Positions 1 through 62,424 of a DNA stretch of 62,424 nucleotides are shown piece by piece. The stretch's first letter is position 1, and each line of letters starts with the position of its first letter. A program made the position numbers and the translations under genes. The notes below the pieces were generated by a model. The model was given only the letters and a program-made list of their open reading frames with translations, was not told where the DNA came from and did not search any database. Source of the stretch: a virus. The stretch lies in the IMG/VR virus record IMGVR_UViG_3300030104_000782, positions 1 to 62,424 of that record; one strand, given 5' to 3'.

Positions 1-5
1 GCCAT
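1..5 (-). CDS. Start of tail-side structural protein (partial, runs off the left edge)
   Basis: Only the first codons (Met-Ala) are present. The same start, in the same place relative to the decoration gene, is complete at 61275-61682, so this is the left-end copy of that 135-residue virion protein. Confidence 0.55.
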
Positions 6-17
6 TATTTACTCCTA

Positions 18-524
18 TTATGCGTCAGCGAACATAGTTACTAAGGTTCCTGAACCTAAAACTATGCCTTCAACAGCATACTTGGCAGAAGCCATAGCAG
101 TTACTTTTACTATACTGCCAACTAGTCCACCTTTAGTCGTGCCATTCATGGTTATTACATCATTTGATGCACCAGATATAAAAGTTTTACCTGTAGCATC
201 ATTCACACCTGTGTATAAACCACCAACGAATTTATCTGTTCCGTCAGTTAGGATATCCATATCTGTAGCTGCAGTTTCAACCACAAAGAAAAAACTAGCA
301 CCTAAGTTATTAAGCTGATTAGGGTCTTCGTCTTGTCCTGGTGCTGTAGCTACAATACTAGGAAGTGTAAACTTACCATCTGCATCATTACATGTTAAAA
401 TTTTACCTGCGTGTGCAGCAACAGTTAGACTAGTGTCTGCTGTTAAGCTAACAACTGCAGCGTTACCTGCTGAAATAAACCCAGCTAGAGATTTAACTGG
501 ACCTGAAAATGTCGATTTTGCCAT
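18..524 (-). CDS. Capsid decoration or head-stabilising protein (left copy)
   Basis: A 168-residue Ala/Gly/Thr-rich protein without signal or membrane segment, encoded just downstream of the major capsid gene. It is preceded by a strong AAGGAGGAAATT ribosome site. Position and composition suit a decoration or cement protein of an HK97-like capsid; I recognise no named family. It is separated from the capsid gene by a terminator and has its own leader with a conserved stem-loop, so it is probably expressed independently. A second, 91%-identical version lies at 61696-62202. It could instead be a head-tail joining protein. Confidence 0.75.
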   Translation of the reverse strand: MAKSTFSGPVKSLAGFISAGNAAVVSLTADTSLTVAAHAGKILTCNDADGKFTLPSIVATAPGQDEDPNQLNNLGASFFFVVETAATDMDILTDGTDKFVGGLYTGVNDATGKTFISGASNDVITMNGTTKGGLVGSIVKVTAMASAKYAVEGIVLGSGTLVTMFADA

Positions 525-545
525 AATTTCCTCCTTTGGAAATAA

Positions 546-587
546 GTTCTATAGTCTCGGCTCGTCTGCTAGGTCAGTCTATAGAAC
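546..587 (-). promoter_or_regulatory. Leader stem-loop of the decoration gene
   Basis: A perfect 9-bp inverted repeat (GTTCTATAG at 546-554, CTATAGAAC at 579-587) with a 24-nt loop lies between the capsid terminator and the ribosome site of the decoration gene. Both arms are unchanged in the right-end copy (62224-62265) while flanking bases and the loop differ. That pattern suggests a selected RNA element or operator. There is no U-tract, so it is not an intrinsic terminator. Confidence 0.55.
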
Positions 588-624
588 AGTTAATATATCC
601 TAGACTTTTATTCTATACCTATTG

Positions 625-659
625 TCGAAAAAAAGAAAGGGAAGCCGAAGCTTCCCTTT
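625..659 (-). terminator. Intrinsic terminator after the major capsid gene
   Basis: A 10-bp perfect stem (636-645 with 650-659) encloses a loop that reads UUCG in the minus-strand RNA, followed by a run of U (628-634). It follows the capsid stop codon by 20 nt and is conserved in the right-end copy. Confidence 0.9.
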
Positions 660-678
660 ACTCTGTTCAAACGATTAT

Positions 679-1587
679 TTACGCTCCAGGGGATCCGTAA
701 ATACCACGCCAGTCACTAAAACCAAAAGAATATCTTTCTCTTGCTTTGTAACGCATGTTACCAGTTTCGAAGTCGCCTTCCATACCAGTAGACATTGGTG
801 CTCTTACAAAATGTTTTAGTCCGTTAGGTGCATCTGTCTTTATGAAAAACGCATCAGTGTCTGTTAAGAAGTGGTTAACAGTGTAACCTTCAGGGAGCAT
901 TCCCATGTTTCTTAATGCATTGATGTCGTTGTCAGATGTACTAACTCTTCCTGGAGTGTTAAGCAGTCTATCAGCTATAAACTGAAGTGCTGGTGGAATG
1001 ATTAGCTTTCTAGCTTGAACGTTAGTTTTTAAACCACGCTCATCTTTAAATGCAGCGATATCTAACATTGCATTTTCTAGAGAAGTTTCATTCAAGTCAG
1101 CAGCTGTGCTTGGCTCGTTGGATTGATCCCCAGCTGTCAAGGTTGGGTGGTCAGTTGCGAACAACTCTTTACCATCCCCTCCTGGAAAACTCGAGTTAAA
1201 ACCATTATTCAAAACATTCGCAGCTTTCACTTGTTTCGTTTGGCTCATAGATCTAGCCAACGCTTTAGTGTATCTAGCTGAAATGCTGTCATAAAGGTTA
1301 TCTTCTATAGCTTCTTCAGTAAGAGAGAAAGCTAATGCTACAGTCTCGTGTGAGTACCTAGCAGTGAAGGTCTCTTGAGCGTAGTCGTATGTGACTGCTG
1401 CCCCTTCGCCTTTCACTGGTGCTTCACCGAACCCTGATAACATAACTTCTTCCTCAAACGCTCTATCTGAGTTTTCTGTATCGAAAATCTCAGCATGTTC
1501 GTTTTCGTATCTGCTATATTCAAGTCCAAAGAGTGCATTTAATCCAGGCTCTAGTTCTGCCACTAATTGTGCTCTATTAATTGCCAT
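679..1587 (-). CDS. Major capsid protein
   Basis: A 302-residue soluble protein that would form the icosahedral shell. Its position after scaffold and portal, its length, and a mid-protein ELFATDHP segment followed by a C-terminal YSFGFSDWRGIYG segment resemble HK97-fold major head subunits of Mu gpT/P22-like marine podoviruses. The N-terminus is rich in acidic helical residues; no separate protease gene is visible. It starts with ATG after GGAGTAAATA and is followed at once by an intrinsic terminator, giving a discrete 3' end suited to a highly expressed gene. Assignment rests on context and general resemblance. Confidence 0.85.
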   Translation of the reverse strand: MAINRAQLVAELEPGLNALFGLEYSRYENEHAEIFDTENSDRAFEEEVMLSGFGEAPVKGEGAAVTYDYAQETFTARYSHETVALAFSLTEEAIEDNLYDSISARYTKALARSMSQTKQVKAANVLNNGFNSSFPGGDGKELFATDHPTLTAGDQSNEPSTAADLNETSLENAMLDIAAFKDERGLKTNVQARKLIIPPALQFIADRLLNTPGRVSTSDNDINALRNMGMLPEGYTVNHFLTDTDAFFIKTDAPNGLKHFVRAPMSTGMEGDFETGNMRYKARERYSFGFSDWRGIYGSPGA

Positions 1588-1600
1588 CGTTATTTACTCC

Positions 1601-2140
1601 TTATGAATTACCGAACACAGAAGCTGGGAATGTTACATACACTCTAGCATATTGTCCGATTGAGTTAGAAGGTTTGTCGGGAAAACCTACCACTGTCGCA
1701 ATACCACTAGAAGTTGTTGTTGTCACACCTTCTTTTGATCGACCTGTTGATGTATCACCTGCAGTTGTTGAGATAGTGTTTGTTGTACCGATTGATGCTT
1801 GTGTAGGTGTACCAGTTGACTGGGCTTCATACACAATATCAGGGTCGACATAAACAAACGCTTTCGCATTTGCAGAACCTAGCGTAGCAGTATCAGCTGT
1901 CCACATCTTAGAAAAGACGATTTCACCTGAAGTGTTTGTGAATTCTACTCCGTAAAACACACCTAGTGGAGTACCTGTTGCAGTACCCTGTATAACCAAA
2001 CCACTCGAGAGATTGACAACGTCGCCCGAAAAAATCGAAGCATTCGTGCCACTTGCTATCGCAAACTCTGAAGGTCTGATTGTTCCACCAGACATATGAT
2101 ATGCGGGAGTGAATCCATCTGGGTCATTTACATTTGCCAT
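1601..2140 (-). CDS. Virion structural protein next to the capsid gene
   Basis: A 179-residue protein with a Thr/Ser/Gly-rich beta-type composition and no membrane segment, encoded directly upstream of the capsid gene with a 13-nt gap. N-terminal NDPDGFTPAYHMSGG followed by repeated small-residue strands resembles proteins annotated as capsid decoration or head fibre in marine podoviruses. A capsid-surface role is inferred. The run of Thr/Ser around residues 120-145 is low complexity. Confidence 0.7.
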   Translation of the reverse strand: MANVNDPDGFTPAYHMSGGTIRPSEFAIASGTNASIFSGDVVNLSSGLVIQGTATGTPLGVFYGVEFTNTSGEIVFSKMWTADTATLGSANAKAFVYVDPDIVYEAQSTGTPTQASIGTTNTISTTAGDTSTGRSKEGVTTTTSSGIATVVGFPDKPSNSIGQYARVYVTFPASVFGNS

Positions 2141-2184
2141 TGTTATTCACCTTTGTAATATGTTGTTAAAATTCTTAGTTTCAC

Positions 2185-2673
2185 CTAAGATCCTTTTCCG
2201 AAAGTAACTTTAGTGTTCCTATTAGGTTTAACTATAGGCATACGTGGGTCACTTTCTCTCATTAGATCTGTGTCGACAGCACGCATTGCGTCTGCAGTTT
2301 GAGCATCGTAATACTCATTCCGTTGATTTACTGTCTCCTCAGGTACTCTTGCCAGGATCAATCCACCTACTCCGATAACACCAGCATGTACTCCGTCTTG
2401 TATCGTCGGTGCTTCGAAATCTGGAAACTCTTCCGCACGTACAGGTTCAAAACCTTCACGTAGACGTTTAGACATATTAGTCCTATCGTCTTGTCCGAGT
2501 ATAGACTCTCTTATCCAACGATGCTTAAAACCTGGAGGTGCAGGTGGTGCATCTAGTGCAGAGGGTGGTGCCCATGGTGTTGTGCGAGTTGTTTTATCTC
2601 GTGCTTGTGCAGATCGAGGAGATCGATCCGTAGCAACAGATTCGTCTACATTGTTAGTATCTTTTTCTGTCAT
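2185..2673 (-). CDS. Head-region protein of unknown function
   Basis: A 162-residue hydrophilic protein. The first ~50 residues are disordered and Pro/Ala-rich; a central HAGVIGVGGLILARVP stretch is the only hydrophobic part. It lies between scaffold and decoration genes in the late head operon, so it is likely virion-associated or assembly-related. I do not recognise a domain. Confidence 0.6.
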   Translation of the reverse strand: MTEKDTNNVDESVATDRSPRSAQARDKTTRTTPWAPPSALDAPPAPPGFKHRWIRESILGQDDRTNMSKRLREGFEPVRAEEFPDFEAPTIQDGVHAGVIGVGGLILARVPEETVNQRNEYYDAQTADAMRAVDTDLMRESDPRMPIVKPNRNTKVTFGKGS

Positions 2674-2682
2674 TTTTTACTC

Positions 2683-3600
2683 CTATTGTGTTTTAACATA
2701 TTTTGCATACTCTTCAAGAGGCACATTAAGTTTTTTCGCTATAGCTACTTGACTTTGTGTTAGTTTTACAGTTCTACTGCGTGCATTTTTATTTTTAGCT
2801 TGTCTTGTAGGACTCGCTACTCTCTGCACGGGAGAGTCGGAAACTTGTTCTTGATCTTCATTATAGTTACTTATTCCAAATTTGGAAAGCCTGCTATCAA
2901 GTTCCTGATAATACTCATCAGATGCTCCATCATAACCTTCATCCATCAGTTCTCTGTGCACACCAAACGCAGCAAAAGTTAATCCTTGGTCTTGACCAAA
3001 CCAAGTGTTTTTTGCAGCCCACTCTTGTGCTCTAGGATCTGGTTGTGCTTGTGGTTGTTGAGGTTGCTGAGCTATGGCATCAGGTTGTTCTGGTGTATCT
3101 TGTTCTGTAGAATCTGGTGCTTTCTTCCTTTGTTCTGTAACACGACGTAAACTTTCCGCTTCTACAGACAAACGAGACAGTTTTTCATTAGCTTCGATTA
3201 TAGCCTCTGTGTCTCCTCTATCAAAAGCATCTTTATATTCTTGTTTAGCTGCATCTAATTCAGTGTTGATTCTACTATCATACTCAGTGAACATAGCTGT
3301 GTTTGCTGACTGAGCTTTTTTCTTGAGCTCAGCGTTTTCTTGTTGCACTTTTTGTGCCCAAGACACTGCTTCTTCGTTTTGTCTTTCAGATTCTCTAAGT
3401 TTGTAAGTAAGCTTATTGATTCTTTTTTGTACTGAATCACTATACTCTTCTTGTTCAGATTTATCTGGTTCTTGAAGTTGCTCCTCTGCAGCTTCAGTCA
3501 CTTCTAGTGTTTCTTCTTCTTTCTTTTCATCAGCAGGAAGCTCTACTTCTACTGACTCTTCTATGGCAAGATTTTCTTCTTGTTGCATGGTTTCCTCCAT
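2683..3600 (-). CDS. Capsid scaffolding protein
   Basis: A 305-residue highly charged protein: an acidic N-terminal third, a long predicted coiled coil (about 60-160), a Gln/Pro-rich linker (about 175-195), and a basic C-terminus ending near VKLTQSQVAIAKKLNVPLEEY. This build, and its place between portal and capsid genes, is typical of internal scaffolds of P22/T7-like phages, which guide procapsid assembly through a basic C-terminal capsid-binding region. Start could be the first Met or a Met four codons later. No protease domain is present. Confidence 0.8.
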   Translation of the reverse strand: MEETMQQEENLAIEESVEVELPADEKKEEETLEVTEAAEEQLQEPDKSEQEEYSDSVQKRINKLTYKLRESERQNEEAVSWAQKVQQENAELKKKAQSANTAMFTEYDSRINTELDAAKQEYKDAFDRGDTEAIIEANEKLSRLSVEAESLRRVTEQRKKAPDSTEQDTPEQPDAIAQQPQQPQAQPDPRAQEWAAKNTWFGQDQGLTFAAFGVHRELMDEGYDGASDEYYQELDSRLSKFGISNYNEDQEQVSDSPVQRVASPTRQAKNKNARSRTVKLTQSQVAIAKKLNVPLEEYAKYVKTQ

Positions 3601-3608
3601 GTTGGTTA

Positions 3609-4046
3609 TTAATAGTCTACTGCTTCTGGGTCTGGTATTCTAGCTAAAATTTCATCATCGTTCAAAAGACGTAGTTCTCCTCCGTCTATCTTGAACCTAG
3701 CACCAGCGTACCTACCGAAAAGCACCCATTCTCCCTCTTTACACCAAGCACCTTCAGGAAACTTTACAGGATCCTTATATGCATCTGGTCCAAGAGAAAT
3801 AACGTATCCTACTACTGAGGATACAGTGTCTCTTTCTATTGTTTCAGAAACTAATTGTATACCACCATCAGTTACTGCTGATCTTCCTCTAGGTAGTATC
3901 AACACTCTATACCCTGTTGGTTGTGGTAGTATTTCTAATTGTGATGTGACTTCTTCGACTGTTTTGTCTTCTTTTACCTCTTCAGGTGCAGGTGTAGGTG
4001 CCTTATCAAAGTTCATTACTACATCTGGTACAACTTCTTTAGTCAT
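3609..4046 (-). CDS. GroES-like co-chaperonin
   Basis: A 145-residue protein whose residues ~38-140 follow the Cpn10 pattern: a first strand GYRVLILPRGR, a mobile-loop region with DGGIQLVSET, a V-x-G-x-V strand, EGEWVLFGRYAGARFKIDG matching the bacterial GD-x-VLF-x-KYAGTE motif, and a final DDEILARI. The first ~37 residues are an added acidic tail. Family knowledge: phage co-chaperonins such as T4 gp31 replace GroES on host GroEL to fold the capsid protein. Position between scaffold and portal genes supports a capsid-folding role. The mobile loop (around residues 55-65) is divergent. Confidence 0.85.
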   Translation of the reverse strand: MTKEVVPDVVMNFDKAPTPAPEEVKEDKTVEEVTSQLEILPQPTGYRVLILPRGRSAVTDGGIQLVSETIERDTVSSVVGYVISLGPDAYKDPVKFPEGAWCKEGEWVLFGRYAGARFKIDGGELRLLNDDEILARIPDPEAVDY

Positions 4047-4239
4047 CTATTTCTTTCTCCATTGTTTTTTGCAGGTCAATTATCTCTTGTTCGGCAGAGC
4101 GAAGACCTGATATCTCTCCGACGACGCGTTGGTATTGCTCGAAACTAGCAACACCTCCTGATGCGAGTGTAACTTCTAAACTGGCACGACGTTCTCTGTA
4201 CCTTTTTAGTAGATGCTCGACAACTTTTATATAATCCAC
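4039..4239 (-). CDS. Small coiled-coil protein
   Basis: A 66-residue mostly helical charged protein (RYRERRASLEVTLASGG, then SGLRSAEQEIIDLQKTME). It overlaps the start of the co-chaperonin gene by 8 nt and the preceding stop by 1 nt, so it is translationally coupled. Similar short coiled-coil proteins are common beside portal genes in marine podoviruses; function unknown. Confidence 0.65.
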   Translation of the reverse strand: MDYIKVVEHLLKRYRERRASLEVTLASGGVASFEQYQRVVGEISGLRSAEQEIIDLQKTMEKEIDD

Positions 4240-4478
4240 TAATCAGTGCTATGAAAATTTAAACCTTTGGTTGCAGCACCTGTTCCTCTAGTTTTTACTA
4301 TTCTCTTTTCAGAATGTAGACCACCAGTTCCATACTCTTCATATCGACCGCCATCTTTCATTCCTTTTTTGCTCCTAAGTTTAGCAAAATCTTCTCCTTC
4401 TAACACTTTAGGATCGCCAGCCATTGCCGCAATCTTTTTCTGTTTAGGGGAATATTGTTCTGATTTACCTTTTGGCAT
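4239..4478 (-). CDS. Small basic head-region protein
   Basis: A 79-residue basic protein starting MPKGKSEQYSPKQKKIA, with KKGMKDGGRYEEYGTGG in the middle. It has a good ribosome site (AGGAGTAAAGT) and lies in the tightly packed block between portal and co-chaperonin genes. Possibly a DNA-associated minor virion protein; function unknown. Confidence 0.6.
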   Translation of the reverse strand: MPKGKSEQYSPKQKKIAAMAGDPKVLEGEDFAKLRSKKGMKDGGRYEEYGTGGLHSEKRIVKTRGTGAATKGLNFHSTD

Positions 4479-4487
4479 ACTTTACTC

Positions 4488-4856
4488 CTATCTAAGTTTT
4501 GTTGGTTTTCTACGTGCATTATTGACTGCGCCACAACCTCTACTCTGTACAGACATACCACCGTCAGCCATTTTAAACATTGTTCCTCCTGGCATTCCGT
4601 TCTTCATTCCACCGTCAGCCATTTTGTACATGCCACCGTCAGCCATTTTATACATGCCACCACCAGCCATTTTGTACATGCCACCATCAGCTTTCTTCGC
4701 AGTTTTGGCTGCTGCTTCAAAATCAGCTGCACTAGGTGCTCCTTTAGCACCTTTCTTTCTCATTTTTTCGCCACGTTTTCTTTTTTGATTAATGTTGTAG
4801 TAGAGACCTTTTTTAGCAGTTCTACCATCTTTTGTTTTATGTGTTGCTTTAGCCAT
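4488..4856 (-). CDS. Gly-Met repeat protein of the head operon
   Basis: A 122-residue protein with a basic N-terminus (Lys-rich, about 1-45) followed by five imperfect copies of a MADGGMYK-like octapeptide (about 57-100) and a basic tail. The repeats are visible at DNA level as a ~24-30 nt tandem around 4555-4685. It overlaps the portal start by 1 nt. Such basic KMADGG proteins recur in marine phages beside the portal, but I know of no experimental role. Confidence 0.65.
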   Translation of the reverse strand: MAKATHKTKDGRTAKKGLYYNINQKRKRGEKMRKKGAKGAPSAADFEAAAKTAKKADGGMYKMAGGGMYKMADGGMYKMADGGMKNGMPGGTMFKMADGGMSVQSRGCGAVNNARRKPTKLR

Positions 4857-7279
4857 TATTCGCTATCCTCCTCTGCGTCTTTAACTTGTTTCAATATTTC
4901 ACTATAAGATTTCTGTGACTTGAGCTCAGCTTCCATTGCATCTTTCTCACGTGAAGCTGCAATTCTCTGTTGAGCAATGTCTTCATTCTTATCTGCCTTC
5001 GCTAAAGCAGTTTGTGAATCTATCTCTGCTTTAGTAAGTTCGGTTTGAGCACGTAGTTGATCAGCTTGTGCTTTTCTTTGTATCTCCATGCCTTGTAGTT
5101 CTAGCTGTTTATTAGCTAGATCTATCTCAGGTTGCTGTTGAGCAATCTGTTGTGCTTGCATAAGTGCTTGTTCTTGTCCTGTAATCTGCTGAGTTGCTTC
5201 TGCTGCCAGCATAGCGATTTGATTCTGTACTTCCATAGGTACAGGTTGTCCCTCAGGAGGTAACTGTATGCCTTGTTCAGCTAACAACTGTTGCACCTGT
5301 AATCTGTACTTCATAGCTTGATGCTCTTGTATGTGTGCCTGCAATGCTTGCACTGCAGCAGGATTCTGTTGCACCATAGGGTTTTGCATGAACGCCATGT
5401 GTGCAGCTATGTGTGCATCATGGTTCTGTTCCATAAATGCTTTCAACGGCATACCCATAAGTGCATCTTGGTTTTCTTGCACAGGGTCTTTAGGAAACAT
5501 GTCTTCTGGTGGTTCTAGTATCTCGTCTATGTTTTGTACACCTAATGCACTGTACATTTTAAAATATGCTTCTCTAAGATTGTGTAGTTGAGGTGCACTT
5601 TGTGCTAACTGTAGTTGTGTTTGTGCTAGAACTACACGCTGACTCATACTAAATATGTTAGGGTCGCTTACAGGTAAGACATCTACTTGCCCATCGAAAT
5701 CCTTAGCGTAAATTGTACGTGAGCCACCCACTACATCGTATGGATATTCTGGTGGTAACGACTCAGCGAAAACTCTAGCTAAAAGTTTGAACTCAGTTTT
5801 TTGTGCATAATGTAGACGTTTATGTATCGCCGACATTATTTTACTACCACGCTCTAGCATAGCGATAGTTGTACCAACAGGTGCTTCTTGTCCCATGTCA
5901 CCTATCTTCATATCAGCTATGTTTGCAAATCTTTGACCACTTTCTACTATTACACCCAATAGTTGTGCTAACACACCACTAGGTTCTTTGTATGGCAATG
6001 GCATAAGTGCGTCTCGTATAGTACCTCCTGGCACATCTACATCTCGCCATTCTCCTGGCTCTATAGGAGTATCATCATCCCTGATTCGCATTCCTCTAGC
6101 TTTAAAACCAGCAGGCAAGTTACTAAGTGTTCCTGCATCTACGAGTTGTCTAAGTAATGAAGTCGCTGATTTACTAAGACCACCTATCATGTGTATTAGA
6201 CCGAAGCCATAAAAACCTAGTCCTGGCAGAAACTTGTAGTGTACAAAATATTCTATCTTTCTTTTTAGAGGATCATCAGGTGAAAAGTTCCTGCGGATAG
6301 CTAATACTTGATTGCTCTCTTTTATCATCGTTACAATGTACGGGAGGGCTATACCTGTTTCCTCACCGTTTTCTGTATCTTCGAATCCTTCTAAGTCTAA
6401 GTCAACATGCATCTCCAGTACTGTGTATGTTTCTGAGTCTACTGGTTTACTGACACCAGTTATTTCATCTATCTTACTTTTGACACTTGAGTACTCATCT
6501 TCGTAAGGTTCTCCTATTTCTACATCTCGGTACAAACCTGCTTGTTGCATTTTACGGATTTGGTTCTCCGTCATCTGTATTACATGTGTCGCTCTAGGGC
6601 AATCAAGTAAGTCTGTCGTCGAATACGAGACAATGAAGTCCTCAGCCATTATAAAATTACTGACTGCTCTAGCTTTTGATGGATCGTAAAAAACTTTTTT
6701 GAAAGCAGAACCAGACAAGGGTAGATAAAACAACAGCTGGTCTAGTTCAGGATCGTACTCTTCCATGTTGTAAGTTATCTGATAGTTCATAAACTCTTTG
6801 ACTCTTTGTGATTGCTGTTCTTTTGCAGCATCTACGTTACCTAGAACTTGTGTTTTAACAGGTCCATCAGCAGGCAACAGTTCTTTGTATGCTTGTGCTT
6901 GGAACTGTGCTACAGACTCTGATAATAGTGGGTGGTGTACACCACTGGCTCCTGGAAAAGGTTCAGTTCTATCTTCAGTTTTTATCCCTAGTAAATCTAG
7001 TCCTTTCGTAAATGTGTCTAACCATTCTTTTCTTGACTCTTCGTCTTCGTCAAAGTCTGTACACAAATCCATACTAAGTGCACGAAGGTCGTCTTCATTT
7101 ATAACTTCCGCTAAATTAGAATTAAAATCTTCTATAGGATCTGGTACTATGGCGATATTAGATTCTTCTTCGCCTTCGATAAGTATGTTTTCAGGTAAGA
7201 CTGGCTCTTCTTCTTCGGGCAGTTCTATCTCTAGTTCTTCGGCAGAAACTGGTGACAATGTTGATTTTTCTACAGCCAT
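4856..7279 (-). CDS. Portal protein
   Basis: An 807-residue protein forming the dodecameric ring through which DNA enters the capsid. It sits between large terminase and the scaffold/capsid genes. The N-terminal ~60 residues are acidic; the body contains the PFPGASGVHHPLLSESV segment seen in P22-like and marine podovirus portals; the last ~200 residues are Gln/Ala-rich helix and coiled coil, as in the long portal barrel of podoviruses. Length fits this group (about 700-800). No frameshift is seen. Confidence 0.85.
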   Translation of the reverse strand: MAVEKSTLSPVSAEELEIELPEEEEPVLPENILIEGEEESNIAIVPDPIEDFNSNLAEVINEDDLRALSMDLCTDFDEDEESRKEWLDTFTKGLDLLGIKTEDRTEPFPGASGVHHPLLSESVAQFQAQAYKELLPADGPVKTQVLGNVDAAKEQQSQRVKEFMNYQITYNMEEYDPELDQLLFYLPLSGSAFKKVFYDPSKARAVSNFIMAEDFIVSYSTTDLLDCPRATHVIQMTENQIRKMQQAGLYRDVEIGEPYEDEYSSVKSKIDEITGVSKPVDSETYTVLEMHVDLDLEGFEDTENGEETGIALPYIVTMIKESNQVLAIRRNFSPDDPLKRKIEYFVHYKFLPGLGFYGFGLIHMIGGLSKSATSLLRQLVDAGTLSNLPAGFKARGMRIRDDDTPIEPGEWRDVDVPGGTIRDALMPLPYKEPSGVLAQLLGVIVESGQRFANIADMKIGDMGQEAPVGTTIAMLERGSKIMSAIHKRLHYAQKTEFKLLARVFAESLPPEYPYDVVGGSRTIYAKDFDGQVDVLPVSDPNIFSMSQRVVLAQTQLQLAQSAPQLHNLREAYFKMYSALGVQNIDEILEPPEDMFPKDPVQENQDALMGMPLKAFMEQNHDAHIAAHMAFMQNPMVQQNPAAVQALQAHIQEHQAMKYRLQVQQLLAEQGIQLPPEGQPVPMEVQNQIAMLAAEATQQITGQEQALMQAQQIAQQQPEIDLANKQLELQGMEIQRKAQADQLRAQTELTKAEIDSQTALAKADKNEDIAQQRIAASREKDAMEAELKSQKSYSEILKQVKDAEEDSE

Positions 7280-7327
7280 ATTACTCTTGTCGACGATTAA
7301 TGATTTGAATCATACTTTAAAAAGTGC

Positions 7328-8836
7328 TCAATAGTAAACTCGTTTCCTTCGATACACAGGTTCCTCTTCGTAGTCTGTGTCTAGTTTTACGAAACCACCT
7401 TGCCTAAATCTCATCAATGCTTGTGTTGTGCTATCAACTAAATCGTCGTGTTCTCCGTAAGGAAAGTCCGACACTTCGTCCATCAACTGTTCTGCCCAGT
7501 TAGTTTCTGGCACCCACACGTACCCACCACTGAACAACGGAGTACAAGAGTTAAGTCTCGCAACTTTGTCTTGTCCTCGGCTCGGTGTAAAGTTTTGTAC
7601 AGGTATGCCAAGAGCACGGAGTTCTTGTGTCAATGGCATACCAGATGCTTTACCTTCTATAATCACGGACTCAGGTTCCCATGTTTTGTATTGTTCTAGA
7701 GCTTTTTCCTTTAGTTCAGGGAAAGAGAGCCTTGCTCGCACTGAGTCAAGTAGCACTATATGTGCTTCATTGCCTGCATAATTTTCTTCACCAATAGTTC
7801 CCTCAGGATAAAAGACTCCCCATGTAGTGATAGCTGAGTAGTCTGCTCTTTCACTTTTCAAGAAAGCCGTGTCGTAAGATTGAATGATATAGTCAACATG
7901 TGGCGGATGATCTCTATCCCAGATCTTGAACCAATCTCTACTTATAATCGACGCACCTTCCCCAGTAGGATTCTGCATATATTCTGCTGCCCACTTCGAA
8001 GGTGAGATCGATGCTTTTATTTTTTCTAACTCAGGTTTTGGCCAATAGTCTGGCCAGAGAGATTTACCTGACGGCAGGATAGCAGGCAGTTCAATAATCT
8101 CCCACTGGTCAGCTTCATCTGATTCCATCATCTTTTTTACAACACGACCAGTCAAATCTTTTTTAGACCAACGTGTCATAACCATTACGATGGCACCTCC
8201 TGGCTGTAATCTTTGTCTTGGTCCAGTCATGTACCATTCATAAGCATCGTCAAGAGCATTTGCACTCATGGCATCTTGTTCTGAGTGTGGGTCGTCAATA
8301 ATAAATAAGTCCGCACCCCTACCAGCTAGTGCACCACCGACACCTGACGCGAAGTATTCGCCGTTCAGCTTTCCGTCAACAGTTCTTGTTTCCCATCTTC
8401 CTGCTGCTTTACTCTCAGGGTTGAGCTCAACGTTCGGGAATATTTCTCTATATTGCTTTGTGTCTATCAGGTCACGAATCTTTCTACCAAAACGAACAGC
8501 CAAGTCTGCCGTGTGCGTTGCCTGTATAATCTTGAGTCCTGGGTTTTTACCGACAAGATATGCTGGGAACATGTAGGAGGCAAACTCCGACTTAGTGTGA
8601 CGTGGTGGCATATTAACGATCAGCCTTTTTAGTTCGCCCGAAGCTATTCTATCAAAGGCTCTTGCCATTATGCGATGATGCTCACCTTCTATGAAGTCTG
8701 ACCACATGGCTTTTACAAATGGAAGAAAGTTTGTCTGTATTGTTTCCTTTTTCTGGAGCTCCGCCAATCGTTCCGATAGTTCGAGGTGTTCGACCAGTAA
8801 CTCTTGGGGAATATGCTCTAGTTCTTTATCTTTCAT
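7328..8836 (-). CDS. terL: Terminase large subunit
   Basis: A 502-residue packaging motor. The ATPase half carries a Walker A-like MPPRHTKSE (about 76-84), Walker B DLFIIDDPHSE (about 174) and a coupling MTRWSKKD segment (about 222). The RNase H-like nuclease half has YDTAFLKSERADYSA (first Asp), IIEGKASGMPL (second acidic residue) and GEHDDLVDSTTQA (last Asp pair), so all key residues are present. No ribosome site is obvious upstream; a short ORF overlapping its start may couple translation. Confidence 0.93.
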   Translation of the reverse strand: MKDKELEHIPQELLVEHLELSERLAELQKKETIQTNFLPFVKAMWSDFIEGEHHRIMARAFDRIASGELKRLIVNMPPRHTKSEFASYMFPAYLVGKNPGLKIIQATHTADLAVRFGRKIRDLIDTKQYREIFPNVELNPESKAAGRWETRTVDGKLNGEYFASGVGGALAGRGADLFIIDDPHSEQDAMSANALDDAYEWYMTGPRQRLQPGGAIVMVMTRWSKKDLTGRVVKKMMESDEADQWEIIELPAILPSGKSLWPDYWPKPELEKIKASISPSKWAAEYMQNPTGEGASIISRDWFKIWDRDHPPHVDYIIQSYDTAFLKSERADYSAITTWGVFYPEGTIGEENYAGNEAHIVLLDSVRARLSFPELKEKALEQYKTWEPESVIIEGKASGMPLTQELRALGIPVQNFTPSRGQDKVARLNSCTPLFSGGYVWVPETNWAEQLMDEVSDFPYGEHDDLVDSTTQALMRFRQGGFVKLDTDYEEEPVYRRKRVYY

Positions 8837-8936
8837 ATGAGTTTAAATTTTTGTTGGAAAATTTTTTGGACCACAAAGACTGTGAACCAACGTAAAGTTT
8901 TACTATAGACGACGAGGCAGCAGGGGGGGTCATCAT
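8826..8936 (-). CDS. Possible 36-residue ORF overlapping the terL start
   Basis: ATG ATG ACC followed by an open frame encoding MMTPPAASSSIVKLYV and a basic tail, ending inside terL (11-nt overlap). It fills most of the 151-nt gap between the terminase genes and could couple translation to terL, which lacks a clear ribosome site. No strong ribosome site precedes it either, and a run of seven G on the plus strand lies inside it. It may be chance. Confidence 0.3.
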   Translation of the reverse strand: MMTPPAASSSIVKLYVGSQSLWSKKFSNKNLNSYER

Positions 8937-8987
8937 GCTCTGAGTCAATTTACCATGAGTCAACATAGAAAAGAATCCTACCAACAC

Positions 8988-9530
8988 TCAAACTCCTCCT
9001 GAACTATTGCCCTTTGACTGTTCTCGAAGATTGTTCTCGAACTCAGGCTCGGAGTCAGGAGCCTTCTCACCTTCGATAGTGTAGTTCGTTACAGGCAGAA
9101 CCCCTCCTGTCTCCTGGTGTAATTCCTTGAGTCTTTCAATTATTTCTAGTTTGGTAAGATCCGAAGTTTTGTTGACTGTTAACTCTTTGCGTTCAACATA
9201 TATACCAGCAGCTTTGCCTCGACTTACTTCGGCAGTAACGGCAGCACCAAAGGCATTGTTCTCGAGTGCTTTGTCTCTTAACTCCTCTAGGTTGTCTAGG
9301 TGCTTTGCTAATGTGAGTCCTGCTCTTGCTGCTCCTCGGTTCTGTAACTCCTGAATCCTGTTCTGGACCAGTGGTTCGTGATTCGCCAAGTATGCTCCTG
9401 CTCGTGCAGCATTCTTGTGTGAATAACCAGCCATGATCGCTGACTCCTTTAAGCTAGTTCCCGATGCTACAGCCTGTGCGAACTTCTCTTGTTTCGGTGT
9501 CAGTTTCTTTTCCTTGCGACTAGGTTCCAT
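8988..9530 (-). CDS. terS: Terminase small subunit
   Basis: A ~180-residue protein placed just upstream of terL. The N-terminal LTPKQEKFAQAVASGTSL followed by KESAIMAGYS is the helix-turn-helix signature of Terminase_2-type small subunits, which recognise packaging sites on DNA; a helical oligomerisation region follows (about 60-130) and the C-terminus is polar and disordered. I chose the ATG at 9530 because GGAGGAGTAAG stands 9 nt upstream; an upstream in-frame codon at 9551 would overlap that ribosome site. Confidence 0.85.
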   Translation of the reverse strand: MEPSRKEKKLTPKQEKFAQAVASGTSLKESAIMAGYSHKNAARAGAYLANHEPLVQNRIQELQNRGAARAGLTLAKHLDNLEELRDKALENNAFGAAVTAEVSRGKAAGIYVERKELTVNKTSDLTKLEIIERLKELHQETGGVLPVTNYTIEGEKAPDSEPEFENNLREQSKGNSSGGV

Positions 9531-9584
9531 ATATCTTACTCCTCCGTACACACTATATAAGGACGTGGATACGTTGTTTACACT

Positions 9585-9614
9585 ATCATAATACTAAACT
9601 CTTGCTATCGTAAA
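9585..9614 (-). promoter_or_regulatory. Putative sigma-70-type promoter for the late head operon
   Basis: Minus-strand TTTACG (9609-9614), 18-nt spacer, TATGAT (9585-9590), 55 nt upstream of the small-terminase start. It is a variant of the repeated promoter pattern in this genome and the only candidate between the early cassettes and the packaging genes. Confidence 0.55.
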
Positions 9615-9648
9615 GATAACGCATGCATTACGCATATTGCTCTCTCAT

Positions 9649-9739
9649 GCCAATAACCTACCAATAGGTCAAGCCAATACGCTGTATCCTCTTCTACAAG
9701 AGGCATTTAGCAACATCCTATTACCCTATTGGCTGTTTC
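9649..9739. repeat. CCAATA iterons, left of the early region
   Basis: The gene-free stretch 9552-9843 holds three direct CCAATA copies (9650, 9661, 9674) and one inverted (9727-9732). The inverted copy lies in a 13-mer, TATTGGCTGTTTC (9727-9739), that recurs as its exact reverse complement at 30138-30150. Apart from the promoter at 9585-9614 and the terminator at 9805-9828, I see nothing else in this interval. Candidate replication-origin or regulator-binding repeats. Confidence 0.45.
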
Positions 9740-9800
9740 GATGTTTTTGACTAACTGAAAAAGAAAAATCCATTCCTCATATATAAGGCAATAACCCAAT

Positions 9801-9828
9801 ATGAAAATGGCTCCCGAAGGAGCCATTT
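9801..9828 (-). terminator. UUCG-loop terminator after the first early cassette
   Basis: Stem AAATGGCTCC (9805-9814) with GGAGCCATTT (9819-9828); minus-strand RNA loop is UUCG. It follows the stop codon at 9844 by 15 nt. The U-tract is short (UUUUC), weaker than its sister copies. Confidence 0.75.
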
Positions 9829-9843
9829 AACAAAAGTTATTAA

Positions 9844-10080
9844 TTAGAGACAGAGGATATAAGTACCACTGTCTTCAGCAGTTAGATGCTCAGTTTCGCA
9901 AAGCGAACCGACAGTACCTTCGGCAGATTTAGTAGACCAGCCATTATTAACTAAAGCATCAACTAGCCAAGTAATATAGACTCTGTCCCAACCTTCTTCA
10001 GCCCAGTCGGAGTGTGTAATAATAACATCGTCAAAGATATTCATCGCTTTTTGTTGGTTAGCAGTTAATTGATTTTTCAT
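9844..10080 (-). CDS. Small early protein, DUF-like
   Basis: A 78-residue soluble protein beginning MKNQLTANQQKAMNIFDDV. ATG at 10080 is chosen because AAAGGAGAAAATT lies immediately upstream, identical to the leader of neighbouring cassettes. It is a monocistronic unit with its own promoter and UUCG terminator. Composition (acidic, Trp-containing) resembles small phage proteins that bind host factors, but no family is recognised. Confidence 0.7.
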   Translation of the reverse strand: MKNQLTANQQKAMNIFDDVIITHSDWAEEGWDRVYITWLVDALVNNGWSTKSAEGTVGSLCETEHLTAEDSGTYILCL

Positions 10081-10122
10081 AATTTTCTCCTTTCTTGTTG
10101 TTAATAAATAATCAATACAGTT

Positions 10123-10151
10123 ATGATGCACTATTCGGCAATAAAAGTAAA
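10123..10151 (-). promoter_or_regulatory. Early promoter of the 9844-10080 cassette
   Basis: TTTACT (10146-10151), 17-nt spacer, CATCAT (10123-10128) on the minus strand. Upstream AGTCC and spacer GAATAGTG are shared with the 10919-10947 promoter. Confidence 0.7.
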
Positions 10152-10177
10152 GGACTTTATTAAATTATTTTTGCCCA

Positions 10178-10206
10178 TAAAAAAATGGCTCCCGAAGGAG
10201 CCATTT
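10178..10206 (-). terminator. UUCG-loop terminator
   Basis: Stem 10183-10192 / 10197-10206, loop UUCG in the minus-strand RNA, then a U-rich tail. It ends the transcript of 10647-10886 and 10223-10627 and lies 27 nt upstream of the next promoter. Confidence 0.85.
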
Positions 10207-10222
10207 ATTAAGAGGTTAGTTG

Positions 10223-10627
10223 TTAATCGTTATATACTTCTTTTTTGTTTTCCCTATAAAACTCTATTCTGTAATCTTTTAGTTCTTCTGCTGTAGCAGG
10301 GAACAACCAGCCACCAGTTAAAAGTTCACGAGTAGCCATAGGTAAAGAAGTAACCATCCTAAAATTAACATCATAAAGTTCCTTGTCGGTGTAACCAGTA
10401 ACATCACCGAGAAGTAAATAGTTAGACTGCGTGTTGTAGTGGTATTGGTTCTTAGAACCAGGAGTGAAAGACTCGTAGCCACTGCCAATCCACAGTTTGT
10501 TGTCGTAAATATAGAGAACATGCCTGTTACCATACATGCCTGCGTCTACTGCTGCTACAGTTTTGATACCAAGTTCCTCTAGTCTAGAGTCGTAAATACT
10601 GTTAGTTTTTATTGATACATGTTTCAT
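10223..10627 (-). CDS. Early accessory protein of unknown function
   Basis: A 134-residue soluble protein with many Tyr/Asn residues and no recognised domain. The ribosome site AAAGGAGAAAATT is 5-6 nt before ATG. It follows 10647-10886 with only 19 nt between, so the two share the promoter at 10919-10947 and the terminator at 10183-10206. Confidence 0.65.
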   Translation of the reverse strand: MKHVSIKTNSIYDSRLEELGIKTVAAVDAGMYGNRHVLYIYDNKLWIGSGYESFTPGSKNQYHYNTQSNYLLLGDVTGYTDKELYDVNFRMVTSLPMATRELLTGGWLFPATAEELKDYRIEFYRENKKEVYND

Positions 10628-10646
10628 AATTTTCTCCTTTTAGTTG

Positions 10647-10886
10647 TTATTCGTAATAAGCTACAAACTCAGCGACAATCTTCTTAGGAAGCTGTGTAAA
10701 TAAGCACTCTATGTCGTTGAACTTTTTGGTAATACCTGTAGCATTATCTAGCAAAAAGTATTTAGCGACAGTAGATTGGTCGTCGGATATTGTAAACTCG
10801 TTATTAGCTGTATCGATAGATTCACCTTCGGCAGTATTATGCCAGAATACTTCTATAGCTAGTTCGATTAATTGATCTTTTGTCAT
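10647..10886 (-). CDS. Early accessory protein of unknown function
   Basis: A 79-residue acidic protein starting MTKDQLIELAIEVFWHNTA. First gene of a two-gene cassette with a consensus early promoter and the standard AAAGGAGAAAATT leader. No domain recognised; small acidic early proteins often antagonise host enzymes, but that is only inference. Confidence 0.65.
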   Translation of the reverse strand: MTKDQLIELAIEVFWHNTAEGESIDTANNEFTISDDQSTVAKYFLLDNATGITKKFNDIECLFTQLPKKIVAEFVAYYE

Positions 10887-10918
10887 AATTTTCTCCTTTC
10901 TTAATAATCAATACAACT

Positions 10919-10947
10919 ATGATGCACTATTCTAGAGTAAAAGTAAA
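10919..10947 (-). promoter_or_regulatory. Early promoter of the 10886-10223 cassette
   Basis: TTTACT (10942-10947), 17-nt spacer, CATCAT (10919-10924), minus strand. The -35 side is preceded by AAAAAAGTCC, shared by most family members. Confidence 0.7.
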
Positions 10948-10960
10948 GGACTTTTTTAAA

Positions 10961-10990
10961 ATAAAAAAATGGCTCCCGAAGGAGCCATTT
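10961..10990 (-). terminator. UUCG-loop terminator
   Basis: Stem 10967-10976 / 10981-10990 with UUCG loop and seven U (from the A-run 10963-10969). It follows the stop codon at 11007. Confidence 0.88.
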
Positions 10991-11006
10991 AGCAAGAGGC
11001 AACAGA

Positions 11007-11390
11007 CTATCTGTTAACAGTCACAGTAACAAAGCCATATTCCTCGCAGTAGTTAGTGCCGATGCTAATACCAGTACCAAGCCTGCAAGAAGTATCGTCG
11101 TCGCCAACGTCTCTGTACCTTTGCATTTTAAGACCAGAAAAATGATCAGCATCCTCGCAAAAGCCAAGAAACTGTTTCCAAGTTAATCTAAGCACAGGAC
11201 CAAGACTGCTAAACTCTTTACCACCATAAGTGTCGCCATGTTCTACGGAAACATCGACGCGTTCTACATACGTGACAGGAGTGTAATAATCGATGTGGAC
11301 TTTCAAGCCAGACTTTCTTTTAAGGTTAGTAACATGAGCAATAGCTTCAGCGCCAGTCATTACCATTATTTCGTTTTTGTTATTTTCCAT
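11007..11390 (-). CDS. Early accessory protein of unknown function
   Basis: A 127-residue soluble protein with a predicted beta-rich middle (VHIDYYTPVTYVERVDVSVE) and a C-terminus ending FVTVTVNR. Single-gene cassette: promoter at 11426-11453, consensus ribosome site, UUCG terminator. No family recognised. Confidence 0.65.
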   Translation of the reverse strand: MENNKNEIMVMTGAEAIAHVTNLKRKSGLKVHIDYYTPVTYVERVDVSVEHGDTYGGKEFSSLGPVLRLTWKQFLGFCEDADHFSGLKMQRYRDVGDDDTSCRLGTGISIGTNYCEEYGFVTVTVNR

Positions 11391-11425
11391 AATTTTCTCC
11401 TTTCTTTTTAATTAATAACAACATA

Positions 11426-11453
11426 ATGATGCCTGAGTCTACATAAAAGTAAA
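11426..11453 (-). promoter_or_regulatory. Early promoter of the 11390-11007 cassette
   Basis: TTTACT (11448-11453), 16-nt spacer, CATCAT (11426-11431), minus strand. Confidence 0.7.
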
Positions 11454-11466
11454 GGACTTTTTTAAA

Positions 11467-11496
11467 ATAAAAAAATGACTCCCGAAGGAGCCATTT
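11467..11496 (-). terminator. UUCG-loop terminator with a strand-informative G-U pair
   Basis: Stem 11473-11482 / 11487-11496. One base differs from the sister copies (A at 11478). In the minus-strand RNA this gives a G-U wobble and keeps the stem; in a plus-strand RNA it would be an A-C mismatch. This supports function on the minus strand. Confidence 0.85.
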
Positions 11497-11512
11497 AACA
11501 AGAGCCAAGATA

Positions 11513-11851
11513 TTACCCGAGCCACCCCACTATTTCGCCATCTTCGAAAAACTTGACTCTTTCTTTTATGTCATCGACAGTTAGCTGGGAGCCGACAGAC
11601 TCGCCTTCATAATTAAGACCCAATACTAGACCTTTACCAGCAAAACTACGAGGAGGATCGCCAAGGATTCTGAAGAAATCACTATTATTCTTCAGTAAAC
11701 CTTCTTCGTCGATAAATAGTGTGTGTTCCTCGTCTATTTCAGCACATTCAAAAAGATCGAAGTCACACAGTTTATATATCTGCTTGTAGTCACCACTATA
11801 GTCTACTTCGGTTACCGATCTAGCAGTAGGATCGATAAGAATGCCCCTCAC
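11513..11851 (-). CDS. DUF3846-like early protein
   Basis: A 112-residue acidic protein: GILIDPTARSVTEVDYSG at the start, HTLFIDEEGLLKNNSDF in the middle, and GLVLGLNYEGE further on. This order (a strand ending in a 'parameter' line, a display-like D-E-E-G-L turn, then a G-x-x-L-G strand) resembles phage DUF3846 proteins, whose function is unknown. It starts with GTG overlapping the previous stop (GTGA). Last gene of the 12428-11513 operon. Confidence 0.6.
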   Translation of the reverse strand: MRGILIDPTARSVTEVDYSGDYKQIYKLCDFDLFECAEIDEEHTLFIDEEGLLKNNSDFFRILGDPPRSFAGKGLVLGLNYEGESVGSQLTVDDIKERVKFFEDGEIVGWLG

Positions 11852-12207
11852 GAGGCACTCCTAATTTCGACATAACCCCATTTACGCAAGTAATTAAGGT
11901 TATCTTCGCATAAGCCAAGTTCCTTTTTAACTATGCGAACAGGACGACCTTTATCGCCGATGCCGTGAACCATTTCCTTAATGTTCTGCGAACGAGGCAC
12001 ACAGGCACCCATGCGAAACTGCTCGGACTGTATGACAATATCGGTGGGCGATATACCATAGTCTCGTGTTTCGCGACTTTTTGGGGTCTTACGTTTTACA
12101 TGCTCAGAAAGTAAAGCTAGTGCCTCTTCGGCAGTAGGATTACCATCGACAGCTTTTCTGAGCGTTTTGAAAACAGTCGACAGGTTTTTGTTATATGGAT
12201 TTGTCAT
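11848..12207 (-). CDS. Early protein, possible DNA-binding
   Basis: A 119-residue protein. Residues ~75-119 (KGRPVRIVKKELGL, then NLNYLRKWGYVEI) look like a winged-helix end: a recognition-type helix followed by a strand. The basic segment KRKTPKSRETRDYG precedes it. A regulator is possible but unproven. Overlaps both neighbours, so co-translated. Confidence 0.55.
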   Translation of the reverse strand: MTNPYNKNLSTVFKTLRKAVDGNPTAEEALALLSEHVKRKTPKSRETRDYGISPTDIVIQSEQFRMGACVPRSQNIKEMVHGIGDKGRPVRIVKKELGLCEDNLNYLRKWGYVEIRSAS

Positions 12208-12428
12208 TAATATTCTCCTTTCTTATTCCATAATTTAGAATATGCTCTTTCAAGCATATATAGACGATCTAGCTTAGATTCTAAAGCATAGAACATCGAT
12301 ATAGCACCCGAAAGTAGCACGCCAATCATACCGAGAAACTCGGATTCTCTACCATAGTTGCCGTCGGCGAGTAGCATAGCTAACAGTACACCGAGGAACA
12401 GGGTTATTATAGTTTTGGTTATATTCAT
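12207..12428 (-). CDS. Small inner-membrane protein
   Basis: A 73-residue protein with two hydrophobic segments (about 5-24 and 33-50), separated by a short charged loop, and a basic C-terminus. First gene of a three-gene operon behind the promoter at 12453-12480. Possibly a superinfection-exclusion or envelope protein; no family recognised. Confidence 0.65.
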   Translation of the reverse strand: MNITKTIITLFLGVLLAMLLADGNYGRESEFLGMIGVLLSGAISMFYALESKLDRLYMLERAYSKLWNKKGEY

Positions 12429-12452
12429 ATTTTTCTCCTTTCTAATAATATG

Positions 12453-12480
12453 ATGATAATAGATTCTACAAAAAAGTAAA
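12453..12480 (-). promoter_or_regulatory. Early promoter of the 12428-11513 operon
   Basis: TTTACT (12475-12480), 16-nt spacer with GTAGAATC, TATCAT (12453-12458), minus strand. Confidence 0.7.
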
Positions 12481-12483
12481 GGA

Positions 12484-12945
12484 CTATAGCTCTAGCTCGG
12501 CAGCTATATCGTCTAGTTCGTCGAATCTTTCTAAGTAGTCGTGATCCCACAACAATTTTTTCCATAGAGTTATGTCGTATTTAGTATCAAGAACAATAAG
12601 TTCAAGAATACCCTGTATCTGATACTGACGGAGACTATCGGAATGATAATCTTGTAGTAGTTCTTGTATGATCGCATCGTGTAAAGGTTGCAAATCTAAC
12701 TCCTTATCTACGGTACATTGACTAGCATACTCTAAGAGTGTTGCATACTGAGTTATGTAGAATACCTTGTCACTAAGACGTAATGCTGGGTCTTGAGTGC
12801 TGTGTAGATCTTCCTCATACTTAGCTGTGTGAGCAGACAAAGTGTGAGTAAAGAACAACAAACATTGGTTAGCGTCAAGATCTTGAACGCGATCGAATAT
12901 TTGTCTAATGAATATAGGTTTATTAGGTTCCCATTGTTTTCTCAT
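12484..12945 (-). CDS. Early helical protein of unknown function
   Basis: A ~153-residue all-helical soluble protein, acidic, starting MRKQWEPNKPIFIRQIFDRV. ATG at 12945 is chosen for the GAAAGGAGAAAAA ribosome site. It has its own promoter at 12979-13006 and reads into the following promoter; no UUCG hairpin follows it. No domain recognised. Confidence 0.65.
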   Translation of the reverse strand: MRKQWEPNKPIFIRQIFDRVQDLDANQCLLFFTHTLSAHTAKYEEDLHSTQDPALRLSDKVFYITQYATLLEYASQCTVDKELDLQPLHDAIIQELLQDYHSDSLRQYQIQGILELIVLDTKYDITLWKKLLWDHDYLERFDELDDIAAELEL

Positions 12946-12978
12946 ATTTTTTCTCCTTTCTTCTAAAACAATAACACT

Positions 12979-13006
12979 ATGATGCATGATTGTACAACAA
13001 AGTAAA
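12979..13006 (-). promoter_or_regulatory. Early promoter of 12945-12484
   Basis: TTTACT (13001-13006), 16-nt spacer containing GTACAATC, CATCAT (12979-12984), minus strand. It is divergent from the plus-strand oxygenase gene. Confidence 0.7.
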
Positions 13007-13032
13007 GGACTTTTTTAAAGTTTTTAAACCTT

Positions 13033-13038
13033 TATAAT
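13033..13038 (+). promoter_or_regulatory. Consensus -10 box for a probably leaderless transcript
   Basis: A perfect TATAAT ends 6 nt before the ATG of the oxygenase gene (13045) and no ribosome site lies between. Transcription would start at or next to the ATG. No good -35 is visible 16-18 nt upstream. Confidence 0.5.
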
Positions 13039-13044
13039 TGTAAC

Positions 13045-13731
13045 ATGATCGATCTTTCTAAGATCTTTAATTATTCGCCAGATAACATAGCACCAGAGTT
13101 ATTAGAAGCAACAAAAGATTATGTTCTTGTTCCAGAAGATTCGTTTATGCCAACCGATGAGGTTCGTGAAAAAATTTTAGATTTCGTAGAGGAACCAGCA
13201 ACCGACATAATCAGTTTCCCATTTTTAACACCAAAATATTGCCGACAGCTTGTAGATACCTGCGAAGAGATAGGACAATTTAGGCATCGTCCTGGTGACG
13301 AATATCCTGCACCAGAGATTGACCTAAAAGATTTATCACCTTATGCCAATACAGCACACATACAAAAAATAGAGAAACACATAGTCCCTATAGCTGCATC
13401 ATTCTGGAATTTTCCTGTTATATGGTTGTCTTCTGCCTTCGTGGTGAAACACAGTATGGATGGACAGATTGGCAATCCAGGATGGCATCATGACGGATTA
13501 GCTGATGTAAGTTTATCGGTGCAATTAAACGATGATTTCGATGATGGTGGTGTGTATTTCGAAAGGCAAAAGTTTGCTGCTGGTCCATTACCAGTGGGTC
13601 ATGCAATATTGTTCCCTTCTCGTGTGACACATAGGCACACAGCTTTGAACATTACAAGAGGCAAACGATACTCACTCACATACTGGATGAAAGGAGATAT
13701 TCCAGAAGATTATTCTGCTAGGACTGTTTAA
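13045..13731 (+). CDS. 2-oxoglutarate/Fe(II)-dependent oxygenase
   Basis: A 228-residue protein with the double-stranded beta-helix signature: WHHDG (His and Asp iron ligands, about residues 149-151), LSVQLNDDFDDGGVYFER as core strand and turn, VTHRHTA with the distal His (about 191-193), and RGKRYSLTYW carrying the Arg that binds 2-oxoglutarate. It resembles prolyl/lysyl-hydroxylase-type P4Hc domains common in marine phages. The substrate is unknown (protein or nucleic acid). It is the only plus-strand gene in the left third, divergent from early cassettes and with a probable leaderless start. Confidence 0.85.
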   Translation: MIDLSKIFNYSPDNIAPELLEATKDYVLVPEDSFMPTDEVREKILDFVEEPATDIISFPFLTPKYCRQLVDTCEEIGQFRHRPGDEYPAPEIDLKDLSPYANTAHIQKIEKHIVPIAASFWNFPVIWLSSAFVVKHSMDGQIGNPGWHHDGLADVSLSVQLNDDFDDGGVYFERQKFAAGPLPVGHAILFPSRVTHRHTALNITRGKRYSLTYWMKGDIPEDYSARTV

Positions 13732-13928
13732 ATATAGATAATTTCGAATCGTATTTCCTGCACCGTATCTAACCAGAAAAATACAACATAAATAAACAGA
13801 GAAAACACAGCTAAACCAACTACAGAGTTAATTACTGTTTTCCATCTATATTTAACTAAGTCGATAACTTTGCTTATGAAGTTAAAAACTTTCTCTCGTT
13901 TCTGTATTTCTTTCTTTTTTCTTGGCAT
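13728..13928 (-). CDS. Small single-pass membrane protein
   Basis: A 66-residue protein: basic cytoplasmic N-terminus (PRKKKEIQKREKVF) and one transmembrane helix (about 37-55). It converges with and overlaps the oxygenase gene by 4 nt. Role unknown. Confidence 0.55.
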   Translation of the reverse strand: MPRKKKEIQKREKVFNFISKVIDLVKYRWKTVINSVVGLAVFSLFIYVVFFWLDTVQEIRFEIIYI

Positions 13929-13946
13929 TATTTTTCCTATCTATTA

Positions 13947-14054
13947 CTAAACTATTCTAAAAAACAAAAGAAATGCAAAGAACACTACATAGATTATCAA
14001 TATACTTAGCCAAAACATTTCTTTTTTTAGTTCTTTTTCAAATATCTTTTTCAC
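13947..14054 (-). CDS. Tiny membrane protein
   Basis: A 35-residue GTG-started ORF overlapping the upstream stop codon (TAGTG), with AGAGGAAAG as ribosome site. It encodes a charged KKIFEKELKKE head and one hydrophobic helix. The coupling and composition support it, but size makes it uncertain. Confidence 0.45.
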   Translation of the reverse strand: MKKIFEKELKKEMFWLSILIIYVVFFAFLLFFRIV

Positions 14055-14296
14055 TATCTTTCCTCTAACCAACCTTTATCAGTAAACTCTAAATATTTTT
14101 GGTCTATGAGCATCGGTTCTTCTGGTAGATCAACGATTTCATAAGTTTTATTTTCTTCTATAGTGCCATCAATAAGTCTTGGTGGGTTTACGAGTAGCTG
14201 ATAATCTGCTTGTGCTACAGCTTCTTTTAGAGATTTAGCAGTAACACTACAGTATTTAACTTGTGTAGATGTAACTCTAAGATTGTATGTTTTCAT
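14054..14296 (-). CDS. Small soluble early protein
   Basis: An 80-residue protein starting MKTYNLRVTSTQVKYCSVTA, with SLKEAVAQADYQLL as a helix. The layout (strand, strand, 'A-x-S-L-K-E-A' helix) is that of small phage proteins converting sensory input motifs of unknown function. I place the start at 14296, since the next upstream in-frame start would lie deep inside the neighbouring gene. Confidence 0.55.
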   Translation of the reverse strand: MKTYNLRVTSTQVKYCSVTAKSLKEAVAQADYQLLVNPPRLIDGTIEENKTYEIVDLPEEPMLIDQKYLEFTDKGWLEER

Positions 14297-14438
14297 AGCG
14301 TCTTTTTCTTGCTTCAGCACCTTTTCTCCTTCTATTTAACAGTTTCCAACCTCGTTTTTTAATTTTTCTTGTGACTAAACCTTGAGTTTCCTCAGGGCAA
14401 CTTTTTTGCCATTTATCTTGCATGTTTTTTAAATCCAT
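14277..14438 (-). CDS. Small basic protein
   Basis: A 53-residue ORF, MDLKNMQDKWQKSCPEETQG then a Lys/Arg-rich second half. It follows the dUTPase gene by 2 nt and overlaps the next gene by 20 nt, the spacing expected within this operon. Possibly nucleic-acid binding. Confidence 0.45.
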   Translation of the reverse strand: MDLKNMQDKWQKSCPEETQGLVTRKIKKRGWKLLNRRRKGAEARKRRYENIQS

Positions 14439-14440
14439 AT

Positions 14441-14884
14441 TTATTTTCCCGTACTACCGAAACCACCCATGCTTCGTTTTGTTATACCACTAAATTCTAA
14501 CACAGGAGTCCACATTACATTAATTATAGGTAAGATAACTAATTGTGCTATGCGATCACCTTTTCCTACATAATACTCTTTTTCGGAATTGTTAACAAGA
14601 TTCACAATTAATGAACCTTGATAATCAGCATCGATTATGCCGAGTGTGTTTTTAAGCGATATTCCTCTACTAGCTAATCCTGAGCGTGGGCAAATTAAAC
14701 CACATATTTCTGTATCACCTAAATATATGGCTAGACCTATGTCAAATTTATGCGACTCGTTGGGGAGTAGTTCTTTATCTTCTAACGAAACTAAGTCTAA
14801 CCCTGCTGAGCCGACAGTGGCATATTCTGGTGGGGATGGGTATGTTCCGTTTGTATGTGTTACTTTTAATTCTATTTTCTTCAT
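14441..14884 (-). CDS. dut: dUTP diphosphatase
   Basis: A 147-residue trimeric-type dUTPase, hydrolysing dUTP to dUMP and PPi. All five motifs are visible: AGLDL (about 28), PRSGLASRG (about 67), GIIDADYQG (about 84), GDRIAQLVI (about 110) and RSMGGFGSTG at the C-terminus. It supplies dUMP to the thymidylate-synthase-like enzyme at 19171-20238 and limits uracil incorporation, which matters if the phage makes modified uracil-derived bases. Confidence 0.95.
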   Translation of the reverse strand: MKKIELKVTHTNGTYPSPPEYATVGSAGLDLVSLEDKELLPNESHKFDIGLAIYLGDTEICGLICPRSGLASRGISLKNTLGIIDADYQGSLIVNLVNNSEKEYYVGKGDRIAQLVILPIINVMWTPVLEFSGITKRSMGGFGSTGK

Positions 14885-15001
14885 TTATCTGTCCTTTATT
14901 TTTTTCCACACGTAATCTATCAATATTGCCCAAGTTGCGATTATAACAAACCATTGTAACAAGAACCATGGTAGTTGTATAAGAAATATTAAATTATCCA
15001 T
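14885..15001 (-). CDS. Tiny membrane protein
   Basis: A 38-residue ORF, MDNLIFLIQLPWFLLQWFV and onward, one long hydrophobic helix and a basic KKIKDR tail. Its start overlaps the upstream stop (TAATG) and its stop abuts the dUTPase ATG, so it is embedded in the operon. Confidence 0.5.
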   Translation of the reverse strand: MDNLIFLIQLPWFLLQWFVIIATWAILIDYVWKKIKDR

Positions 15002-15258
15002 TATGTTTTGTACTTGTTTTTAAATTCTTTATATTTATCAGTATTGGCACCACGCATGTTAGGTACATTGTCGGGAGTCGTGTCGGCAATCTCAAGTAGC
15101 TGAGCACCGCCACGATAACTAACAAAACCAATGTACATATTGTCAGCATCTTTTAGTAACCAGCCACCCATACGAGCGGAAGAGTTTTTCTCGCAAGGCA
15201 CACGAGTGTAGTGAGGATATTCGGTTCTTAGTTGTTGTACTATTTCGTTGAATGTCAT
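15001..15258 (-). CDS. Early protein of unknown function
   Basis: An 85-residue soluble protein (MTFNEIVQQLRTEYPHYTRV) containing GGWLLKDADNMYIGFVSYRG. First gene behind the promoter at 15282-15309, with ribosome site GAAAGGAGAAATAT. No domain recognised. Confidence 0.6.
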   Translation of the reverse strand: MTFNEIVQQLRTEYPHYTRVPCEKNSSARMGGWLLKDADNMYIGFVSYRGGAQLLEIADTTPDNVPNMRGANTDKYKEFKNKYKT

Positions 15259-15281
15259 AATATTTCTCCTTTCTTACCTTT

Positions 15282-15309
15282 ATCATGCCTGACTGTACAG
15301 AGAAGTAAA
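15282..15309 (-). promoter_or_regulatory. Early promoter of the 15258-13728 operon
   Basis: TTTACT (15304-15309), 16-nt spacer with GTACAGTC, CATGAT (15282-15287), minus strand. Confidence 0.7.
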
Positions 15310-15450
15310 GGACTAGGTTGCTCTCGGTGGTAAATTAGCTCTGTCATTATGAAACCTGTTAAGTCGAGCATCACACACATTTACCTAGAGAATCGGCACC
15401 CAAGAGCACGTACCCATAGGAGACTTAACAGTCTAAAAATCTTTACCCAG
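15310..15450 (-). ncRNA. Candidate structured RNA between two early promoters
   Basis: The 192-nt gap between 15258 and 15451 encodes no convincing protein. A consensus early promoter (15453-15480) points into it and another stands at its far end. Inside, CTGTTAAGTC (15356-15365) and GACTTAACAG (15422-15431) form a perfect 10-bp stem around 56 nt. In the minus-strand RNA, AGGUAAAU (about 15380) can alternatively pair with AUUUACC (about 15330). No U-tract follows either stem. A short 10-codon ORF lies within the loop. An ncRNA or leader RNA is inferred. Confidence 0.45.
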
Positions 15451-15849
15451 TCATGATATATCATTTAACAACAGAGTAAAGGACTTTTTTAATAAATCCC
15501 AGTCATAAGGTTTTTTAAGTGCTAGTGCTGGTCCGAGTCGTAACCCTTTATCGGCAACCTCACGAGCATTAGCACCATAGTACAAGTATATTTGTGCGTC
15601 AGGAGTTCTAACTAATATAAAACAACGACCACCATGTAAAGAGCGTTTTATCAACCACCCTACTTGCTCTGGTCGCAGTCCTATCTTTTTTCCTGCGTTT
15701 ACAACCTTTAATTCTACCCAATACTCAACACCATCGTCGCATGCGTTAAAATCTGGGATCCCACGCCCAGTACTTCCCGTCTCGATTCGCTGTACGTGCA
15801 CGTTATTGAGGTTTTTATTGACTAAACCCCAAAAAGCATTCTCTTTCAC
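15451..15849 (-). CDS. VRR-NUC/Holliday-junction-resolvase-like endonuclease
   Basis: A 132-residue PD-(D/E)XK nuclease: GIPDFNACDDGVEYWVELKVV gives the catalytic Asp, the E-x-K pair and a core strand (about 31-49), followed by LRPEQVGWLIKR, the Q-x-x-W helix typical of VRR-NUC and phage resolvase-like enzymes. Likely acts on branched DNA in replication or recombination. ATG overlaps the upstream stop by 4 nt. Its last codons double as an early promoter. Confidence 0.8.
   Translation of the reverse strand: MKENAFWGLVNKNLNNVHVQRIETGSTGRGIPDFNACDDGVEYWVELKVVNAGKKIGLRPEQVGWLIKRSLHGGRCFILVRTPDAQIYLYYGANAREVADKGLRLGPALALKKPYDWDLLKKSFTLLLNDIS
15453..15480 (-). promoter_or_regulatory. Early promoter inside the 3' end of 15451-15849
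   Basis: TTTACT (15475-15480), 16-nt spacer, TATCAT (15453-15458), minus strand. It overlaps the last codons of the VRR-type nuclease gene and has no protein gene within 190 nt downstream. Confidence 0.6.
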
Positions 15850-16133
15850 AATGTCTCAAGAACTTTTTTGTTTATACTTTTTACACCTTTATCCTTTAGC
15901 CAGTTATCAAAATTAGCTGGGTCTTGCTCTTTCTTATCAGCTTCTAGTTTATGTGCTTTATAGTAATCACCCTCACCTATCTTACATCTACGAACTATTT
16001 GGTGTATGCGTTGTTTTGACACACCAAACTGTTCACCGATACTCTCTAGTGTTTCACCTTTTTTGTACAGATTGTATATATGTTGATATTTATCTAAGTA
16101 ATCTTGTGCAGATTTCTCATCTATTCCTTGCAT
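15846..16133 (-). CDS. Helix-turn-helix protein, sigma region 4-like
   Basis: A 95-residue protein; IYNLYKKGETLESIGEQFG followed by VSKQRIHQIVRRC (about 17-48) is a sigma-70 region-4-type HTH that usually contacts a -35 element. There is no region 2, so it is not a full sigma factor; it could modulate host RNA polymerase at the early or late promoters seen in this genome. Confidence 0.7.
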   Translation of the reverse strand: MQGIDEKSAQDYLDKYQHIYNLYKKGETLESIGEQFGVSKQRIHQIVRRCKIGEGDYYKAHKLEADKKEQDPANFDNWLKDKGVKSINKKVLETL

Positions 16134-18014
16134 TTATTTGCTCCAGTATTTATTGTGGTCGACCACAGCAGTACCCCAAGTTTCCCCTATCTCAGCATCT
16201 ACTTTTGATGGCACTACTAGATCAACACAGTTTTCCATGATTTCTACAATCTTTCTACTTTCTTGTTTATTTAAAACTGATACGTCAAGTTCATCATGTA
16301 CCTGTATGTGAGGAACTATACCCTCTTCCCACATATCCAACATAGCTTGTTTTGTCATATCAGCAGCACTTCCCTGTATCAAGCGATTAAATGCACGATA
16401 AGTAAATGCCCGACGTAAGTTAGCACCATACTCTTCGTACGCTTGTTCAAAAGGGAGGGGTGTATTTTTCTCGTTTCTTGGTTCATACATGTCGAAACGA
16501 CATTTTCTACCCAAAAGTGTTTTTATGTAACCCACGTTTTCTGCCTTACGAGAGCAGGATAACGTAAGTTCTTTAATAAATGGTACTTTTGAATGATAGT
16601 TATTGAACAATGCATCAGCTTCAAGATCATTTATGCCGAGTGCTTGTATTAATTTAGTTTTACCCATGCCATAACTTAATGACAGGTTAATTACTTTTGC
16701 ATCTTTTCTTGCTATGCCTGCCATATCAGCCACTATCTGATGAAAGTCAGCATCGTCTTCTTTATAAGCAGACACTGCTTCTTCTGATCCAGGAAGATTC
16801 ATCCTAGATGCATAATGCACAGTTAATCTTGGTTCTTGTTGCGAATAATCAAAGGCACCCCAACTATGTCCTTCTTCTGGTAAAAACAAACCACGAACTA
16901 ATGGACCAAGAACAGGATCTCTAGCTGGTACTTGTTGCAAGTTTGGTGTGCTATAACTAAACCTGCCACTAACAGTGCCCCCAGAGTCACCACGCAGAGG
17001 ATGCATTTGCCCATGTATTCTACCTTTATGAGCATGTTCTAATACCATGTTTTCTATAAACGCACTGCGTATCTTTTGATATTTTCTAGCTTCAACAATC
17101 AATTTAGGTAGTCCGTGGTTAAGACTTTCTAGCCACTTACCAGTAAAACTAGGTGCATTAGTTTTTTGTGTTCTAGGATATGTTAACCCAGCTTTATCAA
17201 ACGCTCTAGCCACACTCGCTGATGCCCAAACGTCTACATCAACACCATACTTATACTTTATTTGTTTGATACATTCTCGCTCTTGTTTTCTTAATGTTTG
17301 TACACTCTCTTCTGCTTTACTTATGTCAACACGTACACCTTTCCATCTCATTTCTACAAGCAGAGGTATTAAGCTAGACTCTAGTTCATAAATAGATTGC
17401 AAGTTTTCATCTATAAGTTTTTTCTGTAATACATCCCACAACTTTAACGTAAGCACTGCGTCCTGTTCAGCGTACTCACCCACATATTTTGCAGGTAAGG
17501 CATACATCTCGGACTTTGGGTCTATACCCCATGCACTAGCAGCATCTTTTAGTAATGTTTCGTCTTTAGTTTCATCACAATAATCTGCACCTAAAGAGTC
17601 TAATGAGTATCTTCTGCGATGCTCATCTACCAGTGGAGCAGCAATCACAGTATCATGTATTTTACCCTGTATTCTAACACCCTCTCGTTTTAACCAACCA
17701 ACATCATACAATGCATTGTGAAATATTTTATCAGCACCACCACTTAGTGTTTTATTTAGCCAGCGTAACACAAGACCTACGTCTAGATTGCCACCACCTT
17801 CATGCCTTATGGGTAAATAACCACTCCAGTTATCTGTAGCTATGGCTATGCCAGTTACATGCCCATTACCAGTCGCCCATCCTGGACCAGATAACTTTAA
17901 ATCTGGGTCTTTAGTTTCTAAGTCAACAGCTATACGTTCGGCTGAAGATAGATCAGGCAGTGTCTCAGGAGGAGTCCAGTCAGATCTAGGTGTAAATATA
18001 GGTTGTTGTATCAT
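16134..18014 (-). CDS. polA: Family A DNA polymerase with 3'-5' exonuclease
   Basis: A 626-residue replicative polymerase. Exonuclease: VDLETKDPD (D31, E33), HNALYDVGW (D104), YAEQDAVLTL (Y181, D185). Polymerase: motif A AFDYSQQEPR (D389), O helix RKDAKVINLSLSYG with R436, K440 and Y448, motif C VHDEL (D574, E575). No 5'-3' nuclease domain. The residue equivalent to E. coli Phe762 is Leu (L444, codon CTG at 16683-16685), a variant reported to be widespread in marine virioplankton. It sits within the operon beside nucleases and nucleotide enzymes. Confidence 0.96.
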   Translation of the reverse strand: MIQQPIFTPRSDWTPPETLPDLSSAERIAVDLETKDPDLKLSGPGWATGNGHVTGIAIATDNWSGYLPIRHEGGGNLDVGLVLRWLNKTLSGGADKIFHNALYDVGWLKREGVRIQGKIHDTVIAAPLVDEHRRRYSLDSLGADYCDETKDETLLKDAASAWGIDPKSEMYALPAKYVGEYAEQDAVLTLKLWDVLQKKLIDENLQSIYELESSLIPLLVEMRWKGVRVDISKAEESVQTLRKQERECIKQIKYKYGVDVDVWASASVARAFDKAGLTYPRTQKTNAPSFTGKWLESLNHGLPKLIVEARKYQKIRSAFIENMVLEHAHKGRIHGQMHPLRGDSGGTVSGRFSYSTPNLQQVPARDPVLGPLVRGLFLPEEGHSWGAFDYSQQEPRLTVHYASRMNLPGSEEAVSAYKEDDADFHQIVADMAGIARKDAKVINLSLSYGMGKTKLIQALGINDLEADALFNNYHSKVPFIKELTLSCSRKAENVGYIKTLLGRKCRFDMYEPRNEKNTPLPFEQAYEEYGANLRRAFTYRAFNRLIQGSAADMTKQAMLDMWEEGIVPHIQVHDELDVSVLNKQESRKIVEIMENCVDLVVPSKVDAEIGETWGTAVVDHNKYWSK

Positions 18015-18526
18015 TCCGTTGCTCCGTAAGACTGCACTAAATGTGCAAGCAATGCTTTTCCTTTTGCGTTAAGTTTCATATCGACTAATTTTTCAACACC
18101 ATTACTAAAAACTACGTTCACGTTTGTGTTGCCTAAACTACGCTGATTAACACAGTACCAAAGTAACTCAAATAAATCAGATTGTTTAAAAAGTTCTTGT
18201 TCTTGTGGTGTTAAATCATAGTCAACACCTAAATCTTTCTCTATTTTCTTTTCTACTAACGCTAACTCTAACGCTAAGTCTTTGTTGTTCCACTTCGTGG
18301 GTGCAGGCATATCACCAGTTTGCTTCTCAGCTACATCGTGTGTAAGTGCCTTTAGTATTGCATGTTTGCTTATGTGTGGGTCTAGCCAATTTAGTATAAC
18401 AGCAACACCCCATGAGTGACTGCCTACAGTTTGTTCCCCTATGGTAGCCAGAGTGTGGTAACGCTTAACTTCCCCTCCGTCTAAGACGTTTAGTAGCTCA
18501 TCTACATTAGTACGTGCGATAGTCAT
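18011..18526 (-). CDS. HD-domain phosphohydrolase (5'-nucleotidase-like)
   Basis: A ~171-residue protein with TVGSHSWGVAVILNWL, LTHDVAE (the HD pair) and a late SDLFELLWY Asp, the arrangement of YfbR-like HD nucleotidases that dephosphorylate deoxynucleoside monophosphates. It could shape precursor pools for the modified-base pathway. Start at 18526 (MTIARTNVDELLNVL) fits a 20-nt overlap with the upstream gene; a Met seven codons upstream is possible. Overlaps polA by ATGA. Confidence 0.8.
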   Translation of the reverse strand: MTIARTNVDELLNVLDGGEVKRYHTLATIGEQTVGSHSWGVAVILNWLDPHISKHAILKALTHDVAEKQTGDMPAPTKWNNKDLALELALVEKKIEKDLGVDYDLTPQEQELFKQSDLFELLWYCVNQRSLGNTNVNVVFSNGVEKLVDMKLNAKGKALLAHLVQSYGATE

Positions 18527-19193
18527 TGCATACTCCTGATTTACCATAGTGGCACCACCTACAATTATCTACACTAGCTTTAGCAGGATATTCTGTTGCC
18601 TCAGTCAGTTTTAGTGCTCGATTATGGAATAGTTCTTGTCTCTCTTTTATGTCGTCAACAGTGTAGGAGTGTCGAGATATTTTACCATGGTCTAAATACC
18701 ATAACTCTGCCTGTATGTTTTCTACACTAGGGTCACGATTATACGTTGCAGCTGCATATAGAGCACACTGTTGTTCGTGAGAAGATTCGTTACCCATGTA
18801 TCTGCCTGTCTTAAAATCTATAACTACAGTGCGATCTGGTCTTTTTACATAAGCATCAATCTTATATCTGCACCAAGTTTTATCTTCGTTCCATGCTGCA
18901 GGTTGCCATTCTAAATCGAATGCCCAATCTTCTTCTACGAAAACAGTTCCTGCATCGTAACCTTCTCTAAGTTGTTCAAAACCTTCCTCAAACATATGCA
19001 AACCACGCGTCATGGGACCTTCACCCTTTATATACAGTTCGGCTTCATTATGTATGTTTGTTCCTCTGGTTGCAGCAGGATGCTGTGGTGTAGGGATCTT
19101 TTCTATATTAGCATAATAGTATCGTTTAGGGCATTGCTCAAAAACAGATAATCTACTGTATGACCAACGATTAACTATGGCATGGTCCGACAT
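18507..19193 (-). CDS. Cas4/RecB-like PD-(D/E)XK nuclease with Fe-S type cysteines
   Basis: A 228-residue nuclease: WSYSRLSVFEQCPKRYYY (N-terminal Cys), RGTNIHNEAE (motif I His), RYKIDAYVKR (Asp), VVIDFKTGR (D-x-K), EQQCALYAAATY (Q-x-x-x-Y), and a C-terminal CRWCHYGKSGVC cluster. One N-terminal plus three C-terminal Cys is the iron-sulfur staple of Cas4/AddB. No CRISPR array or Cas1 is present, so a recombination or DNA-end processing role is likely. Confidence 0.88.
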   Translation of the reverse strand: MSDHAIVNRWSYSRLSVFEQCPKRYYYANIEKIPTPQHPAATRGTNIHNEAELYIKGEGPMTRGLHMFEEGFEQLREGYDAGTVFVEEDWAFDLEWQPAAWNEDKTWCRYKIDAYVKRPDRTVVIDFKTGRYMGNESSHEQQCALYAAATYNRDPSVENIQAELWYLDHGKISRHSYTVDDIKERQELFHNRALKLTEATEYPAKASVDNCRWCHYGKSGVCNDYRTY

Positions 19194-20238
19194 CTTTCTC
19201 CTCCTGTTTACCTATGACTGCTTCTATGTCCTTAGTTTCTTCTGTACCTTTCAACCTTCTCTGTAACCACTCTACGCATGCTTTTTGCCAATCCTCAGCT
19301 TTGCAATATGTTTTTAAAACACCTATTGCTCCTTGTGTATTTTTATCTTTGTGCATACGCCAAGCAGTTTGCATCGGGATAACAACATCAGAGAAAAAAT
19401 GGTTTGCGAAATCTTGCTCAGCATCAGCAAAAAATGCATCTAAATCATTATCAAACTCTTCAGGGTCGTTAACCATGGGGAACACCGATAGTTCTTTGTA
19501 TGGGTTACCAACTAAAGGGTACTTAAAACTGTAGTAATCAAACTCAGGCAACTTATCTTTCATTTTATTAAACAGTTCCGTATATACATGGAAACTGTCG
19601 CTTACTTGATTATACACACCAACAGTTACACCTATTCTTGCTGCCATATATTCTTGTAACATAGAAAAATGTACAGCGTTTGCACCATACGCTCCCCATA
19701 TCATGTCATTAGACCTGCAACACACAGTCATGTTAAGTTTACCACTGCGCACTTTAAAATATATGTGAGTGTTGCAAGGAGTGTCTAGTGTAGTTCTATC
19801 TAAATCGTTATTACATTCCCACATAGCTACTACGCAACGACGATCGTCAGGATTTTCCTTTAACCTACGAACAACCACATCTAGCTGGTCTTTTTCGTAA
19901 AACTTTCGCCACCTATAGCCATATGCACCATTAAATGTTTCACCATTATCGGTGAACGCTCGCATACCTTTGTTATAATACGCAACAAAGTCTACGTCCT
20001 CTCTACCTTGTAACATCCACAAACCTTCCATAAAATGGAAAAATGGATTAGCATCCCTACCTTCCCAAAAAAGCACACGTTCACATGGGTTTTCGTATGT
20101 TGTTATAACTGGACCTTCAAACTCTAAAGTTTGTCCTGCCCTGCTATCTTGTTCTACAACATCATTATCCCACGTAAATGCGTCCATACCTAATATAAAT
20201 GCTTCATGAACATTTCTACTGTTTATAGTTTTAGCCAT
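19171..20238 (-). CDS. Thymidylate synthase/pyrimidine hydroxymethylase family enzyme
   Basis: A 355-residue ThyA-superfamily protein. Catalytic Cys155 lies in LDTPCNTHIYFKV, the phosphate-binding Arg in CCRSNDMIWG (about 175), Asn187 (GANAVHFSM) matches the Asn that selects uracil over cytosine, and SDSFHVYTE gives His/Tyr for ribose binding. Before NGAYGYRWR the paired Trp of ordinary synthases (E. coli W80/W83) is missing; loss of W80 is a mark of hydroxymethylases, so dUMP hydroxymethylation is plausible. It follows the glycosyltransferase by 16 nt in the putative modification cluster. Ordinary dTMP synthesis is the alternative. Confidence 0.82.
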   Translation of the reverse strand: MAKTINSRNVHEAFILGMDAFTWDNDVVEQDSRAGQTLEFEGPVITTYENPCERVLFWEGRDANPFFHFMEGLWMLQGREDVDFVAYYNKGMRAFTDNGETFNGAYGYRWRKFYEKDQLDVVVRRLKENPDDRRCVVAMWECNNDLDRTTLDTPCNTHIYFKVRSGKLNMTVCCRSNDMIWGAYGANAVHFSMLQEYMAARIGVTVGVYNQVSDSFHVYTELFNKMKDKLPEFDYYSFKYPLVGNPYKELSVFPMVNDPEEFDNDLDAFFADAEQDFANHFFSDVVIPMQTAWRMHKDKNTQGAIGVLKTYCKAEDWQKACVEWLQRRLKGTEETKDIEAVIGKQEEKDVGPCHS

Positions 20239-20254
20239 TTGTTATAATCTCCAG

Positions 20255-21589
20255 TTATACCACAGCAGACAGTTTGAAAAAGTCTGTCATGATTTCGTTA
20301 GTTTTATTCGCTACATTGTCAGAAACAACACCCACTTCTAGTTTACCATAAAAGCCTGTTGGTTCATTGTTAGCCAATGACAGATACTGAAGAGCTACTC
20401 GTTCTCTTTCGAAATGCTGTAAAAGTTTTCTATTGTTTTCTTGTATGTCTTCTGCCCAGTCTTGGTTTAAGTTTACAGTTTCTGTAATAACAGAAGCGAA
20501 CTCCTGAGGAGTAGCATCATGAGGCACCATCATATAGTTTTCTGAAGGTTTGAACACTTCGCCCTCACCTTCGGCATTGGTAGAGATTCCATAGTTCCTC
20601 GCAATAGGTATTGCCCCCTCTATTATCCCATCGACGATCACTCGATTAAAATGGTCACCTATTTTTGCGTATGCAACTGACCAGGATGGGTCAATTACGC
20701 ATTTAACCTGTCTTAAATGTTCCCTAACTTGTGCTTCAGTTAAGTAGCCAAACCATTCCATGCCATACTGTAGTGCTACATCCCATATCTTTTTACCATG
20801 ATGCTCGTAACTTATATCTGGGTCAAGTTCTGGTGAAACAAAATACTTTTCCTTACATTTATCTTTAGAGGTCATGTAGTTGTGCTCAATACCACCACCA
20901 GCCATACGTTTCTCAAAAGTTTCTGGTAAATGTGGGATAGCTCTAACTAAATCGTCAACATGTTTCCAACCTTTGAACGTTTGCATAGAGATAAATCCGT
21001 TCTTACGTTGATTCCAATTAGGTTTGTTTAAGTCGCTTATGTCTTGTGGGTTAAGTATCAACGCTCTAGGTACATTTAGTACAGCAGCACCATGGTAAGC
21101 ACAAGGATGCACACAAGCTAAACCATTTAGATGATGGGATATCTGGCTTATCCAGGGATAACTTTTTTGCATATTACCATCGTGGATAACAGCTACCTGT
21201 TTAATTCTATCAGGTAAATCATACAATGCCAACCAATCCGTATTACCTTCATTGTCTCTTTGCTTTGTAGGAACAGGGATTTGCCACACAATTAAATCGT
21301 ACTCAGCCACATACTCTTTCCAACGTTTAAGATTACTGTTGCCTTTGTAAGCAAACCTACTGCTTTTAGGAAACAACCAACCTTTTCCTTGATGTACAGG
21401 TATGCCAGAACCACGCTGTTCATAGCCAGTTTTATCTTTTGTAGTTTTTTCTTTAATAGATTCTCGCCATACAAGTTCTATAAAGTCAACGTGGTGACCT
21501 TGTAGCTTAAAGCCAGAAATTAAGTTTTCATTGTGGTTTATTATGCCACCAGGACTGTTAATCCCATACATTGTTACCAATATTTTCAT
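20255..21589 (-). CDS. GT-B glycosyltransferase
   Basis: A 444-residue protein. MKILVTMYGINSPGGIINHN is a GT-B first strand with a glycine-rich acceptor loop; GFISMQTFKGWKHVDDLVRA begins the second Rossmann domain, and VIVDGIIEGAIPIARNYG is the E-x(7)-E-like nucleotide-sugar site of GT4-type retaining enzymes. Lying between the Nmad1-like and ThyA-like genes with ATGA overlap upstream, it may glycosylate a hydroxymethylated base in DNA; modification of the host envelope or virion is the alternative. Confidence 0.8.
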   Translation of the reverse strand: MKILVTMYGINSPGGIINHNENLISGFKLQGHHVDFIELVWRESIKEKTTKDKTGYEQRGSGIPVHQGKGWLFPKSSRFAYKGNSNLKRWKEYVAEYDLIVWQIPVPTKQRDNEGNTDWLALYDLPDRIKQVAVIHDGNMQKSYPWISQISHHLNGLACVHPCAYHGAAVLNVPRALILNPQDISDLNKPNWNQRKNGFISMQTFKGWKHVDDLVRAIPHLPETFEKRMAGGGIEHNYMTSKDKCKEKYFVSPELDPDISYEHHGKKIWDVALQYGMEWFGYLTEAQVREHLRQVKCVIDPSWSVAYAKIGDHFNRVIVDGIIEGAIPIARNYGISTNAEGEGEVFKPSENYMMVPHDATPQEFASVITETVNLNQDWAEDIQENNRKLLQHFERERVALQYLSLANNEPTGFYGKLEVGVVSDNVANKTNEIMTDFFKLSAVV

Positions 21590-21894
21590 GTATTTTCCTC
21601 CTTTCTTTTAGTTACATGTTCTTCAACTAAAAGCAGATATCTTCTTAAATCTTGTATGTCATCTAAGATTCCCTCTGCTCGTGTATCGTTTTCGTATGCT
21701 TCAAATATGTCGTAAGCAACTTTCTTAACTTGATTTTCGATGCGATCCCACTTACGAGCCAACATCATAAACGCACCTACACCGCCACGTTGTCGCCATG
21801 ATGTGCCATAAGACTTCTCTGCTGTTTCTAGTTTATCAACATCAGTTTGTGCGATCACTCGCATGTTTTCAAATTTACTAAATTGGTTGTTCAT
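21586..21894 (-). CDS. Nucleotide-modification-associated (Nmad1/DUF1599-like) protein
   Basis: A ~102-residue helical protein. SYGTSWRQRGGVGAFMMLARKWDRIE followed by GILDDIQDLRRYLLLVEEH resembles the helical DUF1599/Nmad1-type and MazG-like proteins that accompany DNA-base modification genes in phages. Start at 21894 is chosen because it overlaps the FkbM stop as ATGA. The family call is by eye and tentative; the genomic neighbourhood supports it. Confidence 0.6.
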   Translation of the reverse strand: MNNQFSKFENMRVIAQTDVDKLETAEKSYGTSWRQRGGVGAFMMLARKWDRIENQVKKVAYDIFEAYENDTRAEGILDDIQDLRRYLLLVEEHVTKRKEENT

Positions 21895-22535
21895 CTTGTA
21901 TATGCTCCTATAGTATGCCAATTATTACCTGTGTCTCTATACTCTCGCATAGGTTTAAATCCTTGATCTAGCATGCTTTGGTTTAGTTCTTTACCTTTAG
22001 CACGCCATGTAGAATCATATTGAAAATGTATTTCCATTACAAGTTTTTCAACATAATCAGGAAACACATAAGGCATGAACCCATACTCTGCTCCCTCTAC
22101 ATCTATTTTTATCTTGTTAGGTTTAGTTTGTTGTATGATATCATCAAACTTTAGTGCTAACACTTTTACTGCATCTCTACCTCTAACCTCACGAGTCATG
22201 TGTAAACCTTTGTTTTTCTTAGAGTTTACATACAGATAAACATAATCACTATCATCACCAACAACAGCACAACGTGTGTTTACAGAGTTAGGACTGTTTA
22301 CATTTAACAGTTCGAAGTTATCCTCATCTGGTTCGTAAGAATACACTTTTTTAGCACCCTCTTGTGTTGCGTATAAACTAAATGCACCAATGTTTGCCCC
22401 TATGTCTAAAACTGTGTCGCTTTCTTGTATGTCTAGCATATTGTACGAAGGACGTATTTCTTTAAACACATACTCGTCTAGTGTGCCAGGACGCACCCAT
22501 CCCCCAAATTTTTCTAAATATTCTATCCCTTCCAT
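21891..22535 (-). CDS. FkbM-family methyltransferase
   Basis: A 214-residue SAM-dependent methyltransferase: VLDIGANIGAFSLYA (motif I, about 43-57), VYSYEPDEDNFELL (acidic ribose-binding strand), and IKIDVEGAEYGF (FkbM motif, about 140-151). FkbM enzymes O-methylate sugars and related acceptors. Between the HMUDK_hel-like gene and the glycosyltransferase it might methylate a sugar attached to DNA. Overlaps both neighbours. Confidence 0.87.
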   Translation of the reverse strand: MEGIEYLEKFGGWVRPGTLDEYVFKEIRPSYNMLDIQESDTVLDIGANIGAFSLYATQEGAKKVYSYEPDEDNFELLNVNSPNSVNTRCAVVGDDSDYVYLYVNSKKNKGLHMTREVRGRDAVKVLALKFDDIIQQTKPNKIKIDVEGAEYGFMPYVFPDYVEKLVMEIHFQYDSTWRAKGKELNQSMLDQGFKPMREYRDTGNNWHTIGAYTR

Positions 22536-23374
22536 TTATATATACTCCTCGGTTTGCCTTCGCCATTTCTTACACGTTCATACTTATCGAACTCGCAAAG
22601 GGTGTGTTCGATATCTCGCATTTCTAAATTAGGTACTTGCCCATGTAACCACTCATGACTTAACTCAAGCAATACTTGCATTTCCCCTATATTTATGTCA
22701 CTTTTTATTTGTTTATTTAATGGTCTATTGTGTATTCTGTTGAGACCACGCTTTGCTCCAGGTCCAGGATTACCCCATGTCATAATATCTGTAGCTTCGT
22801 CCCCTAAAAATGTATGTCGCCAATCGGTAACTACCTCATAAGCCATAAATGGACCCATGTAAGGGTAAGGCATGAGCACATCCCACAATGCTTTCAACGA
22901 ACCTTTAGCTTCGTGTATAGAATCTATAAACTTGTTGTTATCCTTAACTATTTGGTCAATACACCAACATACACCGTTTAGTTTGTCCATACCATTCGGT
23001 GTCTTTATGATGTATGCTCCTGTAACCCATTGTGGCTGTTCTTTCAATACTTCTACACAGTGTTCGCTATCCCAGTTTCTGTATAAATCTTCTTTTAGTA
23101 GTATTTTTCCTGTTTCTATCAAATTAAACCACCTAAATATAATCGTGGCTAATGCGACATCAATGTCATTACGCATACCCTCTCTTACATTCTCTCTGAA
23201 CCAAACAGTTGTTCTATCGTTTTCACGAAACACATTAGTAAACTTATATTTTTGTAGGATAGGGTCAGAAGTCCATGGATATTCCTCACCTCTAGATTTC
23301 CGTAAATGTATTAAATGTCTTTCGTTTAAAAAATTAAAAAACTTATGTAAATTCTCTGCTCTATACCATCCCAT
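22523..23374 (-). CDS. Alpha-glutamyl/putrescinyl-thymine pyrophosphorylase-like (HMUDK_hel) protein
   Basis: A ~283-residue helical protein. ERHLIHLRKSRGEEYPWTSD followed by a KYKFTNVFRENDR-type segment (about 20-60), GAYII (about 135), PFMAYEVVTDWRHT and IMTWGNPGPGAKRGL match the helical family found with 5-hydroxymethyl-dU DNA kinases and the aGPT-PPlase enzymes that finish hypermodified thymines (Iyer/Aravind prediction; later Weigele-type studies). No P-loop kinase domain is fused to it or obvious elsewhere in the genome. ATG at 23374 is chosen over a GTG at 23383 because GGAGGTGA lies 5 nt upstream. Confidence 0.85.
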   Translation of the reverse strand: MGWYRAENLHKFFNFLNERHLIHLRKSRGEEYPWTSDPILQKYKFTNVFRENDRTTVWFRENVREGMRNDIDVALATIIFRWFNLIETGKILLKEDLYRNWDSEHCVEVLKEQPQWVTGAYIIKTPNGMDKLNGVCWCIDQIVKDNNKFIDSIHEAKGSLKALWDVLMPYPYMGPFMAYEVVTDWRHTFLGDEATDIMTWGNPGPGAKRGLNRIHNRPLNKQIKSDINIGEMQVLLELSHEWLHGQVPNLEMRDIEHTLCEFDKYERVRNGEGKPRSIYKWKG

Positions 23375-23375
23375 A

Positions 23376-24185
23376 CTAATCACCTCCCATTACTCTTTTA
23401 TCTAGTTTCTTACGTGCGACAATATCTAACAGTTCAGCAACATCTTTACCACTTTTTGTTTTAGGTGGTTCTATTTTAACAAAACCAAGAACATTGTCTA
23501 TTTTTGCCTCTGCTTCTGCGTCTGTAATCACTACAGGTTTGTCAGCTTCACCACGTCTTACTTTATGAAAGTCATCTAACTGTTTTTCAAAACTATGATA
23601 ACGAACACTACTTAGTTGTGGTAAACCATTTCTCCTTCTACGATGATTTCTAAGGGCTTTAGCATACCAATAACCTTTACCACTATACTTAGCTTTTGCT
23701 CTTTTTTCATACATAGCGTCCATAAGTGCATACTCACTACGCAATATCATATGTAGATCGTCTAAATCTTCTTGTATATATGCCGAATGACCACCATTAG
23801 CCTCGTCTGCACAATCAGCGTAAAGCTCAGCTTGAGCAAGTATGTCAGGAGCAACGTAATGTTCATGTACACTAGGCACGTGTTCGACAAAGCCCTCTTT
23901 ACTATAAGTTTTGTATGGATTTTTATTACCTTCATAAGTGTGTAGTTTTCTACATTCCTCAGAACAACAAGTACCTACACGATATTCTTCATTTATTGGA
24001 CCACCACAAAATGAACAACCATACACGACAGGTTTGTAAGGCTCAGGTCGTTTTATATGTTTAATTAGTTTTGGTTTTGGTTTTGGTTTTGGCTTAGACT
24101 TATAAACAGTTCGTAAAGGGTTTTGTTTTACGATATCTAATACAGGTAAAAACTGTATATATCTAACTAAATCCTCCCACTTCAT
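23376..24185 (-). CDS. Zinc-finger protein with KP repeat
   Basis: A 269-residue basic protein: an N-terminal helix, a KPKPKPKPK stretch (about 31-39), a CSFCGGPINEEYRVGTCC segment followed by SEEC, a treble-clef/zinc-ribbon-like CxxC...CxxxC site (about 57-80), then a helical, Arg-rich body. It stands first in the cluster before the HMUDK_hel-like gene. DNA binding is likely; a specific role in modification is unproven. Confidence 0.6.
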   Translation of the reverse strand: MKWEDLVRYIQFLPVLDIVKQNPLRTVYKSKPKPKPKPKLIKHIKRPEPYKPVVYGCSFCGGPINEEYRVGTCCSEECRKLHTYEGNKNPYKTYSKEGFVEHVPSVHEHYVAPDILAQAELYADCADEANGGHSAYIQEDLDDLHMILRSEYALMDAMYEKRAKAKYSGKGYWYAKALRNHRRRRNGLPQLSSVRYHSFEKQLDDFHKVRRGEADKPVVITDAEAEAKIDNVLGFVKIEPPKTKSGKDVAELLDIVARKKLDKRVMGGD

Positions 24186-24228
24186 AACTATATCATAGTC
24201 TAAGTCATTAACTTTGTAAAGGAGTTTA

Positions 24229-25737
24229 TTATAAAATAGGTCTAAAAAATTTAGAAGTACTGGGTTGAACTATGTGTAAATTTTTACGAGTACGTGTTAC
24301 AGCTACATAAAATGCTCTGTTCTCTCCGTCAGGATTTGAGTAAAGTTCGTTCCAAGTTTTAACGGATATATCTGTAAACACCACTACATTATCTGCCTCA
24401 CCACCTTTTGCAGCATGTATAGTAGACAATCGAATTCTAGGGTTAGATATTTTTTCACCTCTGCGTAAACAAGCTATTATGTATTCTCTTTGTGTTGCAC
24501 CTATCCTGTCGAGTGCTTCGTGCCAAACAGCATCTGTTAGTAAACCATGTTTTTCCTTTAACTCAGATAAGTCTAGTAAATCATCTTCGCCAAGTCCTGG
24601 CAGTTTTTTATGGCCTCGAGCGACACCTACACCTACAGACATAAAATAATATATATCACGAACTTTAGAGGCTGAGACTTTCCTTTCTTTTCGTAACAGT
24701 TCCCAGTTACCTATCGCATCTAACAGTTCTTGTTTTACAGACAGAACGTTGTTTCTAGCGTAAATGAATCCAATTTGTTGCAAAAATTTTTCTACCCTAT
24801 TTAGTATGTATCCGTTGCGAGCAAGTACCAGCCATTCGCCATCACTAAAGTCTAAATGTTCATGGGAAGTGTGAATTATAATTTCACCCTCAACAGAGCG
24901 AGGAGTCCAGGACTTAACTCTCCTGTTGACAGTTGGTATTCTGTTTAATATACCTTGTGCCACCTCGTGTACTTTTTTAGGAATACGATATGAGTTTTCT
25001 AAAACTGTTACCTCGCCGTCTAACTCTACAAAAGTTTCTACATCTGCACCTGCCCACTGGTATATTGCTTGATCGTCATCACCAGCAACATGTACATGCT
25101 TAACTCCTTGTGCTAATTTCTTTATACAATCCCACTGCAGTTTAGATAAATCTTGTGCTTCGTCAACTATAAGAACTTCTAGCGAGGGTTTAGTTTTTTC
25201 TTTTAAAAATAAATACAACATATCTGTGTAATCTTTTAAAAATCTTTCTTCTTTATATCTCTCTAAACCTGTACAAAACCAGTTGACATGGTTCCAAGGA
25301 ATATCTAAGTTAGCTTTTTCCCATTGCTCCCTAACAGTAACCTTTTTATTTCTAGCTATGTTTTCCATAAAAAGCATTTGATCACCTTTTGATAACCCAA
25401 ACACAGCACCTTCTTCTTTTTTAAGTTGACCATTTAATGGCTCACCCATTATTTTACTGAACTCTTTATAATGTGAACGAGCCATTATATCGGCTGTGCT
25501 TAGACCGAGCCAATGGTAACAAAGTGAGTGTATAGTTCTGAAATAAACTAAATCTTCTTGAGTCAAATCGAAACGATCACTTGCACGTTCTAGTGCTTCG
25601 TTTGCAGCTTTTTTAGTAAACGCTAAATAACCTATTTTATGTGGTGATACACCATCCTTTAGGTAATCCTCTGTTAGGTTTAAAAGTTTTGTAGTTTTAC
25701 CAGTGCCAGGTGGACCGAGGATTATATTCCATGTCAT
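24229..25737 (-). CDS. UvrD/Rep-type superfamily 1 DNA helicase
   Basis: A 502-residue helicase: GPPGTGKTTKLL (Walker A, about 7-18), LAFTKKAANEAL (Ia), LIVDEAQDLSKLQ (II), HVAGDDDQAIYQWAGA (III), SYRIPKKV (IV), STIHAAKGGEADNVVVF (V) and YVAVTRTRKNL (VI). All motifs are intact; it is somewhat shorter than bacterial UvrD (~720). Acts in replication, repair or recombination with PolA. No DnaB-type replicative helicase is visible. Confidence 0.92.
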   Translation of the reverse strand: MTWNIILGPPGTGKTTKLLNLTEDYLKDGVSPHKIGYLAFTKKAANEALERASDRFDLTQEDLVYFRTIHSLCYHWLGLSTADIMARSHYKEFSKIMGEPLNGQLKKEEGAVFGLSKGDQMLFMENIARNKKVTVREQWEKANLDIPWNHVNWFCTGLERYKEERFLKDYTDMLYLFLKEKTKPSLEVLIVDEAQDLSKLQWDCIKKLAQGVKHVHVAGDDDQAIYQWAGADVETFVELDGEVTVLENSYRIPKKVHEVAQGILNRIPTVNRRVKSWTPRSVEGEIIIHTSHEHLDFSDGEWLVLARNGYILNRVEKFLQQIGFIYARNNVLSVKQELLDAIGNWELLRKERKVSASKVRDIYYFMSVGVGVARGHKKLPGLGEDDLLDLSELKEKHGLLTDAVWHEALDRIGATQREYIIACLRRGEKISNPRIRLSTIHAAKGGEADNVVVFTDISVKTWNELYSNPDGENRAFYVAVTRTRKNLHIVQPSTSKFFRPIL

Positions 25738-26024
25738 TCTGGGTCAAGTACTGCTTTCTTTAAATCTGGATCTTGCATCACATATGCACCAGTCGGTTCA
25801 CCCTCCTCTTCAGTAAATGTACCTTTAACTATTTCTTTTACTTCTTCTTTCGGAAGTTCTTCTGGTACATCCATTGAACCACCTATTAACGAATCCTCGT
25901 TGAGCACGTCTGCTAGGTCTCCTAGAATTAACAATGCTTCCCTTATAGGTTGCTTTACATGTTCGGGAGTAACGCGAGATTCGAGCAGTATTATATACTG
26001 CTCGACATTAGATCTCATACTCAC
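25734..26024 (-). CDS. Small acidic protein upstream of the helicase
   Basis: A 96-residue protein: a helical first half (QYIILLESRVTPEHVKQPIR) and an acidic second half. It overlaps the helicase gene by 4 nt and the previous gene by 1 nt. Function unknown. Confidence 0.6.
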   Translation of the reverse strand: MSMRSNVEQYIILLESRVTPEHVKQPIREALLILGDLADVLNEDSLIGGSMDVPEELPKEEVKEIVKGTFTEEEGEPTGAYVMQDPDLKKAVLDPE

Positions 26025-26287
26025 TAGAGTCTCTCTAAAAAGTTTCTAGCGTATGCCTCTGGTTCGTGGTCAATACTAATACCACTAAAGTGTTGTGCAA
26101 TTACTTCGATGAACTCTTCGGCATCTTTTACCAACGCTTCGAAAATTTCTTCTTCAGTAGACTCTAAGTCAGAGTACTCATTACCCAATGTTGTTACTGC
26201 ATCCCAGTGATCGTGGTTAGCGTTAAAAAACAGATCGCTAGTAAAAGGATCCACCCAAGTTTGTATTTCTAAATTTTGTTTAGACAT
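26024..26287 (-). CDS. Small acidic protein
   Basis: An 87-residue acidic protein (MSKQNLEIQTWVDPFTSDLF), with ribosome site TAGGAGAAAAAT. First well-supported gene behind the promoter at 26417-26445. No domain recognised. Confidence 0.6.
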   Translation of the reverse strand: MSKQNLEIQTWVDPFTSDLFFNANHDHWDAVTTLGNEYSDLESTEEEIFEALVKDAEEFIEVIAQHFSGISIDHEPEAYARNFLERL

Positions 26288-26418
26288 ATTTTTCTCCTAT
26301 TTATATAAAAGAAGTTACTACCAACACAGCGCCACTGAGGTAGTTTTGTGAAGAGGGGTTGAAAGCGTCCCTCGTAGACCTCGTTTTTATGTATCGATAG
26401 TAACTCCATATCCATCAT
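26269..26418 (-). CDS. Doubtful 49-residue ORF
   Basis: ATG at 26418 has AAGGAGTATC upstream and the frame runs into the next gene. However, the ATG overlaps the -10 box of a family promoter (26417-26422), so transcripts from it would not include this start. Only read-through RNA could express it. Confidence 0.25.
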   Translation of the reverse strand: MMDMELLSIHKNEVYEGRFQPLFTKLPQWRCVGSNFFYINRRKICLNKI

Positions 26419-26445
26419 GATACTCCTTAACTTTTTAAAAGTAAA
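26417..26445 (-). promoter_or_regulatory. Early promoter of the 26287-downstream genes
   Basis: TTTACT (26440-26445), 17-nt spacer, TATCAT (26417-26422), minus strand. The upstream AGTCC seen elsewhere is ACTAC here. Confidence 0.6.
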
Positions 26446-26453
26446 GTAGTTTT

Positions 26454-26693
26454 TTAATGTAAAGTTTGGTACACGTCTTCGTATTCTTCCAGAGCAGATT
26501 CTGTAGCATGAGCGATAAGAAGTCTCATCACGTCTGGTGTTATTTCTGATTTTAAACCAACTGCTAATGCTGCCCAAACTAATGCGATGACAAGAGCTTG
26601 ATCTTCCTTGTCTGTATCTGACAAGACTGAGTACACTTTTACACAAAGACCTTCGGCTAGATCCATAACACGTTGTATTTCGTCTTCTTCCAC
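26454..26693 (-). CDS. Small helical protein
   Basis: A 79-residue all-helical protein (MEEDEIQRVMDLAEGLCVKV) with a moderately hydrophobic ALVIALVWAALAVGL stretch that may be buried or membrane-peripheral. It ends inside the promoter at 26417-26445 region. Role unknown. Confidence 0.55.
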   Translation of the reverse strand: MEEDEIQRVMDLAEGLCVKVYSVLSDTDKEDQALVIALVWAALAVGLKSEITPDVMRLLIAHATESALEEYEDVYQTLH

Positions 26694-26734
26694 AGCAAGT
26701 TATCATAAGTATATTAACATGTTTTGTATAGTTA

Positions 26735-28249
26735 TTAAAAAGGATCCTGTTTCATGTTAGGTAGTTCTATGTCAGCCTCTTCATTTACAAAAGCTGAAAT
26801 CACCCAAGCATTTACACCTCTACCTTTTATATTGAAAAATGTATGTTCGGCTCCCATGTCTTTTAATTTTACCACCACCTGATTAGTTTTCATTTCCATA
26901 AACCTGTGACGCTGTAGGTAATCCATTAAATCACGTATTCTAAAATGTGTTTTATTTTCATTAGTCCAAGGTTTACCAAGTAACATTTCTTCTCGCGTAG
27001 ATGCTTGTGCTATGTCAGTACAAAAAGATTCTAAGAGTTCATTAAACTGTCCCTCTATAGATGCGTCTTCACTTACGTCTATAATTTCTAAACCATTTTC
27101 TAATAAAGACTGCACTAAACCCTGCCAAGTTTGTTCTTTCATTTTAGGTGGCATAATATTTAATGTTTCCATACAAACACGTTGAAAACGTATTTGGTTT
27201 TGTAGTTGTTCAGTTGTAAGTTCAAGTCGTTTGTCATTTACTGACATAAACCACAGTGGTGGGTCAGTGTTTAATTTAGCTAAACTAGAAAACAAAGGAG
27301 CGTCGTGACCAGCACCTACACCGAACTTACAAGTTCTGCATTTAGTGGGGTTACAATATGATTTTATAGGTTCATCACTACACTTATAGTTGTAATCTTT
27401 CTTTTTATGTTGTTGTATTAACATAGAAACTTCTTTTGCTGGTAGAGGTGGGTGAAAATATTTACGATTATAGTCCTCTAGTTTTTCTTCCCAAGACTCA
27501 GGATGTGCCTTTTGTAAATACACGGCAACATTAAACAAGCCATTGTTACGTGTACCCTCAGGAAAACCTTGTTTTAACAATATTTTTAAACAAGGTGGTC
27601 CATACTTTAAATCATCAACAACAGTCTCGATTTGTATGTCGTATAAATCTTCAGCTGTAGTTACCTGTCGTTCAATAGCGAAAGATAAAAACTCTTCTAT
27701 AGTTAATGCTTTACCTGTTGTTGATAAACCATACCGAGTAGATTCCTCACCCCCATAGTATGGCATGTTTAACCACGAACCTATATCACCTCTGTCTGCT
27801 AATACTTGTCGTTGTTTAGGAAATATTTCTAAACCACCGAAACCCAATCCTGCTGCTATTTCTCTTAACTTATCTTGCATTTCACCTGCCTCAACAGGTT
27901 CAGCTACGAATAATAATATATGTGCCCCACCACTCTTACTTCTACAAACAACCAGTGGTAACTTTTGTACCTCTATCTTGTTTACTAACTCAGCTATATC
28001 TAACGGATATACATCTACATCTATACAACCCCAATGACATTGGTTGTCATCGTCTATAGGAATAACTCCTAAACCATACTCTCCCTGTAAATGCTTTTCC
28101 CAAAGTTCCACAGTTGGTCCAGATGTTTTAATTGTAACAGCTTTTCCTTGTTTTTTACCATCGTTTCTATTATTTTTAATTTCAAAACTACCATGTGCTC
28201 TTTCGGATCCTTTGAATAGCTGACAAAACTGTTCTGCTATCTTTTCCAT
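26735..28249 (-). CDS. Archaeo-eukaryotic-type primase (AEP/PrimPol) with C-terminal PriCT-like region
   Basis: A 504-residue primase. The catalytic WGCIDVDVYP (D-x-D, about 69-78), SKSGGAHILLF (about 104) and LEIFPKQ (about 140) are the three AEP motifs. Residues ~230-290 resemble PriCT, and CSDEPIKSYC followed by NPTKCRTC is a four-Cys metal site. This form resembles primases of TOTE-type and marine phage replisomes. The C-terminal ~190 residues lack a P-loop, so helicase activity must come from the separate SF1 and SNF2 proteins. A palindrome over a possible promoter precedes it. Confidence 0.86.
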   Translation of the reverse strand: MEKIAEQFCQLFKGSERAHGSFEIKNNRNDGKKQGKAVTIKTSGPTVELWEKHLQGEYGLGVIPIDDDNQCHWGCIDVDVYPLDIAELVNKIEVQKLPLVVCRSKSGGAHILLFVAEPVEAGEMQDKLREIAAGLGFGGLEIFPKQRQVLADRGDIGSWLNMPYYGGEESTRYGLSTTGKALTIEEFLSFAIERQVTTAEDLYDIQIETVVDDLKYGPPCLKILLKQGFPEGTRNNGLFNVAVYLQKAHPESWEEKLEDYNRKYFHPPLPAKEVSMLIQQHKKKDYNYKCSDEPIKSYCNPTKCRTCKFGVGAGHDAPLFSSLAKLNTDPPLWFMSVNDKRLELTTEQLQNQIRFQRVCMETLNIMPPKMKEQTWQGLVQSLLENGLEIIDVSEDASIEGQFNELLESFCTDIAQASTREEMLLGKPWTNENKTHFRIRDLMDYLQRHRFMEMKTNQVVVKLKDMGAEHTFFNIKGRGVNAWVISAFVNEEADIELPNMKQDPF

Positions 28250-28266
28250 AATTGTCTCTTATACTC

Positions 28267-28295
28267 TGCTGGTTGTTATTTAGGAGTAACCAGCA
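28267..28295 (-). promoter_or_regulatory. Hairpin in the primase leader
   Basis: TGCTGGTT (28267-28274) and AACCAGCA (28288-28295) form a perfect 8-bp stem with 13-nt loop, ending 17 nt before the primase ATG. No U-tract follows on either strand, so translational control is likelier than termination. Confidence 0.4.
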
Positions 28296-28317
28296 ATCTC
28301 CTGCCCTTAGTATAGGC

Positions 28318-28354
28318 ACAGTGCGATTATGTACACTGTTTATCAGCATTTAAA
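28318..28354 (-). promoter_or_regulatory. Possible primase promoter with operator-like palindrome
   Basis: Minus-strand TTTAAA (28349-28354), 17-nt spacer and CATAAT (28326-28331). ACAGTG (28318-28323) and CACTGT (28334-28339) form an inverted repeat centred on this -10 box, as expected of a repressor site. It lies in the 100-nt gap between the ssDNA-binding-like and primase genes. Confidence 0.4.
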
Positions 28355-29126
28355 AAGGTGCTTCGTCTTGTTGACTAGCTTTTACTGAGCCAGTATTTAC
28401 GTTTTGACTAAACTGCTTTGCTGCAGAGTATATGAAACCATCATCAGCACCTAGTTGTTCATCTAATGAGATATCCCAACCGAACCATGATCCTTGGTCG
28501 TTTTGCTCTACTACAGAAGTGAGTTTATATTTATGTGAAAAAGTTGGTGGTGTGAACACATTACCATCTTTCGTCCTTATTTTCAAACCTGACATTATAG
28601 AGTTCCATTTTTTAGATTTTTTTAGCTGACTACCACCGAAAGCGAGTATTGCTTGATTAAAGCCACCTTGTTCATCTAAAACTAACACATAATGGTTTGC
28701 AGTCGTTGAAAGCAAGTTGCCATTAGGTAAGTAATCCTGCCCTTTTTCACTTCTGCTTACTTCTTTGAGTATCTCAGAAGACTCATGCACGGCAGCAAGA
28801 CCTTTTCTCTCAGGCATCCATTCTAAATAGTTTCTTTTATATGCTACTGGTACAACTAACACACCTTTGTCACCTTTGTATAGTGTGTTATCGACAGTAT
28901 TAAATATGTCACCCTGTTCACAATCCTTTATATATTTACCATCACGCGAGTTCACTTGTGGACTTTGTGCTTGTGTTATACGAAGGAAAGGAATCGCTAA
29001 ATCTTCTGATGTTACGTTTTCTAAGCCAGAGTTGGCATCAGCTAACATGTCTGCTTCGGATATAGCTAGTTCATTCTTTTGTTGTTTTGCTATTGGTTCT
29101 TTTTTATTTTCTACTTTATCATTCAT
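28350..29126 (-). CDS. ssDNA-binding-like replication protein
   Basis: A 258-residue protein with an acidic/low-complexity N-terminus, an OB-type beta-rich core (about 45-215; YKGDKGVLVVPVAYKRNYLE, then strand-rich KYKLTSVVEQ) and a disordered tail ending in DEAPF. An acidic tail with terminal Phe is the hallmark of SSB-type and T7 gp2.5-like proteins that recruit partners. It lies beside primase and upstream replication genes. Confidence 0.65.
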   Translation of the reverse strand: MNDKVENKKEPIAKQQKNELAISEADMLADANSGLENVTSEDLAIPFLRITQAQSPQVNSRDGKYIKDCEQGDIFNTVDNTLYKGDKGVLVVPVAYKRNYLEWMPERKGLAAVHESSEILKEVSRSEKGQDYLPNGNLLSTTANHYVLVLDEQGGFNQAILAFGGSQLKKSKKWNSIMSGLKIRTKDGNVFTPPTFSHKYKLTSVVEQNDQGSWFGWDISLDEQLGADDGFIYSAAKQFSQNVNTGSVKASQQDEAPF

Positions 29127-29129
29127 TTT

Positions 29130-29696
29130 TTAACCTTTTGTTATTTTAGTTTTTTGACCTACATAAACATTAAAAGTTTCGAATGGGAGGTCAGTACCAC
29201 TCTCAACTTGCTCTCGTGCAAACGCTTTGAGAGTCATAGGCTCTACCCAGCGTTTGTTTGAAGGTGAGTAACCTTGCGAAGTTAAACTTTGCAACATAGT
29301 CTCAGCAGATTCGTCTTCCCCTCGACCAAACTGTAAGGACACAACATTTTTTATAATGTCTTCGTGTCCGTTAGCTTTCAGCCAAGCGAATGCTTCCTCT
29401 TCCTTCTCTTTCCCGATACGAGCAGAATAAAACTGCTGTACAGAAACCTTTACACCATCTGCTAATTTTATCTCCGATAAATTACATTCACGCATAGCAT
29501 CTGGTAACCTTTGTTCCGATATATCTTTCAACTCTTTCTTGAGGTCGGCTAGTTTTTCTTCTGCTACCGATACCTCTTCAGTTAATCGTATTTGTTCTTG
29601 TGCCCAAAACGATACTTCTTTTAATGAGTCGTTTTTTAATTGGCTATTTATTTCTGGGTTAGAATCTTCTTCCCACATTTTTTCTATATCACTCAT
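29130..29696 (-). CDS. Coiled-coil replication-region protein
   Basis: A 188-residue soluble protein. Residues ~25-65 are a strong coiled coil (SVAEEKLADLKKELKDISEQ), followed by an alpha/beta region containing VSVQQFYSARIGKEKEEEAF. It is found beside SSB-like genes in many marine phages; function unknown (a nuclease-inhibitor or SSB-partner role is speculation). Confidence 0.6.
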   Translation of the reverse strand: MSDIEKMWEEDSNPEINSQLKNDSLKEVSFWAQEQIRLTEEVSVAEEKLADLKKELKDISEQRLPDAMRECNLSEIKLADGVKVSVQQFYSARIGKEKEEEAFAWLKANGHEDIIKNVVSLQFGRGEDESAETMLQSLTSQGYSPSNKRWVEPMTLKAFAREQVESGTDLPFETFNVYVGQKTKITKG

Positions 29697-29705
29697 ATTT
29701 TTCCT

Positions 29706-30011
29706 TTATTTGAAATCTACACTAACAGGGAAGTATTTATACTCCCTATTGTCCCATTTTAAAAACTTAACAACTCCAGAAGTTTTGGCAGCATAGTGTG
29801 TTGCGATCCCAATAGATATCGGATCGCCGACTAAAAGTAAATAATCTTCTTCCCCAAAAGTTTCTAGACCTGAACGTATTTTGTTTACAGCAGATTCTGT
29901 AGAAAACATAAGATTGGTGTTAGGTGGTAGAAGGAACTCTAACTCACCATACTTTGTAGCTGCAAGGAGATTTTTTCCTGTTGCTTCTTGTATCGCATAT
30001 ACTTTTGCCAT
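29706..30011 (-). CDS. First gene of the replication operon, unknown function
   Basis: A 101-residue soluble protein (MAKVYAIQEATGKNLLAATK), with EDYLLLVGDPISIGIATHYA in the middle. It is the first gene after the 30048-30076 promoter and leads the long operon of replication genes. No domain recognised. Confidence 0.65.
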   Translation of the reverse strand: MAKVYAIQEATGKNLLAATKYGELEFLLPPNTNLMFSTESAVNKIRSGLETFGEEDYLLLVGDPISIGIATHYAAKTSGVVKFLKWDNREYKYFPVSVDFK

Positions 30012-30047
30012 TCTTTTTTCTTTCCTCTAGTTTCTGTTAACAGTCAG

Positions 30048-30076
30048 ATCATAAACCTTACACAGCAAAAAGTAAA
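30048..30076 (-). promoter_or_regulatory. Promoter of the replication operon
   Basis: TTTACT (30071-30076), 17-nt spacer, TATGAT (30048-30053), minus strand; 37 nt upstream of the first ATG. Confidence 0.7.
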
Positions 30077-30079
30077 GGG

Positions 30080-30158
30080 TATTGGCTATCGCCTTCATGA
30101 ACAACGGATTTTACGTTATAGTTGTAGTAAAAGTTATGAAACAGCCAATAAGCCAATA
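30080..30158. repeat. CCAATA iterons in the divergent control region
   Basis: The gap 30012-30301 separates divergent operons and holds an inverted CCAATA (30080-30085) next to the minus promoter and two direct copies 8 nt apart (30145, 30153). The first lies in GAAACAGCCAATA (30138-30150), the reverse complement of 9727-9739. Besides the two promoters I see nothing else here. Confidence 0.45.
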
Positions 30159-30249
30159 ACATAGCAGGCAAATGTGCAAGAGTAAAGAGATTTCAGGCTA
30201 TTGTTTACTCACTATTGAGTGACTATTAAACAAAAAAACTTAATACTCC

Positions 30250-30279
30250 TTTACTGATTCGTTAATATAGGTATATGAT
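30250..30279 (+). promoter_or_regulatory. Early promoter of the plus-strand helicase operon
   Basis: TTTACT (30250-30255), 18-nt spacer, TATGAT (30274-30279), then AAGAAAGGAGACTACT before the ATG at 30302. Confidence 0.75.
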
Positions 30280-30301
30280 ATGAACAAGAAAGGAGACTAC
30301 T

Positions 30302-30787
30302 ATGAATATATTTTACGTCAACGAAGATCCCACCGACGCTGCCATCTGTCTACCAGATAAACTCGTAGTAAAAATGCCTTTAGAATCTGCTCAAATGTTA
30401 TGCACTGCACATCGTGTGCTCGACGGCGACGAGCGTGCTGATAGTTTAGGTTTGTATAAGACTGCTATGAAAAATCACCCATGTACTATATGGGCACGTG
30501 AAACTAGTGATAACTACATGTGGCTTTACGAACATTTTTACGCATTATGTAGCGAATACACTACACGTTATGGTAGAGAGCATTTGAGTTTTACTAAATT
30601 AAACGATAAACTATGCAAGCTACCTTTAAATATATCTATAGCACATAAAACTACCATGCCTCAAGCGATGCCAGACGAGTATAAATGCCAAGATCCTATA
30701 AAAGCATATCGTGATTATATGGTAAACGAAAAACATTACGCTAAATGGAATAAAATACCAGAGCGACAACCTATGTGGTGGTCTTAG
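30302..30787 (+). CDS. Conserved phage protein of unknown function
   Basis: A 161-residue protein beginning MNIFYVNEDPTDAAICLPDK with VVKMPLESAQMLCTAHR. This N-terminus is widespread in marine and cyanobacterial phages, sometimes labelled pyrimidine-dimer DNA glycosylase-like from remote similarity, which I cannot confirm. It heads a two-gene plus-strand operon with the SNF2 helicase, 1 nt apart. Confidence 0.7.
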   Translation: MNIFYVNEDPTDAAICLPDKLVVKMPLESAQMLCTAHRVLDGDERADSLGLYKTAMKNHPCTIWARETSDNYMWLYEHFYALCSEYTTRYGREHLSFTKLNDKLCKLPLNISIAHKTTMPQAMPDEYKCQDPIKAYRDYMVNEKHYAKWNKIPERQPMWWS

Positions 30788-30788
30788 T

Positions 30789-32231
30789 ATGAAACAAGCA
30801 TTTGTATTTAAAACTGAACCTTATGAACACCAGTTAACTGCGTTAGAAAAAAGTTGTGACACAGAAAATTACGCATATTTTATGGAAATGGGTACAGGTA
30901 AGTCTAAGGTGTTAATAGACAACATAACACATCTATACACCAAAGGAAAAATAAACGCAGTTTTAGTCGTAGCACCTAAAGGAGTCTATCGTAACTGGGC
31001 AAAACGAGAGATACCTATACACTTACCAGACTTTATAGAAAAGAACATATATCTATGGACTCCTGGAGAGTCAGCTAAGATGCTAAAAGAAAAAGAGGAG
31101 TTTATAAAACCCTCATCAGTGATAAAGTTTTTAGTAATGAACGTAGAAGCATTGAGCACACCGAAAGGTGTTAAGTATGCGTGGAAATTTATAGCTAACC
31201 ATGACACCCTTATGGCAGTTGACGAGAGCACAACTATAAAAAACCCAACAGCAAAACGTACAAAAAACATAGTTAAACTAGGTAAGTATTGTTATTATCG
31301 TAGAATACTAACTGGTTCACCTATAACTAGATCACCACTAGACATATACACACAATGTCAGTTTTTAGACCCAGCATTATTAGGGTTTAGTTCTTATTAT
31401 TCGTTTAGAAATCGTTATGCATTGCTCGTAGACAGGAGTGCAGGTGGTCGTACTTTTAAACAAGTTGTTGGTTTTCAAAACTTAGACGAACTAAATGGTT
31501 TGATGCAACCTTTTAGTTATCGTGTATTAAAAGAAGATTGTTTAGATTTACCAGATAAAGTGTACACAAAACGTGAGATAGAGATGTCACCTGAGCAGAA
31601 AAAAGTGTATAAGGAAATACAGAAGTATGCTATATCAGAACTGTCCGTAGGCACTGTGTCTGCTTCTTCGGTGATTACACAAATTATACGTTTACATCAG
31701 ATTGCCTGTGGTTTTGTTTCTACTGACGACAATGTAATTACAGATATTAAAAATAATCGTACGGAAGAATTATTACAGATATTAGAGGAAACAGAAGGTA
31801 AGGTGATTATATGGGCAAATTACCGACACGATATAAACAGGATATATAAGCTGATTGTAAAAGAGTATGGTGAGGAAAGTGTAGGAACATATTACGGAGA
31901 TACCTCCGATGCTGATCGAGAAGATTTAATTACAAAGTTTCAAGACAAAGATAGTCCTCTACGTTTTTTCGTAGGTAACACACAGACTGGTGGTTATGGT
32001 ATTACGTTGACTGCTGCGAGTACTGTTGTTTATTTTTCTAACAGTTATGATTTAGAAAAGCGTTTACAATCAGAAGATCGTGCTCATCGTATCGGTCAAA
32101 CTAATAAAGTTACATATATTGACATCGTTTGTAAAGATACAGTCGATGAAAAGATAGTAAAAGCACTGAGGAACAAACTTAACCTAGCACAAACAGTTAT
32201 GGGCGAAGACAACTGGAAAGAGTGGTTATAG
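30789..32231 (+). CDS. SNF2-family superfamily 2 helicase/ATPase
   Basis: A 480-residue protein: EMGTGKSKVLID (motif I, about 35-46), LVVAPKGVYRNW (Ia), VDESTTIKN (II, DEST), ILTGSPITRSPLDIY (III), VGNTQTGGYGITLTAAS (V) and QSEDRAHRIGQTNKV (VI with the SNF2-type HRIGQ). Phage members of this family are thought to act in fork remodelling or recombination. With no DnaB-like protein in the genome it may contribute to replication. Its own promoter and strand distinguish it from the other replication genes. Confidence 0.9.
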   Translation: MKQAFVFKTEPYEHQLTALEKSCDTENYAYFMEMGTGKSKVLIDNITHLYTKGKINAVLVVAPKGVYRNWAKREIPIHLPDFIEKNIYLWTPGESAKMLKEKEEFIKPSSVIKFLVMNVEALSTPKGVKYAWKFIANHDTLMAVDESTTIKNPTAKRTKNIVKLGKYCYYRRILTGSPITRSPLDIYTQCQFLDPALLGFSSYYSFRNRYALLVDRSAGGRTFKQVVGFQNLDELNGLMQPFSYRVLKEDCLDLPDKVYTKREIEMSPEQKKVYKEIQKYAISELSVGTVSASSVITQIIRLHQIACGFVSTDDNVITDIKNNRTEELLQILEETEGKVIIWANYRHDINRIYKLIVKEYGEESVGTYYGDTSDADREDLITKFQDKDSPLRFFVGNTQTGGYGITLTAASTVVYFSNSYDLEKRLQSEDRAHRIGQTNKVTYIDIVCKDTVDEKIVKALRNKLNLAQTVMGEDNWKEWL

Positions 32232-32304
32232 TCATACACACAAGGACTTTACATAGAGTTATACCTTAACAACTACACAAAAACCAACGCACACACGCGA
32301 GTTT

Positions 32305-33543
32305 TTAGTCTTTTAAGGAATTAATTTGAGATCTTAGTTCGCTTATTTTATTTTGTAGTTTTGTAAGATTTCTTACAGACATTAAACTTCCTTCTTGTCT
32401 TAACTCACTTTCTAACCTATATAAATCTCTTTCTAACTCATTTATTTTTTCTTGTCTCATCAAGTTCTGAGTTTTTAATAAACTAGCTTGTTCACTTTCT
32501 GTTAATCTGTCAAACATAGGATCGTTAAGTGTTTTGCTACCTGTTTCTGTACCAGAAGTTTGCATCAATCTTTGAGTTTTTAGTCTAGATGTTTCACCTA
32601 AATCAAACAGTTGTTCATCTATCTCATCTATTTCATCTTGCGGAAATAATCTACGTGCTTGATCAGGTGGCATACGTTCAGTCATCGCTTCGTGATTTCT
32701 TATTAACTCTTCTTTTCTTCTATTGAGTTGTACTTCACGTGCTATACGATTTCTGTTTTCAAAAGTTGTTCTAGATTTTAATAGTTCAGGACTTAACTCA
32801 TTACCTCTAGCAACATCATCAGCATAATCTGCTAACCTGTCTTCGTTAGAAGCTATAAATGCATCTAACTCAGCATCGCTCATGTTTTCTATGTTTTCTT
32901 TTTGTTTTTGTTTTAAAGTTTGTGTTTGTCTCTCCATTCTACTTCCTCCGCCAGTCATATTATCTGATCCTTTGGAAAAGTAAAGGGGTATTTCTACACC
33001 CTCAGGAGTTACCATAGTAGATTGTTCACCTGATTTAAACAGTTGTCCTATTCCAGACATAGCATCTCTACCTAAATCAGCAAAAGTTTTTCTGTTTGCA
33101 GCTGCAGCAACAGCTGGTGGTAAACCTGCTAGAGCAGCAGTAATTCCTCCTGCAAGTGTTTCACCTTTATCAATCATACCCTTAGCATCACCCATAAGCA
33201 TACCTGATTCTAGTAGACCAGAACCTAATGCTACTCTAGGGAATATTGTACCACCACCTGATAAAATCATTAATGTTTTATCTGCCATACCTAAATCTGA
33301 AGGATCTAGCATAGCTTCACGCATAGGTCTAGATAAAGGTACATCTATGTTTCCTTCTTCGTCTCTAGGTAATTCTGAGCCATATGTTCGTTGCAAAAAC
33401 TCTAAGTATTTTTCTTCTTCGCTTTCGCCTAACAACCCTTCACCTAGACGTTCACCTGTTTCACCTAACGCTTGTTGTAGTCTGAACCTAGCCTCGTCTC
33501 TCCACGATCTACGTCCTCCTGGTGGTTTTAATTCTTGTGCCAT
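32305..33543 (-). CDS. Internal virion/ejection-region protein
   Basis: A ~412-residue protein: basic N-terminus (KPPGGRRSWRDEARFRLQQ), a Gly/Ala-rich hydrophobic centre (about 100-155, AGGITAALAGLPPAVAAAAN), then a long charged coiled-coil C-terminal half. ATG at 33543 follows the upstream stop by one base. Architecture and position at the end of a virion-protein block suggest an ejected inner protein; no peptidoglycan-cleaving motif is visible. Confidence 0.6.
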   Translation of the reverse strand: MAQELKPPGGRRSWRDEARFRLQQALGETGERLGEGLLGESEEEKYLEFLQRTYGSELPRDEEGNIDVPLSRPMREAMLDPSDLGMADKTLMILSGGGTIFPRVALGSGLLESGMLMGDAKGMIDKGETLAGGITAALAGLPPAVAAAANRKTFADLGRDAMSGIGQLFKSGEQSTMVTPEGVEIPLYFSKGSDNMTGGGSRMERQTQTLKQKQKENIENMSDAELDAFIASNEDRLADYADDVARGNELSPELLKSRTTFENRNRIAREVQLNRRKEELIRNHEAMTERMPPDQARRLFPQDEIDEIDEQLFDLGETSRLKTQRLMQTSGTETGSKTLNDPMFDRLTESEQASLLKTQNLMRQEKINELERDLYRLESELRQEGSLMSVRNLTKLQNKISELRSQINSLKD

Positions 33544-33544
33544 A

Positions 33545-33823
33545 TTAACAATTCCAGTCTCTACGTGCCCAGTAGTTTGCACTACATCTATCAGTTGAAC
33601 CTTTTATTCCACCACTACGAGCACAGTAGCTTTTCTTTCTACTTTTGTCTCCAGGATGTTTACCTAGTTTTTTGTCACCGAAAGTTATACGTTTAACTTT
33701 ATTGCCACCACTACTACATTGACCAACGAAAACTACTTTCCGTTTCTTACCATATCCAGGTTCTCCAGGACGTATCGCTCTTGGTTTGTTTAAAGTTACT
33801 TTTTTACCTTGATATTCTGCCAC
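33545..33823 (-). CDS. Small basic virion-associated protein
   Basis: A 92-residue basic protein with KKVTLNKPRAIRPGEPGYGK, VKRITFGDKKLGKHPGDKSR, CARSGGIKGSTDRC and YWARRDW segments. The K-R-I-T-F-G-D and S-Y-C-A-R-S pattern is a conserved marine-phage family (DUF5872-like in my reading), position beside internal virion genes. Four Cys suggest metal binding. It starts with GTG at 33823, right after the previous stop. Confidence 0.7.
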   Translation of the reverse strand: MAEYQGKKVTLNKPRAIRPGEPGYGKKRKVVFVGQCSSGGNKVKRITFGDKKLGKHPGDKSRKKSYCARSGGIKGSTDRCSANYWARRDWNC

Positions 33824-33824
33824 A

Positions 33825-33977
33825 TTATTTCCCTAGTTTTGACATAGCTTTTTTATGAGCAGCTGTAAAAGAAACACCTTTTCTCATTTCACTTTTCATA
33901 AAATTCATGTGTTCTTTAGTGTGATGTTTCTCGTGTTTTTTCAAACGCTGCATTTGTTGTTTAGTTATTTCTGGCAT
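33825..33977 (-). CDS. Small basic helical protein
   Basis: A 50-residue ORF, MPEITKQQMQRLKKHEKHHT and onward, His/Lys/Met-rich, ending KKAMSKLGK. AACGGAGAAAAAAT is the ribosome site. Similar short proteins occur at this place in marine podoviruses. Confidence 0.6.
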   Translation of the reverse strand: MPEITKQQMQRLKKHEKHHTKEHMNFMKSEMRKGVSFTAAHKKAMSKLGK

Positions 33978-33998
33978 ATTTTTTCTCCGTTGTTAAAA

Positions 33999-34676
33999 TT
34001 AATAACTGTTATTATACATACCTCCGCCTGCGAGTGTAGCTAAATTATCTGCTGGTCTTGTTGGTTCTAGATCTTGAACCACAGTTGATGCAGTGAAGTC
34101 TGGTAACAAAGTTTCTAAACCTGAAGGCATACCTGTCAGTCCTGTTGGTGGTATGAAATTTTGTCCCCCCAAAGGTGTAACACCTCTAACTGGTAGCTCA
34201 GCTAGAGGCATATTAGGAACTATAGGTAGATTCGGTATAGTTTCTTGATTGTAAAAATTATAGTTATCAAGTATATCTTGTACATTTTGATTGTATTCAA
34301 TAACCTCGTCCATTGGATCTATTATGATTTCGTCTTCAGGTGGTTCATCTACAGGTGGTGTGTCTACAGGTGGTGTGTCTACAGGAGGGTTAGGATCTGC
34401 TATCACACCAGCATTTACTAATAAATTTTGAAAAGCAGAAGCTTGTTGATTCGCTAAGTTTTGAGCAGGAACATTAGTTAGACTTGCTCGCAATCTTTGT
34501 GCCTCAGCTTGTTGTTGTAAATCGCTAGGAGGAGAATATGTGTTAACTAATGTTTGTATACCTTCGTTATATCTAGGAGGAGGTGGTGTATAGGCAGGCA
34601 TCTGTTCAAGTTTTTCTAAATCACCATACTGTTGGTTATTAAACCCCATTGTTCCGAAATTTACTCGTTCAACCAT
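33999..34676 (-). CDS. Virion-region protein with Pro-rich linker
   Basis: A 225-residue hydrophilic protein with a PPVDTPPVDTPPVDEPPEDE repeat (about 100-120) and no transmembrane segment. It overlaps the 1002-residue gene by 1 nt. The P-P-V-D-T unit is encoded by near-identical 15-nt tandems around 34345-34385. Role unknown. Confidence 0.55.
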   Translation of the reverse strand: MVERVNFGTMGFNNQQYGDLEKLEQMPAYTPPPPRYNEGIQTLVNTYSPPSDLQQQAEAQRLRASLTNVPAQNLANQQASAFQNLLVNAGVIADPNPPVDTPPVDTPPVDEPPEDEIIIDPMDEVIEYNQNVQDILDNYNFYNQETIPNLPIVPNMPLAELPVRGVTPLGGQNFIPPTGLTGMPSGLETLLPDFTASTVVQDLEPTRPADNLATLAGGGMYNNSY

Positions 34677-37600
34677 TACTCTTCCTCATCTTCATAATTA
34701 TTATAGTCTTCATCATTTAAACCTAAAAGTGCGTTTTCTAATTCTAGTTTCATTTTTTCTAATTGGTCAGGGTTTACTGTAGAGTCTTCTGCTGCAATCT
34801 GTGCTATTATGTCAGCACCCAGTTGACCAGCAGCATAACCTGTTGCTCTGACACTAGGATTCTCTATTATAGTTGTTAAATAACGTAAAGCTGTGGGACT
34901 AGACATAACTTTGGACAGTATGTTTATTCTAAGTAGTGTAGACACGTTTTGTAATGGGTTAAGTGCTACTTGAGCAGCTACTAAGCCACCCGAAAATGAA
35001 CCACTACCTGTTGTTATAAATGCAGATTTTTCTGCAAACCTTTCTAACGCTTGTGCTGTCTCAGCACCGAATGCTGCATTTAATCTTGCAGGTTCAGCAC
35101 GCACAGCTTTTAATAGTCTTTCACCATTTAGTATCACACCAACAGGATTTATCTTAGTTGTATCGTACACATTATCTATAAGGTTTACCATATATTTTTG
35201 TCTAAACTGTTCAACGATTTCAGGTGCTTCTCTACTGTAGTAATTTATAAACCCAGCTACGTCATCTGAACTCGCTTTAGTAGTGAGCCATGGTATAACT
35301 TCTTCAGGTGAAAAATTACCTATCTGTTTATTAAAATTAGCATCTAAAAATTTAAACTGTTCGTCAACAGTTTTAGTGTATTCTTTAACAACATTTGTAA
35401 ACTCACCCATATTACCAGAATCCAGTGCTTGTTGTAGTGAGTTCTTTATTCTTACAGCTTCTTCTTTAGGTATAATTTTTTGAGCATTGTTTAACTGTTC
35501 GAGTGATCTTAATAATGTAGGTGCGCTATCTTTGTATAGCGCAGGATAACTGGTGCCTAACGCTTTTATTTGTTTTAAAACTGAAGAAGCAGAAAAATTA
35601 CCTTCAACATCTGTTGCGTTAGCAACCATAGAATCAAAATGTCCACTCTGTAACATTTTCCTTGCTGCATCTGGATCGTCAGTAGCTTTTAAAAATTGAT
35701 TAATTTTTCCTGGCGAGTTTCTAGACATAACTGTAGAGATTAATTGATCAGGATCTACACCATCTTTGTTCGTAAGTCTTTTAATCAACCTGTTGTCAAA
35801 AACAGCTATGCCTTCACCATAGGCACTTGTAGCTTCTTTTAGTTTTGCCAGTCCTGCTTTTGCTCTTTCAGATTCTTGTGTTGTTAACTTTCGTTCAGCT
35901 GAAACTAGATTACCATTTGCATCTATGTAACGAACACCTTTTACACCATTGCTCACAGCTAAATCAAAACCTTCATTTGCTGCAGCTTTCAACATATTAA
36001 ATTGTTTTTGACCAAAACCAGAGAGCATTTCGTCGGAGAAACCTGCATCACCAAACATAGTTCTAAGAGCAGACATGTGTGTAGCACTGATATTGGCAGG
36101 CATATTCACTATGTCTTGTAAAAGTTGTAAAGTTATTTGACTTACACCACCTACATACTGACCATCAGCAGTTTTAGGTATATCGTTTAATATGTCTTGT
36201 GCTTCTCGTTTTAATGCACTCGTAGGCACTACTGCTTTGTTGCCTAACAGTTGGTCAGCTTCGTTGTACAAAGCAGTCGTTGCATCTTGAAACTCACCAT
36301 ATGCTTTATTTACGTTGCCTGAAAGTTCGCTACCTATGTTTTGTGGTACTTCGCCTGTACCTACTCTACCAGCTAAAGCGTCTTGTTCTGTTTTAACAGC
36401 ACTTTTTAACGCTTCTAACGAAGTGTCTACAGCAGTTTCTAAAACCGATTTAGACTTTTCTCGTTGAAACTGTATTAATGCACCTAACTGTTCTTCTCCT
36501 AGTTTCGGGAAAACTTTACCCATAAATGGGTCGAATGGTTCAGCACCAACTTCTGTTAAAAATCCATCTATCCTGTCTTGTAGATATTTAACATTAACGA
36601 CATTCTTTTGTTGATTATATCCGAATATGTTTTCTGCTAATCCTGCGAATCTACCTAGAAATGGTCTTCCTGTTGCCTTTTGTACATCGGGGATAGCACC
36701 TTCGTCTACTAATTCTTTAACTAATGTGTATGTTTCTCTGACTCCTGGACCAGAAGCTGCATCTACACGAGGAGCATACGTATATGTTTTAAAATTAAAT
36801 AAACCACGCTCACCTGTAGGAATACGTTTTTCAGCAGGAGAAAAAATCATTTTACCACCACCGACTAACGCTCTACCACCGAGTTCTGCTGTAGCACCAA
36901 GTGCTGCTTCAGCAGCAACATCTTTACCTACTTCACCTAAAGTTTGTTGTTGTAACCCAGCAAGAGTTTCTACTCCCTCTTCTACACCTTTTGCTGTACC
37001 TGCAGCTGTACCACTAGCCAAGACTGCTGGACCTAAACCTAAGTTTCGAGTAGCAATACTTGCTAGTATCGTTGCTGTTATTTCTGGTGCACTACCAGCA
37101 AAATCAGCTATATCACCACGTTCAAAAGTTCCAGGATTATCAATAGTAAGAGGCATATCTCCAGGAGTTCCTCCTAATTGTTCACGAAACTCTGGCATAA
37201 TCGCATAACGACCATATTTATCTTGAGTCCAACCAACACCTTGTGGTCCAACGTTCTTAGTAAGAAAGTCTTCTTTTTCACCAGCAGTGTCCATAAAACT
37301 TAGACCTCTGCGTAATTTATTATTTTGTAACCCTGAATAATCGAAACCCTTTTCCCGCATACCAGCGAATATTTCTTGAGCAAAATCTTGTGCTTGTGAA
37401 CCTGCTACTGGCATATCATACATTGGCATGCCTGTAGGATCTGTTGGGAAATCACCACCTAGCATAAAATCTCTTCTAGCTAGATTGTATGCGTTTTCAA
37501 ACTCTTCGTCGGGTAAATTGAACTGGTTACTTAAACGCAGTTGCATGTTTATTAACTCGTCTTCATTTAAACTAGCTAAAAATGATTTCTGGTTTGCAGC

Positions 37601-37684
37601 GTCTAAACCTATATATGCGTTGTATATGTCATCTGTTATCAGAGGTTTAATTTTTAATGCTTCTGATACAGGATCTATCGCCAT
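34676..37684 (-). CDS. Large internal virion (ejection) protein
   Basis: A 1002-residue protein, the largest in the genome. Mostly helical, with a Gly/Ala-rich hydrophobic zone (about 200-275; TATILASIATRNLGLGPAVL and AAEAALGATAELGGRALVGG) that could cross a membrane, and a second (about 900-960). Length and profile match podovirus ejection proteins such as T7 gp16 or P22 gp16/gp20 that are injected to form a trans-envelope channel. No lytic transglycosylase motif is evident. It ends in an acidic EEE tail. Confidence 0.65.
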   Translation of the reverse strand: MAIDPVSEALKIKPLITDDIYNAYIGLDAANQKSFLASLNEDELINMQLRLSNQFNLPDEEFENAYNLARRDFMLGGDFPTDPTGMPMYDMPVAGSQAQDFAQEIFAGMREKGFDYSGLQNNKLRRGLSFMDTAGEKEDFLTKNVGPQGVGWTQDKYGRYAIMPEFREQLGGTPGDMPLTIDNPGTFERGDIADFAGSAPEITATILASIATRNLGLGPAVLASGTAAGTAKGVEEGVETLAGLQQQTLGEVGKDVAAEAALGATAELGGRALVGGGKMIFSPAEKRIPTGERGLFNFKTYTYAPRVDAASGPGVRETYTLVKELVDEGAIPDVQKATGRPFLGRFAGLAENIFGYNQQKNVVNVKYLQDRIDGFLTEVGAEPFDPFMGKVFPKLGEEQLGALIQFQREKSKSVLETAVDTSLEALKSAVKTEQDALAGRVGTGEVPQNIGSELSGNVNKAYGEFQDATTALYNEADQLLGNKAVVPTSALKREAQDILNDIPKTADGQYVGGVSQITLQLLQDIVNMPANISATHMSALRTMFGDAGFSDEMLSGFGQKQFNMLKAAANEGFDLAVSNGVKGVRYIDANGNLVSAERKLTTQESERAKAGLAKLKEATSAYGEGIAVFDNRLIKRLTNKDGVDPDQLISTVMSRNSPGKINQFLKATDDPDAARKMLQSGHFDSMVANATDVEGNFSASSVLKQIKALGTSYPALYKDSAPTLLRSLEQLNNAQKIIPKEEAVRIKNSLQQALDSGNMGEFTNVVKEYTKTVDEQFKFLDANFNKQIGNFSPEEVIPWLTTKASSDDVAGFINYYSREAPEIVEQFRQKYMVNLIDNVYDTTKINPVGVILNGERLLKAVRAEPARLNAAFGAETAQALERFAEKSAFITTGSGSFSGGLVAAQVALNPLQNVSTLLRINILSKVMSSPTALRYLTTIIENPSVRATGYAAGQLGADIIAQIAAEDSTVNPDQLEKMKLELENALLGLNDEDYNNYEDEEE

Positions 37685-37686
37685 CG

Positions 37687-39636
37687 TTAATCACCTTGAT
37701 TAGTCATGTTTAGTATGTTTTGACGTAACTGGTTAAGTCTTTCTTCTGAGTTATCCTGACCTCTTGTGTCTTCTTCAGTCATTCCAGGAGGCAGTTGGTA
37801 ATTTTCTAATCTGAAATCTAAAGCATCTAAGTTTCTATCAATAATGTTCATAACTTCTATGTGTCTAGCTTTTTTCTCAGTAAGGTTAGCGAAATCACGA
37901 CCTTTTATATAATCTCTTACTAGCTTTCTATCTTGATCACTAAATCTAGCTTCTTTCAGTATTTCTTCTATTAGATCGATTTCTGCTACACTAGTGTACA
38001 CTTGTGAAAGTGTGGCACCTATAGGTATGTCGAATCCAGGAACTATGTCAGCAGCAGCTCTTGCAGCATTTGTGTCAAACACAAAACCTGCAACACCAGT
38101 TAGGTCTTCAGGAGTTGCTTCGAGTATAGCACCCAGTTTAGTCATCTTATCTTTTACATTATTTAACGCACCTAATCTATTTATGTCTTCTACAGATGCA
38201 TAAGGTAATTGAGTTTTAGCTACATTTAAAATACGCATTACTTCTGGGTTATCTAACGGAATACCAATATCTTCTGCATAAGCTTCAACACTGAACTTAG
38301 CTAAAGGAAGACGTTGTTTTAAAATATCTCCTGCTGGTGTTTTCTCATTAATTTTTCGTGTAGTTTGTGAGTGAAGTAACGAATAGTTTCTAAGTTGTTT
38401 TATTTTTTCAGGTAAACTTAGTGCTTTTAATCTGTCTCTAAAATCTACAGTTTCCATGATATTTAAATCACTTTGTTGCTGTGCTTCAGTTGTGTTACCA
38501 ACTGTCGGTGTCCAACTGCCTGCATCTTTCGGTTCTAAATCAGCAAATAAACCAGATTTTGCAAATTTATCTATGCTTGTTGCTGTGTATGTTCCTAGCA
38601 GTTCAGTCATTTCTTCCGTTGACATACCACTACTACCTTTAGCGTTTGGTTTTCTTTCTAGAACACGAGGATCTTTTCTATCACCTTCTTCGTATAATGC
38701 AACAGAAGCTGGAGTAAATTCTTTTAAAAAATCTAGCGTAGTTGTGCCTTTTTCTCCTTTTCCAGGAAGTCTAACTAAATCGTTGTAGTTATCTGTTTTT
38801 TGAAATTTCGCAACTGATTCAACAGTAAATTTTTCTAATAATTTGTCTACATCTTTTGGAGCAGTTATTAACTGTAAATCGCTGAGTTTACCAGATTTTT
38901 CGTACTTAGCTAAAGATCCAGGTGTTACTTTACCAACTAACCCAACGAGACTTGTTGCTGTAGGAGAACCAGAAGCGAATAAATCTAGTGCTTTTTTCTT
39001 TATGTCTAGTTCTAGTTTATCTTTGTTCGCTTTATTTTGAACCCTTTGGTTAAACATAGTCTGAGCAGTTTTTCCTCTAGCTTTTAATATCGCTTGCCTC
39101 CAGTCTCCAGGCTCGTTCATTAAAAACGTACCGAACACAGAAGCAGGAAGTGCCCAACTAGGTATAGATTCTGTATTGTCACCATCTGTGTACACATCTC
39201 TTACAAACTGTTCAACAGCAGGTAGACCACCTGCTTGTATTAAATCTGATATACTCGTATAACCTTCTTCGACTTCAGGTGGCGTTGCTCCTGATTCATC
39301 TAATGCAAATGCTGTTATAGCACGTATGCCATCTTCCTCATCACCAGCTTGTGCGTTTAGTAAAACTTGACCAATTTCGTTATTAACTTTTTCTCTTAGT
39401 TCTGGGTCATAGTTTGTAGAGTTATATAAAAACTCTTGAGGGTCGAAACTAAGGTCGTTTGAACCACCTCCTGCTATTACGTTAGATAAATCTAAATTTA
39501 AATCTGGTAACGAACCTGCCTCAGCAAACTCGGTAGGATTAAATTGTGGTGTTAACATATCTGTAATACCACCATCTCGTTGCATTTCTTGTTCAGCTCT
39601 AAGTGCTTGTTCTAATATTCTAGGATCTATAGCCAT
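37687..39636 (-). CDS. Internal virion protein
   Basis: A 649-residue helical protein starting MAIDPRILEQALRAEQEMQR; the start MAIDP is shared with the 1002-residue neighbour (MAIDPVSEAL). It contains imperfect repeats of the form L-x-x-F-T-x-x-S-V-A-x-F/Y-x-K-x-G/D (about 225-365, for example KVTPGSLAKYEKSGKLSDLQ and EFTPASVALYEEGDRKDPR). Likely virion-internal; specific role unknown. Confidence 0.6.
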   Translation of the reverse strand: MAIDPRILEQALRAEQEMQRDGGITDMLTPQFNPTEFAEAGSLPDLNLDLSNVIAGGGSNDLSFDPQEFLYNSTNYDPELREKVNNEIGQVLLNAQAGDEEDGIRAITAFALDESGATPPEVEEGYTSISDLIQAGGLPAVEQFVRDVYTDGDNTESIPSWALPASVFGTFLMNEPGDWRQAILKARGKTAQTMFNQRVQNKANKDKLELDIKKKALDLFASGSPTATSLVGLVGKVTPGSLAKYEKSGKLSDLQLITAPKDVDKLLEKFTVESVAKFQKTDNYNDLVRLPGKGEKGTTTLDFLKEFTPASVALYEEGDRKDPRVLERKPNAKGSSGMSTEEMTELLGTYTATSIDKFAKSGLFADLEPKDAGSWTPTVGNTTEAQQQSDLNIMETVDFRDRLKALSLPEKIKQLRNYSLLHSQTTRKINEKTPAGDILKQRLPLAKFSVEAYAEDIGIPLDNPEVMRILNVAKTQLPYASVEDINRLGALNNVKDKMTKLGAILEATPEDLTGVAGFVFDTNAARAAADIVPGFDIPIGATLSQVYTSVAEIDLIEEILKEARFSDQDRKLVRDYIKGRDFANLTEKKARHIEVMNIIDRNLDALDFRLENYQLPPGMTEEDTRGQDNSEERLNQLRQNILNMTNQGD

Positions 39637-39647
39637 AATTTGTTCCT

Positions 39648-41441
39648 TTAGTTAAATCCTCCAGGTCCCGTACTGCCTCCGCCAACACTACCACTAGCAC
39701 CAACATTGACACTAGCATTGTTAAACGGATTCATAAATGTTTGTCCTAATGCATTAGTAAAACCGCCAAGACCAGAACTGAAATAATCAATATTTGGTGT
39801 ACTTGTCATGTTGTAGTTAGTAGCACCAGCAAGAGGTGCGATACCTTGTGCTATGCCCGAGTACTGTCCTAATAAATTTTGTGGTAGATTGTACTGACCT
39901 ACAAAATTTTGATAAGCTAGATCGTTGATAGCTTGATTCATGTTTCTTTGAGCACCACCTACAGAACCGAGTAAACTTATATCTTGTCTTTGTAGGTTGC
40001 CTAAATTATTACCTATAGCACCCATCTGATTACCTGTTGCTTGTTGTAATCCACCAGCTATTGTGCCTGTACTTCCTAGTGTAGCACCGTATTGATTAAA
40101 TAGATTACCTCCAAGTCTACCGATATTACCTAAAGTGTTACCTAAACCTGAGAAAGCAGCACCTCTAGCAGCACCCAAACTACCTATACCACTAGCTAGT
40201 TGGCTTCCAAGTCCAACACGTTCACCAGTTAAACCTTGTATTGCTGAACCTAGACCACTCAATGCTCCACCACGGATTTGCCCTAGATTAGACAAAGTTG
40301 ATCCTAAATTACCTAATGCTGTACCACCACTCATACCGAAATTAGCTAGTTGATTAGATAAGTTTTGACCAGCTGTTGCTTGTTGTCCTGCTAAACTACC
40401 TAAACCACCTGCTATGTTACCTAACTGTCCAGCAGCACCTGCTTGTCTTCTTTGTTGGTTTTCAAAAGCATTTGCTGCTTGACCCATCGCTTCACCGTAA
40501 CCTCCTCTTCTGAGTTGTGCTACTGCATCGAGTTCTGCTAATCTTTGTGCTTCTGCTAGTTCACTAGCTTGTAGTCTAGATCTTGATCCACCAAATGCAC
40601 CACTCGCGATTGCATTTGCTCTTTGTCTTTGGTCTGCTACTGAACCCTGTTCTCTCACATCACGTAAAACTTGTTGTACAACTTGATCTTCATAAGGATT
40701 CATAAACCTAGAAACAGAAGAAGGGTCAAAACCACGTGTAGCACCTAGCGATGTTCTAGCTGCATCTTGTAGTGTGCCTCTTGCTGTTAAATTTGAACCA
40801 CCTAGTTGACTTCCTAGTAATCCATATGCACCTCTAGCTGTAGAAGTTGCATCACCTAACCCTGCTAATGTTCTTCCTGTGCCTAAACGAGAAAATAAAT
40901 CACCTCTATCAGCACCACTTAGGACAGAGCCTGTTGCTCTGCCATACAAATCTTGTGCTTGATTGAAACCTCTATCTTGTAAACCTTCTAAACCTCTTAG
41001 TCTTCGACCAGCTTCACCGAGACCTCTAAGAGTTTCTCTTGTTCCTATTCTATTGAATAATGCTGCATCTCTAAGACCTGCTAATCCCATGTCTCTTCCC
41101 TGCAATGCTTGTGCACGCTGTTGAGTCAAACCTTCTAAACCTGTAGCAAGACCAGCTTCGTTCAGTGCTGTTTGTCTATTTAAAAATGGGATGTAGCTAC
41201 CGATTGCTTGATCTGCCAAACCGAACGCTGAAAGTTCTCTAGGTGTAAACCCAGCTATACGTTCTCCTTGATATGTAAACGGAGTCGCTCCAGGTTGCCC
41301 GAGTGTGGCAAACTGATTCATCATTGACTGATTTAATAGTGGAAATAATCCAGCTACACCAGAACCTTCTCCACCACCAGCTAAAAATTGTCTTATAAAC
41401 TCAGGAGGAAGAGTGTAACTTGTTGTTTGTTGCTCTGACAC
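39648..41441 (-). CDS. Gly/Leu-repeat virion protein
   Basis: A 597-residue protein dominated by short Gly-Leu-Gly-Asn/Ser motifs at 7-11-residue spacing (for example NLGSTLSNLGQIRGGALSGL), amphipathic throughout, with a less repetitive Arg-rich stretch near 240-330. Such quasi-repeats suit an elongated or membrane-inserting inner virion protein. It overlaps the next gene by 1 nt. No catalytic motif. Confidence 0.6.
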   Translation of the reverse strand: MSEQQTTSYTLPPEFIRQFLAGGGEGSGVAGLFPLLNQSMMNQFATLGQPGATPFTYQGERIAGFTPRELSAFGLADQAIGSYIPFLNRQTALNEAGLATGLEGLTQQRAQALQGRDMGLAGLRDAALFNRIGTRETLRGLGEAGRRLRGLEGLQDRGFNQAQDLYGRATGSVLSGADRGDLFSRLGTGRTLAGLGDATSTARGAYGLLGSQLGGSNLTARGTLQDAARTSLGATRGFDPSSVSRFMNPYEDQVVQQVLRDVREQGSVADQRQRANAIASGAFGGSRSRLQASELAEAQRLAELDAVAQLRRGGYGEAMGQAANAFENQQRRQAGAAGQLGNIAGGLGSLAGQQATAGQNLSNQLANFGMSGGTALGNLGSTLSNLGQIRGGALSGLGSAIQGLTGERVGLGSQLASGIGSLGAARGAAFSGLGNTLGNIGRLGGNLFNQYGATLGSTGTIAGGLQQATGNQMGAIGNNLGNLQRQDISLLGSVGGAQRNMNQAINDLAYQNFVGQYNLPQNLLGQYSGIAQGIAPLAGATNYNMTSTPNIDYFSSGLGGFTNALGQTFMNPFNNASVNVGASGSVGGGSTGPGGFN

Positions 41442-43009
41442 TATGCTCTCCTTTCGAATTTATCCATCATCTGATACATTTTTCTTGCACCTTCTTCAAT
41501 ACTACCGTTACCTGCACCACGAACAGCATCTGCTGTCATTACAAATTCATTATTAGATAGTTTTGCGTTTATTCTATCTTCTTTTTCTCCTCCTGGACCT
41601 TGTACATATCCACCACCCTCAAACACACCTCCACCTGCTGAGAACATAGGTCTAGATTGTCCTACAAAACGACCACCACCAGCTGCTGCGAAAGTTGGTT
41701 GTTGAAACACAGGGAAAGGAGTCGTTAGACTTGCGAGTCCAGGTGCACTGGGTAGTCTACGTGTAGATAAATTACCAGCCAATAGGTCTAACATTTCGTT
41801 GCCTTTTGTTGTTTGAGCAATAGCAGATTCAAAAGGACTTCCTGCAGTTGGCAACATAGCAGTATTTCCTGCTCGGTTGTCCGTTATAGTTGTCGTTCCA
41901 GTTCTAGGAGCATTTATACCTGTTTGTACAGAGGTCGGTGCGTTGATGTTCGTACCTATTGGTGCTGCACCTGCTTGTGTTCCTTGTACAGATGCCATTG
42001 GTATTGGACCACCAGATGTTAATCCTCGATTCATGTAACCTGCAGCTCCTGCTCCCATTGGTCCACCCATGCCACCTTGTTCTTGTGCTATACCTGTTGC
42101 TACATCAAAACCTGTATTTACAGCCCATTGTTCTAAAGGATTTAAACTAGCATAAGCAGAACCACCAGCAGTAAACAATCCTGGACCAAAAGTACCACTT
42201 CCTAATGACGATAAAATTGTTGGGTCAGTAATACCTATTTGTGCAGCTGCTGTTGCTGCATCCATACCACCTTGCATTAATGTTGACACTTTTGCTGCTT
42301 CTGCACTTGTTAAACCTGCATCCATTAATGTTCCTGTGCCACCAAATCCCATGCTTCGACTAAAACCACCACCGATATCTTGGAAAAAACCACCAATACC
42401 AGATGTTTCGCCAACACCCATAGGAGTCCAATTAGTGCCCTTGAAGAATGCACCTATACCATCCCATGCTGCAGCAAATGGATTACTCCAACCACCAGCA
42501 GAAGTTGCAGCAGTTTTTGCAGCACTTGCTGCATTTCCGACACCTGCTCCTTGTAATACATTAGCACCACCATAAGCGATAGCCATGTTTCTAAGTATGT
42601 CTTCTTTAGGCATAGCGGAAGTTTTAGTTCCTATTCCTGCACCTATAGAAGCACCTATTGGACCACCCACTATGCTTCCTATAATAGCACCTATTACTGG
42701 ACCAGCTTTTTTAACTGTTTTTCTTACACTTTTCCAAGACTTGCTTAACCAACCAAACTCTGGTAATCCTGTAGCTGGGTTGACTGACATAACACCTGAA
42801 CCAACAACATATTGATCCATAGGGATGTCTTCATAATCGAAAGCGTTTTGTAAATCTTTGCGTAAACCTGGATTTTTATCTAAAATCTCTTTGGGAATAA
42901 CTGTTTCACCAACAGTTGTGTGTGACAGCATTGTGTCACCATTACGACCTTGTGCAGCAAGATACTCAGCAGCACCTGCTATCCCTTGTCTTGGGACAGT
43001 TGTCTGCAT
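41441..43009 (-). CDS. Internal virion protein with conserved end motifs
   Basis: A 522-residue Gly/Ala-rich protein. A central hydrophobic block (about 105-130, GAIIGSIVGGPIGASIGAGI) may insert into membrane. The N-terminal HTTVGETVIPKEILDKNPGL and the C-terminal AKLSNNEFVMTADAVRGAGN segment are recurrent in marine phage virion proteins, the latter similar to tape-measure-associated ends. Ejection role inferred. Confidence 0.62.
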   Translation of the reverse strand: MQTTVPRQGIAGAAEYLAAQGRNGDTMLSHTTVGETVIPKEILDKNPGLRKDLQNAFDYEDIPMDQYVVGSGVMSVNPATGLPEFGWLSKSWKSVRKTVKKAGPVIGAIIGSIVGGPIGASIGAGIGTKTSAMPKEDILRNMAIAYGGANVLQGAGVGNAASAAKTAATSAGGWSNPFAAAWDGIGAFFKGTNWTPMGVGETSGIGGFFQDIGGGFSRSMGFGGTGTLMDAGLTSAEAAKVSTLMQGGMDAATAAAQIGITDPTILSSLGSGTFGPGLFTAGGSAYASLNPLEQWAVNTGFDVATGIAQEQGGMGGPMGAGAAGYMNRGLTSGGPIPMASVQGTQAGAAPIGTNINAPTSVQTGINAPRTGTTTITDNRAGNTAMLPTAGSPFESAIAQTTKGNEMLDLLAGNLSTRRLPSAPGLASLTTPFPVFQQPTFAAAGGGRFVGQSRPMFSAGGGVFEGGGYVQGPGGEKEDRINAKLSNNEFVMTADAVRGAGNGSIEEGARKMYQMMDKFERRA

Positions 43010-43113
43010 TATTTTTTCTTAGATTTTTTATTAGTTTTTTCTTCTACGTATTGACCTTTAGACCAGTCTTTTCCTGCTCTAATTGTTTCTCTCTTACTTC
43101 TCATTCCAGGCAT
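43009..43113 (-). CDS. Tiny basic leader-position protein
   Basis: A 34-residue ORF, MPGMRSKRETIRAGKDWSKG and a Lys-rich tail. TTGGAGAATA is the ribosome site and the stop overlaps the next start (TAATG). It is the first gene of the 43113-32305 virion block. Confidence 0.55.
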   Translation of the reverse strand: MPGMRSKRETIRAGKDWSKGQYVEEKTNKKSKKK

Positions 43114-43192
43114 ATTATTCTCCAATTATATGTAGTTGTTTTAAGGCAGGTTATTGCTGTACCTGAAAGCTGCAGTAGTAAACTGTACTCTT

Positions 43193-43221
43193 ATCATACT
43201 TAAATTCTCTAGAATAATAAA
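43193..43221 (-). promoter_or_regulatory. Putative promoter of the internal-virion-protein operon
   Basis: TTTATT (43216-43221), 17-nt spacer, TATGAT (43193-43198), minus strand, 80 nt before the first small ORF. The -10 fits the genome's pattern; the -35 is degenerate, which may suit a later class. Confidence 0.45.
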
Positions 43222-43248
43222 TAAAAAATATTTATTTAAAAAAAGTCC

Positions 43249-43276
43249 TTTACTTTATTGTACAATGTTATATGAT
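43249..43276 (+). promoter_or_regulatory. Early promoter of the HExxH gene
   Basis: TTTACT (43249-43254), 16-nt spacer with GTACAATG, TATGAT (43271-43276), then AAGAAAGGATAATATT before the ATG at 43308. The upstream AAAAAAAGTCC block is also shared. Confidence 0.75.
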
Positions 43277-43307
43277 ATGCGTATAAGAAACAAGAAAGGA
43301 TAATATT

Positions 43308-44042
43308 ATGAGAGATAAACAAAGAAACAAAGTGTATACGTGGGAGCATCAAGCTAGTTGGCGTAGAAAAGATGAACTACTCGACGATGCTCAAGTTTTA
43401 CATATAGTTGAACAACTAGACACTAAGTTAAAATGTAGACTTAAAACTACTGTTAGGTTTACTAACAGGAAAAACCAAAAAGCAACTGCTCAAAATTTTG
43501 GTAAAATTATTACCTTACCAAGATCATGGGCATGTACTTGGGCTGTTGTACTTCACGAATATGCCCATCTGTTAGAACCTGGATATCAACACGGTGCTAG
43601 GTTTGTATCAACGTTTTGTGTATTACTAAAAAACTTTCACCCAGATAAACCTACGTTTCAAGAACTAAGTGCATCGTTGCGAGAACGTAACATAGAGTTC
43701 TCGTCACTACATGGCAACAAGTGGGAAAAACAATGTAAACGTCTATCTATTAACCTTAGTAATGTTAAAAAACCTAAAGACTACGATTTTTTAGAAAACA
43801 CTTCGGTGCGTATACCCATAGGCAAATCTAGTACATATTACACAAAAAACAAGACTACTAGAGTCGAATGGATTTTACGTGAAATACAAGATGTGGTACA
43901 GGATATAAAAGGACATACAGAGTTAGGTTGTTTTAGTTCTGTAAAAGCTAAGTATCTAATAGAGAACGTACAAGACTTAACTGTTGGGGATATAAAATAC
44001 CTGATTAAAACAGGTAGACTTATAGCAAAAAACTCCTGTTAG
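43308..44042 (+). CDS. Zinc-metallopeptidase-like (HExxH) protein
   Basis: A 244-residue protein. TWAVVLHEYAHLLEPGYQHGARFV (about 77-100) holds HEYAH plus a downstream His in H-G-x-x-F, the zinc-site layout of SprT-like/TIGR04338-type putative metallohydrolases. The rest is basic and helical, possibly nucleic-acid binding. It is isolated on the plus strand inside late genes and carries an early promoter, so it is probably an early-expressed factor acting on a host target. Substrate unknown. Confidence 0.75.
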   Translation: MRDKQRNKVYTWEHQASWRRKDELLDDAQVLHIVEQLDTKLKCRLKTTVRFTNRKNQKATAQNFGKIITLPRSWACTWAVVLHEYAHLLEPGYQHGARFVSTFCVLLKNFHPDKPTFQELSASLRERNIEFSSLHGNKWEKQCKRLSINLSNVKKPKDYDFLENTSVRIPIGKSSTYYTKNKTTRVEWILREIQDVVQDIKGHTELGCFSSVKAKYLIENVQDLTVGDIKYLIKTGRLIAKNSC

Positions 44043-44074
44043 AGGGGTAGTTTACCCTTAGTCAGTATAAGAAA

Positions 44075-44108
44075 AGTCCGTGGAAGCGATTTATGGACTC
44101 CGTTTTTT
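44075..44108 (+). terminator. Terminator after the HExxH gene
   Basis: AGTCC (44075-44079) pairs with GGACT (44095-44099), extendable by one wobble pair, followed by CCGTTTTTT (44100-44108). It lies between convergent genes. Confidence 0.55.
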
Positions 44109-44469
44109 ATGCCCAGACCTTAGTTTTAGTCCCACCCCAATATTTTACGGCATGCCCTTCGTCTATAAGCATAGCACAAATATCCTCTCCGTCAATCGTG
44201 TGGGGTATGCCTAAAATTCTACCATACTTACCTTTGCCTAAAGATTTGACTTGTAGTTTCACACCACATAATTCTTTCAATCTTTCTTTTGCTTTCAAAC
44301 CTAGTGCTTTTTCTGCCAAGTTTCTTGTTCTAGACTCTGGTGTATCTATACCTGCTAAACGCACACGTTGTTTAGAAAGTATTACATTGAATCCTAAATC
44401 TATGTCTACATCGATGGTGTCTCCATCTATGACTCGGACTAATGTACAGTTGTAATAAAATGGTTCCAT
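44107..44469 (-). CDS. Staphylococcal-nuclease-like endonuclease
   Basis: A 120-residue SNase-fold protein: VRVIDGDTIDVDIDLGF (calcium-ligand Asp residues), RVRLAGIDTPES (catalytic Arg and Glu), and GKGKYGRILG (second catalytic Arg). All catalytic positions are present. No signal peptide is evident, so it would act in the cytoplasm or after packaging. Last gene of the late block; possibly degrades host DNA. Confidence 0.87.
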   Translation of the reverse strand: MEPFYYNCTLVRVIDGDTIDVDIDLGFNVILSKQRVRLAGIDTPESRTRNLAEKALGLKAKERLKELCGVKLQVKSLGKGKYGRILGIPHTIDGEDICAMLIDEGHAVKYWGGTKTKVWA

Positions 44470-44471
44470 AG

Positions 44472-44801
44472 TTATAAAGTAATAGTTATATTCCCGTTAG
44501 TTTTTACAGATACTGCACCCACCTCAGCATTTGCTTGATATCCTTTTGGGTTTGTAGGTGTAGATATATCTAGCCAAAATGAACCAGTGTATACTTGTAG
44601 CACACCAACAGATGTGTTCCAAATAACTGTGCCTGGATTAAAAAACAAAGTATCACGCAATGATGTGTCTATTTGTCGAGTATTGTCAGGATCGAACTCT
44701 CCTAGATTTATTTCTAAAACACGCACTAACCTGTTGTATGTGTCAGCAGTGAGTTCAGAACCTATCGCAACTGGCAAACGTGACGAAAGAAGTTTACTCA
44801 T
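44472..44801 (-). CDS. Small tail-region protein
   Basis: A 109-residue soluble protein, helical N-terminus and beta C-terminus (VGAVSVKTNGNITITL), just downstream of the gp10-like hub with a 4-nt overlap. Probably a minor tail component. Confidence 0.6.
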   Translation of the reverse strand: MSKLLSSRLPVAIGSELTADTYNRLVRVLEINLGEFDPDNTRQIDTSLRDTLFFNPGTVIWNTSVGVLQVYTGSFWLDISTPTNPKGYQANAEVGAVSVKTNGNITITL

Positions 44802-46657
44802 CGTCTTCCATCACCTCTTATTTCTAGTCTAGTAGCACCTATACGCCAACCGACATCATCGTTTGCAGTTGTATCGTCATCGTCAGACTCAAAACGAATA
44901 ACTGCTTGCCTTGCTCTTGCCCTCATGTCTTTTTTATCTGTAGAACTTGTGAGTGCATCAGTGCTTTTAGTTGTCAACGAATCACCTGGATAATCTCTAG
45001 TTTTTAACACAAAATTTACTTGACCTCCTGAACTGTTGTTTAAAAACCTAACATCAGGAATTAATCTACTTATAAAAGCGAATTGATCTCCCTCACCTAT
45101 GTCTAAATCTGCACTTTCTATAAAAACATTAGTCATAGGACTACCATCGTCGTTATAGCCAAACTCATGTTCATACAAATAATTGTTAGCAGTTGCTCTA
45201 GGATAATCTACTATGCCTTGGTCTAACCATGCTGTTCTGCTTAGATTACCATATGTCCACACGTTATCTTCGTAATCGTAACAGACATAACGATCTATCT
45301 CAGAACTAGAGGAAGAAGGGTAAAACCAACCAACCTCATCGAACTCTGCATTACTAAAAGAAACAATTTTATGTGCTTGTCCTAAATTTATATCTTGAAA
45401 CACATACGTGTGTACACTACAAGGAAGTTTTTGTACATTACCGTTGTACACATAAAAATTATTAGTGTCCATCCAAAAAACTCCAGGTGCAGCATTAACT
45501 GCTGCGTTCGGTGAAATTAAACCAGTACCTTTATTAAGAAGATTTAAACCAAAAGTAAAAGGTGGTCCAATAAACTGCATACTGTACAGTGAGGTGTCTG
45601 TCCACACTAAAATCTCTTGTCTAGATTTTAAACCACCTATGATTTGACTCCCTTCTGACAGACGCAAGCTTCCTGCTGTGTTAGTAGTCAAAGGTTCCCA
45701 TTCTACTGCGTTTTCTTGGTCACTAAATGCTATGAGCATAGGGTCGATTGTACCTGACCTCGCTTCTCCTTCTATTGCATCTGCACCTAATACTACTACA
45801 TGTCTATCCTTTTCGGATATCAAAACCTGTAAACCAACTGTAGGAACTAAGTTAGCACCACTAAGTGAACTAAGTTCAACTGCACGAGTGCCGAGTCCAC
45901 TAGTTTTATCCCAATAGTATAAACCACCTGCCCTTACATTGATTATTAAATCCTCACCGAAGTGATCGTGTGTCCACAATCTAAGCTGATTATTTGCAGA
46001 CAACGCAGAACTAGAACCCCATGTTCCTGCTCCCCACAATCCTGCTCCGTAACCTGTACCTTGTACATAATCATCTAGACCTATGTTAATTTGATATGCA
46101 CCATCTACACCAGAACCACCATTACCACTGTCACTAGCGTTTGCTGTTACTGTTGCTCCTGCTGTGTTTTTAGCAATAAACGTATATGTATTTGCACTAG
46201 GAACTGTTGCTATTTTATATTCTTGGTTTAACACTGCAGCAGTTACGTTGCCTCCTAATGAAACTGCATCACTAAATGTTACAAAATCACCTTGAACTGC
46301 TCCGTGGCTAGAATCTGTTGCTGTTATCACAGAAGATCCGTTTGTAGCAGAAAAAGTTATACTGTTAGTTGAAGTTTTACGGATAGGTGTTATGTCATTG
46401 AATGAACCTTCTTCTATGTAATATTTACTTGTGGTTCCTAAACCTAAATATCTTGAACCATCTAATGCTACCCAACCATGCAATGCTCTACAAACACCGT
46501 TAAATGTTTCGCTGTTGTCTTTACGCCAACCACCTATTTTTTGTGGTCTACCTCTATTAAAGCGAACTAAATTACTGTCGAACCAACCTCCTTCACTATC
46601 GTAAGATGTTCCTTCTCTGTCTATTCCAGGTCTAAAAATAAACTTAGCTAATGGCAT
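44798..46657 (-). CDS. P22 gp10-like tail hub / DNA-stabilisation protein
   Basis: A 619-residue beta-rich protein. The layout (an early RGRPQKIGGWRK segment, repeated propeller-like strands such as QVLISEKDRHVVVLGA, and a C-terminal IGATRLEIRGDGRR strand) resembles podovirus tail-hub proteins of the P22 gp10 class, which plug the portal after packaging. Residues ~100-190 look like an inserted Ig-like beta domain. Assignment by overall architecture and absence of other tail-tube genes. Confidence 0.65.
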   Translation of the reverse strand: MPLAKFIFRPGIDREGTSYDSEGGWFDSNLVRFNRGRPQKIGGWRKDNSETFNGVCRALHGWVALDGSRYLGLGTTSKYYIEEGSFNDITPIRKTSTNSITFSATNGSSVITATDSSHGAVQGDFVTFSDAVSLGGNVTAAVLNQEYKIATVPSANTYTFIAKNTAGATVTANASDSGNGGSGVDGAYQINIGLDDYVQGTGYGAGLWGAGTWGSSSALSANNQLRLWTHDHFGEDLIINVRAGGLYYWDKTSGLGTRAVELSSLSGANLVPTVGLQVLISEKDRHVVVLGADAIEGEARSGTIDPMLIAFSDQENAVEWEPLTTNTAGSLRLSEGSQIIGGLKSRQEILVWTDTSLYSMQFIGPPFTFGLNLLNKGTGLISPNAAVNAAPGVFWMDTNNFYVYNGNVQKLPCSVHTYVFQDINLGQAHKIVSFSNAEFDEVGWFYPSSSSSEIDRYVCYDYEDNVWTYGNLSRTAWLDQGIVDYPRATANNYLYEHEFGYNDDGSPMTNVFIESADLDIGEGDQFAFISRLIPDVRFLNNSSGGQVNFVLKTRDYPGDSLTTKSTDALTSSTDKKDMRARARQAVIRFESDDDDTTANDDVGWRIGATRLEIRGDGRR

Positions 46658-47101
46658 TTACACATTCTCCCACTCTTTAGCTTGAAAAAGCAATGCTTCA
46701 GCTTCCCTTCTTCTAACTAACCCTTCTAACACTTGTCCTCCTGCTTTGTTCCACCTTTTTATTTGTGTAGGGACTTCGTTATATTTACCTTCGTTAAGAA
46801 CTTGCAAAAGTGTAGATTCTTTTAGATTTGTAGGTCCAAGATTGTACACCCATGAACAGAGAGCGTCAAACTCACATTGGCTCAATGACACTTTCACTAA
46901 ATCTTCTATGTAACCTTCATATTCTGGCATTTCTTCTGTTAATAAATTTTCAGCTTCGTCTTGGTTTATTTTATCACCCTCTTTGACATCTTTTGTGTGT
47001 CCATAACCTATTGTCCAAACACCAACACTGTCTTGATACGCTTCTAACTTACAACCTTCAAATTTTTTAATTAATGCTATGCCTTCTTGCGAAATTTTCA
47101 T
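46658..47101 (-). CDS. Endolysin, T4/P22-type lysozyme (GH24)
   Basis: A 147-residue muramidase: LIKKFEGCKLEAYQDSVG with catalytic Glu (about 14), then WTIGYGHT with the conserved Thr, and C-terminal RRREAEALLF typical of GH24. There is no signal-anchor, so a holin is needed for release. ATG overlaps the lipoprotein stop by 4 nt within the lysis cassette. Confidence 0.94.
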   Translation of the reverse strand: MKISQEGIALIKKFEGCKLEAYQDSVGVWTIGYGHTKDVKEGDKINQDEAENLLTEEMPEYEGYIEDLVKVSLSQCEFDALCSWVYNLGPTNLKESTLLQVLNEGKYNEVPTQIKRWNKAGGQVLEGLVRRREAEALLFQAKEWENV

Positions 47102-47478
47102 TTTTCCTCCTCTTTAGTAGGAACTGTGACTTTTCTGTAATATACTACTACTTCTTTTAATTCATTTATATAGCGTTTTAGTTCTTGCATATTGTACGCC
47201 ATTATTTCGTAATCTGGTATTGACATGGCTACAAACACTAACTGCCCATGTTCTTTTTCGACTCTAGCTATAAACTCATCAACATTTTTATCAGAAACAA
47301 CGTACCAATATGGTTCTTTTAAATCGATTTCTCTAGGCATGATCGGTTGTACGATCTGTCTTTCTATAGGTTTAGTTATGATGTCTACTTGTTGCCTACT
47401 CGGTAGTAGACTGCAACTGGAGACCATCATCGAGATCATCAATACTGCGACTGTCTTCTTCAATGCTATCGAATACAT
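47098..47478 (-). CDS. Lipoprotein, probable outer-membrane spanin subunit
   Basis: A 126-residue protein with basic start, hydrophobic stretch and lipobox MMVSSC (Cys about 22). The start lies inside the preceding Rz-like gene in another frame (83-nt overlap), the arrangement of Rz/Rz1. It is longer and less Pro-rich than typical Rz1, so the o-spanin call rests mostly on lipobox and context. Confidence 0.65.
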   Translation of the reverse strand: MYSIALKKTVAVLMISMMVSSCSLLPSRQQVDIITKPIERQIVQPIMPREIDLKEPYWYVVSDKNVDEFIARVEKEHGQLVFVAMSIPDYEIMAYNMQELKRYINELKEVVVYYRKVTVPTKEEEK

Positions 47479-47791
47479 TTCTAGTTCCTTTGTTTACTCT
47501 TGGTTCTAATAATCCAGGTTTTGCTGCTGCAAGTTTTGTTAAATCGTGTCTTTTAAATATGTCTAAGTATCTGTTCATCTCAGCTTCTATTTCTTGATTT
47601 CTAGACTGTATCGTTAACAACCCTTCTGTTTGCAGTTTAAAGTCATTTTGTAATGACTCTATCGCAGCTTTTTGTTCTTGATCTCTTAACTCAAATGCTG
47701 AGTTAAGTGCAGCTAATCTGGCATTTTCGTTCCATAAAAAATATCCTGCTATCAACAAGACACCTATCACACCAAACAACACTTTGCTCAT
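47396..47791 (-). CDS. Rz-like inner-membrane spanin
   Basis: A ~131-residue protein: one N-terminal transmembrane helix (about 5-20) then a long periplasmic coiled coil (about 25-80). This is the i-spanin layout. ATG at 47791 is preferred because it overlaps the upstream stop as ATGA; an in-frame Met two codons earlier is less likely. Confidence 0.7.
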   Translation of the reverse strand: MSKVLFGVIGVLLIAGYFLWNENARLAALNSAFELRDQEQKAAIESLQNDFKLQTEGLLTIQSRNQEIEAEMNRYLDIFKRHDLTKLAAAKPGLLEPRVNKGTRNVFDSIEEDSRSIDDLDDGLQLQSTTE

Positions 47792-48033
47792 AGCCAACTA
47801 CTGATTAATGTAATACCTATTGAAACAAAAGAAGTCGCAAGAAAAGCTAAAGTGCCGATCAGTAAATTTTTAGTTTCTTTAGCTTGTTGCTCTAAGTTTA
47901 ATGTGACGTTGAGTATGTTATTATCTATTGTGTCGAATCTGTTGAATGCTGTTTTCCAGCGTTCAGTACACTGTATTTCATGTTTAGCTAAATCATTAGC
48001 TACGTCTTGTGCTGTTGCTTTTTTAGTTGCCAT
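47788..48033 (-). CDS. Holin-like (XhlA-type) membrane protein
   Basis: An 81-residue protein: a hydrophilic helical N-terminus (about 1-55, coiled coil) and a single C-terminal transmembrane helix (LIGTLAFLATSFVSIGITLI). This topology and composition match haemolysin XhlA/holin-type proteins. It directly precedes spanins and lysozyme and overlaps the cyclase 3' end by 11 nt. Confidence 0.65.
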   Translation of the reverse strand: MATKKATAQDVANDLAKHEIQCTERWKTAFNRFDTIDNNILNVTLNLEQQAKETKNLLIGTLAFLATSFVSIGITLISSWL

Positions 48034-49771
48034 GCGTTGTGTATACCTCCAATTTTGTACTTTTACCTTTTACTTGTAAAGGTTCTAGTTTTATTAAGTT
48101 TTGCTCACTTTTTACAGCAGTGTTGTGCCCGATCACTATATCTTTACCAACTTCTTTCGTTGAACTTTCTAGTCTTGCTGCAACATTGACTGCATCACCT
48201 ATAGCAGTATAATCGAATCTTGTAGCACTACCCATGTTGCCCACTACAGCTTCTCCTGTGTTGATTCCTACCCCTATCTCTACACCTAGCGAAGACTCTT
48301 TAAACTGTTTCTGTATGTCAATGGCTGCAAGTATGGCTTGATTCTCATGGTTTTCTAAATCCAAAGGTGCATTAAATATAGCCATCATGGCATCGCCTAT
48401 GTATTTGTCGACCATACCACCATATTTTTTAACTGTTTCAGATTGTATAGTCAAAGCTGCATTCATAATGGTAGTTACACTTTCTGGATCCATACTTTCA
48501 CTCATAGCAGTAAAACCACGAACATCTGTAAATAAAAAAGTACAGTATTTTTTCTCCCCACCAAGTTTTAAGGAAGCAGGATCTTTCTGTAATCTTTCGA
48601 CTTGACGTGGGTCTAAGTAATGTTCAAACTGTTTTTTAATTTGTTGTCTTAACTTGTATTGCTCTCTAAATCGTAAATAAAACGCTACTGTTGTTGTGAC
48701 AAACTGAGAAATCAACGACCAAGTTACATCTATTAAAATGTTTTGTTGTATAGTCCAGTATCCATATACCATAGTACATAATATTACACTTGTTGCTGTT
48801 AATACACCAAATGTTATACCTAAGTAAGAAAGTAACAACCAAACTACAGAAACAGTTAAAACTAAAATCAATAATTCTACAGCTAAAGCATAGTCTGGTA
48901 TGTATGGACTATTTTCTATTAAAATAGACTCTGCTAATGCTGTTTGTATTTTGTGTGGTTCTAACAACCCTGCAGGTGTGGCTATCTGTGGCATAATACC
49001 TTTTGCAGTAAAACCAACAAAAACAAACTTGTTTTCTACATCCATCTCTCGTAAATCAGTCTGTGGTGTATCTACCCAACTTACCCATTTACGACCTAAT
49101 GAATCTACAGAAACAGCTGGTAAACCTTTTACTCTTATTTCTTCTAGTCCGTTAGAATTAGTTTTTAAAACATATGTATCAGCATTAGCCAATACTTTTA
49201 ACACTTCTGTGCCATACGCAGGAACCCAACCTTCTGGTGTCCGTAATAATAATGGTAGTCTACGAACTAAACTATCAACATCAGTTCTTGCAACTGCTAC
49301 ACCTTGATTAGCATTAGTTTTTAATACATCTATGTTTTGTACCACACCTTGTGCTAATATGCCACCTGTGTCTTCACCTAAAATAACAGTTCCTGTAGTT
49401 TCAGGGTATTCGTTAGTGTTGTTTTCATACATGGCTAATACACTTGGTGCAAAACTTAATGCTTCTGAAAACTCAAAGTCGCCACCGAATCTATCTGGCT
49501 GTGGAAAAGCTAATACCCATCCTACACCTATAGCACCTTTCCTTAATAAATTTATTTGTATTTGTGCTAATGTTTGTCTAGATAAAGGATAACCACCCTC
49601 ATTAGCGATATCTTCTTCAGTTATGTTGAGTATTGTGAAATATCCTGAAGGTTCTTGTGTAGGAACAAATGCGTCGAAAGTTTTAAGTTTTAGTGTTTCT
49701 AAAATGTTGATTTGATTCAATAGAGGAACTACGAAAACAAACAACAAAAACATAAAAATTAATTTTTTCAC
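48023..49771 (-). CDS. CHASE2-domain class III adenylate cyclase
   Basis: A 582-residue inner-membrane enzyme making cAMP. An N-terminal signal-anchor, a periplasmic CHASE2 sensor (about 30-290), about three transmembrane helices (295-366), a linker coiled coil, then the cyclase domain (about 405-575). Catalytic residues are all present: metal Asp416 (FTDVRGFT) and Asp460 (GDAMMAIF), adenine-selecting Lys456 and Thr522 (DYTAIGDAVN), transition-state Asn529 and Arg533 (AARLES). GTG start overlaps the FecR stop (TAGTG). CHASE2 cyclases paired with FecR proteins occur in bacterial chromosomes; I know of no characterised phage example. Confidence 0.95.
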   Translation of the reverse strand: MKKLIFMFLLFVFVVPLLNQINILETLKLKTFDAFVPTQEPSGYFTILNITEEDIANEGGYPLSRQTLAQIQINLLRKGAIGVGWVLAFPQPDRFGGDFEFSEALSFAPSVLAMYENNTNEYPETTGTVILGEDTGGILAQGVVQNIDVLKTNANQGVAVARTDVDSLVRRLPLLLRTPEGWVPAYGTEVLKVLANADTYVLKTNSNGLEEIRVKGLPAVSVDSLGRKWVSWVDTPQTDLREMDVENKFVFVGFTAKGIMPQIATPAGLLEPHKIQTALAESILIENSPYIPDYALAVELLILVLTVSVVWLLLSYLGITFGVLTATSVILCTMVYGYWTIQQNILIDVTWSLISQFVTTTVAFYLRFREQYKLRQQIKKQFEHYLDPRQVERLQKDPASLKLGGEKKYCTFLFTDVRGFTAMSESMDPESVTTIMNAALTIQSETVKKYGGMVDKYIGDAMMAIFNAPLDLENHENQAILAAIDIQKQFKESSLGVEIGVGINTGEAVVGNMGSATRFDYTAIGDAVNVAARLESSTKEVGKDIVIGHNTAVKSEQNLIKLEPLQVKGKSTKLEVYTTHGN

Positions 49772-50889
49772 TAGCTTCCTTGTTTAATAGTTATTGTGTT
49801 GATTGAACCACCATTTACCTTGACCACATTCTCTACACCATCTTGAAACAATATTACTGTATATGCGTTAGAACCATCTAAATCTAGTCTGACTGATTGT
49901 CCTACGTTTCTACGCAAACTAATCATCTGTCCTGTAACTATAGTTGTTATCTGTGTTGTTTTATCCTGACCGATCTCCGTTCCTGCTATACGTATGCTCG
50001 TAGCTACTTGACTCAACGTGTCTTCTTCCTCAGATACATCTAAAGCATCGATAATACTTAATAAATCTTCTAAAAAATTAACATCAAGATAGTTTATGTC
50101 AAGTTCTGTAAACTCTAACTGTGCTTCGTTATCTAAAACATCTTCAGCTAAAAAATCTACATCAAGGTCGTTAAAGTCTAGATAATCAATTGTGTTTTGT
50201 GACTGTGTTTCTTGTAAAACCTGTTGTGTTTCTCTAGGTGGGTTTACTATCAGCATGTTGTCTATAAACTCTAAACTTATGTCTAGTATAACTGGTTTAG
50301 AAGGTGGTTGATTATAGGTAAGCGTTGTTGTTGCTTGAAATGCTTGATTTAGTAAAACTTCACCCATAGCTGTTTTGACTAAAATCTCACCTGATGGGTT
50401 ACCATACTCGTCAGGCAACAAGATGACTAAAGAAGATCCTGTTTCTGGTGTAGTGGTTATGGTAAAATCTGTTCCTCTCACAAACACATCAGCACTTTGT
50501 GTTTTTATGTGTATAGCTTTTTTATTATTAAATTTACCTGTAACGAAACGAGCAGTGCCACTTGCAAAACGTAGTGCCATTTCAGATTTAGTAGGATTAG
50601 CATCGTATATATACGAGTCTATAACCAATTTACTGTGTGGCATAACTCGAACTATAGTTTCATCAACAAATGTTACTGCAAGTTTACCACCTTGTGTTTT
50701 TATGTTGTCTAGCTGTTGTATAGGGAACTGTAGCTCAGCACCATAAGGTTTGTCTCTGACAACCTGAGCGATACCGTTAAGTTCGCTAATACTACCTATA
50801 TCAACAGCTTGTGCTAGTACCTTGGTCGTTTTGAATGATGCAAACAGTGCTAGTAGTAGTACCAACACTTGTAACTTTAAGCCAGTCAT
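49771..50889 (-). CDS. Secreted FecR-domain protein
   Basis: A ~372-residue periplasmic protein. The start at 50889 gives a signal peptide (TGLKLQVLVLLLALFASF, then KVLAQA). Residues ~45-180 carry the FecR beta domain: DNIKTQGGKLAVTFVDETIV, a KLVIDSYIYD strand, ALRFASGTARFVTG, and VFVRGTDFTITT. The rest is acidic with LDVDFLAEDVL and LDVNFLEDLL repeats (about 240-275) and a C-terminal beta region. FecR domains transmit periplasmic signals; the partner here is probably the CHASE2 cyclase encoded immediately downstream. The start overlaps the curlin-like gene by 89 nt. Confidence 0.87.
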   Translation of the reverse strand: MTGLKLQVLVLLLALFASFKTTKVLAQAVDIGSISELNGIAQVVRDKPYGAELQFPIQQLDNIKTQGGKLAVTFVDETIVRVMPHSKLVIDSYIYDANPTKSEMALRFASGTARFVTGKFNNKKAIHIKTQSADVFVRGTDFTITTTPETGSSLVILLPDEYGNPSGEILVKTAMGEVLLNQAFQATTTLTYNQPPSKPVILDISLEFIDNMLIVNPPRETQQVLQETQSQNTIDYLDFNDLDVDFLAEDVLDNEAQLEFTELDINYLDVNFLEDLLSIIDALDVSEEEDTLSQVATSIRIAGTEIGQDKTTQITTIVTGQMISLRRNVGQSVRLDLDGSNAYTVILFQDGVENVVKVNGGSINTITIKQGS

Positions 50890-51514
50890 TGTCTTGTGTA
50901 GATGCCTGTGTAATGTTAAAAGTACGATTAGAACCATCATGATCTAACCAAAAATAGCCACCTGCATAACCAGTGCCTGCATAAGTCACAGCATTATCAT
51001 TACCATCTAGATTCATGTAGTTAGTTGCACCGTCTACGTTGACTCCAGCTGTAATGGTGTTGCTGTCACCACTAACAATCCAGTCTAGATCTAGTGTTCC
51101 TGCTAAAGCTGTTGTTGCATGGTTTAGAGTAAATGTGTTAGTGTTACCTGTTACGTCTACGTTTACGTTTGAGCCATCTGCACCATACGTGTTACTAGGA
51201 TCAGTTTGCATGTTAAAAGTGTTAGTGTCACCATCGAACTCAAAAAAACCTGTGTAGTTATCTGCCCAAATATCTCCTAAAAATTTATTTGTGTTTCCTA
51301 TTTGGTTTATGTCTAAATTCATGACTGTACCATCTAAATCTAATGCTGTCATAGAACCTGCAGTAGCATCAGAACCACCTATAATGTTGCCTGAACCTAA
51401 CTGTTCTAAATCAAAATTTGAGTTACTAGCACCTGAACTTTGATCTATAAATATTTCATTGTCTGCTGCATACAATGGAGCAGATAGAAATAATATTAAT
51501 AAAAGTTTTTTCAT
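50801..51514 (-). CDS. Curlin-like secreted amyloid subunit
   Basis: A ~237-residue protein with a clean signal peptide (MKKLLLILFLSAPLYA). The mature part has spaced curlin-style repeats: NFDLEQLGSGNIIGG, MNLDINQIGNTNKFLG, FDGDTNTFNMQ, VTGNTNTFTLNH, SGDSNTITAG and GNDNAVTYAG, near the S-x5-Q-x-G-x2-N-x-A-x3-Q plan of CsgA/CsgB, and ends with two Cys. Substrate of CsgG export is inferred from the neighbouring csgG and csgF. ATG at 51514 overlaps the csgG stop as ATGA, which fixes the start. Confidence 0.83.
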   Translation of the reverse strand: MKKLLLILFLSAPLYAADNEIFIDQSSGASNSNFDLEQLGSGNIIGGSDATAGSMTALDLDGTVMNLDINQIGNTNKFLGDIWADNYTGFFEFDGDTNTFNMQTDPSNTYGADGSNVNVDVTGNTNTFTLNHATTALAGTLDLDWIVSGDSNTITAGVNVDGATNYMNLDGNDNAVTYAGTGYAGGYFWLDHDGSNRTFNITQASTQDNDWLKVTSVGTTTSTVCIIQNDQGTSTSC

Positions 51515-52326
51515 TCTTTCATCCTCCAATATCCGTTCTCTACACCCTCTCTTATAGTTTCAAGAACTGCTGTTTCGATTGCCATTTGCAAAGCAATACT
51601 AATAGGCTCATTTTTAACTGAACCACCTTCTAGTTCAACTAACTCAGTTCCTTCCGTAATAAACCTAAAGACGTCATTGTCTAAAGAAGCAGAAAGAATA
51701 GTTTTAGTTACTAAAACTTCCATAAGAACTTTTCCTGTGCTTACTGAAACAGTCCTTAATCCAACAGTAAGTGTATCTGATCTATACTGTTTTGACAAAC
51801 CGATTCCTAAATATCTGGCTCCTGCACCACCACTAGAAGTATTAGCTTGATAAGAAAGCACTCCTCCCGTCATTATCATGTCAGCAAATTTTAAAGGTAT
51901 AAGTTTTTTATCCTCATCAAAACTTTCTCTGGTTGATCTAATCAACTGTCGCTCTTTTGTAACTGCGTCTAACGACACACGTTCAACTACTTCGAAGAAT
52001 CCATTATGCTCAGAACCTGCTTGTTTCAATGCTCTAATTAAATAAGCATGTGGTGCTTGTGTAACAGCACTACTGAATGTCGCATACGTAGAGTTCGACC
52101 TACGTTGTCCTGTTTCGTCTTTGAAAGCGTCCGCATACACTGCTATAACTGGCTTCCTTATAGGTTCTTTTACATAACGCAAATCTGTGTACAATGTGTC
52201 GACCACTGGTGACACAGTTCTTTCTGTTGGTGGAAAGTTGTTTTCTAGAGGGTCAATCATTAATGTACAACTAGAAAGTAAAACTGCCAACAGGCACAAC
52301 GATTTCTGTAACTGTTCCTTCTTCAT
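51511..52326 (-). CDS. csgG: CsgG-like outer-membrane curli secretion lipoprotein
   Basis: A 271-residue lipoprotein (lipobox LLSSC, Cys20). Colinear with E. coli CsgG: KPVIAVYADAFKDETGQ, AVTQAPHAYLIRALKQAG, VVERVSLDAVTKERQLIRST, a GGAGARYLGIGLSKQYRSD stretch, LRTVSVSTGKVLMEV, FRFIT, NEPISIALQMAIETAV and DGxxxGxW-like ENGYWRM. CsgG forms a nonameric pore for curli subunits. The Tyr/Asn/Phe eyelet of E. coli aligns poorly (only the Phe is clear), so the constriction may differ. Overlaps csgF by 56 nt. Confidence 0.94.
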   Translation of the reverse strand: MKKEQLQKSLCLLAVLLSSCTLMIDPLENNFPPTERTVSPVVDTLYTDLRYVKEPIRKPVIAVYADAFKDETGQRRSNSTYATFSSAVTQAPHAYLIRALKQAGSEHNGFFEVVERVSLDAVTKERQLIRSTRESFDEDKKLIPLKFADMIMTGGVLSYQANTSSGGAGARYLGIGLSKQYRSDTLTVGLRTVSVSTGKVLMEVLVTKTILSASLDNDVFRFITEGTELVELEGGSVKNEPISIALQMAIETAVLETIREGVENGYWRMKE

Positions 52327-52876
52327 CTGTTATAGTAACTCTTACTGTTTCATCGGTAATCTCATATTCTATCACATTTCCTTCTAGTTCCATCGAACCA
52401 AAGTTAGACTTAGTCTCACCGAACAAGTTGTCTTCTATCTGTCTAGCTAAGTTTGCATAAATCCTAGATGTTAAGTTCCTCATAAACCTAGCCTCTACAG
52501 TATTGTCTTTTTCACGATCGATTTCGTCTTTTAACGCTTGTATTTCGTCTTTTATAGCTTGTTTACGATTAGTTTCTTGATTTTCTATAGTAAGGTAGTG
52601 ACTAGAAGTTCCTTGTCCACTAAACGATGGCGATTTAAATTTATGCACCATCTCATCAGCACTTAAATAAGTTGCGAACACCATTCCTGTTACACTTAAA
52701 ATTATTAAAGCTGTGCATGACCTTTTAATTATTTTATCTAGATGTATATAGTCTTTTTCGAATTGAGTGTTTGTACATTCATAAAAATACTTGTCTCTAG
52801 GTATAGGTTCAAATATAACATTGTCTATTGAAACAAGTTGATCTCTTTCTATTTGTTTAATTTTTTGTTTGTTCAT
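52271..52876 (-). CDS. csgF: CsgF-like curli assembly factor with N-terminal extension
   Basis: A 201-residue protein whose residues ~74-201 match CsgF: MVHKFKSPSFSGQGTSSHYL corresponds to the CsgG-binding peptide of E. coli CsgF (F-x-N-P-x-F), followed by a helix (NLTSRIYANLARQIEDNLFG) and a beta end. Unlike the usual ~19-residue leader, ~50 charged residues precede the hydrophobic segment (54-70); a cleavage site at LSA (73) would still free the peptide. CsgF couples CsgG pores to nucleation. Overlaps its neighbours. Confidence 0.88.
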   Translation of the reverse strand: MNKQKIKQIERDQLVSIDNVIFEPIPRDKYFYECTNTQFEKDYIHLDKIIKRSCTALIILSVTGMVFATYLSADEMVHKFKSPSFSGQGTSSHYLTIENQETNRKQAIKDEIQALKDEIDREKDNTVEARFMRNLTSRIYANLARQIEDNLFGETKSNFGSMELEGNVIEYEITDETVRVTITDEEGTVTEIVVPVGSFTF

Positions 52877-53111
52877 CTTTTTCTTTTTCTTTTAACTCTA
52901 AAACAGTATTAACTTTTTGTTGTAATCGAATCATATCTTGGTCTAATAAACGTAATTGATCTGTTAGTCTTATTGTTGTTGATTTCATCTCCTCTACTGC
53001 AGGATCGATCTTGTTGGTTATCGTTTGCCAGACAAAATAAACAAAATAACCTAAACCTACAACCATGACTACAGGAAAACCAAAGTCTGCTATAAGTTGA
53101 GTTATATCCAC
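52857..53111 (-). CDS. Small membrane protein, holin-like (BhlA/UviB-like)
   Basis: An 84-residue protein: a transmembrane helix near the start (about 11-30), then a coiled coil (about 40-80). It shares LIADFGFPVV-type N-terminus with the next gene upstream, so the two are tandem paralogs. Overlaps csgF by 20 nt. May be a holin or antiholin, or a membrane partner of the curli set. Confidence 0.55.
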   Translation of the reverse strand: MDITQLIADFGFPVVMVVGLGYFVYFVWQTITNKIDPAVEEMKSTTIRLTDQLRLLDQDMIRLQQKVNTVLELKEKEKDEQTKN

Positions 53112-53404
53112 TAGTCTCTCCTTGCATCGATTTTTCCATCTTCTACAAAGTTTTCAGCTCTAGCTATTCTATTCAAGTCGGGTGGAATGCCTAACGCACT
53201 AGAAACACTAACATCTATACGAATCATGTCGTTATTCATAATAGATGCTCTTGTAATTAACATTTTAGATATACCCTGTACAGTTTTTATCTCGTCTACT
53301 AAACCATCCATAAGTTGTTTCATAACTAAAAAGATAAAGTATGCCATAATCAAAGCACCAGCTATCGGCAGACCTAACTCAGCGATAAGGTCAAACACCT
53401 CCAC
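53111..53404 (-). CDS. Small membrane protein, paralog of the next
   Basis: A 97-residue protein with one transmembrane helix (LPIAGALIMAYFIFLVMK, about 12-29) and a helical charged tail. LIAELGLPIA parallels LIADFGFPVV of 52857-53111. Stop and start codons overlap by 1 nt. Confidence 0.55.
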   Translation of the reverse strand: MEVFDLIAELGLPIAGALIMAYFIFLVMKQLMDGLVDEIKTVQGISKMLITRASIMNNDMIRIDVSVSSALGIPPDLNRIARAENFVEDGKIDARRD

Positions 53405-53796
53405 TACTTATCTTCGCCTTTGAAACTCTTAGACGCTCCTGACGTACCAGCGTACAATCCGAACCACGCAGCACCTGCACCAACTATTATAGAAATTAGT
53501 CCTGATTGCTCAAAACTTGGTTCAGGTAATGCCATGAACCACATAGTTGAATAATATAGTAAAAATATGTAAACACTTAAAAATACTCTAGGAAAGATTC
53601 TCCAACTGTCTACTGCTTGTGCTAAATATATCCATTTTTGATGTGGGTTTCTGTTACCCTCATCCTCAAGTTCTCTTATCCTATCCTTTAGTCTCGACTG
53701 CTCTTGCAGTAAATCCATAAACTTACTAAGGTCGATTTCTACCTCATTTCTGTCCATGTCCCCACTAAAGTTACCTGAGGATGGTCTATCGTTCAT
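53404..53796 (-). CDS. Membrane protein, possible holin
   Basis: A 130-residue protein: a coiled-coil N-terminal half (about 20-50), then two transmembrane segments (about 72-88 and 98-118; LISIIVGAGAAWFGLYAG). The final hairpin resembles holins annotated in marine phages. Late position between tail fibre and lysis genes supports this. Confidence 0.6.
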   Translation of the reverse strand: MNDRPSSGNFSGDMDRNEVEIDLSKFMDLLQEQSRLKDRIRELEDEGNRNPHQKWIYLAQAVDSWRIFPRVFLSVYIFLLYYSTMWFMALPEPSFEQSGLISIIVGAGAAWFGLYAGTSGASKSFKGEDK

Positions 53797-53948
53797 TTAT
53801 CTTTTTTGACCTCTACTGTCGTGTATGCTTCGTTTACGTCAGGTGTAGATTTGTCATCAGCTACAAATTTGCCATCTTCATCTCTTGCTCTTACAACTTT
53901 TTCCTCTACACCTCTAAGTTTTTGCCAGAACCTTTTTATTAAACTCAT
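53793..53948 (-). CDS. Small basic protein of the late operon
   Basis: A 51-residue protein, MSLIKRFWQKLRGVEEKVVR with GKFVADDKSTPDVNEAY. ATG at 53948 overlaps the upstream stop as ATGA, so it is preferred to the in-frame start at 53984. The ARDEDGKF-VADD-TP-NEAY pattern is widespread in marine phages. Function unknown. Confidence 0.65.
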   Translation of the reverse strand: MSLIKRFWQKLRGVEEKVVRARDEDGKFVADDKSTPDVNEAYTTVEVKKDK

Positions 53949-54112
53949 TTTTCTTTCGCCCTTCCAACGTTTATTGCACACCAATCTATTAGTTTATAAA
54001 CTTTACCAATTATTTGATCGTCTCTTGGTGTTGGTGTCAAAGCACAAATTAAAGATGCTCCTGATATTACCCAAGGCACTAATTGTATTATTGTTAATAT
54101 TGTATCTAACAT
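53945..54112 (-). CDS. Small membrane protein
   Basis: A 55-residue ORF, MLDTILTIIQLVPWVISGAS with a hydrophobic N-terminal half and PRDDQIIGKVYKLIDWCAI in the second. AAAAGGAGAGCC is the ribosome site. The P-x-D-D-x-x-x-G-K-x-Y-K-L-I-D-W pattern recurs in marine phage genomes beside the previous small gene. Confidence 0.65.
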   Translation of the reverse strand: MLDTILTIIQLVPWVISGASLICALTPTPRDDQIIGKVYKLIDWCAINVGRAKEK

Positions 54113-54127
54113 AAGGCTCTCCTTTTA

Positions 54128-54433
54128 TTAATTCGCTGCAATATATGCTTTACCTGTATTAATAGCATTAGTACAGTCTGTTTTCTTACTACTAGATGAA
54201 CCTTTTACGTTAGGTGTGTCATCATCTGAATCAACAGGTTCGTACTCTAGTATAGTTTCTAAATGATCAACATTTTGTTGTACTCTTGCATTTATCTCAG
54301 CTTGAGTCCAAGTTGTATCAGCTTCTGCTGAACCATCGACATAAATTGATTTTTTGCCGTTAGTGTTCACATCATTGATAAGTGTAACGCTGTCTTCTGC
54401 TGCTGTTAAACATTGTGCTACTGTTTGTGCCAT
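54128..54433 (-). CDS. Small tail-fibre-adjacent protein
   Basis: A 101-residue acidic protein (MAQTVAQCLTAAEDSVTLIN, TTWTQAEINARVQQNVDHLE). Possible virion or fibre-assembly protein, located 12 nt after the tail fibre gene. Not recognised. Confidence 0.6.
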   Translation of the reverse strand: MAQTVAQCLTAAEDSVTLINDVNTNGKKSIYVDGSAEADTTWTQAEINARVQQNVDHLETILEYEPVDSDDDTPNVKGSSSSKKTDCTNAINTGKAYIAAN

Positions 54434-54445
54434 ATTATTCTCCGT

Positions 54446-57211
54446 TTAATGTTTCTCTAATTCTTCAACTTTAGCCGAAAGTTCTTGCACTGCTTTTACT
54501 AATATCGGTACAAACTTTTCGTATTGCAAAGAATACTGTTTACCATCACCTGACAAGTTACTAACCAAATTAGTTTTATCAGATAAGTTATGGTTTATTG
54601 ATTCTTCTAAAGCAACAACATCTTGTGCTTTAAAACCAACATCCATCCAATCTTCTTTATGCGAACCATCATGTGTAATACTGTTTAAATCTGCATCAGG
54701 GTTTGTATCCCAATCTATGTAATTATGTCTTTTGTCCCAATAGTAAGTATATGGTATTAATTGATTTACAAAATCTAACCCAGCAGATAACGGTTGAAAG
54801 TCCGTTTTGTCTCTTTCATCAGATGCAACAGTTATTGATACTTGTGCATTTATTTTTGAGTGATCGCCATTACCTATAGTCACTTCGTTATTACCACTTG
54901 ATATTGCACCTCCAGGTGAGCCTGAGGTACCAGAACTCGTGCCTAGTAACATGTTATTAGACCCTGTACTTATAGATCTACCAGCGTGCTTACCGATTGC
55001 TACAGTATTGTTACAACCTGCTCCATTTTCTAGTGCTTCAACTCCTAATGAGGTGTTACCAGAACCACTTGTTTGATCAAGTGAAGATGCTCTACCTACT
55101 GCTGTGTTGTCAGTACCAGTAGTTAGTTTACCCATAGCTTCGTATCCCAAGGCTGTGTTATTTGTACCTGTTGTACAAGCATCTAATGATTGAGCACCTA
55201 CTGCTGTGTTTTGAGCACCTGTTGTATTCACTAACATAGCATCTTTACCTATTGCTGTGTTATTAGAAGCTGAAGTGTTGGCACCTAAAGCATTTGTGCC
55301 AACTGCTGTGCAACTTTCACCTGTTGTCAAAGCATCCATTGAGTTTGCACCAACAGTAGTGTTTTGATTGCCTGTTGTTTCAGCAAATAACGCTTTGTAC
55401 CCAACTGCTGTGCTATTTACTCCTCCAGAATTAGTAGTGTTATGATTATATAAAGATTGATAACCTATTGCTGTCATGAACTTACCAGTGGTGTTTGTAT
55501 ACAACGCTTGTAAACCTACTCCCACGTTATATATTCCAGTAGTGTTGTTTTCCATTGCACCTTTTCCTAGTGCTGTATTATCATCACCTGTGGTAGTATT
55601 AAACAAAGCATTATGTCCTACTGCTGTGTTATTACCTGCTGTGGTAGCACTATACAATGCTTGAAAACCTACACCAACTTGGTTTGCTCCTGTGGTGTTT
55701 GTATGCATAGCAGACTTTCCAACTGCTGTGTTGTTAGAAGCTGTGGTGTTTGCTCCTAAAGCATCTCTACCCACTCCCACGTTACTGCCCCCTGTAGTGT
55801 TTGCATCCATAGCTAAAGTTCCTATGGCAACATTGTTTTCACCAGAGGTGCTTAATTGCATTGCTCTATCACCTACAGCTACGTTGTTTCCCGCAGTTGT
55901 TAGTGTTGATAAAGCTAAGTGTCCGATAGCTATGTTATCACCACCTGTAGTTTGCGCCCCTAGAGCATCTACTCCAACAGCTACGCTATCTATCCCAGTT
56001 GTGTTGGCATCTAAAGCGGATTTACCCACAGATACATTATTAGTGCCTGTGGTGTTAGAACCTAAAGAACTTTTCCCAACTGCTGTGTTATTAGAAGCTG
56101 TAGTAGTGTTTGCTAAAGCACTATAACCAAGTGCTGTATTTTCAGCACCTGTGGTGATTGATTGACCTGCGGCAGAACCTACGGCTACATTTTCTGTTCC
56201 TGAAGTGTTTGCTGTCAATGCTTGATAACCAACTGCTGTATTATCATTTGCGGTGGTTGAAGCATCTAACGTAAATGAACCAATAGCAACATTTCTTGTA
56301 CCTGTTGTTATGCTTAGTCCAGCATCATTACCAAAAGCATCATTAGAAACTCCTGTTGTAAGGTCGCTTAATGCCTTATGTCCTACACCTGTGTTATTAG
56401 TTCCCTCTGTGCAGGCATCACCTGACCTTTCGCCTACGAATACATTTTCAGCACCTGTTGTTATTGCTTCACCTGCAGCTTTACCGATAGCTGTATTACT
56501 ATGTCCTGTGGTTGCTGCGTTTAGAGCATTCTTACCTACAGCAGTATTATCGTCTCCCGAAGTTAAAGCTGCAAAAACATCTGCACCTAAACCAGTATTA
56601 TTATCAGCAGCATCAATAGTGCCTGTAGCATTATCCCCAATCATAAGAGAATTTGTGCCAAAAGTTTTACTTGTGATGCCGTTATAACTTGCTGCTGTAG
56701 AAGCACCTGTTGTAGCTAAATCACCACCTATAGAAACATCATCTGTAACTGTTAAATCGTCTTGTACTTTTAGGTCTACTGTAGAAAGACTAGCAAAAGC
56801 GTCTACTACTGCTGCTCCACTACCAGCACCATCTAGGTAAACTGCCTTTGTGTCGCCAGCTGGTATGGTTACGTTAGCTCCAGAGCCTTGTGAAATTATT
56901 ATGTTCTGAGAACCTGAAGTTCCATTCTCAATAAACTGCATTCTGCTTATAGTGTTCGGTCCAATAGTTATTGTGCATGCACTGTCTAGTGTGCCTGTGT
57001 ATTTAAGATACATAGCTCTGCCAGGATCGGCAGCACCATCAGCCACGGTTGTAGTGTGAGTATCAGCATTTGTTGTTATTGCTTCTGTACCGAAACTAAG
57101 AGCTTCTCCTATTAATTCTAGGTTTGTATTTGTAACATCGCCCCAAGTTCCTGACGCATCACCTGTCGCCATTTCATTCAATCTTAGATCATTTACGTAT
57201 GAACTTGCCAT
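54446..57211 (-). CDS. Tail fibre/spike with 17-residue beta-roll repeats and S74 chaperone domain
   Basis: A 921-residue fibre. N-terminal ~120 residues (MASSYVNDLRLNEMATGDAS) resemble fibre adaptor domains. Residues ~205-750 are about 31 copies of a 17-residue unit, consensus NTAVGxxALxxxTTGxx, as in trimeric YadA-type head domains. The C-terminus has SDERDKTDFQPLSAGLDFVN and PYTYYWDKRHN, the S74 intramolecular chaperone with its autocleavage Ser-Asp site, followed by a coiled coil. It likely binds the host surface. The 51-bp DNA periodicity invites copy-number changes. Confidence 0.93.
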   Translation of the reverse strand: MASSYVNDLRLNEMATGDASGTWGDVTNTNLELIGEALSFGTEAITTNADTHTTTVADGAADPGRAMYLKYTGTLDSACTITIGPNTISRMQFIENGTSGSQNIIISQGSGANVTIPAGDTKAVYLDGAGSGAAVVDAFASLSTVDLKVQDDLTVTDDVSIGGDLATTGASTAASYNGITSKTFGTNSLMIGDNATGTIDAADNNTGLGADVFAALTSGDDNTAVGKNALNAATTGHSNTAIGKAAGEAITTGAENVFVGERSGDACTEGTNNTGVGHKALSDLTTGVSNDAFGNDAGLSITTGTRNVAIGSFTLDASTTANDNTAVGYQALTANTSGTENVAVGSAAGQSITTGAENTALGYSALANTTTASNNTAVGKSSLGSNTTGTNNVSVGKSALDANTTGIDSVAVGVDALGAQTTGGDNIAIGHLALSTLTTAGNNVAVGDRAMQLSTSGENNVAIGTLAMDANTTGGSNVGVGRDALGANTTASNNTAVGKSAMHTNTTGANQVGVGFQALYSATTAGNNTAVGHNALFNTTTGDDNTALGKGAMENNTTGIYNVGVGLQALYTNTTGKFMTAIGYQSLYNHNTTNSGGVNSTAVGYKALFAETTGNQNTTVGANSMDALTTGESCTAVGTNALGANTSASNNTAIGKDAMLVNTTGAQNTAVGAQSLDACTTGTNNTALGYEAMGKLTTGTDNTAVGRASSLDQTSGSGNTSLGVEALENGAGCNNTVAIGKHAGRSISTGSNNMLLGTSSGTSGSPGGAISSGNNEVTIGNGDHSKINAQVSITVASDERDKTDFQPLSAGLDFVNQLIPYTYYWDKRHNYIDWDTNPDADLNSITHDGSHKEDWMDVGFKAQDVVALEESINHNLSDKTNLVSNLSGDGKQYSLQYEKFVPILVKAVQELSAKVEELEKH

Positions 57212-57258
57212 TTTTTATCTCCGTACTACTTTGATTATACTTATTTTTTCGGGAATAG

Positions 57259-58125
57259 TTAAGCAACTTCTTCCCACCCTGGATTCTGTGTGTCAGATAC
57301 TGTCTCCCAGTTAGGTGTTTGAGAATCATCGACCAGCCCCCAAACTAACACAGTAGGTTCTCCTGTTGTGCCTGAAAGACCTGATATAGAAACAACAGCT
57401 TTTGCTACTGGTGTTACAGTTCCTAATGCACTAGTTCCTGCTAGTCCTGTAACTTGAACTGTCATGCCCAATGCTATAGTAATCGTTCCTAACGCACTGG
57501 TTCCTGCTTGACCTGTTGGTGTTACATTTGCTTTTCCTATAAATGTAACAGAACCGACAGAACCTGTAGCTTCAACACCAGAAACACTTGCGTTAGCTTT
57601 AGCTATTGGTGTTACAGTACCTAACCCACCAGTTGCTGCTAAACCACTTACATTTACTACAACATTGTGGTGTACTGTGACTGACCCTACACTAGCTGTT
57701 GAACTTAATCCTGCAACTGGAACATTAGCTTCTCCGTCTACATCTACTGATACAGAACCAACTGTGCCGACTGCACCTTGTATGGAAGCAATAGCTTGTG
57801 CATTTACACCAGCTACAGGTGCACCTGTTGTTCCTGTTTGTCCTGTAGGTGTAACATTCGCAGCAGCATCTGTACTTACGCTTCCTAAAGCACTTGTAGC
57901 AGATTGTCCTGTGAGTGTTTGATTAGCTTCTGCGTCTACACTTACAGTTCCTAGTGCAGATGTTGCAACTAAAGTTGAAAGTGTTTGATTAGCTTCTGCA
58001 TCTACACTTACAGTTCCTAGTGCAGATGTTGCAGTTACACCAGATATGGTGAAACTTATTGGTATTGATGCTGGTTGTCCCCATGGACCTTCGCCCCAGC
58101 CAGCTCGACCCCACCCTGTCGACAT
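57259..58125 (-). CDS. Repeat-rich virion protein
   Basis: A 288-residue protein. GWGRAGWGEGPWGQ at the N-terminus, then about ten beta repeats of ~22-23 residues (core T-S-A-L-G-T-V-S-V-D-A-E-A-N), and a C-terminal NWETVSDTQNPGWEEV. The first two repeat units are nearly identical in DNA (57922-58035), a sign of recent duplication. A tail or fibre component is inferred from position. Confidence 0.7.
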   Translation of the reverse strand: MSTGWGRAGWGEGPWGQPASIPISFTISGVTATSALGTVSVDAEANQTLSTLVATSALGTVSVDAEANQTLTGQSATSALGSVSTDAAANVTPTGQTGTTGAPVAGVNAQAIASIQGAVGTVGSVSVDVDGEANVPVAGLSSTASVGSVTVHHNVVVNVSGLAATGGLGTVTPIAKANASVSGVEATGSVGSVTFIGKANVTPTGQAGTSALGTITIALGMTVQVTGLAGTSALGTVTPVAKAVVSISGLSGTTGEPTVLVWGLVDDSQTPNWETVSDTQNPGWEEVA

Positions 58126-58133
58126 AGTTTATA

Positions 58134-58565
58134 CTAAGCTATTCTTATAATAGCTGTGCTTGCTGCTGCTGCAGGAAAAACTATTGTAAAATCACCTGCT
58201 GTTGAAGTTTTATCTCCACCGAAATCTATGGTAGCCACTGATGGATCACCACTAGCAGAATCGTTGTATATTAAACAACCTCTTGCTGTAACTGTTGCTG
58301 TACCAAAAGTGAGATCAGAAAAGTCTGTAAAACCTGTTGTTCCACCACTTGTTGGAGCGACGTTAGTTAGAGCAGCACCAGCTGCAGTGTAGTTAGTTCC
58401 TGAAACCTCATTCGTTGTTGTGTATGCTGTTGTTGTAGCACCCATAGTCGCCGAACTTGTGTACAAAGCTAACTTAAAAGTATTCCCACCAGATGCTTTA
58501 AAATTATGAGTTGCTTCTAACAACTCTTTTTTAAAGCTAGTGGTTAATGTTGATGTAATTGCCAT
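58134..58565 (-). CDS. Virion structural protein
   Basis: A 143-residue Thr/Ala-rich beta-type protein (TSSFKKELLEATHNF-like start, LALYTSSATMGATTTAYTTT). It resembles small fibre-associated proteins annotated in marine podoviruses. Overlaps the upstream stop by 1 nt. Confidence 0.65.
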   Translation of the reverse strand: MAITSTLTTSFKKELLEATHNFKASGGNTFKLALYTSSATMGATTTAYTTTNEVSGTNYTAAGAALTNVAPTSGGTTGFTDFSDLTFGTATVTARGCLIYNDSASGDPSVATIDFGGDKTSTAGDFTIVFPAAAASTAIIRIA

Positions 58566-58858
58566 TACTTTAACTCCTTTAGTATATTTGCTAAATCATT
58601 ATCACCTTGAGAAATCAACATGTTACGCATTGTACAACGTTCACTGTTAATTGCTTCCTTGATATAATAAAGTATTGTCGAATAAATCGCAAGCCTGTAT
58701 GCCTCTGCTTGTTGTCTAATGTGTGGTTCTGCATCTTCTGATATACCACATATTCTAGCAGTGCATTTTTCTGCCCAAAACTCAGGACTGTGTCCTCTGT
58801 TCTGTTGGGTGGCTACTTCTATTAATCCTAAACTGGAGGTTCCGTTATCTTCTATCAT
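58565..58858 (-). CDS. Small helical late protein
   Basis: A 97-residue soluble helical protein (IRQQAEAYRLAIYSTILYYI), between virion genes with 1-nt overlaps on both sides. Function unknown. Confidence 0.6.
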   Translation of the reverse strand: MIEDNGTSSLGLIEVATQQNRGHSPEFWAEKCTARICGISEDAEPHIRQQAEAYRLAIYSTILYYIKEAINSERCTMRNMLISQGDNDLANILKELK

Positions 58859-59589
58859 TAGTACCTTTTTGCTTCTGGTGGTGTGTTTAAAACAGGAACG
58901 AGTTCTGCTTCTGCTCTTTGTTTTTGTTCTAGTTTTTCACAGTACTCGTTGTGTCCTATAGTGTAAAACTCATCTTCATCTATAAGTATCAACAGTGGAT
59001 TTTGTAAACGATGATAACCGTACAACTTTTCTTGTATTGGTGTATCTGTATCTAATAATCCTGATCTAGGTGCTACACTTACAATCATGTTGTTTTCTGT
59101 GCATTTAGCTAACCAAAACTCTACACAAGATCGACCAGCTTCAGCAAAGTGTAGGTTGCCTTTATATGTAAAATCTAACCCAAACAAACTAAGTTGAGCA
59201 ACTTTATGATACAAAGCGAAAGCTATAGCAAAAGGTACAGTGTTGTTAAAATAAGAGCATCTAGTTTCTTTCACTACATCTAACAACGGAAACTCAACTA
59301 AATTGTCGCATCTATGGTCGAGCTCACATGTGTATATTGGTCCAGGATGTGACTTCAAAACTTTACGCATTATGCCTGTTTGACTACCTGCTGCGTCTGA
59401 GTCTAAGAATCGAGAAGCTGGATCCATCATAAACACTCTATCACAGTCAGTAATTCCTGCCATAGCATTTATACCCCAAACCTCATCGAACTCTATACTG
59501 TGTGATTTAGCTAAGTGGAAATCTAACTGACTTTCTCCCATAGCAACTAATGCTATGTGTGCACCTTCAAGAGATTCTATACGACTCAT
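58858..59589 (-). CDS. Rossmann-like protein in the tail operon
   Basis: A 243-residue alpha/beta protein starting with MSRIESLEGAHIALVAMGES (strand-loop typical of Rossmann folds), with EVWGINAMAGITDCDRVFMM and LFGLDFTYKG. This resembles MptE-like/DUF115-type putative transferases or pseudo-glycosyltransferases seen near tail genes. Catalytic function unproven. Confidence 0.6.
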   Translation of the reverse strand: MSRIESLEGAHIALVAMGESQLDFHLAKSHSIEFDEVWGINAMAGITDCDRVFMMDPASRFLDSDAAGSQTGIMRKVLKSHPGPIYTCELDHRCDNLVEFPLLDVVKETRCSYFNNTVPFAIAFALYHKVAQLSLFGLDFTYKGNLHFAEAGRSCVEFWLAKCTENNMIVSVAPRSGLLDTDTPIQEKLYGYHRLQNPLLILIDEDEFYTIGHNEYCEKLEQKQRAEAELVPVLNTPPEAKRY

Positions 59590-60236
59590 GACTGTGGTTC
59601 TCTTCGTACTTCTCCGTATCTGTATTGATCTCTAGTCGACTTACCTTCACCAAGATTTTTCAGCAGTATTAACGCTTCTTGTAACTTTGATTCATAGGCT
59701 GGCATTGCTTCATAGTTTTTTAAATACATACAAGCTTCGGATAAAGAACCATACAGCATTGCATTTATGGCATTTGTAGATAACCACGTTGTGTCTGTAC
59801 CTGTTGTTGCTGTTAAAGATGTAGGTCTATAAAAATAATGCAGTTCAAAGTTATAGTTTGAGTCAGGTGTCGGTGCTATGATAAAAGTGTTATCATCGAA
59901 CTCAGCATAATACTTAGATTCTCCTGTTGTTGCTTCTGCTGGTGTATAGTCTCTAATGAAAGATACTTGTTTTTGTAATAAATAGTTGTAGTTATTACTG
60001 CTATCTATCAATGCTAAACTAAACGATGATAAGTAGTCGTTCGGTGTAGCAAGATAAGGTGAAGATGCAGTTCCTGTTCCTGTCACATTTTTTCTGAACA
60101 CATCTAACTGCACACTTTTGAGTATTTTCTCTTCTGTAGCTTTTATAAAATTTGGTATGTTGTTTACAAAAGAAGTTTCATCGCTTTCAAGGTAGTCTTG
60201 TATTGCTGTTGTTAATGTCGTATTAGTCCAACTCAT
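59586..60236 (-). CDS. Tail adaptor/tubular protein
   Basis: A 216-residue protein (TLTTAIQDYLESDETSFVNN, NIPNFIKATEEKIL, then NFELHYFYRPTSL) typical of phage adaptor proteins that extend the portal in P22/T7-like virions. It overlaps the next gene by 4 nt and follows the gp4-like protein. Confidence 0.75.
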   Translation of the reverse strand: MSWTNTTLTTAIQDYLESDETSFVNNIPNFIKATEEKILKSVQLDVFRKNVTGTGTASSPYLATPNDYLSSFSLALIDSSNNYNYLLQKQVSFIRDYTPAEATTGESKYYAEFDDNTFIIAPTPDSNYNFELHYFYRPTSLTATTGTDTTWLSTNAINAMLYGSLSEACMYLKNYEAMPAYESKLQEALILLKNLGEGKSTRDQYRYGEVRREPQS

Positions 60237-60592
60237 GATGTAGTTATTGTAACCTCCCCTAGTTCAGATGTTGCTTCTCTTAAAGAAAAACTAGAACCTA
60301 TTGTGTTGCTGTTTAATGCAAACATTATAGGTGAACTAACACCTGCAGCATTCTTAGGGTTGCTAACCTGTACTGTACCTAAACTAATAGTAGACTTTAC
60401 GTCTGGTCTAGGGTTAAGTAAAGCTTCAGGATCTATCGTGTTTCTGTTTACTCTTAGTTGTGGGTGTTTTGGGTCGAACATGTCAGGTCCAACTAATAGA
60501 CCATTCCATGTTTTTTTCATCTCATTTAGCTTATATCTAAAACCACTTATGTCACATATTCCGTATGCGTTTTTACCACTTGAGTATGCCAT
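60233..60592 (-). CDS. Structural protein of the tail operon
   Basis: A 119-residue protein (SGKNAYGICDISGFRYKLNE, LVGPDMFDPKHPQL). It belongs to a conserved tail-adjacent set in marine podoviruses, between two adaptor genes. No named domain. Confidence 0.65.
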   Translation of the reverse strand: MAYSSGKNAYGICDISGFRYKLNEMKKTWNGLLVGPDMFDPKHPQLRVNRNTIDPEALLNPRPDVKSTISLGTVQVSNPKNAAGVSSPIMFALNSNTIGSSFSLREATSELGEVTITTS

Positions 60593-61272
60593 TAATAACT
60601 TATCCTTGGTGTTAGATGTATACTAGCTCTATCTCTGTCTTCATCTGCTGCTCTATTAAAACTTTCTTCATAGTCTACTTTTAACAAACCAGCTTTTTGT
60701 GGGTTTCGTTTTAAACAAAGTTGGTATGCTAGTCCTAGTGTCATACACTGTATGAATCTGCTAGGAACTTCTTGATCTTGTGCTGATGCAGTTGCATCGT
60801 CTATTCTCTGCACTCTATAGCTTATAAATTGATATCTTGTAGCATTATCAGGTGTGGGGTATAGATTTAATACTGGTGTTTCTTTTCTTTCTACAAAATA
60901 TTGTGAAGGTCTTCCTGTAGTTGTTTTATCAGGAATGCTTAGATATTCTGAACGACTAATCCTTTCTATTGTTATGTCACTAAATGTTGAGCTTGACACA
61001 CTATCGTAAACTCTGACGATAGCTTCAAGCACATCTACATCAAATGGGTTTAAGGTATATGTAGATGTACCTGAAGTTAAGTCGAGGGAGACTTGTTCTA
61101 CTGTCCAAAGGTTTATGCCTCTGTTTGCCCAGTCTGAGAACATTATGTTAAGGGATCTTCTGGCAGTTGCTGCGTCGTAACCTGTTCGCATCTCTAAACC
61201 TGCAAGTTCGTATGCTTCTTCGATTACTTCTGCTGTGTCTAAACTAAATGATTTAGTGCCAGAAGTTGCCAT
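60592..61272 (-). CDS. P22 gp4-like head-tail connector
   Basis: A 226-residue mostly helical protein: ARRSLNIMFSDWANRGINLW and TVEQVSLDLTSGTSTYTL are typical of the gp4/tail accessory factor family that binds beneath the portal. Position as the first tail gene after the capsid set fits. Confidence 0.8.
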   Translation of the reverse strand: MATSGTKSFSLDTAEVIEEAYELAGLEMRTGYDAATARRSLNIMFSDWANRGINLWTVEQVSLDLTSGTSTYTLNPFDVDVLEAIVRVYDSVSSSTFSDITIERISRSEYLSIPDKTTTGRPSQYFVERKETPVLNLYPTPDNATRYQFISYRVQRIDDATASAQDQEVPSRFIQCMTLGLAYQLCLKRNPQKAGLLKVDYEESFNRAADEDRDRASIHLTPRISY

Positions 61273-61274
61273 GA

Positions 61275-61682
61275 TTAATACTCTTTGACTACTGTTAGAA
61301 CAATAACGTATGAGTCGCCACTAGCATGCCCAGTAGTTGTTAACTTGATGTCACCTGTTTTACCACTGGCAGCTGCAGTATTTTGCAGTCCACCCATGTA
61401 CGAAAAGTCAACATAATCACTGTAGTCAGAATTTAAATCCCAACATATAGTGTTCGTGCTAGCATTCCATAACAGTTTGACACTCATGCCGAAAGTAGAA
61501 TAATTTATGTCGTAAAGTTTACAACCAGTGCAAGCAGCACCATCACTTTTTCTAGGAGCAAGTGCACTTACATCTACTTTTGTTACTGCCGATTCACCAG
61601 TTCCGTCAGATGTGTTAGTCAGCTGTATTACAGCTTTCCTGTCATCATCTACAATCGTTGTTGAAGTTACTGCATCAGCCAT
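61275..61682 (-). CDS. Structural protein between head and tail genes
   Basis: A 135-residue beta-type protein (STTIVDDDRKAVIQLTNTS, KLLWNASTNTICWDLNSDYS). Complete counterpart of the gene cut at the left edge. Probably head-completion or tail component. Confidence 0.65.
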   Translation of the reverse strand: MADAVTSTTIVDDDRKAVIQLTNTSDGTGESAVTKVDVSALAPRKSDGAACTGCKLYDINYSTFGMSVKLLWNASTNTICWDLNSDYSDYVDFSYMGGLQNTAAASGKTGDIKLTTTGHASGDSYVIVLTVVKEY

Positions 61683-61695
61683 AGTTTACCTCCTA

Positions 61696-62202
61696 TTAAG
61701 CGTCAGCAAATGGTGTAACTATAGTGCCTGAGCCTAAAATTATACCTTCAACAGCATACTTAGCAGAAGCTATAGCAGTTACTTTTACTATACTGCCAGC
61801 TAATCCACCTTTAGTTGAACCGTTCATGGTGATTACATCGTTAGATGCACCTGATATAAATACCTTACCACTTGCATCATCTTTACCTGAATAAAGACCA
61901 CCAACAAACTTATCAGTTCCGTCTGTTAGTATGTCCATGTCTGTAGCTGCAGTTTCTACTACGAAAAAGAAACTAGCACCTAAATTGTTAAGTTGGTTAG
62001 GATCATCATCCTGTCCTGGTGCTGTAGCCACAATACTAGGAAGTGTGAACTTACCATCCGCATCGTTACATGTTAATACTTTACCTGCGTGTGCAGCAAC
62101 TGTCAGACTAGTGTCTGCTGTTAAACTTACAACTGTCGCATTACCTGCCGAAATAAAACCAGCTAAGGATCTAACTGGTCCCGAAAATGTCGATTTTGCC
62201 AT
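61696..62202 (-). CDS. Capsid decoration protein (right copy)
   Basis: A 168-residue protein colinear with 18-524 and 91% identical (15 substitutions, mostly conservative, clustered at residues 104-113 and in the last 30 residues). Context, ribosome site and leader are the same as in the left copy. It most likely represents the same gene in a second variant. Confidence 0.75.
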   Translation of the reverse strand: MAKSTFSGPVRSLAGFISAGNATVVSLTADTSLTVAAHAGKVLTCNDADGKFTLPSIVATAPGQDDDPNQLNNLGASFFFVVETAATDMDILTDGTDKFVGGLYSGKDDASGKVFISGASNDVITMNGSTKGGLAGSIVKVTAIASAKYAVEGIILGSGTIVTPFADA

Positions 62203-62223
62203 AATTTCCTCCTTTGGAAATAA

Positions 62224-62265
62224 GTTCTATAGTCTTGGCTTGTCTGCTAGGTCAGTCTATAGAAC
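62224..62265 (-). promoter_or_regulatory. Leader stem-loop (right copy)
   Basis: Same 9-bp arms as at 546-587 (62224-62232 with 62257-62265); the loop differs at two bases. Confidence 0.55.
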
Positions 62266-62305
62266 AATTATTTTTACCTAGAAATTTATTGTATATCTAT
62301 TGTCG

Positions 62306-62337
62306 AAAAAAATAAAGGGAAGCCGAAGCTTCCCTTT
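62306..62337 (-). terminator. Terminator after the capsid gene (right copy)
   Basis: Stem 62314-62323 / 62328-62337, UUCG loop in minus-strand RNA, U-tract from the A-run at 62306-62312. Confidence 0.9.
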
Positions 62338-62356
62338 ACTTATTCTAAACGATTAT

Positions 62357-62424
62357 TTACGCTCCTGGGGATCCGTAAATACCACGCCAGTCACTAAAAC
62401 CAAAAGAATATCTTTCTCTTGCTT
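62357..62424 (-). CDS. Major capsid protein C-terminus (partial, runs off the right edge)
   Basis: The last ~21 codons of the capsid gene, identical in protein to the left copy (ends RGIYGSPGA); one silent base difference. Stop codon at 62357-62359. Confidence 0.8.
   Translation of the reverse strand, partial: ARERYSFGFSDWRGIYGSPGA

Follow-up and report, generated by a model that had tools for sequence, protein, structure and literature searches.

A candidate sugar branch of thymidine hypermodification in an HTVC023P-type pelagiphage-like genome

The gene cluster and its operon

The window analyzed here is the whole 62,424-bp record IMGVR_UViG_3300030104_000782, an HTVC023P-type pelagiphage-like genome. 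Its terminase is 57%, 54% and 52% identical to those of 023Pt_psg01, HTVC027P and HTVC023P, respectively. The curli/FecR/cyclase region typical of the HTVC023P group is present, with the curli-region genes recognized by eye against published genomes (PMC9599517). The source phage is oceanic and kin of phages infecting SAR11 bacteria.

An earlier note placed six consecutive, mostly overlapping genes in a putative thymine-hypermodification cluster. All six ORFs are present where they were placed, consecutive and on the minus strand, as are all genes described below. Stop/start gaps between them are -8, -13, -4, -4 and +16 nt, and most are preceded by good ribosome-binding sequences. The cluster belongs to a single operon with translational coupling (16.1-24.2 kb), which runs beyond the cluster into genes for a nuclease, a phosphohydrolase and a DNA polymerase.

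The first ORF (23376..24185) encodes an accessory protein called a zinc-finger protein in the earlier note. The CxxC...CxxC pattern is visible in its translation, but its best matches are insignificant (treble clef, E=0.46; phrog HNH, E=0.013). Homologues occur in loci L001, L002 and L008, another cysteine-pair protein (F77) replaces it in L003, L005 and L007, and it is not conserved in half of the close relatives.

The second ORF (22523..23383) encodes an HMUDK_hel protein (aGPT-PPlase clade 1; PF18723, E=1.9e-47), the "aGPT-PPlase" of the earlier note. The family assignment holds; the pyrophosphorylase or amino-acid transferase role does not, as that role belongs to PF18724. In phages M6, PaMx11 and Goe26, the PF18723 domain either accompanies the 5-hmdU DNA kinase or is fused to it. 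Across 14 kinase-linked and 25 other members, 36 residues are invariant. The predicted structure is of high confidence (pLDDT 93.6). The sequence had no match in the PDB, and the structure search returned nothing significant; its top match, the queuosine-salvage enzyme DUF2419 (E=0.69), was given no weight.

The third ORF (21891..22535) encodes an FkbM-family SAM methyltransferase (Methyltransf_21, PF05050, E=2.3e-13, 51.1 bits versus a cut-off of 22.7), as previously noted, and the SAM-binding motif VLDIGANIGAFSL was read in its translation. The fourth, ORF111 (111 aa; 21586..21894), encodes a small conserved protein found in 60/84 of the first loci examined. Its start is likely the ATG at 21894 rather than the TTG at 21921. 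Its description as Nmad1-like is weak: ORF111 itself has no Pfam match, PF07659 (Nmad1) included, while a relative in Bacillus phage Goe26 matches DUF1599/Nmad1 at E=0.02. A further match (E=1e-5) relates ORF111 to the C-terminal portion of SPO1 gp30.

The sixth ORF (19171..20238) encodes the thymidylate-synthase-fold enzyme of the cluster (Thymidylat_synt, PF00303, E=3.4e-25). It is 44-45% identical to M6 gp58 and PaMx11 gp51, and its nearest PDB entries are CMP 5-hydroxymethylases. Leu143 is replaced by Asp, His147 by Asn, and Trp80 is lost, a pattern found in the SPO1 dUMP hydroxymethylase, gp29, and in M6 gp58. Uracil specificity would be retained because Asn177 is kept. The same signature was found in every cluster TS protein compared. 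These residues predict a dUMP hydroxymethylase rather than the ordinary thymidylate synthase that, according to the earlier note, would count against its proposal. SPO1 gp29 lies at 99-100 kb of SPO1.

Further along the operon are a PD-(D/E)XK/Cas4-like nuclease (18507..19193; PF12705, E=2.7e-20), an HD-domain nucleotide phosphohydrolase (YfbR/DatZ-like, 18011..18547; PF12917, E=8.9e-13) homologous to M6 gp59 and PaMx11 gp52, and a family A DNA polymerase (PolA, 16134..18014) with 38% identity to the M6 and PaMx11 polymerases. A dUTPase-like protein (14441..14884) was read from translation.

The glycosyltransferase

The fifth ORF (20255..21589) encodes a GT-B (GT4-like) glycosyltransferase (GT). 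It matches Pfam Glycos_transf_1 weakly (E=8.5e-5, under the curated cut-off), and its sequence gave only chance matches in the PDB. The predicted structure (pLDDT 90.2) resembles GT4 enzymes, T4 DNA alpha-glucosyltransferase (1y6f/1y6g) among them, and the best named viral structural match is an SP-15 GT. On the strength of this model the GT-B/GT4 assignment, which the earlier note had made, is firm. GT4 folds are generic: TarM, PimA and BshA score as high as T4 DNA alpha-GT in the same search. The GT4 EX7E motif is replaced by (E/D)-x7-D at 312/320, as read by eye.

All clusters of this GT family (9/9) adjoin either HMUDK_hel plus TS or a TET/JBP oxygenase, and 0 of the 9 lie in a recognized polysaccharide locus. 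A grouping of the GT with polysaccharide enzymes, which the earlier note had named as contrary evidence, was thus not seen in the loci of the family. The relatives outside HMUDK_hel loci adjoin TET/JBP oxygenases in T4-like contigs, where a cytosine C5-methyltransferase and TS were looked for and none found. A comparison with 50,697 public phage records gave no match to the window GT family or to a second family, F53. We propose that the window GT is a DNA glycosyltransferase acting on 5-hydroxymethyl-dU.

Partners of HMUDK_hel

The 5-hmdU DNA kinase (PF18748) that the earlier note could not see is absent from the whole record; as a positive control, the search detected it in M6, PaMx11 and Goe26. 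Amino acid:DNA transferase (ADDT, PF18724) and TET/JBP oxygenase (Tet_JBP) were likewise absent from the whole record.

About 130 related loci were compared. Among 52 dereplicated HMUDK_hel lineages, a GT was found in 28/52, ADDT in 14/52 and both in none (Fisher, p=1.1e-6), and FkbM/F59 methyltransferases in 10/28 GT lineages versus 0/24 others (Fisher, p=9.5e-4), p-values that overstate independence as the lineages are related to each other. The mutual exclusion of GT and ADDT agrees with the earlier argument that the route must differ from the known one. GT and kinase are only partly exclusive, with 6 GT lineages also carrying a kinase. On raw loci, before dereplication, kinase/ADDT versus GT gave p=0.06 because four near-identical loci have a kinase plus F71 and many loci have neither.

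Four dissimilar GT families partner HMUDK_hel plus TS: the window GT-B family, TAGT, F53 and F71. TAGT corresponds to PF20691; the T2/T6 member of that family is a DNA-glucosylating enzyme (PMC13216743). FkbM adjoins TAGT in L056, L207, L209, L254, L256 and L293, and lies near F53 in L116 and L158. On the HMUDK_hel tree the partner label changes between sugar and amino acid at least 6 times. Strongly supported sister pairs include one of ADDT with GT (L053/L253) and one of ADDT with TAGT (L263/L264).

The M6, PaMx11 and ViI system comprises kinase PF18748, HMUDK_hel PF18723 and amino acid:DNA transferase PF18724, and in that route a kinase step leads to attachment of an amino acid. The window shares with this system the dUMP hydroxymethylase family, HMUDK_hel, the HD phosphohydrolase and PolA, and the gene order is similar, but it lacks the kinase, the amino acid:DNA transferase and the PLP/FAD/radical-SAM/acetyltransferase tailoring enzymes; FkbM and the GT-B enzyme are found instead. 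Among pelagiphages of the same group, a set of TS, aG/PT-PPlase1, 5'-deoxynucleotidase and beta-glucosyl-HMC-alpha-glucosyltransferase appears in the parts of PMC9599517 consulted, so we no longer regard the gene set as new in its entirety. The window shares TS and HMUDK_hel with those phages. Their GT is of the TAGT type, its annotation being that of PF20691 proteins. In the window the GT belongs to another family, GT-B, and is joined by FkbM; those parts of PMC9599517 mention neither of the two and propose no kinase-free sugar route.

Phages T4 and T6 (alpha-GT, TAGT) make a hydroxymethylpyrimidine on the nucleotide and glycosylate it in DNA, as predicted for the window. The window GT has the GT-B fold of T4 alpha-GT, a likeness of structure only (10-12% identity). 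Unlike T4 and T6, the window system would act on uracil, not cytosine, and has HMUDK_hel and a putative sugar methyltransferase in addition. Base J (JBP/TET plus J-glucosyltransferase) resembles the predicted product, a glycosyl-5-hydroxymethyl-uracil, and relatives of the window GT adjoin TET/JBP oxygenases. The differences are a phage host, an extra methylation and a TS-fold enzyme that would introduce the hydroxymethyl group before replication. Bacillus phage SP-15, with glucosylated dihydroxypentyluracil, also has a sugar-bearing thymine derivative, as predicted here, but its base core is not the same and its carbohydrate genes form a cluster of ten (PMC5977210). As of 2019, no phage had been reported to contain glycosylated 5-hmdU (PMC6449724).

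A proposed sugar branch and its alternatives

We consider it probable, at roughly 70%, that the cluster encodes a sugar branch of thymidine hypermodification leading to a base-J-like, probably O-methylated glycosyl-5-hmdU. The comparison thus supports the glycosylation and sugar methylation first suggested in the earlier note, and the product is a prediction. As predicted from its residues, the ThyA-like enzyme would convert dUMP, for which the dUTPase-like protein would be a source, to 5-hydroxymethyl-dUMP. The HD phosphohydrolase, likely by removing competing nucleotides, would shape the pool together with the dUTPase, and the polymerase is expected to copy DNA with 5-hmdUTP and so place 5-hmdU in DNA. 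HMUDK_hel would then bind or evert 5-hmdU, as it would for the M6-type kinase. The GT-B enzyme would use a nucleotide sugar of the host to glycosylate the free hydroxymethyl group directly, making a kinase or a pyrophosphate intermediate unnecessary. The missing kinase would not be a gap because the GT could use the free hydroxyl and because GT and ADDT lineages exclude each other. Finally, we propose that the FkbM enzyme methylates one hydroxyl of the transferred sugar. The resulting base-J-like O-methyl-glycosyl-5-hydroxymethyl-dU would protect virion DNA. For a hexose, the expected nucleoside mass is about 434.15 Da, or 420.14 Da when unmethylated.

It is unlikely that 5-methoxymethyl-dU is formed, with the methyltransferase modifying the hydroxymethyl group itself and the GT secondary or acting on another base fraction. 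Such a route is suggested by F10, a class I methyltransferase found just upstream of HMUDK_hel with no recognized GT in 31/80 of the first loci, and with no TAGT in the 11 such contigs examined. However, F10 is a family distinct from FkbM, and FkbM, the family in the window, is confined in our data set to loci with a GT. Slightly less likely still is that GT and FkbM are passengers acting on a surface glycan or virion protein, while TS and HMUDK_hel yield 5-hmdU alone or a less elaborate modification. Polysaccharide loci often contain GT4 and FkbM enzymes, and such enzymes are among the best PDB matches, but the neighbors of the GT family, the translational coupling of the GT slot, and the presence of four dissimilar GT families beside HMUDK_hel plus TS to the exclusion of ADDT all argue against this reading.

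Very unlikely is the known kinase/amino-acid route with an unrecognized or host kinase and HMUDK_hel as the amino-acid transferase. HMUDK_hel normally adjoins or is fused to a kinase, and by eye it resembles PF18724 around a C-terminal motif (LCEFDK / LCKWKS), but a recognizable kinase occurs in 13/14 ADDT lineages with a GT in 0/14, and the window has just one P-loop motif, that of UvrD. A reading of the ThyA protein as a normal thymidylate synthase within a cluster for general nucleotide metabolism, as PF00303 membership and the phrog label 'thymidylate synthase' would have it, is scarcely credible given the Trp80, Leu143 and His147 changes.

Within the sugar branch, we propose that HMUDK_hel is a 5-hmdU-DNA recognition or base-everting module common to the kinase and glycosyltransferase routes. 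Fusions of HMUDK_hel with a kinase exist; no direct one with a GT was found among the compared loci. The module is dispensable in some systems because ctUhy936 has TAGT and hydroxymethylase without it. The odds are about even for a broader reading, that HMUDK_hel is a general 5-hmdU-DNA platform with interchangeable transferases rather than a kinase domain, and that ocean phages widely contain base-J-like thymines, both glycosylated and methyl-glycosylated. The transferases plugged into such a platform would be a kinase with an amino-acid transferase, any of four or more families of glycosyltransferase, or possibly just a methyltransferase.

In the cultured Brevibacterium phage LuckyBarnes the gene set takes the TAGT form, with HMUDK_hel as gp38, TAGT as gp39 and gp40, the hydroxymethylase as gp41 and no kinase, which puts the question of the sugar branch within direct test. 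If the proposal is true, thymidine hypermodification would have a second, kinase-free chemistry, and the poorly understood HMUDK_hel domain would gain a role beyond the kinase pathway. Several new candidate families of DNA glycosyltransferases would be added, and a base-J-like modification would be predicted in ocean phages.

Gene block and phage

Six consecutive ORFs on the minus strand (19171-24185) were found in the order given by the earlier note: a zinc-finger protein, HMUDK_hel (PF18723), an FkbM methyltransferase, ORF111, a GT-B glycosyltransferase (GT) and a ThyA-like thymidylate synthase (TS). Successive stop and start codons are spaced by -8, -13, -4, -4 and +16 nt, and most starts are preceded by a ribosome-binding sequence. 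The genes therefore form one translationally coupled block, which extends into a PD-(D/E)XK nuclease, an HD phosphohydrolase and a family A DNA polymerase. The window is the full record (62,424 bp), and its terminase is 52-57% identical to those of the pelagiphage group HTVC023P/HTVC027P/023Pt. A curli/type VIII secretion-like region picked out by eye (48000-53400, minus strand), with CsgG-, curlin-repeat-, FecR- and CHASE2-adenylate cyclase-like proteins, agrees with the phage group of PMC9599517, which reports such a region for pelagiphages. That paper also places TS and aG/PT-PPlase1 in the HTVC023P-type group and a TAGT-named GT in some of its members; finding TS and HMUDK_hel here is therefore not new in itself.

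The record ends (1-746 and 61678-62424) are 87% identical across 750 bp, and each carries one copy of the same 168-aa gene. Comparison of the two ends found no exact terminal repeat; one possibility is a tandem gene pair that a circular permutation has separated. A probable 2OG-Fe(II) oxygenase, identified by eye, lies at 13045-13731 on the plus strand, opposite to its neighbours.

Hydroxymethylase and glycosyltransferase predictions

The window TS and its cluster relatives were aligned with E. coli ThyA, T4 gp42, SPO1 gp29, M6 gp58 and PaMx11 gp51. Those compared retain Asn177 (uracil specificity), have Asn for His147, lack Trp80 and have Asp for Leu143, a call that needs ungapped alignment to the catalytic Pro-Cys and shifted one residue in another alignment. 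PMC8670742 names position 147 as discriminating. The pattern is that of the SPO1 dUMP hydroxymethylase, and identity to the M6 and PaMx11 enzymes is 44-45%. Judged by these residues, the protein is a predicted hydroxymethylase.

The GT was modeled as a GT-B enzyme (pLDDT 90). Its best structural matches include T4 DNA alpha-glucosyltransferase, yet generic GT4 enzymes reach equal scores, so fold alone cannot decide the substrate. Gene context is more informative on whether it acts on DNA. A GT-seeded search plus all other loci gave nine clusters at 60% identity, of which 8/9 adjoin HMUDK_hel and TS and 1/9, a T4-like clade, adjoins a TET/JBP oxygenase. The earlier note had considered grouping with polysaccharide enzymes; no polysaccharide locus was recognised around these nine clusters.

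In the T4-like viral contigs (L092-L108) the oxygenase directly adjoins the GT relative. Neither a C5-cytosine methyltransferase nor a TS was found in the six searched (64-169 kb; fragments could hide them), a hint that thymine is the base being oxidised. These loci are candidates for phage base J. Another family, F53, adjoins TET/JBP in 14/21 clusters; in L120-L157 these GTs and oxygenases, often with ParB-like proteins, lie by terminase genes.

Partner genes across HMUDK_hel loci

HMUDK_hel-seeded searches and phage records yielded 133 loci, which fall into 56 clusters when grouped at 70% identity. Lineage counts rest on the 52/56 with usable flanks. Four dissimilar GT families flank HMUDK_hel and the hydroxymethylase or lie between them: the window GT-B, TAGT (PF20691), and F53 and F71, which have no Pfam match and were labeled GTs from sequence features by eye. 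GTs occur in 28 lineages and the amino acid:DNA transferase (ADDT, PF18724) in 14, with 0 overlap (Fisher p=1.1e-6; 52 lineages). FkbM/F59 methyltransferases occur in 10/28 GT lineages vs 0/24 others (p=9.5e-4). Because lineages have common ancestry, p-values are guides only. FkbM accompanies the window GT and TAGT (L056, L207, L209, L254, L256, L293) and lies near F53 (L116, L158). In some loci nucleotide-sugar genes are at the equivalent place, namely NAD epimerase F108 and F103 (cytidylyltransferase plus mannose-6-phosphate-isomerase-like).

A radical SAM/SPASM protein, F46, recurs by GTs (L017, L034, L062, L254, L269, L293 and others) and might alter the sugar. A short protein in many slots, F34 (L052:9460-9900 and relatives), resembles a uracil-DNA-glycosylase fold by eye, has no Pfam match, and belongs to function-unknown phrog_12275.

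The commonest layout in the first set (L009-L044, 31 loci) is HMUDK_hel plus hydroxymethylase with F10, a class I methyltransferase, immediately upstream; neither a GT nor a kinase was recognised there. F10 is the sole such partner in 31/80 of the first loci. These loci may make something other than a glycosylated product, possibly by direct methylation of 5-hmdU. One TAGT genome, ctUhy936, lacks HMUDK_hel.

Kinase absence and proposed HMUDK_hel role

In M6, PaMx11 and Sonora, the PF18723 gene immediately follows that of the P-loop 5-hmdU kinase, with PF18724 nearby; Bacillus phage Goe26 encodes kinase and HMUDK_hel as a single polypeptide. The window has HMUDK_hel, and the whole record contains no ADDT and, as the earlier note had remarked, no kinase. 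The kinase search was positive in M6, PaMx11, Goe26 and two other records. In the cultured Brevibacterium phage LuckyBarnes, gp38-gp41 (L243:5601-9616) comprise HMUDK_hel, a dUMP-hydroxymethylase-like TS and two TAGT proteins, and no 5-hmdU kinase was found in its full 50,774-bp genome. Kinase is present in 13/14 ADDT lineages. It is not strictly excluded by a GT, since six lineages have both.

All steps of the sugar route beyond sequence level are predicted. Glucosylated 5-hmdU was unreported in phages as of 2019 (PMC6449724); earlier proposals of such a route may exist, literature coverage being incomplete.

HMUDK_hel has 36 invariant residues across 14 kinase-linked and 25 other members, the latter including L062, with a kinase a few genes off. 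No position is fixed differently between these two groups, and no HMUDK_hel-GT fusion was found in the locus set. A maximum-likelihood tree of 56 representatives requires no fewer than 6 switches between the sugar and amino-acid states, and no fewer than 16 when six partner states are distinguished; among its supported sister pairs are ADDT with GT and ADDT with TAGT. Such repeated partner swapping argues for a function of HMUDK_hel that serves both the sugar and the amino-acid chemistry. Most simply, the protein would recognise or evert 5-hmdU in DNA.
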